From Coptis chinensis (lineage: Eukaryota > Streptophyta > Magnoliopsida > Ranunculales > Ranunculaceae), in contig CM027378.1 of the NCBI GenBank assembly GCA_015680905.1, positions 89,185,501-89,249,500 on the forward strand: DNA of 64,000 nucleotides, given 5' to 3'. Each line of letters begins with the position of its first letter. Positions within the stretch are counted from its first letter, which is position 1. The notes beneath the pieces are model-generated. The model saw nothing but the letters and a program-made list of their open reading frames with translations. It did not search any database and was not told where the DNA came from. Positions 1 to 64,000 of the stretch are shown here, piece after piece. The position numbers were made by a program, and so were the translations under genes.

Positions 1-580
1 TGGGCCCAAATATCAGCCCAGTCCATATTATAAGACAAAAATTTAAAACCAACCGGTTAGCTTTCCAACAACTTCAAGCTTCTCCCACACGCTACATCTT
101 CTCCATAAAGTGATTTTCTTTGTTGCATTCTTGCCTTCAAATTCTTAAAAAGAAATCCAACTCTTATAGGTACGTTTGTAACCTCCTGCATTTTGTTAGT
201 TTTGTTATACCATATCTTGCTATGACTCACAACAGTATAAATCACACTTTTATAATTATCACTAGGGTTTTTTAGAGATTGTTAAAATTTGAATGTCGTA
301 AGCTTGGGTATGTTCATATTTACACTACTGTAAACAACACTATAGCATGTTTTATATTGTTTAAAATTTTATATCTTTACCCTTTTAAGATTTTTGACTT
401 AGATATTCTTCATCGTACTGTTTTGCCTATCAAATATATCCATTATTTATATCCGTTTATCGAACTTTCCGATATAACACTATTTATATCGCGATTTCCA
501 ATAACCTGATAATTGTATTACTGATAATATTATATATATATTAAATTGACTGTACTAAAAATATCTTTGTCCTCGCATCT

Positions 581-1842
581 TTGTTTATAGTCCTCCCAAT
601 GGCCAGTGAAGATACCTTCTCTGATGATAGCATTAGTAGTGAAGGAACCCCTTTTGACGATAGACTTCGTAGTCATAATCTCGCCTCTACTTCTTCGAGG
701 CGCTATCGACCCCAAACTTCTTGGGATTTGTCTTATGTTGTAGAAGGGATCCCTTGTCATCCTTTTGAAACCACTGCCTCAGAATCTGAGCATGAAACTG
801 TTGAAGATACAAGTCAATGGAAGCATGGACTTAGCCCTTTCTTCATCAAAAGACCCAATCTAATGTTAGTTCAGACTGCTTATCAAATTCCCACTTCCCT
901 TTATTTGCAACACTATGCTGGTACTCAGACTTTTACCAAATGTCAAAGTGGCACAAGATGAGCGATCATTGTCACTGTTGGTCAACTCACTGCTATGCGC
1001 GTTGTATCTCTTTCACAACGCTTAACAACCTTCTGTGATGCTATGGAAAAGGTATTCATCCTCCTTTCTTGACTACATATCCTTTATTTTATTTCTCATT
1101 TCTATCTGCTTATCCATTTTCGTTACTTTTTTAGGCTAAAGTTGCTGCCCTAGCCCAATTTGACTCTCACTATCAGCAAGACCGTAACATTAGTTGCTTG
1201 AGAAAAACAGTTGAGAGTCAACAGCTGGAAGTTGACAAATTGAGCCAAGAAGTAACTCGCTTAAAACGAGAGAACAGCCAACTAACAAGCGACTTGAAAC
1301 GGAATGCCAAGACTACTGAACAAACCCTTCAACAGAAGATTGCAGCACATACGGAAATTCTGAAGAAAGAACATGCAGAACAACTGAAGAAAATCACTGA
1401 AGACTTTGCTATCACATAAGCATAGTATAAAGAAGCTTCTGAAGCTACCAATAATGAATTTAACGATGTTATTACATCTTTGAACGTTCTTGCTGATCGG
1501 CTTGAAGCTTTCAGACCATATGTTCCTCTTGCTGTTCTTGCAGAACATGGGCTTCCTGCCGATAATGCTCCTATCGAGGAACTTCCAACTACAACTATGT
1601 CTACTCTTGTTGCTGCAACTACAACAACTACCTGCCCTGCTGCTGATGCCACCCCCCATCTTGCTACTGAATTCAGCGACATAGATGATCTGCTTAATAC
1701 CCTCCTACTTGATTTTTATAACATCTGTGTAATACTCTGCAACATTGCTACTATTTTCTTTTATCCTTACGAACATTCTCTCTACTCAACCATTTTTGTA
1801 CTATTTTTGCTTGTAATATCCTTTAATGCCTATGGAATTTGA
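581..1842 (+). other. Antisense extra ORF region of the Tat-lineage element (fossil)
   Basis: Plus-strand coding-like sequence lies opposite to gag and pol. The first part is rich in Ser, Asp and Glu and starts at a Met followed by ASEDTFSDD. The middle part (about 1198-1420) is a heptad-rich coiled coil with many Lys, Glu and Gln. The last part is rich in Thr and Ala. I do not recognise a named domain. Antisense extra ORFs between pol and the 3' LTR are known in Tat-lineage elements such as Grande, and this position fits. It could instead be a host gene fragment taken up by the element. It is broken. Confidence 0.55.
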
Positions 1843-1979
1843 ATTTGAAACATTTTTGCAATGTACCATACATGGATACATACTGTAGCCAGAAAATCCA
1901 AAGTTTTCGCAACCCTCATCTCAAAAGAGAGTATCATCTATACTTCATTTAACACACTTAGAAAAATAATCATTTATAT

Positions 1980-2925
1980 TTATATAACCAGAAAAATGAA
2001 ATTTTCAATACCCTCCACAAAAAAGAGAGTATCGGCGATACTAAAACTTATATCACCAGAAAAATGAAATTTTCGATACCCTCCACAAAAAGAGAGTATC
2101 GGTGATAGTAAGACTTGTATCACCAGAAAAATAAAATTTTCGATACCCTCCACAAAAAAGAGAGTATCGGGGATACTAAGACTTGTATCACCATAAAAAT
2201 GAAATTTTCGATACCCTCCACAAAATAAGAGAGTATCGGCGATACTAAGACTTGTATCACCAGAAAAATGAAATTTTCGATACCCTCCACAAAAAAGAGA
2301 GTATCGGCGATACTGTATCACCAGAAAAAAGAAATTTTCGATACCTTCCACAAAAAAAGAGAGTATCGGCGATACTAAGACTTGTATCACCAGAAAAATG
2401 AAATTTTCGATACCCTCCACAAAAAAGAGAGTATCGGCGATACTAAGACTTGTATCATCAGAAAAATGAAATTTTTGATACCCTCCACAAAAAAGAAAGT
2501 ATCGGCGATATTAAGACTTGTATCACTAGAAAAATAAAATTTTCAATACCCTCCACAAAAAAGAGAGTATCGGCGATACTAAGACTTATATCACCAGAAA
2601 AATGAAATTTTCGATACCCTCCACAAAAAAGAGAGTATCGGCGATACTAAGACTTATATCACCAGAAAAATGAAATTTTCGATACCTTCCACAAAAAAGA
2701 GAGTATCGGCGATACTAAGACTTGTATCATCAGAAAAATGAAATTTTTTATACCCTCCAACAAAAAGAAAGTATCAGCGATACTAAGACTTGTATCACTA
2801 GAAAAATAAAATTTTCAATACCCTCCACAAAAAAGAGAGTATTGGCGATACTAAGACTTATATCACCAGAAAAATAAAATTTTTGATACCCTCCACAAAA
2901 AAGAGAGTATTTGCGATGCACTTTT
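1980..2925. repeat. Tandem array, about 68-bp unit, about 14 copies
   Basis: The phrase GATACCCTCCACAAAAAAGA recurs about every 67-70 bp (for example near 2075, 2142 and 2210) with few changes. Each unit also has AGTATCGGCGATACTAAGAC and TGTATCACCAGAAAAATGAA. Every unit contains small inverted pieces (GTATC/GATAC). The units read as an open frame on the minus strand only because they are so alike, so I do not take this as coding. The array lies on the 3' side of the retroelement's pol region, where Tat-lineage elements are known to form such repeats. Confidence 0.95.
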
Positions 2926-3007
2926 AAGTATGAAAATATTCCAATAAGTACAATCATAGCAACTATTGCTAAAATAAAATTTTAACCAACGCACCTTTAT
3001 TATTAAT

Positions 3008-3822
3008 ATGATATCTGATGCCTCCTCCTTGCTGGCAACTTTTGACAATATGTCTAATACCAATATTTCTGTTGATATCAGGACTTTATACGCTTGGTAT
3101 CAGCCATTGTTTTTTATACCAGGACTTTTGACAATATGCCTAATACCAACATTTATGCTGATATCAGGACTTTATGTGCCTGGTATCGGCCATTATTTTT
3201 GATACCATGACTTTTGACAATATGCCTAATACCAACATTTCTGCTGATATCAGGACTTTATGTGTCTGGTATCGGCCATTATTTTTTATACCAGAACTTT
3301 TGACAATATGCCTAATACCAACATTTCTGTTGATATCATGACTTTATGTGCCTGGTATCAGCCATTGTTTTTTTTTATACCAGGACTTTTAACAATATGC
3401 CTAATACCAACATTTCTGCTGATACCAGGACTTTATGTGCCTGATAACAACATGTCTGTCGTTAACATGGCTTTTGGCGATATGCCTAATATCAATACGT
3501 CTATTGATACCAGGACTTTTTGATAATATGTCTGGTACCAACATTTCTGCCGATAATAGGACTTTATGTGCCTGGTATCTGCCATTGTTTCTAATACCAA
3601 GACTTTTTGACAATATGTCTGATACCAACATTTCTGCCGATAACAGGACTTTATGTGCCTGTTATCTGCCATTGTTTCTGATACCATAACTTTTTGACAA
3701 TATGCTTGATACCAATATTTCTGCCGATAACAAAACTTTATGTGTCTGGTATCTGTCATTGTTTCTGATACCAAGACTTTTTGACAATATGCCTGATACC
3801 AACATTTCTGTCGATAACAAGA
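3008..3822. repeat. Second tandem array, about 86-bp unit, about 9-10 copies
   Basis: TTTGACAATATGCCTAATAC recurs at about 86-bp steps (near 3041, 3127 and 3213), followed by ACCAACATTTCTGCTGATA and a block with GGACTTTATGTGCCTGGTAT. The unit is unlike that of the neighbouring array, although both are rich in GATAC/GTATC words. The later copies (from about 3440) are more divergent. The array sits directly next to the end of the integrase region, so it belongs to the element's 3' untranslated part. Confidence 0.93.
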
Positions 3823-4079
3823 CTTTCATACACAAAATTATAACATCATTGTATTATGAATCCAAAACTTTTATTATCATGAATATTCTTGCTACATAGC
3901 TCATTCCTTTAATAAAGTTGAAAAATACATTATTGATAAAATACCTTCAGATTATTGACATTTTGAGGTTTTGGAAGTAAATCGCCATCAACATTCTTCA
4001 AATAATATGCTCCATTTATTCCCACCTTGTGTACAATATAGGGCCCCTCCCAATTTGCTGATAATTTTCTAGCTCCTTT

Positions 4080-5700
4080 CTATTTTGTCGCTTGAGTAAC
4101 TTCTTTCAGTCCTAAGTCGCCTTCTTGGAAACTTCTTCCTCTGACTTTCTTATTGAATGCTTTCCTTAGCTGTCTGTGGTAACAATCAAGCTGAATTCTT
4201 GCTTGCTCCCATTTTTCCTCTAAGTTTAAAATATCTGCATGCATCCCTTGTTCATTCAACCCTTTTTCCACAAGCAATGTTCTAGATGTAGATACTACCA
4301 TCTCAACTGGAGTTACTCCTTTTATCCCATAGGCCAGAGTAAATAGCGACTCTCCTGTAGCAACTCTCTAAGTTGTTTAATATGTCCATAACACACTGTT
4401 TAGCTCATTAACCCATAAGCCTTTCTTGTCCTCTAACTTCTTTTTGATATTATCCATAATAGTTTTATTTGTCGCCTCAGCTTGCCCATTCCCCTGAGCA
4501 TAATAAGGTGCCGATGTGAAATGTTTGATCTTATATGATTCTAGGAAATCTTGTACCTTGCTTCCAATGAACTGAGGACCATTATCTAATATGATAGCAT
4601 ATGGTAAACCATATCGACATACCACTCTCTCAAACAAAAATCCGATAATATCTTGTTCTTTGATATACTGTAAAGCTATAACCTATACCTATTTAGTAAA
4701 GTAATCAGTCACAGGAAGCATGAATCTTTTCTTGTCTCTCCCAGGTATTAAAGGTCCAATAATGTCCACCCCCCATAAAGCAAACAGCCATGGGTTTGAC
4801 ACACAATGCAATTCATGTAATGCAATTCCTCTGCTGGAACATGAATTGCATGACCATGTTTCTGACACTTAATGCACCTCTTTGCATATCGAAGGAAATT
4901 CCTTCGCATTTGTGGCCAGAAATATCCTTGCCTTGTTATCTTGTTAGCCAAGGATCTTCCTGCTGAATGATTTCCGCACTCTCCTTCATGTATCTCTGCA
5001 ATAATTTAATTAGCATCGGCCGCCGATATACATTTCAAATGCGGTCCCTCAGGATTTTTCCAATATAAGTCATCCTCTATTAGCAGATATCTTTCAGCTC
5101 CAGATTTTACTCTTCTAGCCTCATTTTTATCCTTGGGTAACTCACCTTTGGACAAAAATAAAATATAACTGCTTAACCATGACGCCCCTAGCGTATCTAT
5201 CTCTATAATCTCAGGGTGCTTTATATCGATACTTGAATTCTACTGGACACCCACTTGCAATATACGTCCTTCTGTATTTTCTAACATAGCAGCGACATAT
5301 GCCAAAGCATCTGCATGTCGGTTTTCTCCTCGATCGAGGTGCTGAAATTTGATTATGCTGAAATTCTTAAGCTTCTTTCTAACGAAGTTCAAATAATCAA
5401 TCATATTATCGCATTTAGCTAAATACCCCCCCCCCCCCCATTGATTTGGCTTACCACTAGCTGAGAATCACTGAATACAGATAATTCCTTGACATTTAAC
5501 GATGTGGCCATTTCCAATCCTGTAATCAATGCCTTATATTTTGCTTCGTTATTAGACGTGTGGAATCCTAAGGTAACTGCTGATTCCAATCTCTGATTGT
5601 CTGGTATTATCAGAACTGCTCTGATACCACATCCCTTTTGACCTGATAACCCATCGACAAAAAGTCTTCACCCATTTGTACCAGCCCATGGATCATCCTC
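4080..5700 (-). mobile_element. Second RNase H and integrase part of the Tat-lineage element (fossil)
   Basis: Near 5620-5660 the minus strand reads WTLFVDGLSGQKGCG, the start of the archaeal-type RNase H that Tat-lineage elements carry before integrase. From 4951 downwards follow the integrase zinc-binding part (GYFWPQMRRNFL, then CIKCQKHG) and the catalytic core (DNGPQFIGSK, then SAPYYAQGNGQAEATNK). The order and motifs leave little doubt about the family. The region is broken and nothing here should be read as a working protein. Confidence 0.88.
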
Positions 5701-5838
5701 ATCCATCACATCATCGGGTTCTTTCAACTGTAAACTACTATCTTCTTCAATATCCCAATTTTTATCTTCAGTGGGAAAATCTGCTAGAAAATTCGCTAAT
5801 ACTTGGCTTTTTTCTGAAACCCTATTCTGACACTCAAT

Positions 5839-7312
5839 TCAAAATTCATCTATAAGAACTGACCACTTCGCCATTCTCCCTGACTTGGCTGTTTTGGCTA
5901 AAGTATGTTTTAATAGAAGATTTGTCATAACAATGACTGAATGGGTTTGAAAATAAGGCTTCAACCTTTGAGTGGAATAAAGAAGAGCTAATGCATATTT
6001 TTCCAACATCGAATATCGAAGTTTCAAAATTCTCCAAAGATGGTTTTAGATTGAAAATAAACGAATTCGCTCAAATTTCCATTTTCCACTTTTACTAATA
6101 CTGAGCTAATAGCAAAATCCGATACTGCTAAATATAAAAATAAAGTATCACCTTACTCTGGCTTTATCAAAGTTGGCACTTCTTGGAGATACTTCTTTAA
6201 ATCTGAGAAAACCTCTTCACACTCTTCCTCCCATATGAACTTTGTATTCATCTTCAACAATTTGAATAAAGGCTTGCATCGGTTAGAAGTTCTTGATATG
6301 AACCTATTTAAAGCCGCAATTCTTTCTGTTAGCTTATGTATCTGCTTCCTAGTACTCGGAGAAGGCATCTGCTGAATAGCTCGAATTTGGTCTGGATTCA
6401 TATCTATTCCTCTTTTTGTGACTATATACTCCAGAAATTTCCCTGAACTGACCTCGAAAGTACATTTCTCTGGGTTGAGCTTCATATTAAATTGTCTGAA
6501 TATCCGAAAGATTGTATCGAGGTCTTTAACATGATCTTCTACTTTTTCGATTTGATTAGCATATCATCGATATATACTTCCACACTTTGTTTAATCAAAT
6601 GTCTAAACATTTTCTCTACCAATCGCTGATACGTTGCTCCAACATTTTTTAGCCCAAACGGCATTCGAACAAAACAGTAAAGACCTCCTTCCACAACGAA
6701 CGCTGTTTTTAACTGATCTAACACTGCCATGACAACTTGAAAATATCCTGAATGCCCATCACAAAAACACAGCAACTCAAAACCCGTTGTTATATCGACC
6801 AATTCATCAATCCTGGGCATCGGATAATAATCTTTCAGACACTCTTTGTTAACATCAATAAAATCCACACAGATCCTAACCTTGCCATTCTTTTTTGGGA
6901 CGACAACAATATTTGTCACCCACTCTAAGTTATCAATTTCCTTGATAATTCCACATTCCAACATCTTTTTTATCTCATTTTGCACCGCATTTGCATATAT
7001 CGGCTGAACTTTCCTATGCTTCTGATGCACAGGAACTGCTCCTTCTCGCATATTCAACTTATGAGAACATATAAGAGGGTCAATACCCGGAAGATCTACC
7101 ATCGATCAAGTGAATACATCTTTATTTGTCCTTAAGAAATCTACCAAATCTTGTCTGACCCCCGCACTCAGCTCTATTACGATAAAAGTGAAACAACTTT
7201 CATCATTCTGACCGATATTAACTTTTTGTACCTCCTCCATCATTTTGCTTGGAACTACTTCCATCTTTGTCTTCATCTCTGACGTAAATCTAAAATCCTG
7301 ATGATGCTTCAT
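5839..7312 (-). mobile_element. Reverse transcriptase and first RNase H part of the Tat-lineage element (fossil)
   Basis: The minus strand shows reverse transcriptase motifs: VRICVDFIDVNK, YPMPRIDELVD, the FVRMPFGLKNVGATYQRLV block and the catalytic YIDDMLIKSK. These are followed by the connection region (LEYIVTKRGIDMNPDQIRAI) and the gypsy RNase H end (ALALLYSTQRLKPYFQTH). Identity as Ty3/gypsy pol is certain. The region is broken in several places. Confidence 0.92.
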
Positions 7313-7348
7313 GGTATCGGATTTTAGAAATAAATCTTCTGCTAATTG

Positions 7349-9454
7349 TTATTTGGTGTCTTTCAAGACGCCCCCAATATCTATCTTCTTCTCTTTCATC
7401 ATACCCTTCACAGTAACAAAATTGTATTTTTCAGATTCTGACTGATCACCTCGTATCTCATGTGATCCAAAAACAGTCAGAAATCTGATAACCTGATAAA
7501 AAGTACTGGGAACCGCTCTCATAGCATGTATCCATTTTCTTCCCAATATAGCATTATGATTCGAGTGATGTTTGATGACTATAAACTTAGTAATTATTGT
7601 TTGTGGACCTGCCCTTACTGGCAATTTTATTTCTCTAGCTGGTCTAGTTAAAGTTCCATTAAAGCCATACGAATTAAACTGCAGTTCCTTCAGATGCGAC
7701 TCATCAAATTCGATACCTGTTATGCTTTCCAAAACAGAATATTGACCGAACTTCTACAATCCACCAATACTTTCTGCACATCATAGCAAGATATCCTTAA
7801 TGTAATTAACAATGCATTATCATGAGGTAACATTACTTTTGACAAATCATAGGAAACAAACATAATAGCTCCAGGTATGCTTGCCGCCACTAATGATGGG
7901 TTCACTGGTATCGGCTCTATGTTCACTTCTAGCACTTCCTTTACTGTCGATATCTTTCATATTTTATCCCTTATAATCTTCTTCTATGGGATAACTCCTT
8001 TGTATATCATATTGATCACTCCTAAAGGCTTATCATTCACCATAGCTGTTACTTCTGGCCGAGCATCTGCTCTGAACTCACGAAACTTCCCCTCTCGCAT
8101 TAATCTGCCTACCTCTCTGAGCAACTGTAAACATTTATTGGTTTCATGATTTTTCACCTTATGGAAATTACAGAAAGGTTTATCTGCTATTTCTCTAAGC
8201 TTGTGAATCGGATGCTGGAAATAAGGTTCTTTTCCCACTCTCCTTAAGATATCCTCTACTGTTGTACTAATGGCGATATAATTGTTAGGGTCCAACTCTT
8301 CTTTCAGCAACCTTTCAAACCTCTTTTTCTGTGATGGTTGGTTCTCCACATTTGCATAAGAATCTACCGTCTTCCTCTTATCAGACTTATTGTAGTTATC
8401 CTATTTAGTAGACTTATTTGATTCCGATACCTGTAATACTGACTGATTCGATGCTGCCATAATTCCCTCTTCAACTTGCACATTTTTTTCAGTCTTATCA
8501 TACAACTCTCTCAGAGTTTTGATCTCCTTCCGAAGCATATACTTGTGCATGTCAGAACCTGGAATAAGTCCTGTATGAAACGCCATTACTGCTGTCATTT
8601 CCGATTGATCTAAATGTTCCACTAACTGTGCCTCCGCCTTGAAGCAAGATAAGAAAGTTTTTAAAGATTCTTTTTTTCCTTGCTTAAGCTGGAACAATAC
8701 TGACACCTGCTTCGGTTTTACTCGCTGATGACCATAATTTGACAAAAACTTCTCTTCAATCTCCCGATAACATGATATCGATCCTTCCGGTAAAGAACAG
8801 AACCACTTCAACGCTTTCCCTTTTAGGCTTGCAGAGAAAGATTTACATAATAATGAATCCAGATAAACCGTACCTTTGTATATCGAAAATTGATGCCGAT
8901 ATCTGAATAGATGGTCCATCGGATCTGACGTCCCATCATATTGAGTGAACTTCGGAAGTTCGAACTTTGGTGGAATGGGCATCATCTCGATGCTCTGGTG
9001 TATCGGATTTCTGCTGACATCATCCGCAAGTTTTCTTATCGAAGCAGAAGTCTTTTCAAGAAGCTAGTTTTACATCATCTCCTGTATCATCTCTTTAGTG
9101 ATGGGTTGTGGTATCGACATTTCAAGTATCGGCGAAGCTTCTATAGTTCTTTCATGTTTTTCCGATGCTTTTTCTACAAAATGACTTCCTGACTTTGAAC
9201 TACATTCCTCTTCCTCATCTCCCTGGATATCCTTTACAACCACACTCGGACTCCTCTTCTTCATCTCTTGGTTCTCCTCTAGTAATATCGCATTTTGCTT
9301 TTCCACTTCCCCCTTTCAAAATTTCTTGAATTGAAGTGTCACCTTCCATGTTCTCCTCCTGGTATCGCCGATTCCCGGAAACTCTTATATTTCTTGTTTG
9401 CGATTGATTATCGTTATCCACTCGTTTGCTTTTTGTTTTCTTCCTTTGAGCCAT
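7349..9454 (-). mobile_element. gag and protease part of the Tat-lineage element (fossil)
   Basis: The gag core lies at about 8401-8985 (KFELPKFTQYDGTSDPMDHL, then FRYRHQF and ALKWFCSLPEGSI). A nucleocapsid-like stretch with FCNFHKVKNHETNKCLQL lies near 8100-8200. An aspartic protease with a DCRSSVNIL active-site-like motif lies near 7750, followed by its flap region. The 5' part (about 9070-9454) is charged and low in complexity. Order and motifs are those of Ty3/gypsy gag-protease. The region is broken. Confidence 0.85.
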
Positions 9455-9574
9455 TATGATTCAAAGCTTATTGTATTACTCACCTCTTTTCACTCTTTTG
9501 TTCTTCAAACAAAGAACAAAACTATGGATTCTATATCGAAGAAGAAGAAAACTTCAAATTTTCTTGTTCTCAAT

Positions 9575-9589
9575 CCACAGACGGCACCA
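9575..9589 (-). promoter_or_regulatory. Primer-binding site of the Tat-lineage element
   Basis: Directly inside the LTR the minus strand reads TGGTGCCGTCTGTGG. TGG-initial 15-18-mers at this place are the tRNA primer site of LTR retrotransposons. One base separates it from the LTR end. I did not identify the tRNA. Confidence 0.7.
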
Positions 9590-9590
9590 A

Positions 9591-9976
9591 TGTGATGTCT
9601 AAGAACACCTCTTGAATGTTCTAAGATCACACAATCTTAATGAACAGAATGAATGAACAGCATAAAGAGAGAAGATGAATTGAATTTATGTTTTATTGAT
9701 TTGCAATAACAGTTTACAATATCTCTCTCTGTTTATCTTTCCTCTTTGTAATGGTTTTTTCTAATTATCAACTAATGAATCTTCTCTTGCTCTTCTAGTC
9801 TTTATATAGTATCCTGATTTAGCTTTTTGACCCATCCAATTTCTGACACGTGTCCCTTGTCTTTTTCCTCTTCTTTTCCGCTCAATACCTACAAATGTTT
9901 GAACATAACCACGAAATATACAAGTTTTGAAATATCAATTATAATATCTCTAGTAACAGTATTTGCCCACTACACA
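9591..9976 (-). repeat. 5' LTR of the Tat-lineage element
   Basis: The segment starts TGTGATGTCT on the plus strand and ends in CTACACA. On the minus strand it therefore runs from TG to CA, as LTRs do. It abuts the primer-binding site on one side and helicase pseudogene sequence on the other. A CT-rich stretch and a TATA-like TTTATATAG (near 9802) are present. The outer border is uncertain by 2 bp because of a CACACA run. The partner LTR is not in the window. Confidence 0.75.
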
Positions 9977-10016
9977 CAAGCCATCAAGTCTCATCCCGCA
10001 AGAGAAATTGGAATGG

Positions 10017-10212
10017 AGTTTGTCTGCTACGAGGATATCCTCATAGGGACGCCAGCTGAGACCGTTGGATCTCGAAAATAAAAAACAAACCCATATTCTC
10101 TCTCTTCCTTTTTGTTTTCTTTTTGTTTTTGATTTTCAGACCATTGGATCTAGAATCCAACGGTCTCGGAACACTCATCTCTATAGGGATATCCTCGTGG
10201 GCTACCCAGATC
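10017..10212. mobile_element. 196-bp MITE with 10-bp target duplication, Mutator-like
   Basis: The terminal inverted repeats share CGAGGATATCC: the left end begins AGTTTGTCTGCTACGAGG and the right end, complemented, begins GATCTGGGTAGCCCACGAGG. A second inverted pair lies inside (GAGACCGTTGGAT). ATTGGAATGG is duplicated exactly on both sides (10007-10016 and 10213-10222). Removing the element restores the helicase reading HAIPI. A 10-bp duplication suggests the Mutator superfamily. There is no coding capacity. Confidence 0.88.
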
Positions 10213-10261
10213 ATTGGAATGGCATGACGCTGCACAAGTGTTGGCTTCACATGCTTACACC

Positions 10262-10697
10262 CATGGCCCAAAATATCGCCGAGATATCCGATATCTCGCC
10301 GATATATCCGATATCTCGCCGATATATCTCGGTAAATTGGTACACCGAGATCGATATTTCCGAGATATATCCACCGAATATTAAACCCCTTTTTTTCCGA
10401 GATATATCGGAATTTCCGATATGAAAGTTTATATCGCCGATATAATCGATATTTCCGATATAATCGATATATATCGGTTGACTTTTTTACCAATTTTTAA
10501 TAATTTAATATTGAAATTTCCGATATATCCGATATATCCGAGATATATCGGCGAGATATCCGAGATATATCGGTGAGATATCCGATATTTTAGAAACTTT
10601 GGACTGGTCACCAAAAAAACCGAGATATCCGATATATCCGATATATCTCGTTTTTTGGGTACACCGATATATTAAACGATATCGAAATTTTGGGCCT
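10262..10697. mobile_element. 436-bp MITE built almost wholly of GATATATC-like words
   Basis: The ends are inverted: GGCCCAAAATATCG on the left and CGAAATTTTGGGCC on the right. TGCTTACACC is duplicated exactly at 10252-10261 and 10698-10707. The body is a dense run of CCGATATATC, CGAGATATC and their complements, so almost every stretch can pair with another. The long Ile/Tyr/Arg-rich open frames over it come from this repetition and are not genes. The 10-bp duplication points to a Mutator-like MITE. It interrupts the helicase pseudogene between CK and HVKP. Confidence 0.9.
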
Positions 10698-11165
10698 TGC
10701 TTACACCTCTTTATATTCTGATTAACTGCATCTCCTAAATCGATATCTGCAAAAATATTCACAAGAGGTGGCACATTGTCCCAACTGCCCACTGGTCTCC
10801 ACAGGTATGTCTTCATAGTTCATAGGCATCAAAGTTAATGCCACTATTCTCAAAAACATTTGGTTCTGCAGGTTCACCATCATCGTCTCCAAAGGGATTC
10901 ACCTCCCATTCTCTTCAACCCCATCCACCGCTTCTATTATTCCAACCACCACCACCGCCACCGAATCGGCCACCAGCTGAACCAGGATGGCCTACATCCT
11001 GCCTCGGTGCACCCCAACAAGAACCACCACCAACAGGTCCACCATAACCAGATCTATCATTACCAGGTCCTACTCCTGTAACAGCTGGAGCTGGTGGATC
11101 CGATGAAGGTGGTCGATTACGAAGGTGTGGTGGAGATCGAGCTGGTCATGAAGTGTTTCCAACGC

Positions 11166-11585
11166 CCTCATTCGCCGAAGAACCCACACCACCAAGATGA
11201 ATAACATGGTTTTAGAAAATCGAGTTTCTTGAGCCAATTTTTTGCATAACATGTTGGAACAGGACTTGGGTCTCTATCAATTGGTATTGTTTCAAATCTT
11301 TAAACCCAATCCATCAAACGCAAGGAATATTTTTCTTATTGCTTTGATTTGAGAGTTTGGTGAGATACAGTGTTTACCTCAGGGGTATTTTAGTTAATAG
11401 AGTAAATATGGATGATTTCCGAGACGGACTAGGGGTATTTTGTGGTGATTTAAAATTTGGAGATAAACAATAAAATTGGGGGTTTCGGCCAATTAACCCA
11501 AAGAAAAATAGGAGCTAAACTAAACATGTTTTTTTATATTTGAAAACGAGCCAAGTTGGTTTATGCTTTTATGGTATCCTCATCC
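11166..11585. other. Spacer, no gene seen
   Basis: This stretch may be the former 5' flank of the helicase pseudogene. It is moderately A+T-rich, with no convincing ORF and no repeat structure that I can name. Confidence 0.5.
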
Positions 11586-11963
11586 AAGGCCCAAAATATC
11601 GATATCGGTTAATATATCGGTGTACTCAAAAACTGAGATATATCGGATATATAAAAAATATCGGTTTTTTTAGTGACCAGTCCAAACTATTTAAAATATC
11701 GGAAATATTGGATATATCATAAATATAATATCGGAAATATATTGAAAATATCGGATTTATATTTAAAAATGGTCAAAAAGTCAATCGATATATATCGATT
11801 ATATCGAAAATATCGATTATATCGACGATATAAAGTTTCATATCGGAAATTCCGATATATCTCGGAAAAAAAGAGGTACAATATTCGGTGGATATATATC
11901 GGAAATATCGATATCGGTGTACAAATTTACCGAGATATATCGGCGAGATATTCTATTTTTTTT
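11586..11963. mobile_element. Second, inverted copy of the GATATATC-rich MITE
   Basis: From AAGGCCCAAAATATCG the sequence follows, base for base with scattered changes, the reverse complement of 10262-10697. Shared landmarks are the block TAGTGACCAGTCCAAAC, the GGTCAAAAAGTCAATCG block and the GGTGTACAAATTTACCGAG block near the far end. The far end is eroded (GAGATATTCT then T-rich), and I find no clear target duplication, so this copy is older or end-truncated. Confidence 0.85.
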
Positions 11964-13295
11964 GAAAAAAATAGCAAAAGTTGACTTTGAGGCATTTGAG
12001 CAAGCTTAAAGTCTTGAGTTCAAGAATATCAAGTAGAATTTTAGTCTTATTGCCAACTAAGCTACCTTATCTGTATGTCTATTTTTTACTAAGCTAATAT
12101 ACAATACATTACTATGGATTACTATGGAGGATGGGGCCCTGATTTTGAGCCAGTATTTGGAAGCCCCAACCGCTCACCTGTGTCAGTTGTCTTCAGGGCC
12201 ACCCCTACAACCCAGTGTACTCAGTTATTTTAAAACAATATGTGTATGATTTGTTTTGAATTGTGCTAGTACTTCAATCCAACTCGTGTGATTTCAACAC
12301 AAAAAACATATTTGTATTCGCCTAAGCTATTTTAAAGTCAATAGTTACATGGAAACAATGGCATCCTGTGTAGTCTAACGAGGTGTTTGTTTTTTTTTTG
12401 CTACTTAAAAGTTTTGTAAGTTAAATTTTGCTACTTACACTTTTGGTACTTATAAATAACAAAAATATACTATAAAAAGAGTCTACCATTTGTAAGTAAC
12501 TGAAAAACAAATATCCAAAAAAAAAAATAGTCCACTACTTAATTGGGGGAAATTGCAAATAAGTAGTAAATACTTGCAAAAACCAAAAAACAAACACCCC
12601 TAACTTTTCTAATGTTCTCCATTTGTTTGCAATAGCATTTTAATTCGCTCTCCTCATAATCTTTTATCAGTTTTCATTGGTTTTGGTTTTGAACTTTTGA
12701 TTCATTGTTGGTTTTTATTCTTTTTAATAAATAACATCAACCTGTGTTTTCAAAGATCTTTGGTGGATTTGATTTGGCTTTTTGAAACGATTTTATTGAT
12801 TAAACTAGATTGTAAACCAATTAGTTTTACCGATTTTAAAAAAATTCTCACCGAATTGACCGATTAATTGGTTGAGATGACTAATTTCTCGCTAAACCGA
12901 GAAAAAAAATTACTGAAAATGTTGGTTTCCCACTAAAAAAAATACGTAAAATTAACCAATTGGATTCTTAAATCATATTAATAATATTAGAACCTAATCA
13001 ATACACAAAGCTAAGAGTTTAATTATTTTTCCCTCTTTAACGAAAATTAAATATACAATTTATTATATTATCTATTTAATATATATTATCGCTTCTCTCT
13101 TCTTTATTCTTTTAAATATTTAACTTAATTTTTGTATTTAATATCTATGTAGCACTCCAAAATTGAGTTAGTTAGATGTGATGATGAGAATTTGATTTTT
13201 TTTGTTGTATCTCGGATAACTATTTAGAAATATTTGATATATGATTATACTATTATATATTTTGAAAGTGTCAAATATATACATATGATATAACT
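11964..13295. other. A+T-rich spacer
   Basis: Apart from the MITE at 12378-12601, I see no gene. Long A/T runs and short degenerate repeats (for example around ACCGATTAATTGG near 12850-12960) dominate. Confidence 0.5.
12378..12601. mobile_element. MITE-like inverted-repeat element, about 224 bp
   Basis: GGTGTTTGTTTTTTTTTTGC at the left is mirrored by AAAAAACAAACACC at the right. The next inner words also pair (TACTTA with TAAGTA). CTAAC occurs at both flanks, but a full target duplication is not clear. It has no coding content. It is most likely a hAT-type MITE, superfamily unproven. Confidence 0.65.
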
Positions 13296-13311
13296 AATTA
13301 AACCACTGATT

Positions 13312-15526
13312 TGCAGATGACCTACTTGCATTCATGAAAGGTGAAGTGGACACAGCTAGGTGTCTAAGCCAAAATCTCCAGAAGTTCAAGCAATGTGCAG
13401 GACTAGAGGTAAACATAAACAAGAGTCAAGTATACTTCTCCGGAATGGACCAAGCTCAATGTAATGCTATCCAAGATGCACTACAATTTCCTGTGGGAAC
13501 TCTGCCAGTGAAGTATCTGGGGCTGCCATTGATCACAACAAGACTGAGAGCTTCAGATTGCATGTCGTTGTATGAAAGAGTAGAGAAAAGAATACAGAGC
13601 TGGAAAGGAAAGTCACTCTCTTATGCAGGGAGGCTACAACTTGTGAAAGCAGTACTAAACAACGTGAGTATATACTGGACTGCCTCTTTTATACTTGCAA
13701 TGAAGACTATTGAAGACATCAATAGCTTATGCAAAAAGTTCTTGTGGAAAGGCCCGACACAAGACAAATAATCGCTAATTAGTTGGGAGGACATGTGTTA
13801 TCCTATGGATGAAGGAGGGCTGGGAATAAGAGACTTGAAAACAAAGAAACAAAGCAAAGAAATCTGAAGCAAGTATGGCGATAGCAAGTAATAAGGAAAC
13901 TATTTGGGTTAAGTGGGTGAAGAAGAACTTAATAAAGCAAAAGAGGTTATGGGAAATGAAAATACCAACCGATTGTTCCCGGAGTTGGAGGAACGCATCT
14001 TGAAGTTAAGAACCGGGTCGTCGAATCTGATTTTGTATAAGATCGAGATGGAAGGAACACAAACCTGTGGGCACGACCCTTGGCATCCAAAGCCAGAATA
14101 CTTAGAGACAAGTTCCCACAAGTATTACGATATGCTTCCATAGGTAACTTTAATACTAAAGTATCGAACTTAATAGAGAATGGAAATGGGCTGCTCCACA
14201 AAGACACGTAATACATATGAATGAGATAGTGACGATGATGGAAGAGGAGGTGGAGATTGAAGGGGGAGACGATAGTGTGGTATGGAAGGAGACATTCACA
14301 GGAGAGTTCACGCTAAAGGACACTTACGATAGCTTAAGGAATGTTAGGCAGACGCCAGCTTGGCAAGGCTTAATTTGGTTTCCAAACATAATTCCACGCC
14401 ACTCATTCATTGGATGGATGTTCTTCAATGAAGGACTGAAAACAAGGGATAAAATGCGACAGCGAGACATTATACACGATGACATTTGTGTGTTATGCTG
14501 GAGGGAGACAGAGACCCATCAACACCTATTCTTCGAGTGCTCTTTAAAAAATATATGGTGTTCATCGATGTCATTAGCGTGTTACAGCAAAAAGATATGA
14601 GGAGGACGTGGCAAGACGAAATTGAGTGGTCGTGTCAAAATAGCAAGGGGAAAAGCAAAGAAGAAAGACGACTAAAAACTGGTCACAAAATCGCGCGTTT
14701 ATCTACCGGATTTGGAGGAGAGGAACAATAGGATATTCGAGAAAAAACAAGATTCCTTAATGAAATGGTACGACTAATCATGCACGACGTCAAGACAAAG
14801 CTAAGCTCGATCACATACAAGATGAAGGAAGGGGCGGAAAGAGATGAGTTTATGCAGAGATGGAATGTCCACACCGAACCCATCTCATTAAAGCTTATAA
14901 GATGTAAGTGGGAGAAAGCCGGGATAGGAATAGTGAACTTAAACACCGATGGTACACTAACAGGCATGCAAGGAGGATGGGCGCTTACTTTTAAGAGATG
15001 ATCAAGGACAAGTAATGGCAAAGAAAGAAAGGGAAGTCTCATTTCCATTCAATTGCTTTCATTGAGTTAGAAGGACTACATCAAGGATTGAAGTTAGCAC
15101 ACAAGTACAACATAAAAGAAGATTAAAGGCAAAACCGATTCAACAAATGTGCTGTCGCTCATCAAGAAAAGAAAGCAACCATGGAGAGCAAAGAAGATGA
15201 TTGAAGACATAAAGAAGCAGATTGCTAGCCTAGAGTTATTTGATATTATTCACATTTTTAGAGAATGTAATAGGTTAGCAGATAAATTAGCAGAGAATGT
15301 ACCAAATGTTTTCTTTATTGAACTCACCCCAAGCTCATTTTCTGAAGATATAAAGAAAATAGTGTTTGAAGATGCTAATGGGGTTAAGTACTTAAGGTTG
15401 TAATAATTCATTTTTTTCCCTATGGGAAGGGGTAGGGGACCTCTTAATTAAAAAACCCCGCTTGCCTATCAAAAAAAAATAAAAAAATAAAAAAATAAAA
15501 ATAAAATAAAAATAAAAAAAAAATAA
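13312..15526 (+). mobile_element. 5'-truncated L1-type LINE with 16-bp target duplication
   Basis: AATTAAACCACTGATT occurs exactly at 13296-13311 and 15527-15542, just outside the body. The tail before the right copy is a 60-bp run of A with T interruptions. The body starts inside reverse transcriptase at the catalytic FADDLLAFMKG. It continues through the RT thumb (LEVNINKSQVYFSG, VKYLGLPL, IQSWKGKSLSYAGRLQLVKA), the zinc-binding region of plant L1 ORF2 (CVLCWRETETHQHLFFEC) and a C-terminal RNase H-like part (VNLNTDGTLTG, then ECNRLADKLAENV). The frame is broken by a stop after GPTQDK and by several frameshifts, so it is dead. The 5' truncation and long A-rich tail fit target-primed reverse transcription. 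Confidence 0.93.
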
Positions 15527-15542
15527 AATTAAACCACTGATT

Positions 15543-15935
15543 CCTCAACCGATTAGTTCGGAAAACCAATTTTAACTGTTTAGAGACTGCTAGATCAATT
15601 GTCAGTTCACTTATATTTATTTATAAGACAACTGAATTCTCACACTAAGTTTTCACGACTATTAAGCGGAGAAAATTTTTACACAGACACAAAACTCACC
15701 AGTGTACAAAACTACCAAACTCTCAACTTCTTGCTGCAAAGTACTCGCAGTTTTTGCTAGATAGTGCTGGAATTTTGCACAAATGAAAGATTTTTCGCAG
15801 TCCTAAATAATGTGGCCTTATGCCCCAGCTCGAGACAGAATATATCACGTCTTTGAGATGATCAGCATTGGCTCTGAGATCATCATCTCCAATCCAAACT
15901 TCACGTTGAATTCCTTTAGTAGCTAATAGATGAAC
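15543..15935. other. Spacer and probable 3' untranslated region of the cellulose synthase gene
   Basis: This lies directly downstream of the minus-strand stop codon at 15936. I see no ORF of note. Part of it is presumably the 3' UTR, but I cannot place the polyadenylation site with confidence. Confidence 0.4.
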
Positions 15936-18654
15936 TCAGCAATCAATAGAAATGCAGCTCTGAGCAATGGTTGTAGAGTCAACTTTTTTCAAGAAAGGAT
16001 CCACTTTAACCCATAGAAGTGAGAAGACAGAGGCCAATAAAACTGACCATAGCACAACAATTGTTGGAGTCCGGTTTTGTCTCCCCATGAGACCTTTGAG
16101 GAATGGATAAAGATGAAGAATCACCCAGAAGGCAAAGAAGACTTTGCCGAATAGTGGCCCCCAAGCTTCGTATCCACTATTCAGCGCATCGGAGAATCCA
16201 GCGACGACACCCACTATATTGACTACTATAAGTGTAGTTGGAGGGATTAGAAGTGTTGTCCATTTGATCATGTAAAGTTCACCGAATTCTGCATCTTCAG
16301 CAGCTTTTGCTGTCACTGTAAAGTTGGTATCTAAGCCAGCCAACATCTTTAGGAATCCCTGGAAGACCGCAAAGAAATGAGCTGAAACACCTCCAATCAC
16401 CCAAAACTGCTCATTACGCCACAAGTCTTCGATGCTGACTCCACTCCATCGTAGCTCAAGCACACTAGTTAAGATAATGGACGTGAAGAGGCCAAGAAAC
16501 CAGACAGATGCAAGGTTTGAGAGCTGAAGTTAAAGAAAATGTACAAATAATAAGTGAATGTGAATATCTCACCTGAAACTTCCTTAAAAGACCTTAACTA
16601 TACTGGTGAAGTCTCAAAAAAAGCTGAAGAGATGTTACCAAGCTTAAAGTAATGATTAAAGCAAGATAAAAACCATGCGTTAGGAAGTGGGTGAAAGTAT
16701 TTACCGTTGGTATGATGAATTTTCCAGTCAGAAGGCAAATAGCAGGAAGCGAGCAGTATGCCAGAAGAGGAAGGGAAGTGAAGGGGTAGACAATGGTGTT
16801 TATATACGCCAATCTTTGGAGCCATTTGAGACGCCCCCCACCGAATCCATACCAAAGGGGACAGTGTCTGCTGAGGAAAATCTCCACAGACCCAAGGGCC
16901 CATCGGAGAACCTGGTGTAATCGATCAGAAAGATTTAAAGGAGCTGATCCTTTGAATGCAGGTCTCGCAGGCATGCAATAAATCGATCTCCACCCACGGC
17001 AGTGCATCTTGAAGCCTGTTAAAATATCCTCTGTGACTGATCCATATATCCAACCAATCTAGCAAAGGCCGGGAAAGCATTCAGTTATGAAGGTCAATAT
17101 GTAATAAATGTTACAGTTGCACTATACAAAAAGAAAGTTGATCAGTATTCATACTAGAAATGCTTAATGATGAGAACGATGATGAACCGATGCAATAAAC
17201 ATGAGATACTTAAATCAGACTGGAAGGAGTAACCAGGAAAGGTCGAAAGGAGGGGAAAAAAATATGAAAGAGAAGAGCCAATAAATTTCATGTCAATTCG
17301 CATTATCAACAGTCTGGCATGAAATTTGCATGAATTGAAGATGTATTTTTTGAGAGCAATACAAAAAACAGCTAGGTGAGAGACCTCTTTTCCCCATGCA
17401 GTCTTCTCTTCGTAACCACAACTGATGACATGGATTGCCTCCTTGATCATCATTGATGGGTTAGCAGAGTCAGCAACACCACCATTTTCCATCATCGTAG
17501 ACTCGATGAATACAGTAGACATGCCAAATGTCTTCTCGAAGCTCATTTGTGAGATGAGAAGTGACCTCTCGTAGTCATCGTAGTCTGTGAAATAACCAAA
17601 CAGACTATTATCATATACGTGAGAACGCTAATTTTCTCATTTCTTTTTCTTTTTCTTTTTTTTTCTCCTCGGTTACATTTGGGACGAAAACTTACTCTCG
17701 ATTTCCCTGAGGTTAAAGATGGCGGCATTTAGATCTTCTCGTTTTGAATCTCTATAGACCTCTGAGACATCTTTAGAAGGCTTCTTGGACCTTTTGCAGC
17801 AGCAACACCAAGAGCAAGATGAAGAAGGTTTAGGAAGGCTAGGCAAAGATGCAGGGCCATAGCCATAAAGTGCTTGCCTATTGAACATACAACCAGTACC
17901 CACATAAACTGGTCCCTGAATTCCATCCAAACCCTTCATGTTAACCTGAAAGCAAACAGATTTCTCAAAAACCCGACTATAATTATTCTGGGCATTGCAT
18001 GAATAAAAGATGGTCATATTCGGAACATACGTCGAAGAAAACAATGTTTCGATTTGCGTATCTGTCGCTGCGGTCAATCCCATCGAATCTTTGAGGAAAC
18101 TGAACATAGCAAACATCTCTACCAACTTGTGGATCCATCATGAAGCACATGCCTTCACGAACTGCTTGACTGTTGTTAACATAGTGATCGCAATCAAGGT
18201 TGAGAATGTAGGGAGCATTAGTGAGAATGGCAGATACTCTGACCTGTAAGTATCCAATATTTATCGCATCATTACAAATAATTATGAGAAATGAAATTCA
18301 AAATTTCTAAAAGGGTTGTGTGTGAACTATATACCAGAGCGTTCATTGCACCAGCTTTCTTATGGTGCTGGTACCCAGGTCTCTTCTCTCTTGACACATA
18401 AACTAGTCGAGGAAGTTCATTCCCGTCCATGTCATGAGCACCACTGTGCCCAAGAAATACCTAGAGAGAATAACATTAGGAGGCAACATCATACAAAAAA
18501 CCACATCAAACTTTTTTTGGTTAGACCTGTATTATTCGTGAAGTCAGTCAAACACCCACATTATTTGCATGAAACACTGTACAAAACTTAAAATTTAGAG
18601 GAAAGTGGAAACAAGTCCATAGACTGAAAGTCAGAAACAAAACTAAATATTTAT

Positions 18655-18695
<41 letters not shown>

Positions 18696-21600
18696 AGCAT
18701 ATTTTTTAGAAAATGAAAAGAATCTCACATTACCTGAATCATGCCAGGATGATCACGAGTTTTATTTCCTGGCCAAGATGTCCCATCTTGCATTGTCCAA
18801 CCTTCATCTGGAGTCTTCTGAGCCTTGGCTACTAAAGCATTTACCCTGACCTTGTACTCTTCATAGTCTCTCTGCAACCAGATGGAAGGAAATCATTAAG
18901 CTTTTTAATTTCTTTATAATAAAAATGTTATGTAACTTTAGCCTGTCATCTAACAAAAGTAGAACGGAAGATATTAGACAAGTCTACTTCCAATATCTGC
19001 TACTAAGATTAGGATTGCTTACTTTCATTGCTCTGCGTTCCTTCACAAAAGAAGGTTGTACTTTATCCTTCAAGTAGTCAATCTTCTGTGAGAAATAGAA
19101 CTCTGGTGCTCGTGGTTCTATTGAATACTTTTTGCAGAATGGGACCCACTTCCTAGCAAACTCAGCAGTCTCAGCAAGAGATTCAAACGTAAGCATAGCA
19201 GCACCATCATCAGAGACATAACAAGATACTTTTTCGACAGGGTAGTCCACAGCAAGGATTGAGAGCACGGTATTGGCAGTGATTAAAGGAGGCTCCTTCA
19301 ATGGATCAACAGTACTAACAAAGAAATCAACAGCAGACAGCTCAGAAACTCCACCCTCTCTTTCAAACCTGTAAGAGGCATGATAAGAATATCGTTATTT
19401 CAACAACATATTCAAGCAATGAGTTAATGTAATATTCATCTTCGCGAATTGAGGGCATTTTATTTTCTGTGATATCCATAAACTTCATTGGATTCAATAA
19501 CATTTGCATATTTATGTTGCTAAAAACTATACAACATCCTTCACTGGCTTTGTTATTCTTCAGACATACCTTGACGATAGTATGTCAGTATATGTAACCC
19601 TATTTATAGGAGACCATTTAGGAAACTGATCCAACACCCAGGAGACAGCGAACCAAATCTCACAAATGATAGAAGTGAGCCATAGACCATATGCACTCTC
19701 GACTGGATTTGTTATTCTATAGTGGAAAAAAAGACCCAGGATTATCAATCTCGTAATAATCACAATCCTGTACGGAGTTATTTTGTTGGATGGAACTGGG
19801 ACTATTGTAGAAAGAGGTTGAACACCTTCTGAAGACCTGTAAACACACCATCTTTATCAGTAACATGTAGATGTTTTCTCTTAAAAATGAGAATTTTCAA
19901 ATGTAACTATCAGAAATCCCAAGAAATTAAAAGATAATATAGATAACATGCCACTCTCTTTGTTAAGATATAATGCACAAACGAATATGTATAGCAGAAA
20001 ATCAGATAAGTTCTTCGACCAGCGATGGTATGGTTTAACACAAATGCGAACTAAGAATAATAAACTTCTTTAGCTTTAAACAGATTAGCAGGTTAATACA
20101 TGTCTACATTGATAATAATAAAAAAACCACTATAGCTTTAAACAGATTAGCAGTTTTGTACATGTCAACATTGATAAAAAGATCCGACAGACATTGACAA
20201 TATCTGAGAGAAGTCAAGCCCAGTTTTTTACTATAAGAAAACCTTTTTTAATGATTATTTAACCTAAGTTCCAAAGGATATGAAGAAAACTCATCTTTAA
20301 GAAAAGAGGAAATCTAAGAAAAAACATTAAAAAAACAACAAACACATTAGGACGAGATTCTTCTCCCTTGCACGGATAGTAATAGAGGAGAAAGTTAAGT
20401 TTGAATGATTATATAGGAAATGGTACTCAGCAAATACAAATATTGAAGAAGTTATCATCTGCAAGTAAAACAGGAATGTTTCTATTCAGTCTTGATAAAT
20501 TCCTACTTCGGGAGATTTCTTCGTTTGTCCACAGTTCAGCTTGGTGCTTTTGCATAAGGACCAATGCAATTTCTTCTGATACAGCATATATACTTACTGT
20601 TTTTCTTCTATCTGCTGCTGAGATGGAATTTCAGGTTCTTGGCCACCTTTATTTGCAGGCTTCTTTTTCTTTTTATCTGATTTCTCCTTCCAACTTTCCA
20701 CCCTGTTCTTCCATATTGGATTCCCAGATTCCGCATATGACTCTTCAGAACAAAATCAATAGCCAACTTAATGCCTTTCGAATTTTTAAATCTAAAAAAT
20801 AGATACCCATCACTGATAGAGATAGACAACAAAACTCACCACTATCAGCTGCTGAGAAATTACTTAAATGTCTCGAATGAATTCCAACATCCTGTGGACA
20901 TAGATAAAACAATGAAGAAATCAGTTTCCCTAACAAAGTGAAAGTCTGTGCTGAAACATCAAATCAATTCGAACCTCACACTGAAAACACATAAGAGTAC
21001 AACACATTGTTCTGCCCTAGTACTCAACACAAGCATTTTGTAAGGCACCAAAAGAGCTTACTTGACTATCATGTAGATGAGATGCCATTGTTGTGCGGTT
21101 TCCTGCTTCCATGTCAACATCCTCCATTGATGGATTCTCTGAAGAACCAGTATCAATATATTTATCAAGAAATTTAAATACCAATCCACAAATTCGTGCA
21201 TGATACAAAAGAACTTGAAATGACACATGGTAAGATGGGCATTCCGAAAGGCAAGGAACTACATCAAAGATGTGTTAGGAGTATTGTCCTGGTCAGATCC
21301 AACTCAACGATCGAGTTCTGATAACTTAAGACCAATATATATTTGACTTGTCCCTCAACAGTCTAGTAATATGGCAAACAAACATACATATTCAGTATTT
21401 ATACTATTTTCATGAAACAAACATAGTGTACAATTGGAGAATATATGCAAACAATTTATCTGCATGAGTTTCAAATAACTAAATCGCTATAAAAACAGGA
21501 AAGAGAAAAATAATGAACTAACCCAAGCTATCAGCAGGAAAAGGAGCACCACATCTCAAACACCCAGTTTTCCCTTCTTTCACCTCATAATCAAGACAAG

Positions 21601-21712
21601 TTTTACAAAGGGGAAAGTTACATTCATGGCAAGCAACAAAAACTTCACCATTCGAAGCAAACCCAAGTGTTTCTCCACAAGAGTTGCACAAAGGAACTCC
21701 AGATGACATCAT
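15936..21712 (-). CDS. CESA8: Cellulose synthase catalytic subunit, CESA8/IRX1 type (secondary wall)
   Basis: This is a processive glycosyltransferase (GT2) of the plasma-membrane rosette that makes beta-1,4-glucan from UDP-glucose. Exons on the minus strand are 21712-21523, 21138-21062, 20891-20840, 20742-20598, 19836-19570, 19368-19023, 18871-18734, 18460-18335, 18243-18031, 17945-17696, 17584-17385, 17058-16705 and 16523-15936. They sum to 2946 bp, 981 aa, against about 985 in Arabidopsis CESA8. The N-terminal zinc finger ([30 protein letters not shown]) and the MMSS start match CESA8 rather than CESA4 or CESA7, so I prefer 21712 over the upstream ATG at 21733. Two N-terminal membrane segments lie in exon 5 (about 185-240). 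Catalytic signatures are VSDDGAAM (about 297), LDCDHYVNN (about 463), SITEDIL (677-679) and QVLRW (about 717). The last exon holds most of the C-terminal membrane segments and ends in DC. No defect is seen. Confidence 0.95.
18659..18693. repeat. Poly-T run in a cellulose synthase intron
   Basis: About 35 consecutive T lie on the plus strand (A on the coding strand) between exons 7 and 8. It could be the A-tail of a decayed retroposed insertion or simple slippage. I see no target duplication. Confidence 0.7.
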
Positions 21713-22558
21713 TTTGAATAAAATCCAGCTCAACTAGAGTTCCTCATTTTGTACCTTTTAATACTAGCAAGTTTGGGTTTGGGTTGTTGGTGTTTATTAG
21801 AAAGTGTTGTTGGCATGTTTGGTGAAGAAGGAAGAGAAGTTGAGGTGTTGGTTTCAGTTGTTTTTTGCAGAAAGGGAAAATATGAAGCAACGTCTCTTTT
21901 TCTTTTAAATTTTTTTCTTGGCGGGTTTTCTAAGGAACGTTTTTAGGTGGGGTCTAATATCTGGACATTTTAGCTAACTTTCTTAGTTCGCAATTGTGGG
22001 CCTGAAATTGGGCTTGGGCTTTTTGTTTGAATTCTACATAACCGTACCGTATGTATGTCCACCACAAAAGAGGAGAGAATTACAGTTGCATTCATTGGAT
22101 ATCGTTAATAATAAATTAAACAATTTGCTCCCCTTTCAGTGTTCTTGTGCTTGCTAGTATACAGTATACACAACTCTCAAGTCCATTGTACAACTCTTTG
22201 TAATTATTCATCCGAGTTCTGTTCTAAAATAACACCCCACAAGTAATGAATACACAAAATTCATTTGATAAAGCATACGTTTCTGACTAGTGACTACCTT
22301 GTATGATCAATCATCCGTATAGGTTTCTCTTTCAGACTTCCTTTAGACTCATCTGCATTCTCAGAGGCACCTTCGGCGTCCTAAGGTGTGGAAAGCTCAG
22401 GAAGCTTGCACTGAAGTCCCGGAGATATAGAGCTTTTGGCTACATCGGTAGGATGAAGAGAAACCATGGTATGCTGGATTACCCTGGATATGAATGAAGC
22501 AACAGCAACAACCATCCACCATTGACCATTGTCTTAATCTCATTACACCTTTATACTA
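21713..22558. promoter_or_regulatory. Upstream region of the cellulose synthase gene, also the 3' flank of the PPR gene
   Basis: About 850 bp lie between the cellulose synthase start and the PPR stop codon, both genes on the minus strand. It should hold the promoter of the first and the 3' UTR of the second. I see no long ORF or transposon end. I could not point to a convincing secondary-wall MYB or NAC site by eye. Confidence 0.45.
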
Positions 22559-25500
22559 TTAAAGAAGTCGTGATGCATGCTGAGAGTTGGCCATTTCCCT
22601 CAAGACAGCACCAACAATTGCAGCTTGTTCCAGACATTCAGCCTTATGCAATGCATCCAAAAGGGTGATACAAGTCTTTGTATTTATTCTACAACCTTTG
22701 AATCTGGTTTCCTCGAACAGTGTAAATGCATCCATTGCTTTATTACAATTGCTTAATCCTTCAATTAAAGCATTATAACAAGCAGAATCAGGAATATTAC
22801 CACCTGCTCTGAACCTCTCAAATAACTCATTTGCCACTGCTATGTTCCCAGCCTTTGCAAGCCCAGTGATCATGGTAGTGTAGGTAATAACATTAGGCTG
22901 TAACCCTTGTTTTTGCATCTCTTGCCAAAAGACAAAAGCCTTGTTGAACTTTCGAACTCGGCACAGACCATTAATGAGGATGCTGTAAGTGAACGTATTG
23001 GGGGTGCATTTTAAATCTTTCATGGACTGAAAGCAGACAAGAGTCTCATCAACCTCCTCAGCCTTAACTAAGGCATCAAGAAGACAGTTCCATGTATAGA
23101 CATTAGGTGTCAAACCCTTCTGCATCAACTCCTCCAGAATAAGATATGCCTCATCAATTCTACCCACCTTCCCAAACCCATCAATAAGACTGCTATACAC
23201 TACGACATTCAACTCTATTCCCCTTGACTTGGCTTCTTCAAAGAGCATGTATGCCTCATCAAGCCTGTCAATTTTAGCAAGCCCATCCACGACAGATCCA
23301 TAGGTAACCACAGTAGGTGGAAGGCCCTTGACCTTCATTTCCTCCAATAGCTGGTAAGCTTTGTTTACATTACCAGACTTGCAAAACCCGTCTATGACAG
23401 TGTTATAAGCAAGAGTATCCAGGACATATCCTTGTTCTTTCATTGCATAAAATAACTTGTAAGTTTCTCGTGCATAGCCACCTTTTATCAGGCCATTAAT
23501 CAAGATACAATAGCTCCGTACATCAGGGGTAAATCCTCGAGCTCGGATCTCTTCAAATAAAGCCCTGCCCTTCTCAGTATCACCAGACTTGAAAACACAA
23601 TCCATGTATGTATTAAGAAAGGTCAAATCCAAAGCACATCCTCTGCGTACCATCTCTTTGTAGATTTTATGCCCATCCTCCTTTCTGCCATACCTGAAAA
23701 AATTTCTAATGAGGGACGTGTAGGCGACAGCATCAGGGTTATGACCTGCATCCAACATTCTCTCAAATAAACTGTAAGCCTCATCAACCCTGCCAAATCT
23801 GCCCAGACCGTCTATCAAAGAACAAAATGTGATCTTGTCGGGGGTACAACTCTTTTGAGCCATATCTTTAAAGATACGGCAAGCTTCGTCAACCTTTTGT
23901 GCCTTGCACAAGCGGTCAACCATTATATTCACAGTCAAGACATTGGGAAACAAGCCAGCTCTTTCCATGGTATCTCGAGTCTCGTAAACAGACTCAATTT
24001 TTCCTGCTCTGCAAAGCATGTCTATAAGAATGTTGTAGGTTGAAAGATTGGGTTTTGCGTCCTTCTTCATCTCCTCAATAATCCTCAGAGCCTCATCTAC
24101 TCTACCCTTCCTCCCAAGGCAAGTCAGTATACAATTGTAAGCAATCACGCTGGGTATGCAACCTTTTTCTTTTTGCCTCTCAAGTAGCTTGTAAGCTTCA
24201 TCAAACTTCCCAGCAGATCCATAACCCATGATCATGGTGTTATAAGCATAAGCACATGGAACTCTCCTATTAAGTTCCATCGTCTCAAATAGATCCACAG
24301 CTTCATCCAGCCTTTTTGCTTTGCAAAGAACCCCTATCATGCTAGTATAAGTCACATCATCAGGTGCAAGGCCTTGTGCGTTCATCTCATGGAAAAATTT
24401 CCAGGCCATATCCACCTTACCCACCTTGCCAAAGCAATCAATACAAACATTATACAGGACGGTATCTGCTTCAAAAGCATGGCTCTTCACTTTGTCCAGC
24501 AAAGCAAGAGCAGCATCAACCTGGCCTTCCTTGGCAAACACCCGAATAAGAGTTGTGAATAACTGCATGTTCACTTCGTAGCCCAGCTCTTGCATCTGCT
24601 GAAACAGGGTAAGCGCGAGACCAGGCTCGTGGACCACAGCAAAGGCACCAATTAGAGTTGTATAAGCTGAAAAAGCAGGGCGGAACTTGAATTTACGGAT
24701 GCTTTGTATCAGATTAAAAGCGTCTTTAAGCCTTTGAGAGTTTACACAGATGGTGACTAATTCGATGCAGGTATTGTTTGAGAAGTCATACCCAGCAAGA
24801 CTCATTTCTTCCAGAACCAGTTCCAAATTATCAAAACATTTACATCTAGCCATCAACTTCAAGAGCATATCATAGGCTCCAGGACTGTGCAATTTGCCAG
24901 TTTTTTGCTCTACCCATCGGAAATAGCTTGTTGCTAAATTGACATCTTTCAACCTCTTTAAGACTCCAATAACCAGTTCCGGTTGAGGTTCTTTGTCCAG
25001 TGAATATAATTCTTCCTCCATGGCTGGTCCCCAAGGACAACTTAAAATGCGGCAAACATCACCTACTCCTGCTACTGTATCGTCCCTCCTCCTAGGGACA
25101 TTTTGATTACCCCTATCTACAATGGCAGTGGCTTCCCCATCTGGATCAGTAGAAGACCCATTATGCAAGGAGGATAACTCCTTGTATCCAGTGTAGATAA
25201 CAGAACACTTCAGATCAAAATGCCAGATTCCTGCAATGCAACAACTCAACAAGAATATCGTTTAACAACTATAGTCTTGAACCTTTTGACTTAATGCAGT
25301 GGAAAAGAAGACAATCAGACTTAACAAAATTTTGGGGGTTTGAAACCATCTGTCAAAAATTGGCATCAAGGAAAACGTTGATATTTATGAAATATGGATA
25401 TTATCATGGATGAACTCAACATTCTGGATTTTTCGCACTTTTAAATTCAATTTACAATTTTAAGCACACATTTCTATATATTTGAAACCGAAATGTGTAA

Positions 25501-25735
25501 ATTAAACACTTCCTCACATGAACGAACCATAGTGATAACATTTTTCTCCTTAATGTAAAAACTACAAAAATCTAATAAGAAATAGGTGATCAGAAATACA
25601 CAAACAGGACTTGGGTAAGCAAAAGACTCAGTCTTCCTGTAAAGGCCAGTTTTCAAGAAACTCTACAGTATAATACAGTATGAACATAATTTGTAAGATA
25701 AATGCATTACCTCGTTTGTTCAAGAGTCTCTTCAT
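22559..25735 (-). CDS. P-class pentatricopeptide repeat protein, 898 aa
   Basis: PPR proteins are sequence-specific RNA-binding proteins, usually in mitochondria or plastids. Two coding exons: 25735-25711 (MKRLLNKRG, with Gly split across the junction) and 25230-22559, total 2697 bp. The long exon alone could start at an upstream Met inside the intron, but the spliced start gives clean AG/GT borders and phase. From about residue 130 to 880 there are about 20 tandem 35-residue motifs of the form VTYTSMIGVLCKAKRLDEAV or VVYSSLIDGFGKVGRIDEAY, with no E, DYW or SMR tail, hence P class. The overall form resembles the single-copy Arabidopsis At3g06920 type; I am only moderately sure of that orthology. 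A basic N-terminus (KRLLNKR) is compatible with organelle targeting. No break is seen. Confidence 0.92.
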
Positions 25736-27268
25736 TCTTATGTGACTGTATAGCTCACATGCGTCTCTATCTCTTCACCTAGATTAAAATATAAGCAATG
25801 TCACAAATAAAGAGGATGTAATGAAACTCAAACCCAAAAACTAACCTTTGCAACAATAAACAATCTATCAAAGTTAACCGGCATTGGCTAAATGACAATG
25901 AATCATATATCTGATAAGTACAGAGCCTCCACCGCAAATCCTGAAATGACAAGAAAAGCATAAATAAATGTGTCACATTGTTTCCTAGTTAACCAACATT
26001 ATCAAACAAGTATTGAAGACGACATTTCCTCGAACAATGTATGAGCAAAAGAAAAATATGTAAAAACAAGTTATACACTCTTTCATTTTGTTTACAATGG
26101 GTACACGTGCACTCCAAAATACTCATAACTCATAACTGAATTCCAATAAAAAAAAAAAAAACAAACTTTATGTACGGCACTAGCTAAAAATTGAGAATAA
26201 TAGAGAGGAGAAGGTGGAAATGTACCCAACAGGAAGATAGGTCCCGAACAATGTTTCCACATGTTCAAGTGTTCAACTACACTTTACGCTATTTTTTGCT
26301 CAACATTTTTGCTAACTCCAGTTGCACAAAAATGTTAACTCACGTGTCGAAATCTGAGGAATCGATGCGATATTTCAAGTTAGAATCGAGATTTTGATTT
26401 ATGTGTTTCTCTTTATGTGTTTTTGGGAATTAGAGGCTCAACAAATAATTGCAGATAGTACTTCAGTTTAGAGTTTAGAGTTTAGAGTGGGTTTGTTATT
26501 AGGCTAAATCTATGGTGCGCAGGCCGTATGGTATGCTATCAAATCTGCAAGGGGTGCGTGTGTATTGCATGACAAAAGTACTGATCCAAAGGCCCACATT
26601 ATCTGCGCACCATACATCTCGCGCACTGAAGACATACTCTTGTTATTATGGAAACAATGTGGAAAGAAAAGGAAAATAAGAGTGGTCCGCCTTTTACATA
26701 GTTTTTCATAGTGGACTACCCATTTTATTTCTTTTCTTTTCCATTAGCTAAAATTTAACAAACACACCAGTCTATTCTGCTTCTATGGATTCCGAAGCAA
26801 AGCATAGAAACGTGGTAGCTGACCATAGTGAGAACTGAGAAGTGATAACAATAACGAAAATGTGTAGCAGCAGTCCTGTTTATTTTCAATTCCACTCCCC
26901 CCGCAAACAAATTTCTTAGTCAACAATCACCATTCATCATTTGAATTTTTTTACTGATGAAGTACACCTACAAATTGGTTTATCACACAGATAAGTTGGA
27001 AAAATGCACAAGTCCTAAGAACAGTCCATAGCCAAAAAGAGATAAAAGGAAGAAAGGTAGACACTCATGACATCGGCGCATTGCTTCTACACTTCACAGG
27101 AGATTCTCTTTAATGAAACCCCAGGCCTATGCTGCTGCTGACCATGATCGAAAAGATATGTCAGAACATAACTGCAGTGCTACCACAAAAGGTATGCCTT
27201 TTTCCTCCAGGAATCTCATTTTGCAGGTTTCCGGTACATTAACAAGCTTGAAAGCATCAACAAGAATC
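25736..27268. other. Spacer with probable 5' UTR of the PPR gene and 3' flank of the WD40 gene
   Basis: There is no convincing ORF. A small inverted repeat near 26512-26622 (ATGGTGCGCAG and CTGCGCACCAT about 110 bp apart) may be a short MITE. The rest shows nothing I can name. Confidence 0.45.
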
Positions 27269-30200
27269 TTATGTAACCGTGTAGACCTTAACTACCTTGG
27301 ATGTGTCACATACAACAAGGTTTTCGGAATCAGAAGGTGTAGTACATAACCAATTGACCTGTCAAAAATGAATTTCCGAATCAGACTTTTGGTAAAATAT
27401 ATTTAGACTGGGATGAAGATTCTACGAGACCAGTGCAGAGCAACTTGGCATAGCAAGAGCGATATTGTAAAGAACAGTAAAGAAGAGTTGCAACAAGATG
27501 ATGACCATGCTAATGTTTCAAACCCTAATCACGCTGTGATCTCTACATACTCTGATAATCTCATCTTGAAGAGATTAAAACAAAAATTAAATCAATACTA
27601 CTATATTCCACCTAATTAGGGACCATACGATATCTAATATATGACTGTGTCAACACTTTGGTTTCCTCCTACTAGGTGGAAGCATAAGTTTTCAGCCTAT
27701 GCATGACCAAAGTATACGATCTTAAGATTACTAGCATACTAAGGGCATACTATATATGAGAACTTGAAATTGACTTGAAACTCCCCCGTGAGAACTAGGT
27801 GAATTCAATTCAATTGGAACAGAAAAACATTTGCTTGATAGAGAAGAAATTTTGCATTATCAGATATTGTAAAACTGTCCCCTTCTTTTCATTGTACGTA
27901 GAGAAAACCGGCTTTAATAAAGAGGAAAGAATCTGTTTTATGTAAAGATGAAGAGAAACTTACTTTCTTGCTCAAACTAATGTTCTGAACCAGGAGATTA
28001 GTTCTACTGGTTTCCACAGCATCCCTATGCTTGGACCAATCCCATACCTTCACGGATGCATCATTTCCACCTGATATTATATACCTCCCTCTCTCCGCAA
28101 ATAATGAAAATGACCTGGAAAAAATTGCATGAGCTATTTTTATGCATACACAAAGAATCTGGTCTGAGAAAAAAGGCCACTTACACACAAGATACAGCAG
28201 CAGTATGTCCTCCCAAAGAATTGTCTAAATGTAACCTTTTTCCACTTTCTTGAATGAGAGTTGTTGTAGTTGCAGCTGGCTTGACGTTTCCAGAACTTGA
28301 TTGTGATCCTGTTCGGGGCCTAATGGAACTTTTCAACTTTGAAGAAGCAATCTCAGATTCAATATCTATTACATCAACCACGCCATCACCCCTAGCCACT
28401 GCACAAACCTTGCCAGATTTATCCAGCATATCCACCTCAGGAATTGCAACTGCATGAATGAAAGCAGGATTGAAGCATTGTCCTCCACTACCATGACTCT
28501 CCATGTCAGGCAACCCTGCAATAAAGTAAAATATCATAAAACAGATCTGTATAAACTTTAGTTTCCAAATTATGTGCGGAATAGAGAGTGCGCTAGGAAC
28601 TGAGGAACACGAACATGTACCAATGGTGTGAAGTGTGTCAAAGGGAAGTCAACCTGTGCCAAAAAATTTTTTTTTTTTGCCTAGGTGAAAAGTAAGCGGG
28701 TGTGTGTGTGTTGGGAGGGGGGGGCAGGTGTCACAGGAGTTTTTTCTGAGAAGTACCAACAGGCACAAGCAATTTTACGTGCATAGAAGAAGGAAGATGA
28801 ATCAACAAGAAATAAGCAGTTAGGTCATGTACAAACCAAAATCCATGATTTTGCACGGCCTGCCTTTGGAGAAGTCCCACATTACAAGTTTTGCATCGAG
28901 ACCACCAGTAATGACTGCAGTAATATGTACATCGAGTTAATGACCCTTAAAAAGGATAATAATCAGGAAACAAGATGTATATTTTACAAATTGCACTTCA
29001 AATAAACATAAATATTAATCTAGGGGACTCTTTCCATAAAAGAATTTAACTCCAAATCGCATAGTGTTCTTATTAAGGGAGGGGTTTCGATTTAATCTGT
29101 TTAGTAGAAGTAATGGGTTAATAGAGTAGGTCAGACTGAGGGTTATACTCTCTATAAATATATCAACCTTTACTTGTCAAAAAGGATATTATTGTTTGCA
29201 ATCTTAGAATACTTTGAAGAGCAAATATAAAGGTGTGTACCTTACTTCATTTAAAAATTAACTGTACAATATGACATTATTAGCCCGGAAAAAAACAGAG
29301 CTTAAATTTCATGGGAAGGACTAGACATTAAACAGTACCTTCCCAAGGTCTCCAAGGAAGAAATTGCACACTGCTACAAATCTAAGCAGATGGTCAAGGA
29401 TAATAGTTCGAGTTACGATACGAAATATTCCAAGACAAAAAAATTGTATTGGGGGGGGGGAGCGATATAACACAATGCGGGGACTTATTGTGATTACTTA
29501 TAATGTCAATCACACCATACATATCAAAATGCCCATTCCAAAAATTGCTTCTACGAAAATGTGAAAGGATACACTTGTGTGTCCTGATCTTAATGTTTTG
29601 TAAAGACAATGCTGACGAATGTCAATGATCTGTAAAAGACACCGAAGTCAACATTCCACCAAACGAAGTAAAAACATCATAATATATTTGTAAGTACGGT
29701 GCATTCTTTATTTACATTATTAATTTATAAAATTATGTAAGAATCTAAAAGTGACCATTTTATTCATGATTTGGAAAAAGATGACACCAAAGTAACAAAA
29801 AGATGCCAATAGACGCTCGTGCACATTATTCCAAGATGCTTTTCCCTTAACATGCATGGCATGTAGAATAACAAAGGCTATAATACACTCAGCCACTCAG
29901 GATATACATTAGTCACAAGTACACATCTCTTTTTGTGAAGCAACTAAAGTTAGAACGAAGGCAAATCAATAAGTTATTTCGTGACAAATAAAAACCTTTA
30001 TGCCGCCACTATCATCTGCCGCAGCAAGGAAAGATGACTTAGAGTTGCAGGATATCTGCAGAGACGCAAGACAATATTCAATTTTCATAAAGCGTTACTA
30101 TGTAGAATACAGCAACAAAGCAAATCAGCATCATAATAGATGTACTCCATAAAAATTCAAATGCTAAGTATACCAATATAGGTAGCAATTTTAACAATGA

Positions 30201-31024
30201 ATAGAAGAACATCAAAATGTAGATATAGTTGAAGCAAATAAGCGAATTGTTCTTAAAAAAAAACAAAAGAACATTGAAGGCAGACAGGATGACTGGTTTG
30301 GACTTCCGTAATTAACATGTTGAAGGCATAAAACGAGCAAGACTCTACAATACTAGTCAGTGGTCATGTCACAGCTAGTATAACTGTATAAGCATCCAAC
30401 GCCAAGTGCATATCCTTCAAATTTAAGAGTTTATGTCTATTGATGAACTTATATATACCTGATTTATCTCCTCCTTGTTGTGGTTGTAAGTTTCCAAAGG
30501 CTTCCATGACGACGCCTCCAAGGTATAATAGCTGGACCATTTTAGTTATAACTTCCAGAAAATGTTGATAAAACATTAAAAAACAAACGAACAATTGAAC
30601 TATTAATTTACTAACAATTACCATATTCACATCAAAAGAAATGACTTCTGTCCCAGAACAAGCATAGAGAATATCTTCATTTCCTGCTCAATTAAAAAAA
30701 ATAATAATATTTTGCTTCTATCTTAAAACAAAGTAAAATGAAGAAAGAAAAAAAGTTACCTTGATTAAAACATATAGATGAAATGGGTTTCTTGTCTAGG
30801 TCCATGGTAAATACTACATCTTTACACCTCATATCAAACCAGCAAATGCATCCATCCTATGAATCAGAATATTAAACGCAGTGGACTAAACAAAAAAAAA
30901 TTGTAAGAGGAAATGAAGAAGTGGGTACCTCGGATGAAGTGGCAATGAGTCCAGGCCTAGTGCGTGAAGCTATACAGCAGGTTACGGTTTTCTTGTGTCC
31001 TTTCAGTCGTCTTGGCTTCATCAT
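27269..31024 (-). CDS. WD40-repeat protein, WDR53-like, 373 aa
   Basis: Exons on the minus strand are 31024-30929, 30856-30760, 30683-30622, 30515-30459, 30055-29996, 29629-29573, 29381-29339, 28914-28837, 28515-28185, 28114-27964 and 27358-27269. They total 1122 bp, and every phase fits. The protein opens MMKPRRLKGHKKTVTCC, then shows WD-type blades: DGCICWFDMR, DDSGGIK, HTSICSSVQFLPW, TGGLDAKLVMWDFSKG, GGHTAAVSC and SGGNDASVKVWDW. It ends VNWLCTTPSDSENLVVCDTS. Order and spacing match vertebrate WDR53 and its plant homologues, which are predicted scaffold proteins. A charged, Ser-rich insertion lies between blades (GDGVVDVIDIESEIASSKLK). Several exons are very short (43-62 bp), and the 5' UTR contains a CT microsatellite. 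Its exact role in plants is unknown to me. The splice forms were inferred by eye. Confidence 0.88.
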
Positions 31025-31026
31025 TC

Positions 31027-31052
31027 TCTCACACTCTCTCTCTCTCTCTCCG
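31027..31052. repeat. CT microsatellite in the 5' UTR of the WD40 gene
   Basis: A (CT)n tract lies on the plus strand (GA on the coding strand), within 30 bp of the start codon. Such tracts are common in plant 5' UTRs and may affect expression. Confidence 0.7.
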
Positions 31053-31327
31053 AGCTTTCTATATTTCCCTCGAAACTCTCTGCGGTCTGTGCTACTACTA
31101 CCGTGCTTTTAAGTCCCGCCCCCTTTACTTTGGATTTGGGCTTAAAAACTTTGACTGCAAAGTGCAAATCAGCAATGCAATAATGGGTCCACAAAAGCCC
31201 AAAGATTGTTGTTTTTAAGATAGGCTGGCTCCTAGAAAGACCTTAAATAAGAACCAAATCTAAAACAACCACAACTTCACCTACAAAATGATTTAAAGTC
31301 TAATCTTTTGTCCCTACTAGCCATTTG

Positions 31328-31346
31328 GCCCGGCCTATGGCCGGAC
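31328..31346 (-). repeat. 3' terminal hairpin of the Helitron
   Basis: The 19 nt read GTCCGGCCATAGGCCGGGC on the minus strand: an 8-bp stem with one G-T pair and a 3-nt loop, placed 7 nt before the terminal CTAG. This is the standard 3' signal of Helitrons. Confidence 0.85.
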
Positions 31347-31691
31347 TTGCTACATAAATAGCTAATGACTCAAAAGCCTAAAATCTACTTGAATAAATAA
31401 TATATGTATATTGATAGCTAATGATTCATTGTATACTTTATTTGAAGGGTTTATGTTTTTCTAATTTTTTTAGAAGGGTTTTGACAAAAGGTTTTATTTC
31501 TATTTTTGGGTTATTATTATCCTAAATAACAATTCTTATCATCCACCTATATAAACTATATCAAAATATAGCGCAACAATCAAGAAATATAACACGTACT
31601 CAAAACATACCATATGTTGGAATATAACACGTACTCAAAACATACCATATGTTTAAGCGATAACCGAATTATATTCATTACGCACAATGCT

Positions 31692-32073
31692 TCATTCTGC
31701 ATTTGAAGTTCTTCTACTTGAATATTTGGCTTCGTAGAGCTCTTCACGTCTAGTCATGAGTTCGTTGTAGTTCACATCTAGTACTTCAAACTTGTATATC
31801 GATCTGTTGTAGATAGCGTATGACATTTCCTGCAACAACATTTTTTGAGTCAACTTTCTTGGTTTGGTATGTTCCAAATGATGTTTGTATGCTAGGATAA
31901 TTTGGATCTTGATGGTATTCTCTTAGTATAGGCACATTGATTGCGACATCCGCTACGTACTGATAGTTCTCAAATATTGAACTGTAAACTGGTTCTTCAT
32001 AAATTTTTTCTTTTTTGAAAATTTCTCTAAGTGCACTCTTCAGTGAAACATTGTGTTTTGTTTTGTACTCCAC
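31692..32073 (-). other. Unidentified ORF region near the 3' end of the Helitron
   Basis: Two overlapping minus-strand frames cover this stretch: one of 95 aa opens MEYKTKHNVSLKSALREIF, and one of 61 aa runs further downstream. The first has a helix-like start, a middle with YQYVADVAINVP and an end TKKVDSKNVVAGNVIRYLQQ. The pattern weakly recalls a double-stranded RNA-binding fold, which is only a guess. A frameshift may join the two. It could be another captured host fragment. I do not recognise the source. Confidence 0.35.
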
Positions 32074-33903
32074 GATCTTCTTGTTGTATGTTTGATTCTT
32101 GTTGTATGTTTGATTATCTTATTTTTTTTTTATTATAGTAGTTTAATAAAAAAAAAACATATATTGTCATGGAATAAATTGTGTTTAGCATGTATGTGGT
32201 TGGTATATATATATTTCATAGGGTGAATAGTCCATTTTGTTTTGTAATTTGACTGTAATTAGAAGTTTTTTTAATTACATCTGGAAAAGGACGACTATGA
32301 GATAATGATACTATCCTAAAATATATAGTTATATGAATCTTATACGATTTTATTGCAACATTACTTTTTCCACGCTGATTAATAACTATTTTAAGCATAA
32401 AAGGGTCATATCTGGCGAGCTTCTCCATTTGGACTTGCAAATGGCACTATTGTAACCGGCTTTACAAAGACCGTTAGAAATGTCGCTCGTCAAACATTTG
32501 CGGCATTCCTGTGCCATCGGTCTCTGTCAAATGCATATTGTTCCAGCTAATTTTGTTGTCTTGAGTGCTTTTTTTCCAGAGAATTAGTCCTACTTAAGGT
32601 CTCCTGTAAGAATTATCACCAAGTAGAATAGGAGTCAGTCATGTCGCCTTATTAAATTCCTGGTCCTAGACCATGGGCGATGTGTCCATTATATATATAG
32701 TAATGAACCGTGAACGAATGTTCTGTATAGAAGACATGAAACTTACATGGAGAACTTCTTGTTATCTCCCAGAAAACTTTTCTTTCTTCCACATGTTTGA
32801 TGATATTACCATAATTAATGCTGTTACAGACTAAGAAACTGATGGTCTGAACTGATCGGCCTACAGGCCCACTTCATGAGCCTATGAATCTTTTATATGA
32901 TTAAATAACGAACTAAGATAGTAAGTTATAATCGAGTGAGCGCACGTCCAGTTTTAATTGCTGATCCTTGATCCTTCCCATTTTATGTTATCTTTTTCTT
33001 TCTTTGGAAAATCTCACCACGAAATAGCAAAGTTCACTTATCATATCTTCGTTGCCTATAAAATCAAGCTGGATTTTTATAGCAAATATATATTTCATGT
33101 TTTAATTTTTAGAAAATAATCATTGCAGCAGTTAATTTCTATATTTGTATCAATTAATGTTGAAAAGGAAAGTAAATAATTTTTTGCAAAAATTCTGAAC
33201 TGGACGTCTGGAACTGGAAAAGGGACATAAATGGTGTTACACATGACATGAAAATGAAATGGAGCGAGATCTTATTCCATAAAAATGGCTGAACCCGGTC
33301 ATCCAATGAGATTCCAAATTATACTCTTGGGTGGAACAACTGGTAGAATTCATAATATGATCTTGTTAGTATTCTTAACTGACTTCGGAGATAACTGCAA
33401 TCATCTAATAACATGGCTGCAATGAAACTCCAACAGCCTGATGTTTAGTCAAAATTGTTTCACAAAAAATAGTAGTCAACAAATAAACGTTTTCAAAACA
33501 GTAAGATCTTGGGGAAGAAATGAAAGAGCATTTTTGAAGTGTTGTGTGAGCACCTGGACTTTTTTTAACAGCTAAACAGTTGAAACCGACAATCAGCTGA
33601 ATACAGAAAACACAACTTAAAAAGTAGACAGGTTTGCAATATCATATCAAGATATTAATGGAGTCACATCAACCGTCTGATTATAGATTACACTTGATGA
33701 ATTAGAAATGGCAAACCTGCAAAACTGCCAAACCCCTAATTTAGAAATCCCAGATTATCCAGGTTATATAATCCCCACAATCATTTACTGATTTGCCTAA
33801 TGGTCTTGTACAAACACGGTGCATCTTGCAACAAATGCAGATGCACCCACAACAACAATGACATCAGCTTTGTCCTCCAGCCATAAGCCATGGCCGGGAG
33901 CCT
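32074..33903. other. Helitron interior without a recognised gene
   Basis: This stretch is A+T-rich with no ORF that I recognise. Just after the SEUSS fragment (33781-33900, minus) one frame reads APGHGLWLEDKADVIVVVGA, which looks protein-like and could be one more captured piece, but I could not identify it. Confidence 0.4.
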
Positions 33904-34725
33904 TTATACGTCCCACTCAGGGAATTCGTTAGTTATATCCTGTTCCAATTCAGGCAAGTGAAGATTCTTCGTGTCATCTGAAGATTTCAGACTAAAACTG
34001 TCGTTACCACCAAACATGGGGTTGATATTAGCCGAGGTCTTAAAGCTGTTGTTCCTATTCTGCATCTCATTGATAATACCGCCCGGAGCATTACTGCTGT
34101 TCCTATTCTGCATCCCAACCATGCCTGTAGCACCCGCCCTCATTGGCAGACCTCCATTTGTGGCCCCATTTAATACATTAAAGGTTGCCTCACCTACAGG
34201 TCCATTTGCATTATGCCCACCAGGTGATTGTTGTTGCACCCTTCCTCCACTGTTATTCATCATCTCATGAAGCAACTGCTGGATCATGTGCTGCTGCAAA
34301 TTCTGGCTGCCTTGAGAAGACTGTGAATGGTTCTGCTGTAGTGCACCGTTTATTGGGTGCTGCTGCTGTTGAGGCTGGCGTGGGGTTGACAATCCATTAA
34401 CTGGTATGTTTTGCATTGATCCCTGAATCGAAGATTCATGACCTTGAAATGGAGAAGTTTGTGTCTGAATTGGAGTATTGAAGGGAGAAGCCTCTTGTTG
34501 AAGTGCATTAGGATTCGAATTCATGGAGTTCTGCCTACGCAAGTTCTGATAATTGCTGAGAGCCAATGCAGTTTGTGCTGAAGTATTCAAGACTCCACTT
34601 CCAACCATGTGGTTGTTATTGTTCATATGACTACTAAGACCAGGATGAATTGACATAACATTACTCAGTGTGTTGCGATCATTTGGTAGACCATGAGCAC
34701 CACCAACCTGCTGCCCAATTTCTCA
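33904..34725 (-). pseudogene. SEUSS / SEUSS-like C-terminal fragment
   Basis: Known SEUSS proteins are Gln-rich transcriptional adaptors that act with LEUNIG. Here only the C-terminal part is present: GLPNDRNTLSNVMSIHPGL, then LSNYQNLRRQNSMNSNPNAL, a Gln/Asn-rich stretch with SQNLQQHMIQQLLHEMMN, then MQNRNNSFKTSANINPMFGG. It stays open for about 270 codons. It ends DITNEFPEWDV where the family usually continues to a NGFF-type end, so the true C-terminus is lost. Upstream a stop precedes EIGQQVGG, and the conserved LIM-binding-like domain is absent. It lies inside the Helitron, in its orientation, so I read it as a captured fragment. It retains enough open frame to be transcribed and perhaps translated. 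Confidence 0.82.
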
Positions 34726-34987
34726 GGTGTGGAATCCAGTAAAAAACCAAAAGTTGAGACTCTCTCTTACCTTCCCCCACTTTCAGCCGAGTCTTTGGCG
34801 GAATAGCACTGTTAAATCTCGCTCATCATCCATATAAACAAAAGCAAATCCTATAACATAAACAAAAGGAAATAAAATCTGGTAGATACCACACAACTAC
34901 CAAAGAGGAATAATACAAAATCCAGGATCTCTATGTAACATACGGAATTAAACAACAACAACAACATGAAAATGATAAAATAGTATA

Positions 34988-35195
34988 CCTTTTATATACC
35001 TGACCAAAGGTACCACCCATTACGAAACAATCCATCAGCACACTGATGACCTTCCCAAAGTTCAAGTCCACCAGTAACAATTTCAATCCACGAAAACAAC
35101 TGGATGGTTCGCTCTCAAACCTTCTTTCTGCAATTTAACACCAGGTGTATCTGGTAATGGACCTGTAATTGCTTCAGTTACATATTGAGGAAACG
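34988..35195 (-). pseudogene. PDAT1 (phospholipid:diacylglycerol acyltransferase) fragment
   Basis: The minus strand reads QYVTEAITGPLPDTPGVKLQ, then KEGLRANHPVVF, IVTGGLELWEG and QCADGLFR, then in a shifted frame MGGTFGQVYKR. This is the well-conserved stretch of plant PDAT1 just after its membrane anchor. PDAT moves an acyl group from phospholipid to diacylglycerol to make oil. Only about 70 of about 680 residues are present, with a frameshift and a small change before IVTGG, so it cannot be active. It lies within the Helitron and in the same direction as the other captured pieces. Confidence 0.85.
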
Positions 35196-35933
35196 AAGCA
35201 GACTTCAAAGTTCAAACTGATGGCATGTAAATATATAATATCAGTAATGGTACTTTACAAAATGTTAATTTCTACATTTATAATCTATGCAATTATCAGA
35301 ATAAAAGGAAAGTTACATAAGGCAACCTAATTCACGTATAATAGACTAATAAACATGCAACATGCATCATAGATTTCTCACTCATACCTACAACAAATAA
35401 AAAGGAGTGAGCGGCCACCGATAAATGAAATAAAAGGAGATGAATATTAAGAGTGGATTATTAATGACATGTGCAAATTAGTTATCAATGGCTCGCAATT
35501 TCATCATAATTATAACAACTTGTAGTGGTCCAACACTCCAACCATTATTTTAGGAGACTATGGTTTGTCTATCAGACGAAATAAAAAATTCTAAACTAAA
35601 CATTGAAGATGTAAAACATGATCTCCGTTGTCAGGTGAACATGGAAATGTTCCTCTGTTTTCAGCAAAAATCAGTAATAAGGACAAAAGTGCATCTCCTG
35701 AACATTATTACACTTTGCTGGATTTCGCCAAATCAGATGAATATAACTAAAAGTGATAGGAGAGGGCAAGAAAACTCCAAAGTTTCACGTAGTGTTCCAC
35801 TGCTGGAAGAAGATTCAAGAACTGATTTTCTGTCTAAATAAAATCAGTTCTTTACCAATACATAATCCTAATTCCAAAATACTCTATAAAATTATACTAC
35901 CTTAAAGAGAAAAGCTTCAGAAAACCATATAAC

Positions 35934-35996
35934 CTGATGAGCAAAGCGAGAGTTCTGATAACCAGTCTTCATGAGCTGTCCCCAAACCTTGTGAAA
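35934..35996 (-). pseudogene. Isolated 63-bp spliced exon of unknown origin
   Basis: A 21-codon open stretch, FHKVWGQLMKTGYQNSRFAH plus Q, is bounded by a pyrimidine-rich TTTTCCTTTTCAG on its 5' side and a GT on its 3' side. The frame is uninterrupted and its length is a multiple of three. It looks like a true exon taken from a host gene, but I do not recognise the gene. It lies inside the Helitron. Confidence 0.5.
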
Positions 35997-36451
35997 CTGA
36001 AAAGGAAAAGCAGAAATTGTAAATCCGAGTATGAGTGACTGCTCCAGGTGTCGTTTTCATGCAGAGACTCAAGGACAAACGATGTTTAAATAGATCAAGG
36101 AGAGAAAAGCTTTGTATTTCATGGTTCGAACCCTACAAATTTACCACCTCAACAGACGTGTACATCCTAACGTAGCATGTTCATTAGACGTACTCATGAG
36201 ATTGTAGTTCTTTGGTACCAATTACTTTTGAATTATTTACCTCAACACACTCACAAATTTGCTTACAGCAGCAACAACGTATACAGAATGGTAAATGCAT
36301 CCAATGCCTGACTATCTCAAACATGCATGATGTCAACACAGCGTGCAAAAGCACATGGAATTTCTTTCTTCCAATTAAATGTAATTCGTGTAAACGATGT
36401 TAATGACTTAATGACCTTTAAATCAGATAATCATAAACAATAACCACACAC

Positions 36452-37040
36452 CTGTTTAGCGACGAATTCAGGATAATTGTCTTGAAGAATAGAGAGAGCT
36501 TGATTAGTAGCATGACGAAGTTCCGTCTTCAAAGGTCCAGGTGAGTTCTTCAAGTCATTAACCTGAACAATCTGGACTAAAATCAAGCTTCTAAATACTC
36601 TTCTCCAAAAACTGAATCCTCCACCTCAAACAGTTTTTACTCTTCTCTTCATCAGAGAAAGTCTTCTGATACAATTCCTTGTTCTGGAACTCCCCATAAA
36701 CATTATAACAAACTGGGTGTCCTTCTTTATCAAAACCATTCATGAAAACAACTTTTTCAAGATCAGTACCAAGATCTTCATCAAGAATCCTTCGATACCA
36801 AACTCCTTTCTCCACAGCACAGTGTTCTTCACCATAGTGAATGCATCCTTGACCTTGAAATCGCGACCTCACAAGAACTTCAAGAGAATAGTATCACTCT
36901 TCTCCCCAAGTGAAGACTTCTTCTGGTGGTACTTGTTCTTCTTCAACAATTGGCGTTGGCGTTGGCGTAGTCTCTTCTTCCTTGGTTTCTTCAACAACAG
37001 TTTCAGTTTTTGGTTCTTCTTCTTCTTTGGCGACAGCCAT
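36452..37040 (-). pseudogene. Patellin-like (SEC14-domain) fragment
   Basis: Patellins are phosphoinositide-binding SEC14/GOLD proteins of membrane traffic and cytokinesis. From an ATG at 37040 the minus strand reads MAVAKEEEEPKTETVVEETK and then an acidic tail with TPTPTP. Next come GRDFKVKDAFTMVKNTVLWR, DLGTDLEKVVFMNGFDKEGH and PVCYNVYGEFQNKELYQKTF. A second exon (36562-36452) reads VNDLKNSPGPLKTELRHATN and NYPEFVAKQ. It is broken: a TGA lies before GRDFK, frames shift between the blocks, and a TAG replaces Arg after FLEKSI. The lipid-binding pocket end and the GOLD domain are missing. It lies inside the Helitron and in its orientation. Confidence 0.87.
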
Positions 37041-37379
37041 ACTTATTGTTATTTTGTTTCTAGGCAAATTATTTGTAACGAAGAGCTCAACAATAAAAAA
37101 TGTAACCTAGTTATTTCAATAGAAGCTAAACTTCAAAATAAGACCAACAGTAGTAAAACAAAGCCTCTACGGGATACGGGAGCAGTGGGCTACTAACAGT
37201 TTAGTAGCCTAAATGCAACATATGAACTACCTTAATTTCCAACCTGATTATCAAGTGGCTAGAAACTGTCAAAGACACCAAAAGCAAATGACAATGGCAG
37301 CAAAATACTTGGCTCATCAAGTTAGTACTGCCACATTAAATTGAATTTCCGTAAAGCTTAACAGTGTAGATGCTTTTCT

Positions 37380-38639
37380 CTAAACAGTCAAAACCGATGA
37401 GAGCATCTTTAATAAGATTAATACAAACCATTCTAGTGTTATGAGACACTTTCCAGGATGACATTTGCAAATACAAAGTAACACCATCAATATATTGTAC
37501 GAATCCGCATCAGGAACCTCACTACTCCGAATCATCATACAAATGGCATTCCATGTGCTTCCACAACCCTCCCTTCTTTGCAAAGAGCATGCATCAACGT
37601 GTTATATGTTATCACGTTTGGCGGAACTCTGTGCTCCATCATTTCACGGAAAATTCTAATAGCATCATTCATATAGCCTCCGATAAAATACCCATGAATA
37701 ATAGAACTGTAAGTGGTGACATTAGGGAATACATTTTTATCCCTCATTTCTCCAAACAACTTAAGTGCCTCACCCATAACTCCCTCCTTAACAAACCCAT
37801 TAATAACTATATTATACGCAACCACATTAGGCTTACAATTCTTCTCCTCCATTTTCCTAAGCAAACCATTAGCATCCATTACCTTACCCGTCCTACAAAA
37901 CCCATTAATAACAAAACCATAAGTAGGCTTCAGGCGGGCATTTCAACATTCTCATCTTCTCAAGTAACGTTACAGCATCCGATAACCTATTCTCCACACA
38001 AAGACCCTTAATCAAAGAACCAAAAATAATCGTATCCGGATTATGCCCTCTTTTAATCCTCTCCCCCAAAACCGCAAAAACCAAGAATCAACAAAATTCA
38101 AATGACAATAACAATGTATCAATATAGTCAATGTATAGTTATCCAGGACGACGCCAATCAAACCTATCTTCCTATACAAGTTAATAACTTCCAAAAACCT
38201 CTTCAGTCTATACGTTACATTGCTTTTAATAACATATTAAAAGTGTAAACAGAAGGTGTGGGGCATATTTCGATTGCGCGATTAAAGTAACCCAATGCAT
38301 GTTCATATGTCTTTAGATAAACATTGGTCAGTTATGAAGTGTTCTAATTGGGCTTTAGTGTTTGGTGTGTTTAAGGTGATGAGTGATATGGTTTGTGAAT
38401 CTGTTAATGAGTGTTTTGAGAATGAAGAAAAAGAAGAAATATAACGTGATGAGAAAGTACCACTACCCTTTGGAGATAAACAACAACGACATGAAGTTAT
38501 GGCTGCTCTTATTGCTGCTGCTGCTGCCATTTGTACAGCCAATTTTTGAGAAGGCAGAGATGGGTGTAAACACTTTTTGCTTCTCACATGTAATGGTGTT
38601 ATGGGCGTATGAGATATGGGTGTTGTGATATTTGCACCC
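37380..38639 (-). pseudogene. PPR protein fragment (P class, Rf-like)
   Basis: On the minus strand a serine-rich N-terminal piece (SSRYISSFSSFSKHSLTDSQ) is followed by PPR-like units: FNRAIEICPTPSVYTFNMLL, LDNYTLTILIHCYCHLNF and HNPDTIIFGSLIKGLCVENR. Clean P-type repeats follow (CKPNVVAYNIVINGFVKEG, VFPNVTTYSSIIHGYFIGGY, VPPNVITYNTLMHALCKEGR). Stops and frameshifts are spread through the first half, so it is not a working gene. The repeat style is that of Rf-like PPR proteins rather than the large neighbour at 22559-25735. It is inside the Helitron, near its 5' end. Confidence 0.8.
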
Positions 38640-39402
38640 ATTGAATTAGGAATGGTTATATTTTTTGCGGATGGATTGATTGGTCTGGGGTTTTGACGAA
38701 GAGTCTTTTGCTCTCTTCTTTCTCTCTCTCTATTTTTTTTTTTTTTTTAAGGTTCGGTGAGAAGAAGAAGTATGGGTTTATTTGTTTTGTTTTGTTTTTA
38801 TTTATTTGGCATTGGATCCAATCTGAAATATAGACGATGGTTCCATTAATGAAAAAAAACTTGTTTTGTTTGGAGATAAGATTTAAGAACGGAGTAAGAA
38901 TGGAGATAAAATTTAAGAATGAGATAAGATTTAAGAAAGAGGTTTTTATCTACTTATCTATTTTGGGTTTATGTATTTTGGAATTTCTTAACAATTGAAA
39001 TCGCAAAAAAAGGGCGTAGAATTCATTTTTTTAAGTAAAATCTGATGTGTCAGTCCTAGAGAAAAAAAGGGGGCTGACGTGGGTGCCTGGGATCATTCTC
39101 AACTACTGAGTATTAATGGTCTTTGATATGATCTACTAACCATAAAGAATATATGTACAAAAATTCAACTCGTTTGATATTCTCTAACTTAGATAAAAAT
39201 TATTGTCCACTTTTAAAAAATATCTAACGGTTCAGAAATGTCTAGTTTTTGCAATCATTTTTTGCCAATGTTAAAAATTATCAAATGAATTGAATTTTTG
39301 TAGATCATATGCACAAAAGATTAGGTTTTAAATCATTTTGTAGGTGAAGTTGTGGTTGTTTTAAATTTAGTCCTTATTTAAAATCCTTCTAGGAGCTGGG
39401 TT

Positions 39403-40291
39403 GTATATATATATATATCCTATTGATACAACAGGTCAAATACGGATATTCTCTCCCAAGATTTCAGAGGTCGAAGAAAATTTATTTTTTTCTTTTTTCT
39501 TTTTTACGGTTCTCACAGGCACCTAAATCATTCATTCATTACTTAATAACTGGTTTAAGAACCTATTACATACCTCCTGCTCAGTTAGAAGTCTCCTGCT
39601 CAGACGAAAAGTTCTACATTCTACAGTATGTTCTATACTTCCATGGCAGTGAGCGAATCAATAAGTCACTATGGACGGCAGTTGTTGTTGTTCATCTGTT
39701 TTAAGTTAACGGTCGGGGGTTAATGGTTTCTGGATTACTAATTTGAGGGTCTAAAGCGAGGCCGGTGAGACAAAGGGGGTTGATTGAAAAGGAGTAATTA
39801 ACATTTCACGGTTATTCTATGGTTGGACATTTCTAACAGCATGCTACTAGTAAAAATGGTAAAGGAGCCGATGCCATTCTGTTCCCACCAAGTTGCCTCT
39901 TGCCAAGGGTGGACAACAAATGAGAAAATTCGCCTTGGGAATTTGATCTAAACAACATAAACGCGCAATAACAAATGAAGAAAGACCGTCTTTGCAGTAA
40001 ACATTTCATACATTCATGCCCTTGTAACCTTGTTCTCTACTCAACTTTCAGTTGCCTATGTATTTGCAGTTGCCTAAAAATCATACTGTTTCATGTTCGA
40101 CTTGTAACTAAAACTTAACTCAACTACATACTACATACGGTACATAGTGATCGGAGAAGAAAAAATGTTTCATTAGACAGCAGGACTACCAGGAGCCCAG
40201 GACATTTTTAAGTACTTAATTGCTAATACCCTTCGAAATGGCTAACCCCTTTAAACCCATAGTACAAAAATGAAGAATCATGAGGTCATCC
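39403..40291. other. Spacer, 3' flank of the LysM gene
   Basis: It starts with an AT dinucleotide run (about 39406-39418). There is no convincing gene. Confidence 0.45.
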
Positions 40292-41082
40292 TCATGGAAT
40301 AACAAGCTTCTTCCCAGCATAGATGGTGTTCCCTTGAAGCCCATTAGCCTCCTTTATTGCATCAATGGTAACCTAATATACAAATATCACAATCAGATTC
40401 TTTATACCTCACAAGCACAATATATGGTCACAACTCACAACTACACAAACAAGAGAAAGGAGTCCAGAATCCAAACAACTATTTGAGGAGTTGCATATGG
40501 ACACGCCCCAACAGAATGAAAATGAATTCCAACACAAACCTTTGTCTTTAAACAACTTTTGAAAGAAAACCTTCTCAAAAAAAGAGAAAAAAATAAACTA
40601 GAAAGAGAGAAAGCAATGCACCCCATGTTTCCTTGAGAGACCCCAAAGTGTATCTCCCTTTACAATCTCTACAGTTCTCAATGAAGTTGTTGTGGAAGTT
40701 GAACTTGACAATGATGACGTTTCAGAAGCAACAATTGGTTTCTGCCATAAATCAAATCAAACCAAATTATAAACTAATACAATAATTTCAAAGCTAGTAA
40801 GTTTGGGGGTTTTGTTACAAGTGAAGTAACCTTTATAATGGGTTCTGGAATAGAAGGGGGTTCGACTGATTCTTCAATAGTTGGAGTAGATTCTTGAAAT
40901 GAGTTGTTGTTACTGGTGAGGCTGTTGTCGGTCTTGTTGTAAGGGTTGAGGGCTTTGAGAATGCTCATAGCAATACCTGAAAACACAACGAATCCAGCTG
41001 TCCTAGCTATTGTTGCACTCTGGTCATTGTCTTTGCCGCTGTTGTTGTTTGCATTACTCCCTGTGGGCTTTGGTGTGGACAT
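40292..41082 (-). CDS. LysM-domain protein with a membrane segment, 150 aa
   Basis: Exons on the minus strand are 41082-40831, 40741-40622 and 40372-40292, total 453 bp, each junction in phase 0 with AG/GT borders. The N-terminus is polar (MSTPKPTGSNANNNSGKDND), followed by a hydrophobic stretch GFVVFSGIAMSILKAL (about residues 30-45) that may anchor it. A Ser/Thr-rich linker follows, and one C-terminal LysM motif: VEIVKGDTLWGLSRKHG, then VTIDAIKEANGLQGNTIYAG, ending KKLVIP. LysM motifs bind N-acetylglucosamine polymers, but short plant LysM proteins of this kind have no kinase, and their ligand is unknown. Alternative exon borders would break the motif, so I trust the model. Confidence 0.88.
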
Positions 41083-41396
41083 TGCGTATATTGCTAGAGG
41101 GAGATCGATCAGTAGTGAGAAGAGGAAAGGGGATGTATGCTGCTGCTCAGGTCAAAACAATTAACACTCATCAGAGCTCGCATACCGTTTGTTTCATTTC
41201 TAATGCGGCTTCATTAACACTCTAGAATTTGGACTTTTGAGTTGGACTTTGCTAAGCCTTTCCAAAGGGCTAAAGTAATTGGATATAGTCATCATGGGTA
41301 GATCCTCCCTTTGGGCTATTTTGATGTGGGCTGCATGTACGAAAAAGTAAGAACTGCGATGTACTGTGCTGATGTTCATAGGAGTTATACCTAGGG

Positions 41397-41799
41397 CTAG
41401 GGCTGTTAATAGATCGGTTTGAGTCGAGTTATGGAAAATCCGAACCTGAACAGATAAGAAAATTGAGAACCTGAAACCAAACTGAACTGATAATTTTATA
41501 TTTCATCCGAAACCAAACCGAACCGATCCAAATCGAAAACTATAAAATCAATTAAATCAATTAATTTCAACCATACAATTGATAAACATATACAAAATTA
41601 ATCATAAATATTACTAAAGTATCATCTTATTTGTTCGGGTTCATATCGGTTCGATGGAGAGCAAACCCGAAACCAAACCAATATCTTATCGGTTCGGTTT
41701 GGTTTCGGGTCGGTAGAGGACAAACTAAATTATCAAAACCCAAACCGTTTTTTATTAGTTTGGTTCGGGTCGGTTATCGAAACTCATTGACAGCCCTAG
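41397..41799. mobile_element. hAT-like MITE, about 400 bp
   Basis: CTAGGGCTGTTAAT at the left is mirrored by ATTGACAGCCCTAG at the right, a terminal form common in plant hAT-type MITEs. The inside is A+T-rich with repeated GGTTCGGGT-type words (41630-41770). The flanks share TTATA, but a full 8-bp duplication is not clear. Confidence 0.7.
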
Positions 41800-43144
41800 T
41801 TATATAGTTCAAAACCAGTGTACTCAAGGTGCGAGGCGCGGAGAGGCGCACTTTAGTGTCTCGCCTCAACCAAGGCACGAGTGCACACATAAGGCGCATG
41901 CATTATGTGTGTTTTTGTGTATTTTGTTGAGGCGCGCGCGCCTTATCATCATTTGCAATTTTTCTTATTTTTTGCACACTTTTGCCTATATGTAGCACAT
42001 CCACACTCAATCCAATAGTTATATAGTACAAACAATCATACAATTTTTATAAGTTTTATATTAGGATACACTTAAATTTGTATTTTTACAAGTTTTTGTT
42101 AAAATGAATGAATTGAGAAAAAGACACAAAGACGAATTAAATGAAGTTTTATGAGTTTCCAAAATCTGAATAATATGTTATATATCTTACTATATTAGAA
42201 AAATATGGGGTATGAGGAATAGTGATTTGGTGTCATGTTGTGTCCGTCACAGGGGCATTTTCGTCATTTCCATCACTTAACAAAACTTTTCAACTACTCT
42301 CTCTCTCTCTCTCCAATTAGGATTAGAATTCAATCTATTTCTCTTCAGACATAATCAAACATCAAACCAATTGGAAACCCAAACGTCATGGTGTTCTCAG
42401 CAAGCTTTTCAAGGGATATCCAGTTTCATCATTGTTTTCGAAGGTAAGTTTGGTTTTTACAATTTGGGCATTGCGTCGTAAGCTTAAATTTGAAGATAAG
42501 TTGAGATTTTCAGTTTGTTTTTGATGAATTTTATTGAAATTTATGTCATTCTGTTATATAACGTTGTTAAGTATTTGATTTATTGCATTTTCAGTATAAG
42601 TTTGTTGTAATATTTGTGTAAATTATATTTCTGGTTTGATTTAGGTGGTGAGTTTCCTGTAGAATGGTTGAAGAATGGGATAATAAGGAATTAGTCAACA
42701 AGTATTTCTCTGTCTTTCCTTCTTCGTCCTCTTGCGTTAATTGATGTTCTATCATTTTGTGATTCATTACATTTAGTACGGTCTATGGTCAGTTCTCACC
42801 ACTTTGCTTTGTATTAGTGATCAGTAGTGAGCAAGTTGCTTTGTACTTTGACAACCTACATTAAGGTACTTTGTAGTTTATATAAGTACTTTTTTTTAGG
42901 CTTTGAGCTAAAATCAATGTCAAATATACTACGCAATTAGATTATCTTTGGTTTGCAACTTTTAGTAAATGGAAAGAATTTAAGAACGTAGATTACTCAT
43001 AAGAAACATATGGCGTGATTAACCAACTCGGCAACTCCGACGACCTGCGTTGGATGAAGTACTTTATGCAACTCAGTGTCATTTGCAACTAAAGTATGCA
43101 TGCCAATATACCACACACAAATAGAATATAAAATACAATTGATC

Positions 43145-43290
43145 GTTAAATCACCTCTTTGCCCCCATTTAGTCTTCTCTTCATAGCCACAAGTCCACAA
43201 CTAATAGCATGTGGCCTCCTTTACGAGAGTTGTAGAACTTGTGCCTTGAGAAACTCCACCTTCTTCCATGAGTGTTGAAGTCAGGTAAAT
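43145..43290 (-). pseudogene. Relic of one cellulose synthase exon
   Basis: The minus strand reads STLMEEGGVSQGTSSTTLVK and EAT, then a stop, then TCGYEEKTKWG, matching the exon that in the intact gene at 17385-17584 reads [20 protein letters not shown] and [11 protein letters not shown]. It differs too much to be a recent copy of that gene (for example GTSSTTLVK against ANPSMMIK), so its source may be another CESA or CSL gene. Only about 45 codons are left, with a stop, and no other CESA exon is found nearby. Confidence 0.8.
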
Positions 43291-43712
43291 TCCAGTAGCA
43301 GCTTAATATTCTGATTGATTAACCAAGTCCATTTAGATTATTGGCGTTCCATCATGGTGTCATCACAATGTTTCGGCGATATGTGCAGAAATATCTGAGA
43401 AGTGAGTGACGAGATTTTGACCTTTGGCACCAAGAACCAATTCAAGGTTGTTGTATTGCTATTGGGTTAAATTTTGGTGGGGAGACAAAAAGTTTGTTTT
43501 CTTATCGAATTTGGGTTTTCTAAAAACATATTTTTCCATAATAGATGAATTTATCTTAGGTATTTAGGCGTCAATCAGAATATTTACTAGGATTAGCTTT
43601 TTGTGCAGCTTACTACATGAAATTGGCCACTATATGTTTCGGTTTTCTAATATTTACAGATCTCATACAGCGGATATTAGTATGAGATAAGTAAACAACA
43701 TGATAGTATAAA

Positions 43713-43908
43713 GGACTATCTACACTCTACTTATAAATGCAATTTTATTTCCGCTACAAAGAAGTTTTTGTTTGTTAATAGATATCTTGTGTGCTATGTG
43801 CATTAAGAAAGGACTATCTACACTCTACTTATAAATGCGATTTTATTTCCGCTACAAAGAAGCTTCTGTTTGTTAATAGATATCTTATGTGGCTATGTGC
43901 ATTAAGAA
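43713..43908. repeat. 98-bp direct tandem duplication
   Basis: GGACTATCTACACTCTACTT starts at 43713 and again at 43811. The two copies run to CATTAAGAAA with only a few differences. It lies inside the hAT-like element. Confidence 0.9.
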
Positions 43909-46056
43909 ATACTATAGTGAATATTTATTATGAAAGAATTATGCGTTCATTGTATAGTTATAATGTAAGCTATTATTGTTTACAAGTTTTCTGCCCCCCT
44001 TTTCTTATAGCTGCAATTTATTAATGGAGTTATCTTATGATTTGTTATCTACCCATACTTGATATGTAAATTCAATAATTATGAGTACCTCAGCGTTGCT
44101 TCTTCCCGTGTTATTGTCCTTCTCAACTTTCTACCTATGTAAGTTTTCCTATGGTTCCTAAAAAAGTCAATATGAGTTGATTTACCACTTAAAAGTTTGG
44201 AAACTTAAGTTGCTATTAATCAACTATTATGAGAATTCATTATGCTTTGTCCTTGCTATTTTTCTTGATTGTTAGATCAATTTGTGATGCATTTTGGTTT
44301 ATTTCTAGAATTCTTTGCAGTGCATAACTTATTTGTTACTTAGGTTAGGGGGATTAGAGTTAGTTGGATTGCTCTTGAGAGCTAGAGGATTGGTAGCCCC
44401 TCGCATCATAAGTGAGTTTTTTTGTTCTTTGGATATGATTGAATATGAGCATCCCTCTAAAGTTCAGTCTTACAGAGTAACGTAATTGTAATTGTTATGT
44501 TGTATTTGGGTTATTTGTAATTGTAATTGCAAGGGTCTGCCTTGATGGTTGCAAGCATTTTGCAAGCTTGCTGATTACCTTGTTATGAGATGCTTGAAGA
44601 GATGAACCACAATTTAATTTTCTAGGACAATCAGATAGTGTGCACTTACTTTTGAGCAACAATAAATTGATTATAGACTGAAAGGCAATAGCATGCTGAA
44701 ACGAAAAACACTTTGAATTTGGCTTCACAGTATTGAATCTTTGTATTTTATCAATAGTTTAGAAATCAAACTCAATGAAATTCTAATTTTTTCTTGGGTT
44801 TAATGGTCACGTGTGTGCTTATGCGAAGTGACCATCGTTCTCATTTCCTCGTGACCCATCATGCAAAAGGTATGTCGTTTGAGTGAGTGCGCATGCTGAC
44901 TCTAAGCTTCATTCCTTTGACGGATTGTGAGATTTCTAAAGAACGGTAAATTGTGAAACCGTGCATTGCCCAAATACTGAAAAATAATGTCGTGCCACTA
45001 ACTTATGGTCTGTGACACCTTTGTGGATATTTAGAAATATCCATAGTTATTGTGGTTTACGCTTTTTGGGTGATTGATCTACTTGATAAGGAGATACATT
45101 TAAGAATGCAATGTACTCTGTTGTCTTTGAAAGCGAAAGCATTGTGAAATCCAAAGATTACTCTTTCTACATGAAATGATGGCGTGTCCGGTGTTGCCAA
45201 ACTATACATTTTTGTGTGCTGATTTGTGGTAGATTCGTTTTCAAGACACGGTTGGTTTTTAGAGACTCATTACATAGCGTATTAGTTTTACTTAGTTGGA
45301 AAAAAATATATAATATCATTTACAGGATGCAAGTAGTTTTCTGTTACGTGCTTTGGAATTTATGAAATTTAGAGAAAGTTATCCGTGGTCCGCATTCTTT
45401 CTTTGTTGTATAGTTTTCTTGAACTGTGTTTGTAATTTTGTACGCAAGTGTGGACTGTTGAATCATAAGGGAAAGATGCTGGTTAATTTGCTTTACTTAT
45501 GTTGAGATTCACATGCAACACATGTGCACGATTGCTAGTATTTTGTGAAGTCTCTTTGGCTTAGTTTAATTTGTTTGGTTATTTAGTTTATTGAAGTTGT
45601 GCTAGATTGTTTTGGGAGATACGATTTTCATTTTGCTATTTAATTGTTGATTATGTTTTATTCTTTTAAGTGATCGATTACTACCTAAACGATTCAAGAT
45701 TTTTACAGGTGTTGCTCAATAGTTGACAAGTTCACAATCCTACAGAATTGATTTTATTGTTTAGCCATACAAATCAACGATAATTCATGCCATATTTTTC
45801 TTTTTCTTTTATTTATTTTTTTAATTACTGAGCGCCTCACTTCAATAAGACGCACTCCTTGCGCCTAAGACACAGAGAGTAGAAGTGTTTGAGTACACTG
45901 GTTCAAATGTTGAGTAGAAGCGTTTGAATGTCATTGTTCAAAATTCCTACCCTAAATATTTTTATGCAGTAGTACTAAAGCTGCCATACGGCCATACCCT
46001 ATCTTGAGAGTTGAAAATAGTAGCGTAAGGCAACCTTCCAGTCTTCCACACCCTGA

Positions 46057-46082
46057 CACGTGCATTCCAACCCAAACACGTG
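46057..46082. promoter_or_regulatory. Two G-boxes upstream of the DJC gene
   Basis: CACGTG occurs at 46057-46062 and again at 46077-46082, about 200 bp before the start codon. Paired G-boxes are typical targets of bZIP and bHLH factors in light- and stress-regulated plant promoters. Their function here is inferred. The hAT-like element ends only about 160 bp further upstream. Confidence 0.6.
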
Positions 46083-46277
46083 ACAGTACGTGTTACACAA
46101 AACTCCAAGATTCCATCAAAACAATTGGCCTAAACTCCGCCATGTCAGCATTAAGAATCTCCACAAAAAAAAAAAAACAATAAATAAATAAACAACATTT
46201 TATTCTCCCGCTACTTTTCTTCCATTTCACAACACTTGTTCCTCCCTCTCTCTCTCTCTCTCTCTCGTTTTTGTTCA

Positions 46278-49200
46278 ATGGCTCAATTTCTCTCTCCAGT
46301 ATGCACAGATACTCATCTTAAACTCCACAACAATCCCTCCAACTCTTTCAACTCAATCACCCCATGGCGCATTTTATCAAGAACAAATAATCCCTGGCCC
46401 ACTAGAAACCGCCAACGTGGAACTAAACTCAAGGCCGTTACTGAAGATTCTCTTCCATTTCATTCCACAGCTGATGATTACTATTCTGTTTTGGGTCTCG
46501 TAAGTTTCAATCTCAGTCCTACAATAATCTTCTCACTTGTTTTTTTTAATCAATGGTCTGGATTTTACTTTTGTCCCACAGTTACCCGATGCAACCCCGG
46601 GGCAAATTAAGAAAGCGTACTACAATTGTATGAAAGCATGCCACCCTGATTTAAGTGGAGATAATCAAGACACTACTAATTTTTGCATGTTCATTAACGA
46701 AGTTTACCAAGTGAGTTGTACGTCCACTCAAATTTGTTTGGATATTTTAGTAATTTGGTCTAAGTTTATTAATTACGTGAGTTTTGGTGTAGATACTTAG
46801 TGATCCGGTGCAACGCCTGGTTTATGATCAGATACATGGTCACTCATTGACTGCGACAAATCCGTTTTTAGATGAGTCTAGTGTGAAGGATCATGCATTT
46901 GTTGATGAGTTTAGTTGTATAGGTAATTTTTGTTACCTGTAACTTTTAAACTATATGTTAAGTTTAATTTTTTTTTTGACAGTATGTTATTATTATTATG
47001 TAGGATGTAAAAACTGTGCAAATGTAGCACCAGATGTTTTTCAAATTGAGGAAGACTTTGGAAGGGCAAGAGTTTGTTGGCAATATGGAAAGCCTGAACT
47101 GGTTCAACAAGCTATTGATACTTGGTGAGTACATACATGAGGGTAGTTTTTATTGATTAATATATGTAGATTAGTGAAAGAATGACTCTGTTTTTGGCTT
47201 TTCATCAGCCCGGTTGACTGCATTCACTGGACATCTGCTGCACAAGTATCTTTACTTGAGGATGAAATGCGCAGGGTAGAAAGAGTAAATGTAAGAGTTT
47301 TGTCCTCCTATAGTTTCTGACTATGACATGAGAACGTTGAGCTCATCTCTGTTCCAATAGACTCTAAAACTGCATTATTGGTGGCTCTACTATTTTGATA
47401 CAATTAAGTGGTCATTAGAGTGTTCTTATACAATAAGCAAGTACTGTGAAACACTTTGTGTGTCAGTTTAATATTTGATCGGTAAGTAATTTAATTTAAT
47501 TCTACCTTTGCTGGATTTGTGAGCAAATCTTTGCAACAATATCTCGTACTTGAAACCAACTTTCTCTCTATAATGTTTTGCTATATATATCTGAGTTTCT
47601 CCACTAGGATGTTGATTATTAAACCCTAGCAAATAGCAACTCATTAACAAACACATAGCATCTGGATTTTGTGGAAAAAATAAACAAGATCTTATCTTTC
47701 ATAAGTTCTGTTGCAGAACTCTTCAAGTTATAGGTCTGATGTACGTACGTGTTTTTATACTGTAAAGTAATTGACTTCTTCATCTTATGATTAATTTTCA
47801 TTTTCCTATATATTTATGTGCACTGTTGGTAACTTCTACGTATTTTGCAAGTTATAATTGGTTAATTGGAAGAACTATTATGGCTGAAGCATGGTTTGTG
47901 GAAATACAGGTTGCTCTGATGCTTGCTGGGATGGGAGCTTCATCCGATGTTTTCAGAATGGTACAAATATAGTCTATAAATGTTAATCTGCTCATTGAGT
48001 GCTTTTAGTAGGTGTTGCGGATTGTTGATTGAAAGCTTGTTGCAGTCTTCATTATTTATTCAAATGTGCTTTTCATAGATAATTAGATTGAACATTGATG
48101 TTACATGGATACAACCTGTGCTGCCGTGTATGCTGGTTAACGTGTATCACGGATAAGCTTCGTGATATACTCTTTCCTATACATGCAAACCTTGGTAAGG
48201 AATAAACTATATTAAAAGAACTCAAGTAGCTTCTTTAGGAAATGCAAATCTTTTTCAACTTAATTCGTAAAAGACATAGAGGAGTGGATCTTTTTAACCT
48301 ACCACTTATGGTTATAGACGAGCAACTGATGTTTCTTTTAATCCACTTGCTTCCCTATTTAATGAATCCACAACTACTGGAAGGTGATCAAGTTAAATAT
48401 GTGTACTGTGAAATATTTTGAGCTGCATGTTTTTATTTGGTATACAATGTTTAGAGCACCAGGAGGAAATTCTATACATAGATTAATCTAGAGTTTTATG
48501 GTCTGTGCTCAGTTTGATACTTTGATTGTTTAAATACACAAGATGATTTTTTTTTTTATATCAACAATGGACTCAATGGACTGATTTACACTAATGTTGT
48601 AACAGGCAAGTTCTAGGTGGGAAAAGCGCCAATCAAAAGTTTTGGTACGTGGAACTCAAACTTAATTTGTTCCCTTTCTACTATATACAAGTATACTTCA
48701 TAGATTTGAAATTTGTACGGAAAAGTATATCATGTGATCTCATCATTTTGCTTACTAAATTTAGTTCTATCGTTACTGATAACGCTATAGTTGTGAATGG
48801 ATTTTCATATCACTTCTTAGTTCTTACAGAAAGAACATTTTGATATACCTTTGACGTAAAGCAGTTTTAATGTTTAAATGGAAACCAAATCTTGAAAAAC
48901 TGAACCAGTTTTACATTGGTGTAAGCCGTTGAATGAGGAGATGAATATCATAGAATTGTAAGACTTTTTACATAAGATTTGTTAAAATCAATTCTGTAAA
49001 TTCATACAAATAGAAAATCAGTGTGTTTGTGCACAAACATCACCAAATCTACTTGGTCGAGGTTTCAAACTCATCAAGGTAGACACTGTTGTAAAAGATA
49101 GCGCATTGACTGATAGACTGCTCTGGCAACCATCATGCGTCTTGATGAGATTATGAATGTGTAGAGCCTGCTAAAATGAGCCTTGGCCTCTCTCAATCAG

Positions 49201-51226
49201 CTTTTAGTGTTTTGGGAGCCCATTTGGAGGAGCATACTTCCAGCAGGATGAGTCTTTAGCTGATTGTTTGCAAGTGTTGAAACCAAATATGTGGGTGGAA
49301 ACCCGTCTGTCGCTGCTCACAGCCTCGGACCAAGTACTGCTATCCTAGTTTACCTAGCAAAGTTGAGGCTATAAAGGCAACCCTTATTACTTTCGGCAGG
49401 TCTAATGAGAAAAAGAAATGTATGTGCGTCTTCCTTTATATGATCTTGCAGACCATAGAATTTAGCGATGTGAAACTTCTCTACAATGTTGTATACATAC
49501 ACTTCTACAGTCGCATAGATCTAGTGAGTTGTGGTTAACAATACCAAATACAAGTTATATATTTCATAATATATGTTTCTTAGAAGTTTGGCACTGGATA
49601 ACTTTTGTTGCAGGAAAGGGCTAGAATCCGGATGATGATGCAGAAGGACTATAAACCTAAGTCAAACTGGAGTGACCTTTGGGGAATGCCCAAAGACTAC
49701 GAAAATACAGGTATTGTGCCAAATAATAAATCTGACCTTCGGATTAGATCTGGTTTTTATGTTTGAACATATTTCCTTTCCATTTTCTCATCTCCCATTT
49801 TCTATTGCCTTAATTCTATTTGAGTATGTTCTTTTTTATTTTGTGCCATGCTTGTCTGCTTTATAGAATATAGATAGGGCGGGAATGAAAGCTTGGGAAG
49901 GACTCCGGATCCCTGTGTACACTCAGTTATTTTTTAGTTGAAACTGCGAAGCAGAATAAACATTTAGATAAATAATAGACCACCTTAGAACAAAACACTG
50001 GGGTCACCTATCACGTAGTCCATTCGAGGCTCTTGTAAAAAGAATGATACAATTGCATAATGTATACCTTATTTGATTGTCAACAATTGAGAGTTCGCAT
50101 ATGTTGTCCTCCATGAGTACCTTGATGCAGATTGAGTCATGTGCTAGTCAAATCATCACATCCCTTTGGTAATTGAGGATGAAGAAACAGAAATGAGAAA
50201 TTTCAACCAACCTTTGAAAATCAAACTTTAGATAGTGAAGCACATGAACTGAAGAAACCAGTCGTTAGTGATCTAAAATTAGTATTACAGACTCATACAA
50301 CATGTGTGAATATTGGATTCAGATTAACATTAACTTGAATAGATTTGATTAGTTTTGTCCCTTATTTTTACTCTCACGCATTTATTTAAGGGTTAATGAG
50401 TATTACACACTAATAGATGAGACAATTAGGATTTCCCCCCCACTAGATGGCCAATTAGGGTCTCCCCCCCAATACACAAAAAAAACACGGTCAACCCAAT
50501 TTGACTTTTTTTTTTGTGTGTATTTAGGGGGATACCCTAATTGGCCATCTAGTGGGGGGGAAAATCCTAATTGGCTCATCTTGTTGGGGGGTAATATTCG
50601 TTAACCCCTCATTTAAAGACATATTAGCTAGGCATTGCAATTAGGAATCCTCTCCTAAGCAATAGGTTACCTAATAAGTTTAAAGAAGCAATGAAGCATG
50701 CTAAAATGACAAAAAATTGTGCCCTCGATATTTTTGGAATTTTCCTATGGGCGATCCTTCAACATCATTTCTTCATTTGTTACTTGTGAATGATAACTCT
50801 ACGCTTAGATGGAATAGTTGCAGTTTGAATTAAAATCCTTCACCAATTAATGGATTGAGCATCTCATCTTGATTCAAGTCCTACTGAGGTGAAAAAAGAC
50901 CCTTTGTCAGTGCTGTTACGAATCCATTTTATTGCCACAAGTGCCCAACAAGGGAATCAGTGTTTCATCTATCTACAGATGAAGTTGTACATTGCATTTT
51001 AACATAGACTTGACAGTAGTCAACTAACTATGCCTAAATTGACTCTTTGTAGCCTGTAATTGATATTGATATTTGCTACATTGGTGGGTTATTGGCAGAG
51101 GAGGAAGCGCAAGAGAGAGCAAGGCGAGCTGCGGCTGCAGCTAGAAGATGGAGAGAGTATTCAAGGAAGGGAACCGATAGACCCCCTACTTTCAAATTGC
51201 CAGAGGCAATCTCCAACAAAGAATGA
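46278..51226 (+). CDS. Plastid J-domain protein with 4Fe-4S ferredoxin motif (DJC76/77/82 type), 332 aa
   Basis: Exons are 46278-46499, 46582-46710, 46793-46922, 47004-47124, 47209-47290, 47910-47960, 48606-48644, 49614-49710 and 51099-51226. They sum to 999 bp. The N-terminus (about 60 residues, Ser/Asn/Arg-rich, few acids) looks like a chloroplast transit peptide. A J-domain follows (DDYYSVLGL, IKKAYYNCMKACHPDLSG) with HPD at 95-97, which stimulates Hsp70 ATPase. A bacterial-type 4Fe-4S motif follows: Cys 159, 162 and 165 (CIGCKNC) and Cys 201 and 205 (CPVDC). The C-terminus is a charged helix with RARRAAAAARRWREY. This layout is known for the plastid DJC76/77/82 group, thought to link redox state with chaperone action. 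A CT microsatellite lies in the 5' UTR. The last two introns exceed 900 bp, and the last (1.4 kb) holds a MITE. Confidence 0.93.
48645..49613. other. Long intron 7 of the DJC gene
   Basis: The 969-bp intron runs between GT at 48645 and AG at 49613. Its middle (about 49020-49400) is less A+T-rich than its edges and may be an old insertion, but I found no ends. Confidence 0.5.
50389..50609. mobile_element. Fold-back MITE in the last intron of the DJC gene
   Basis: The left arm (GGGTTAATGAGTATTAC, then ATTAGGATTTCCCCCCC and ACTAGATGGCCAATTAGGG) is mirrored by the right arm (TACCCTAATTGGCCATCTAG, then CCTAATTGGCTCATCT and TAATATTCGTTAACCCC). The two arms leave only about 40 bp of loop, so transcribed RNA would form a long hairpin. 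CATTTA flanks both sides. It has no coding content. Confidence 0.85.
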
Positions 51227-51708
51227 CAATGCTTGTGATGGTCAAGTCAAATGTATAGGTAAATAGTGTAATAGTAAAACACAAACCATACCTCATACTG
51301 ATTCTGGGGTTGGTTAATTATTTGTAAAAAAATTCTAATAAATTCTCATGTAATGTATGTAAAATCCTAGTTCCATCACATAATATAGTAATTTCTAATT
51401 ATAGTGGAAATTGTGATAGAGCACATAGCCTTATGCGTTCATAGTTTTTGCTCCATTTCAGTTATCTTTCAAACTATGACAGATTAACAGAGAATACTGA
51501 AGCAGATTCACTAATATATTAGACGATAGAAACACCCTTTGATTATTAGAAGATTATCAACTCTAAACCACAACCACCTGTTAGAAACACCAGAAAAAAC
51601 AGGAATCTTCAATTTATACAGTCTGCAGTCAGTCCATCGTTTCCTACCTATAACCCTTCCATCTACCTAGAGAAATGAAATGGTAAGTTATTATCATTGC
51701 GTTTTCTC

Positions 51709-52308
51709 TTATCTAACTGTGCTGGCAACAGCACAAGCCCATGACTTGAGATGCTCCTTCATGGCCAAGCCATCATCTAATGGAGGCATCTTGCAGTAGT
51801 AGTAAGGGACTGTTGATCTCTGAAACATGTGAGCCATGGGAACCAGTTCATCATCCAACTCAATATCTACAAAACTGAAGCCAAAATCTCTAAACTCCAT
51901 AAACGCATTAAACTGCATCTGCTGTCTTTGATCCTTCACTCTTCTCTTTGAACTCGACTTGGGGCTCTTTCTGTCTGTTTTGCTTCTCTGCTCATTCTTC
52001 GTAGGTTCTGTCGTTTTCACTGACTCCATTTCAACTGACTCTACATGCTGCATACTAGATTCCAAATATGAACTTGTCTGAACGTGGTCCTTGATGTCTA
52101 AGGCTTCAACTCGCTTTGTTTGAGGGATTGGAGCACTGGGTATCTGGAGTTTTGAGATGGGAAGTTCTGGCAGATGGAACTGAGTGATCTTTCCATCACT
52201 ACATGTACATGATAGTGATGGTGGTGGGGGTGAGGGTGAGGGTGATGAAAAGATGTTGGAGAAGAACCATAGATTGTCAAAGTCTTCTGTGACCTTTTCT
52301 CCATCCAT
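51709..52308 (-). CDS. DUF1685-like protein, 199 aa, intronless
   Basis: The minus-strand frame starts best at Met 52308 (MDGEKVTEDFDNLWFFSNIF). An in-frame Met 30 bp upstream gives a short hydrophobic extension (MAFLLFLYLL) that I think is not used. A Pro/Ser-rich stretch, a basic region (KSPKSSSKRRVKDQRQQ) and then FRDFGFSFVDIELDDELVPM follow, ending EHLKSWACAVASTVR. The last two blocks resemble the conserved ends of plant DUF1685 proteins (a hydrophobic F-x-DLGF block and a terminal WA-AVA--VR). The function of that family is unknown to me. The gene lies just downstream of the DJC gene, tail to tail (480 bp apart). Confidence 0.65.
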   Translation of the reverse strand: MDGEKVTEDFDNLWFFSNIFSSPSPSPPPPSLSCTCSDGKITQFHLPELPISKLQIPSAPIPQTKRVEALDIKDHVQTSSYLESSMQHVESVEMESVKTTEPTKNEQRSKTDRKSPKSSSKRRVKDQRQQMQFNAFMEFRDFGFSFVDIELDDELVPMAHMFQRSTVPYYYCKMPPLDDGLAMKEHLKSWACAVASTVR

Positions 52309-52962
52309 CAAGAGATAAAGAAACAAAAGAAAGGCCAACTTATAAGCAGAGAAAGAAGGAAAGAGCTTTGGAATTAACTATGAGTTTGGCTTCTAAGAAG
52401 TTGAATATAAGGAACAAAGGAAAAAGTATCAAAGTATCTCCTGTTTTAGTTTTTAAGCTTATCTAATGACCAGACTAACCATTTATTTCTGGAGATAACA
52501 ATGAGTTTCTGAAGGGTGTTTTGGTCTTTCAAGCATTTAAATCAATGGGCTACTTGCATGTGGAACTATGGATTGGATTGGGTTACCAGTTTTGTAACGC
52601 ATAATATGACAAATACACCAAACGGTTGGAGTGAAAGTCGGGTGTTATTATTGGCTCTTCAACTTTTATATTTATTTAATAATAATCTATTCATTTGAGC
52701 TCACGAGATGGACTGTTTTGGAACTTTTGGTTGTAAAATTATTCCGTCTTTTGACTTGGTTTGACCCTACTTCGGACTCTGGATGATTCCTTTCTTATTT
52801 AATCATCTCAAGAAGCAGCTGGTACTAGTGGTTCTGTACTTCTGTGCTCAAATACCACCATAAGTAGATGCAATGTGTCATTCGATCGTGACCCATGTGT
52901 ATCTCCTATGCACTGATTTAACCAATCGGGATACACGGGTGGTACAGGGGACTCTGGGAGTT
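52309..52962. other. Spacer with probable promoter of the DUF1685-like gene
   Basis: No ORF of note. The sequence is A+T-rich up to the CACTA element end at 52963. Confidence 0.45.
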
Positions 52963-53109
52963 CACTACACCATATTTTGCAGTCTTTTTTTTTTCTACAA
53001 CACTTGTGACCTCACAAGTGTCGTTTTTTATTTTTCATTTTTTAAAAAAAAAAAAAGGCAGGCCAAAAAAATGCCCCTAGTCCAAAATCTACTAAATCAT
53101 GGCCTTAAC

Positions 53110-53391
53110 AAAACCTACTACATAAATAAAGACAAAGCCCAGTCCAGGTCAATTGATACCAATTCTTTTTTAGCCCAAAATCTCTGTAAACGCCCAAATC
53201 AGAACAAAGCCTACTATATACAGACAAAGCCCAGTCCAGGTCAATTGAGCCCAATTCTTCCGTAGCCCATAATCTCTGTAGAAGCCCAAATAAAAACAAA
53301 GCCTACATACAGATAATGTACATGCCCATTCAATTGGATCAATTTATATCCTAACACAAAATCTCTCTATAAGCCCAAACTATATAACAAA
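53110..53391. repeat. Three tandem copies of a roughly 93-bp unit
   Basis: AAAGCCTACTA-type starts occur at about 53109, 53206 and 53298, each followed by GACAAAGCCCAGTCCAGGTC-like sequence and TAGCCCAAAATCTCTGTA-like sequence. The third copy is divergent. It lies in the left subterminal part of the CACTA element. Confidence 0.8.
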
Positions 53392-55984
53392 GTGAATAAT
53401 GGATCCATGCTCCCACATCACTTAACAAGCCCAAAAACTGACAATAGTTCTAAAAAGTTCGTACCTAAAAAGGCTAGCGACAGATTGCCCCCTTCAGGCA
53501 AGTTTTACACACTAGAAAAGAAAATACAACTAGCACATAGAACTACCAAGTACCAACCAACAAAAGGATTTGATATCTTTCTGCTATCCATAAAAGATAA
53601 GAAAACTCAACCAAAACATTTAGTCATTAAATGGTACTAAGTTCCTAAAAAGTTGAGGATATTCCATCCATAGAAACATAAAATAGTGATACTCCTCCAA
53701 TACGTGAATCTTACTACTGTCCAACTTCGAGCTTCTTTTTCTGCCAAAGCCTATTAACTGCACTATCAGCAGCTCCTTGGGGCAAAATCAAAATCAATCA
53801 TTTCATAAACAAATGTAAACACAGATACAAGACAGGGTACACACAAGTATTATCGATCAACAAAATCGACATAAATATATATTATGCTCTATTACGTTCT
53901 AGTATTATTGATTAATGCGAGATGGCATACCCCAAAATTAGATACGTAATCTGTAAGCCAACTCAAGGTTTGAGACAAACAGATATGACCAAAGGCCCCC
54001 CAGAACACTTGGATGGGATGCTAAAGTTCTATGTAGCAAGCTAACTAGGAAGGATCCCATTCTTACTGCACTTCTCTTACTCTCCCAACATACATTTTTA
54101 TGCTTTCCATCTTATAGAATAGAACTAAAAATTAAACTCGCTGACTTACGTATAAGGAGAGGAGGGCTTCCCTATAAATTCATTGCCAGTTCTATTACAA
54201 ATAAATTAGAAAGTCCCTAGCTGTCCGATACAACAGTCTAATTTATTGGTGTAAAGGGTGAAATTAGATAGGAAGTGACTTTCCTAGCACAGTAGAAAGG
54301 CCAAAGAGACTCGTCAATCGCAAATCAAATTCTAGGGGAGTACAAAACACCGCAAATCAAATTCTAGGTGAGTACAAAACACTGTCTATACTGATCACTA
54401 GAATCAAGTCTTATAAACTCAAATTGAATAATCAGGAAAATAAAATGATCATTCTAAATACCTGCCACAACATCCGCAGAACAGAAACAGTAAAGAAACT
54501 CAACATCCTAAGGAATCAGTAGCACATACTTGTTAGAAAATAGTCAGCAAACCACTTATAATCAACATACGTCACGAAGAATATAACTCTGACAACCCCA
54601 ACAAAAATTAAAAGGAATGAATAAGATGAGTCAATCTAGACTTATGAAAATGTATACATACTATATCAGTTCATCCAACCTGTATTCCATGTGCTTCAGT
54701 GATAATGCAGAAGTCTAGAACAGACAAGAACGTAGAATTTGGAAAGCTTACAAAGTTTTCTCAAGATAATATCTATTCCATCTCTTACAGTCTATTAACC
54801 CTTAAGAGCACTAGCAGTTGAGTTGTTACATAAACTTCATTGGAAGTTAGCTATGATTGGAAAAAGACTTAATAATCACATGATGCAGCAATCACAGTCC
54901 TAAACAAAAAAGACATCACATAACACCATTGAATCACATTTTCAAAAATAAAACATAATTTGCGAATCAGCCATAGTTTAGACTTTTGCAACGCATTCGG
55001 AAATGTATCTTAGGAACAATGCTTATTCCTAATTTAGTACTGTCGAGTCTTGTAAATTGCATTGAGATTGATTGACTCACTAATTCTTGCTGCTTATGCT
55101 ATTGTGTCGTCTTCATCTGTTGCATCTGTACCGGTGGTGGCTGTTGTACCACCGTATCATTATTTCTCTCCTCATTATTATTATTAATCTTATTATACCT
55201 TGACTGCTGTATCAGCCAGTTGTTGTTGTTGAAACTAGTTCAATCTTCGATTAATCTAGGTTTTAAGACTTTCTAATTTATCATTCTCTTTTGATTTCTG
55301 TAAATACTTAGCTACATATCCAGCACCAGCTGCTGCTGTTGCAACTACTTATAAATCCATTTTTCCACACTTATTAAAGTCATATCTTTTCTAACCAAGT
55401 TCAACCCTTTTCCTCATTTTCAGAAACACTCACCACTAAATAATCAAACAAATAAACAATGCTTCAAATTAGAACCAAAACCCCAAGTCATAAAACCCCA
55501 CAGACTATCTTGTCATGCTTTTTTTTTTCTGGTCTCGTCACTCTCTACAATAGAACTTTGAGATCTAGGGTGAGTCATTTCATCCATCCCTGCTTTAACT
55601 CTATCGCCATATCTATTTGTATTTCCCACAATGTTTCTAAATACCCTTCCCTGAAGACAGGAGGTTAATTCCGATACCAGTTATTTCTATGTTTAATTGG
55701 TATTTTTCAGTAGTAAATTGTGTCGCATGGTTCAGGACTAAAAGAAAAAAAATACTATTCATATATACACACATACAAGAAGTAAAGACAAGTCATACAC
55801 ACACAAACACAAGAAGTAAAGACAAGTCATACACACACAAACACATGAAGTAAAGAAATGATAATGCAGACAAATAGAATACCGTACCTAAAGAAAACGA
55901 GTAAAATCCTTCGGCCATTTGACTACTGTAGGAAGGTGTAGCTCCCCGAATGTTCTTTTGGATCCAAATAAGTGCTCAGTGCGG
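53392..55984. other. CACTA element interior without a recognised gene
   Basis: A+T-rich. A short direct duplication lies near 54319-54383 (CAAATCAAATTCTAGG repeated) and another near 55784-55850 (GAAGTAAAGACAAGTCATAC repeated). The 82-codon plus-strand frame at 53392 has no features that I recognise. Confidence 0.45.
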
Positions 55985-58310
55985 TCAATGACAAGGCATA
56001 CACGGACGTTGTAAATGTCCATTGGGGGTATCCAGAGTTACATCAAGAATGATATTTGCCCTTGTTGCCCTTCCCTTGGCAACAACTTCTCGATGCATGT
56101 TAATTAATTCACATAATTCCATCTTTCTAGAAGAATCACCATGTGATTGTGAGCATGTTGGATCCCTCGCATACAAGCAATAAGTTAACAAAGACAAAAC
56201 CACGATTTAGTTATCTCATAAATTAGCTTAAGCCCTTAGGCATAATGTCTCACATTAAAATCATACATTTGACGTCACTGATGAATCTGCAACGATCCTT
56301 CTATGTGATTGCTGACTTGCCACTTCTTCTCTTGTCTCCAACAAGATCTTAGTGATGGCGACCATTTGTCGCTCCAAACTTCCAAACCGCTCTTCAAGCA
56401 TTAAGTGTTGTTGCTTTTGTTGGCAAAGCTGCTCTTTAGCAGGAGCTGATTGATAAGAGCCCAAAATTGTAGTTTAAACCCTTTAATAGTATTTCTATTT
56501 AGCCAATTATGTTATTAATAATATAGGTTTATCACTAATTACGTGTTTTTGAGTATTTCAGGCTTCGGAGTTGAATAAATGTAAATTCGTTACTAATTAG
56601 GCGCTAAAAGGAGCTAAAGTGATTGTTAGAGAAGTTTCATAAAGAAAGCCCAAGTTTAATGGAGAAAAAGCCCTTAAAAAGTCCAAGTCAACACTGTTAA
56701 GTGAATGTCAAACCGGATTAGAGAGCTAAAGAAAAGTCAACAGAACTTCAAAAGGTCATATCTTTGGACTCAGGCCTCAGAATTAGGCCCATTTTATATC
56801 AAAATGACCGGCTCAGAAAGCTCTTTCCAATGGTCTGGGCCTTGACTCGATCAGAGCAATATAAGTTGGTGAAAATACGTGCTATAATAATACGACCAGA
56901 ATTGGAAGTCTTGAATTTAACCAATTGGGTTATGGACTTGATTTATGGGTCCATAACCTAGCCTAAAAGCCCATGAATGAAATTGTAACCTAACCCTCTC
57001 CTATATAAAGAGGGTTAAGACTAAAACAAAGTTGGCTACTCCCACTTTAGTTTAATATAGTTTAGGGTTCTCTCTCTCTTTCTTTTTGTAGTTTAGTTTA
57101 GGTTAGAATAATTTAGTTTGTAGCCTCCATTAAATCCTTCAATAAAAACCCTTAGTTTAATATTCAATTCTTGTCTCTTTAATTTAATGTCTTCATCTTA
57201 TTGTTTTGATATTGTTCATCCAATGAAGCAAGGCTAAAACCTCCATTAGAGGAGGTTAAAGAAACCATATGAGGATGATTGCTTGTTAGAATAGTTGTTA
57301 TTTAGAATAGAATTTCAAGTTCATTATTATGAGTGTTTAGAGATAAACTTCATAATGATGAACTAGAGTTTAGAGCCACCATCAAAGAGATTTGTGGTGG
57401 AGCTAAACTCTCATGCTAGTGGAACCTTGATTCGAGAGGACTTGGTATTCACTAGGGATCAATATTCGATTCGATGACTACCTAATAGCCAATCGAATTT
57501 CATGGTGGAACTTTCCCTATCTAATTATTCTTCTCATCATTATAAACACTGTTTTAGCTTCTTAAAATTACTGTTTTTATATTATTATAATTACTCTTAT
57601 CATTGTTCATTTTGTTTGATTAGTTGAATTCTATTTATGTCTTGATAGTTTATGAGTGGAACGAACCGTACTTTTTATATATTGCATAATGAATTGAGAG
57701 TAGAAATATTGATTAAGTACTTATTTAGTTAATTGATTATTTGTGTTTACGCATAAATAGTTAGTTTACGTAAAATTGGCTACTATCACTGATAATGCAA
57801 GGGATGTCTTTGATATGCCAACACTCATACCCAGCACTAGACCAAATTTATCAGGGCCACACACGTGAGCAACTGGATCATGGTCTAGGTCCAAGTTTAC
57901 GCTAGCAGGGTCATCCTCAATTATAGCCTTGATTCTTTCCTATCATGACAACATATTAGACATTTAATAAATTTCAGAAGCAGTATATAAAAGATAACAG
58001 AAAATAGGCGGTGGTCAGATTCATCATTAATGAAAATAAGTAGTCAAACTCACCATCCTTTCTGGCGCAATAAAAGAGCCATCCTTGTGAGTATGGATAG
58101 CCATATATGAATCCGTTCTAGTCACTTTAACATTTGGATTTTTCGATTTCTACAAAATATTACCAACTCTGTTAGAAGTAAATATAATGTTACGAATAAA
58201 ATTAACAATTGACAAGGTAGATTAGTACCATATCATGGACTGTCCTTGCTGCTCCCCTTCTACCTGATGTATGTAAAGCCTTCACAGCTTCTCTAGCCGC
58301 CTTGCCTTTT
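55985..58310 (-). pseudogene. En/Spm-type plant transposase gene, fragmented
   Basis: Minus-strand pieces in order are AREAVKALHTSGRRGAARTV (near 58270), KVTRTDSYMAIHTHKDGSFI and APERM (58030-58140), and KAIIEDDPASVNLDLDHDPV, then CGPDKFGLVLGMSVG (57800-57950). After the solo LTR come SAPAKEQLCQQKQQ and LEERFGSLERQMVAITKILL, a coiled-coil tail (56261-56445), and a possible last exon at 55985-56203. The R-x-D-x-x-x-A-x-H-x-HKDG-F block followed by a short C-terminal coiled coil is typical of the plant Ptta/En/Spm transposase family. Spliced borders (GT/AG) seem to separate the blocks. The LTR insertion has split it, so it is likely dead. Confidence 0.7.
56451..57788 (+). mobile_element. Solo LTR, 1338 bp, with 5-bp target duplication
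   Basis: It starts TGATAAGAGCCC and ends GGCTACTATCA, so it has TG and CA ends. CTGAT is duplicated exactly at 56446-56450 and 57789-57793. A TATA box (CTATATAAAGAGG near 57001) and an AATAAA (57141) mark the promoter and polyadenylation parts of an LTR, which indicates the plus strand. No internal region or second LTR is present, so it is a solo LTR left by recombination. The family is not settled. The exact target duplication suggests moderate age. Confidence 0.85.
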
Positions 58311-60352
58311 GTAAGACCCCAAATTATTTTTACATTATTTCGTAATAATATTTAGCATTTCGGAATTTGATATTTATTTCTTGGTTAACGGGCTAGTAAA
58401 TGTGGGCTTGACTTTTTTGATAGAAAGAGAAATGAGGGAAAATTAGTATTTTGAATTTTGAATTTTTGTGTAGAGATTTTTATTATTTGGAAAGTTTTCA
58501 AAAGATATATTAATATAAGGTATATAATAAATATAGTACTTATAGTATAGAATAATATTTTATAATCAGGAATAGAGATAGTTGGTAAAATAGGAAGTTT
58601 CTAAAATGTTAAACAAAATATAAATTCTTTAGAATGGAATGGTTTATCAAAATTCAGGGTTTTCAGAAAAATAAGGTTTTCTTAAGAACTAAACAGCTAA
58701 AACAAAGAAGAACGAAGACACGGATCGTGCATCTTTTAGCTAGCTTGTGATTGGTTCTCTTTGATATTTTATATACTCTATTTCGGCGATACAATAGGTG
58801 AGTAGTTATTTTGTTATTTCATTGAACCTATAGTTTTACGTGTACATACATATTTTTCTGTCTAAGGTTTCCATCCATTTTTCTGCTTATTCTCCTGTAG
58901 TTATTCTGTCGAATTGCTAAAACCGGTTAAATGTTACCCTATTGATTTGCTTAATTATTGAAACTAGGAAAGTGAACTGTTGAAGCTTTATGGGGCCTTT
59001 AATGGTGGCGCAAGCCCAAAGAAAAATCGTCTTGTATATTATTTGATTCTGAACTATTTTGGTTGTGGTTTTGAACTCCTATTGTTGTGGTTATGGTTGA
59101 AGGATGCTTGGTTATTGTTGTGAAGTGTTGGGTATGTTGAATTAATTGTGGGTTGTTGGTTTATGGGTGATGTCGGGTTGTATGGGTAAATTGTGTTGTT
59201 AGGTGAATTGTGCTTGGTGAATGTAAATTTGGGTTGTTTAATGGGATGGGGGATGTTGAAGCTCTGGAGGGGGCATTAATGGCGGTCGAGATCTATGGTT
59301 GGGGAGTGATTTCGAAAGTTAATGAAATCGAGTTTTGTATTTACTAAAGTAGTAGGTTGTCCATGAGTCAAACTGCGGAGATGAGAGTGGAGGAAGAGGA
59401 GAGTTGGTGGTCGGAACTCGTGGTGGCTGGTGGTGGAGGAGAGCTGCTGGTGAGGAAGATGACCTCTTAGTTTAGTTGGGCCTTAGTTGGGCTTTGGGCC
59501 GGAATAGCTTAATTTGTTTCTTTAGGCCAGTTCTATTTTTGTTTTGGGCCGGTCCATATGACTTAAAATGGGTCCAATTGGGTCTTTAAGTGTTTAGACT
59601 TTTGGGCCTTGGTTTTGGGGTTTTGTCTTGTTTAATTGGATTAGGACAATGAGTTGAACTGTTTTAAACATGGGTTTAGGTTAGGACCTGCATGGATGAA
59701 CACCGGTTTGGAACTGGTGACTGTTGGGTTTGGCCCTTTAACTATTGACCGTTGATTGTTGACTGTTTATTGTGTTACGTTTTTATATATTAAATTGTAT
59801 GGACTAATCAAAAGGTAGAATGTTGTGGAAGCCTGTATAAACTGGTTTGTCATTATCTAAGAAAGATTTGACGTTGATATTGTGCAATTTCTGACACGCG
59901 ACGGGATTGAAATTTTAAGAGACATGACATTCCTAAAACGCTATAAAAATGTTATGTGGTACGTTTGGAGCAATGGTGACATTATGTGGTATGTTGAAAT
60001 TGTTGTTCTGTTAAATGATATGATATGTTAGGATATATATTAAATGCGATATTTTTGAGAAATAAATGTAAACGCTCCATCATTATATCTGTGAGATGTT
60101 ACTCTGAGGTAGTATAATATTTGTGGATATTTCCCAAGGGATTGTGGCTTAGTGCAATAATTTATTTGGCACGTGAAAGAATGAAAGTTGTTATAAGATG
60201 TATTGAGATATTTCTAAATATTGTGGCTTAGTGCAATAATTTATTTGACATGCACGTGATAAAGTGAAATGGTTATGAGATACTAATATATGATACCTGA
60301 ATAAATTACGTAACGAAAATCCTAGAACCAAGCTACCACAACTCATTGGATT
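58311..60352 (+). mobile_element. LTR copy A of a large-LTR Ty3/gypsy-like family, plus orientation (fossil)
   Basis: It starts TGTAAGACCCCAAATT directly in the transposase gene. Over most of its length it is the inverted copy of 61650-63607; shared stretches include TTAATGGCG with CGC-rich surroundings, CTTAGTGCAATAATTTATTT and GAACCAAGCTACCACAACTC. It stops abruptly at about 60345 where copy B begins. It is partial. A start in TGTAA-ACCC and long LTRs are usual for Tekay/Del-type chromoviruses, but no coding part is visible to prove it. Confidence 0.7.
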
Positions 60353-60839
60353 TGTCACACCCCGAATTTCGACAAAATTGGAAAAAACAATATTTGTTCC
60401 CGTCTCTTCCATTTTCGAGGTGTGATGCACTCTCCACTTCCAAAAACCAATCATCTATTTAATTATTCTAATAATTTGAAACCAATAAAATTTTTAAATA
60501 AACAAAAGTCCTCTTTATTACAAAAATTCACAAATATGATTAAGTTACAAATTTCCTTTCAACAACTCTTTACTTATAATTACAACTGAAAATACAAAAA
60601 CATTGTATCAATTGAAAATCCATTACACCTCAAGGGAAAACAAAACATATCCTGAAATGAGACGCTAACGCGAACCACAAGCAGCAACCAACCTTCTTCA
60701 ACACTAATCCTATCAAGACTTATCAACTATGTTCATTTAATAAACACACCCGATAAACAAACATGCAAATCGGGTCAACATTATAAACAATGCTGGTATG
60801 AGTAGCCCTAAAATATAACATATACTTATACATATATAA

Positions 60840-61030
60840 ACACGATCCATAACGCAGTTAGTCCCTCCACCAAGGCACCTTAACTTCCAACGAACAATAC
60901 AACATTCCTAAATTATAATAATTAAGGCAGGTAGTTCCTCGATCTACTGAGGCGTCTTAGCTTCCAATTCAATAATAATAAGACATTTAGTTCCTCCACT
61001 GAGGCGCCTTAACTTCCAACCGTACTAGAT
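60840..61030. repeat. Threefold degenerate repeat inside LTR copy B
   Basis: TAGTYCCTC followed by CTGAGGCG or CCAAGGCA and then CTTAACTTCCAA recurs three times at about 60-90-bp steps. It lies in the part of copy B that copy A lacks. Confidence 0.65.
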
Positions 61031-61494
61031 CAACTACATCTAATAATAATAGAACCAAACTAAAACTTACTCTATACTTACTCTGGTGTAAGCATAATCA
61101 TAGAGTGGGTCACACCTGTATAAATAATCAATTCAACCCACCCTTCTGCAAAACCATTGTAAATACAACCTAAATCACAATAAATCATTTATTATAGATT
61201 TAACGTACACTTTGATATATCATCACAATAATTGTTTAGAGTTTCTTCGAGTGTCTCTAGAATCACGTCGTCTCTATGTCTTACCTAGTTTCCCTGGCTA
61301 CCACAATCGCTACCCAATGCTGAACATGTACATCCACATGCCTCCCCTCACATAATGAACCACTCCGTGCGTAGTTACCCTAAGCGGGATATCGCATACC
61401 AGGTAACCTTCACACGAAAGCCATTATGTGAGTATTGCTACTATTCGGCATAAAATATCGCGTGCCTCGTTCTAATTCTGTGAACGGAAAAAGC

Positions 61495-61650
61495 AAGCCA
61501 CTATTCGGCTACGCCAGAAGGGCCATTCAGATTCACTGAAACACTAGAAGGGCCAATCAAATTACTTACGCTCGAAGGGCCATTCAGATTCACTGAAACG
61601 CCATAAGGGCCAATCATATCACATACGCCCATCACAAGGGCCAAATCACT
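61495..61650. repeat. Short tandem repeat inside LTR copy B
   Basis: AGAAGGGCCATTCAGATTCA and AAGGGCCAATCA-type words alternate at about 30-55-bp steps five or so times. It lies beyond the point where copy A stops. Confidence 0.75.
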
Positions 61651-63607
61651 TGAGTTGTGGTAGCTAGGTTCCATGATTTTCGTTACGTAATTTATTCAGG
61701 TGTCATACATATATATCTCATAATCATTTCACTATATCCTGTGCATGTCAAATACATTATTGTACTAAGCCACAATATTTAGAAATATCTCAATACATCT
61801 CATAACAACTTTCATTCTTTCACGTGCCAATATATTATTGTACTAAGCCATAATCCCGTGGGAACTTATCCACAAATACTATACTACCTCATAGTAGCAT
61901 CTCACATATATAATAATGGAGCCTTTATATCAATTTCTCCAAGATATTGCATTTAATAGATATCCTAACATATGATATCGTTTAACCTAACAACAATTTT
62001 CACATACCACATAATGTCACAATTTCTCCAAACGTACCACATAACATTTTTTTTATAGCGTTTTAGGAATATTATGTCTCCTAAGATTTATATCTCGTCA
62101 CGTGTCAAAAATTGCACAATATCAATGTCAAATCTTTCTTGGATAATGACGAACCAATTTATGCAGGCTTCCGCACCATTTTAGCATTTGATTTGTCCAT
62201 ATAATTTACAACATAACAAGTAACATAATTAAATAGTCAAAAGTCCACAATCAAAGCCCAAAACCAAAACCTAAAAGTCTAAATATTTAAAGACCCCATT
62301 TGGATATATATTAAGTTATATAAACCGGCCCCCAAAACAAACTTGAAACTGACCCAAAGAAAACTAATTGGTTTCGGCCCAAAGAAAACACTAGTTAGTT
62401 TCAGCCCAAGCCAACTAAACAAAACTAAAACTGAAACTGAAACTGGCCCAAAACACAAATAGGTTCGGCCCACAGAATTAAAGTGAAACCGTCCCAAAAC
62501 TTAAACTAAAACCAGCCCAAAACTTAGACTAAACTGGTCCGGTTCAACAACAATAACTAGAACTGGCCCAAAACCAAACTAACTTAGTTCCGGCCCAACC
62601 AACAAAAACTAAAGACTTTGGCCCAAAGCCCAAGCCCAACCGGTCGTCTTCCTCACCAGCTCCACCAGCCACCACCGGATCAGCCACCATCCTCCTCCTT
62701 CTTCCATTCCAGGTTTGACTCCTATTGAAAAACCCTATAACTTTAATTAGCACAAAAATCGATTTCCTCACATCACTCATTCTTTCCCCAACTGGATCGC
62801 GTCGCCATTAGCACCTCCTTCCAGCTCTAAACAACACTCAACCTTCCACCACCACCAATCCTCCATCAACCAACCCATAACATAATACAACAATTTAACA
62901 TCACAACAAAACAAAGTTCAAACAAATCCATCAGGCCGATTCCGTTCCTTTGGCTGGGCGATGCCATTAACGCCCCTTCAGAGCTTGAACAACTCCCTAA
63001 CCCATGTACCACCACAACCCAACATCCATCCCTAAACCCCCGACATCAACCCTCCTTTAAGAATCAACCAAAAACCACAACAATAACAGTTCACATAATT
63101 TACTGGGCAATTTCTTTATCTCGGGCTCGCGACGCCATTAACGGGCCCAATCAAGCTTCGACAGTTCAATGTCGATTTCCGAATTTCAACAGAGTTTAAC
63201 AAGTTTTAACAATGACAGTTTAACAAGTTTTAACAACGACAAGACGAATAATAATGACAGAAGAATGAGCAGAAAACATGAGCGGAAACCTTGAATAGTA
63301 AAGTTATACGTGAAATAGAAAAACTAATCTACTCACATTAATTAAAAGCTCCACGAATCTCTCATAGTCCGAATCGTTGCGCTCCAACTCTCTAGCAAGC
63401 GAACCGCCTCTATTTTATTTTATTTTTACCCAAAAACCCTATTCTCTAGAAAAATATGAATGTATACTTGGGTTTGAAACCTAAGCCCAACACAGACTCG
63501 GGCCCAGAAATCAGGCCCGGCCACATATCCCAAATCCAATCCAACAAATTTTAAATAAAAAAATAAATTAATATAAATAAATATAGATTACAAATACGGG
63601 CGTTACA

Positions 63608-64000
63608 GTTATACACATATCAAAAGAATCTCGTCCCGAGATTCGGAAGTAAAGTAATCTATACGGACAAATAACGTTGGTTATTAACTTAAAACCTACA
63701 CAAGAATGTATCGAGATTAAACTTAAGCAAGATAACGTTGATATTAATTATTTTTAAATAATTTCATAATATATGTCCTCATGCCACTACAAAATCTATT
63801 ATAGTTTAACTGTCTATATTAAAACAAATTATTATTGTCACTTAAACACAAGACAAATATATTGTTTCTCATTAGCATGCAGTTTCTTGACACGTAGCAA
63901 CCTCTACGAAAAATAATATTCTACTTAAACTAACCAATAATATGGAGTAAGTTCATCACTGTATAAAACATTAGGGTGTCTTTCTTTATCATGCACCAAA
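63608..64000. other. A+T-rich end of window, no gene seen
   Basis: It begins with a short palindromic word (CTCGTCCCGAGATTCGG) that may be the edge of a retroelement interior. After that there is only A+T-rich sequence without an ORF. Confidence 0.4.

Follow-up and report, generated by a model that had tools for sequence, protein, structure and literature searches.

A probable non-autonomous Helitron carrying pieces of several genes, inserted in the arm of an older foldback element

The segment described here lies in a 64 kb window (the whole stretch of DNA that was analysed) in which the G+C content varied between 31 and 43% across 2-kb intervals and which contains PPR, WD-repeat and retrotransposon genes as well as a gene of the cellulose synthase family. 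Going by this content, the window appears to be nuclear DNA of a plant. From the left end of the window, minisatellite arrays with units of 68, 86 and 87 nt in up to 13.8 copies (1983-3826) are followed by a retrotransposon whose gag and reverse transcriptase ORFs are in pieces (6156-9063), a remnant of a reverse transcriptase that includes a zf-RVT domain and is taken to be LINE-like (13310-14597), a cellulose synthase family gene on the minus strand (15939-19394) and a single, open PPR frame of 900 aa (22559-25261), while further to the right a 98-nt unit is present in two copies with 95% matches (43710-43909). The WD-repeat gene starts with an ATG at 31024 on the minus strand, and WD40 (PF00400) was found above the cut-off in two stretches of its hand-joined exons. 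Its upstream region is occupied by an inverted repeat, or foldback, and by the segment that interrupts one of the foldback arms; the ATG lies 292 nt downstream of the 3' end of this segment, in the same direction. The features of the segment and of the foldback are collected in Table 1.

Table 1. Features of the segment and of the foldback around it; positions are those of the window, and a slash marks a boundary.
Feature	Position	Strand	Basis or remark
Probable non-autonomous Helitron	31317..39126	-	7,810 bp; 5' end TC at 39126, 3' end CTAG at 31317
5' terminal TC, A before it	39125..39126	-	Sequence; restoration of the arm supports it, with caveats
3' terminal CTAG (CTRR)	31317..31320	-	Sequence
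3' subterminal hairpin CCGGCC-ATA-GGCCGG	31330..31344	-	Folding and pattern scan
PPR gene, 5' part	37535..38530	-	ATG at 38530; Pfam PF13041, PF12854
Patellin-like (CRAL-TRIO), 5' part	36452..37040	-	ATG at 37040; ends at apparent splice donor AAACAG/GTGTGT
5'-nucleotidase (PF05761), apparent exon of 63 nt	35934..35996	-	TTTTCAG acceptor, CAG/GT donor
PDAT1-like exon end (presumed)	34989..35190	-	Putative PDAT1 motif; apparent donor AAAAG/GTATAC
SEUSS-like last exon (presumed)	33904..34722	-	272-aa open frame running to stop; family label putative
PDDEXK_6 piece	32404..32514	-	PF04720, E=1.9e-9, 38.3 bits against a cut-off of 25; ORF 32386-32526
110-aa open frame near 3' end, possibly another captured piece	31786..32118	-	ORF
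Foldback left arm, outer part	31228..31316	+	Inverted repeat with 39308-39396, 89% over 89 nt
Left arm remainder, displaced by the probable Helitron	39127..39199	+	39153-39199 and 39259-39305 inverted repeat, 79%; alignment
Foldback right arm, uninterrupted	39259..39396	+	Inverted repeats and alignment

Read on the minus strand, the sequence at 39126 is ...GATCATA/TCAAAGACC and that at 31317 is ...GGCCGGGCCAAATGGCTAG/TAGGG, and the segment between them opens as A/TCAAAGACCATTAATACTCAG and closes as CCGGCCATAGGCCGGGCCAAATGGCTAG/T. It starts with TC (TCAAAG...) and ends with CTAG (...GGCTAG), that is, a 5' TC and a 3' CTRR are both present, and the flanking bases are A and T. Helitrons create no target duplication, yet a 2-nt TA is present on both sides of this segment. 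PMC3288121 gives TC and CTRR ends, a hairpin and insertion between A and T as the rules for these elements, and for plants it describes a palindrome of 16-20 nt whose distance from the 3' end is about 10-12 nt. In our segment the hairpin closes a 3-nt loop with a 6-bp stem made entirely of G+C, and 9 nt separate it from CTAG; it is 15 nt long and 13 nt away from the last base, or, with two outer pairs (T-G and G-C), 19 nt long and 11 nt away. With these pairs it agrees with the palindrome rule of PMC3288121, and without them it is 1 nt short of the range. The original prediction had named a TC start, a CTAG end and A and T flanks on the minus strand, all of which we read in the sequence at 39126 and 31317, as well as a hairpin 7 nt from the end. 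The hairpin is indeed present, but it lies 7 nt before CTAG only when the outer pairs are counted, and in neither form 7 nt from the very end.

We scanned both strands of the 64 kb window for a hairpin (stem of at least 6 bp with at least 4 G+C) followed by CTRR and T, and obtained two matches, one at the end of the segment and the other at 10973, where the 7-bp stem has 4 G+C. In 30 random sequences generated by a first-order Markov chain the same scan averaged 0.7 matches, and none of the 30 contained a matching stem with six or more G+C. When the last 50 nt of the segment were folded as single-stranded DNA, the z score was -3.15 and 1 of 200 shuffles folded equally well. The scan, the random sequences and the fold thus place the CTAG end beyond chance. 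This cannot be said of the TC end by itself, which 2 of 48 right-hand grid positions satisfy and which was picked on account of the arm.

The foldback is roughly 0.36 kb in size. Its outer arm parts, 31228-31316 and 39308-39396, are complementary without gaps up to 31316, the base before CTAG, where the match stops. Joining 31316 to 39127 gives ATATGATCTAC, whose 11 nt are found without mismatch in the other arm; the junction reads TTTTGTCCCTA/TATGATCTAC and the other arm reads TTTTGTGCATATGATCTAC. At this joint the restored arm is 2 nt longer than the other arm, and close beyond it lies a 22-nt block which is absent from the other arm and distinguishes the two. Among 2112 nearby joints, 499 scored better than 31316/39127 under ordinary gap costs, and 21, 40 and 75 did so when gap extension was made cheap in three further schemes; each of the best 25 listed leaves out 16 to 22 nt beginning at 39127, and the joints that align the arms better include those with 39147-39151 on the right, or 31313/39126. 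On the other hand, the pattern A/TC...CTRR/T is found at only 2 of the 2112 joints, and 31316/39127 is the better of the two under all four scoring schemes. The arm had been predicted to become continuous once the segment is taken out, which is borne out by the 11-mer across the joint but is only approximate with regard to the extra 2 nt and the 22-nt block. Similarly, "exactly defined ends" had been claimed; we take the 31317 end as exact, but the wording goes too far for the 39126 end, which is likely and owes as much to the Helitron consensus as to the arm.

These joints bear directly on where the 5' end lies. If it were about 22 nt further out, near 39148, the Helitron would include 39127-39148, and the arms do need fewer gaps when restored by the joints 31311/39147 and 31313/39149 (scores of 179 against 147 under ordinary gap costs). 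However, the other arm contains an exact counterpart of the TATGATCTAC that stands at 39127, and none of the joints further out has A/TC...CTRR/T; we consider such an end improbable. A different class of element has also to be weighed, since the arms at 31228-31316 and 39308-39396 could be the terminal inverted repeats (TIRs) of a Pack-MULE-like or foldback transposon, with the gene pieces as its cargo. Pack-MULEs, which also shuffle gene pieces, differ in having long TIRs with a target duplication of 8-9 bp, and no such duplication was seen here. It is true that long inverted arms, 89% alike, flank the gene pieces, and the review of gene-piece capture in PMC13317346 describes such capture for Pack-MULEs. 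But the left arm resumes at 39127-39199, where 39153-39199 pairs with 39259-39305, leaving a complete short foldback without the cargo, and the break in the arm falls exactly at the CTAG end with its hairpin. Furthermore, in the 30-nt stretches around the arm ends the longest exact direct repeats were two 5-nt matches, GCTGG and GTTGT, although a diverged duplication is possible. The reading of the arms as the ends of the mobile unit fails because the foldback arm is split, and we give it a very low probability. The TA on both flanks of the segment (CCCTA on the left and TATG on the right, beside the A and T flanks) could also point to a TA-duplicating cut-and-paste element of the Tc1/mariner-like kind. 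The chance of this is negligible, since the segment lacks terminal inverted repeats (its ends agree at only 6 of 30 positions in an ungapped comparison), and the hairpin and CTAG would then be there by chance.

Between the ends of the segment we found pieces of unrelated genes which, from the 5' end of the presumptive Helitron, follow in the order PPR, Patellin-like, 5'-nucleotidase, PDAT1-like, SEUSS-like, PDDEXK_6 and the 110-aa frame. The PPR and PDDEXK_6 pieces scored above the cut-off as plain ORFs. The PPR piece is scattered over at least five frame segments, with matches to PF13041 (E=3.4e-52 at 37535-37942 and 0.0024 at 38012-38236) and PF12854 (E=2.3e-10 at 37905-38087). The Patellin-like piece was above the cut-off only as a read-through typed by hand (CRAL_TRIO 1.6e-7, CRAL_TRIO_N 4e-6); a single ORF of it alone gave CRAL-TRIO at 0.0042, below the cut-off. 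For the 5'-nucleotidase exon, ORF 35892-36056 matched PF05761 with E=1.8e-5 and 24.3 bits, under the curated cut-off of 28.5. PDB sequence searches with one Patellin-like ORF and with the 5'-nucleotidase exon gave no useful match. The read-through of the piece that we take to be PDAT1-like by its motif matched nothing in Pfam or PDB, and the 272-aa frame, which we take to be SEUSS-like, matched no Pfam family; a literature search combining the PDAT1 and SEUSS names with short motifs found no paper. For the 110-aa frame there was no Pfam match, PDB returned only two designed proteins (0.013 and 0.017) and the AlphaFold model (pLDDT 47.7) was too poor for use. A double-stranded-RNA-binding domain, considered for this frame, is unsupported, as Pfam gave no match. 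The PPR frame at 22559-25261 is unlikely as donor of the captured PPR piece, being 40% identical to it at best.

At least four unrelated gene pieces, all in the direction of the Helitron, had been predicted, and we now have six named pieces, two of which, 5'-nucleotidase and PDDEXK_6, are additions; all six lie on the minus strand. Among the original labels, PPR is upheld by Pfam and Patellin-like holds as CRAL-TRIO in the typed read-through, whereas PDAT1-like and SEUSS-like remain putative names with no Pfam match. By a fair coin, the common direction of six named pieces would occur 1 time in 64, and that of the four with some Pfam support 1 time in 16, which is only suggestive of a non-random direction; our search of the literature gave no clear source on the orientation of captured Helitron pieces. 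Because apparent introns and splice sites are retained, the pieces appear to have been taken up as genomic DNA, and splicing at the apparent sites is predicted.

The pieces are unevenly decayed. By homology-guided frame reading, in which the counts of breaks depend on assumed family sequences, the PPR piece has at least 4 frameshifts, the Patellin-like piece about 3 frameshifts and 2 stops, and the PDAT1-like piece at least 2 frameshifts, so that some 11 breaks fall within about 1.8 kb. With the same density, about 5 breaks would be expected in the 0.8 kb SEUSS-like exon, and none was seen; its unbroken frame fits a later capture or some constraint. The original prediction had also proposed chimeric transcripts of SEUSS-like, PDAT1-like, Patellin-like and PPR-like sequence, which would be hypothetical. 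Since the PPR, Patellin-like and PDAT1-like pieces are broken in frame, a chimeric protein spanning them is unlikely. The uneven decay could serve to date stepwise captures once the donor genes are in hand.

Pfam was also searched with all 64 stop-to-stop ORFs of at least 45 aa on both strands of the element. None of them matched a Rep or helicase family at E up to 0.05, and the element is therefore classed as non-autonomous. The 14 families found at E<=0.05 include five PPR families, PDDEXK_6, 5'-nucleotidase and CRAL-TRIO; the remaining six, with a best E of 0.0021, are weak and we take them as chance. With up to 3 mismatches allowed, the rest of the 64 kb window contained no second copy of either end, blastn within the window gave no further copy of the Helitron or of the foldback, and 26 nt from the 3' end had no exact match in viral_contigs, which is what one expects of plant DNA. 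On the strength of its ends, hairpin, A and T site, lack of TIRs and of Rep/helicase matches, interrupted foldback arm and several gene pieces, we argue that the minus-strand 7,810-bp segment is very probably a non-autonomous plant Helitron inserted in the arm of an older foldback of about 0.36 kb, carrying genomic-DNA pieces of apparently six unrelated host genes. The same lines of evidence support the multi-capture, non-autonomous Helitron of the original prediction.

Among known systems the element resembles the gene-carrying, non-autonomous Helitrons of maize, for which PMC3288121, PMC2575219 and PMC4528327 describe TC/CTRR ends, a hairpin, an A/T site, several gene pieces, zero to nine per element (PMC3288121), and a mean length of 4,616 bp; it differs in being set in a foldback arm. 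Its 7.8 kb make it long beside the means given in PMC2575219, 950 bp for Arabidopsis and 441 bp for rice. Xuan1, described in PMC13286980 as an active non-autonomous Helitron of wheat, likewise has TC and CTAG ends, no transposase and a 6-nt stem, which lies 11 nt upstream of its 3' end sequence as against 9 nt before CTAG here; unlike Xuan1, our element carries many gene pieces. With Helraiser/Helibat (PMC4778049) it shares a hairpin near the 3' end, and the read-through transduction reported there, past the 3' end, offers a model for capture; that animal element has been shown to be active, whereas the capture mechanism here is only inferred.

The ends and the arms place the insertion of the element in one foldback arm, probably between an A and a T. 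Following published Helitron work, we suggest that the element would have moved by rolling-circle peel-and-paste, for which an autonomous relative would provide the Rep/helicase in trans. The GC hairpin before CTAG may act as a terminator, a role which can only be inferred here, because PMC2575219 reports little evidence that the hairpin is important, and PMC4778049 describes the Helraiser hairpin as a terminator and yet not absolutely required. The captures may have come about by stepwise read-through or end-joining events, probably at different times, as the cleaner SEUSS-like exon suggests, and the cargo, of putative host origin, is by now mostly decaying pseudogene matter.

Read-through into flanking exons is reported for maize Helitrons in PMC4528327, and by likeness to maize it is possible that transcripts read through from our Helitron into the WD-repeat gene. 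It is also conceivable, though we consider it improbable, that the Helitron acts as a donor of exon and promoter, so that a transcript started in the cargo, in which selection might be keeping the open 272-aa SEUSS-like exon, would read or splice past the 3' end into the WD-repeat gene and replace its displaced promoter. The position of the element beside this gene makes an effect of read-through testable. Helitrons of this type are already well known and our understanding of them is unchanged by the present one, an ordinary member of its kind with a rich cargo; it would appear as a clear multi-capture Helitron, unevenly decayed, with apparently six donor genes all pointing the same way. It may be noted that, near its 3' end, a perfect 33-nt sequence is repeated with a spacing of 35 nt at 31586-31653.
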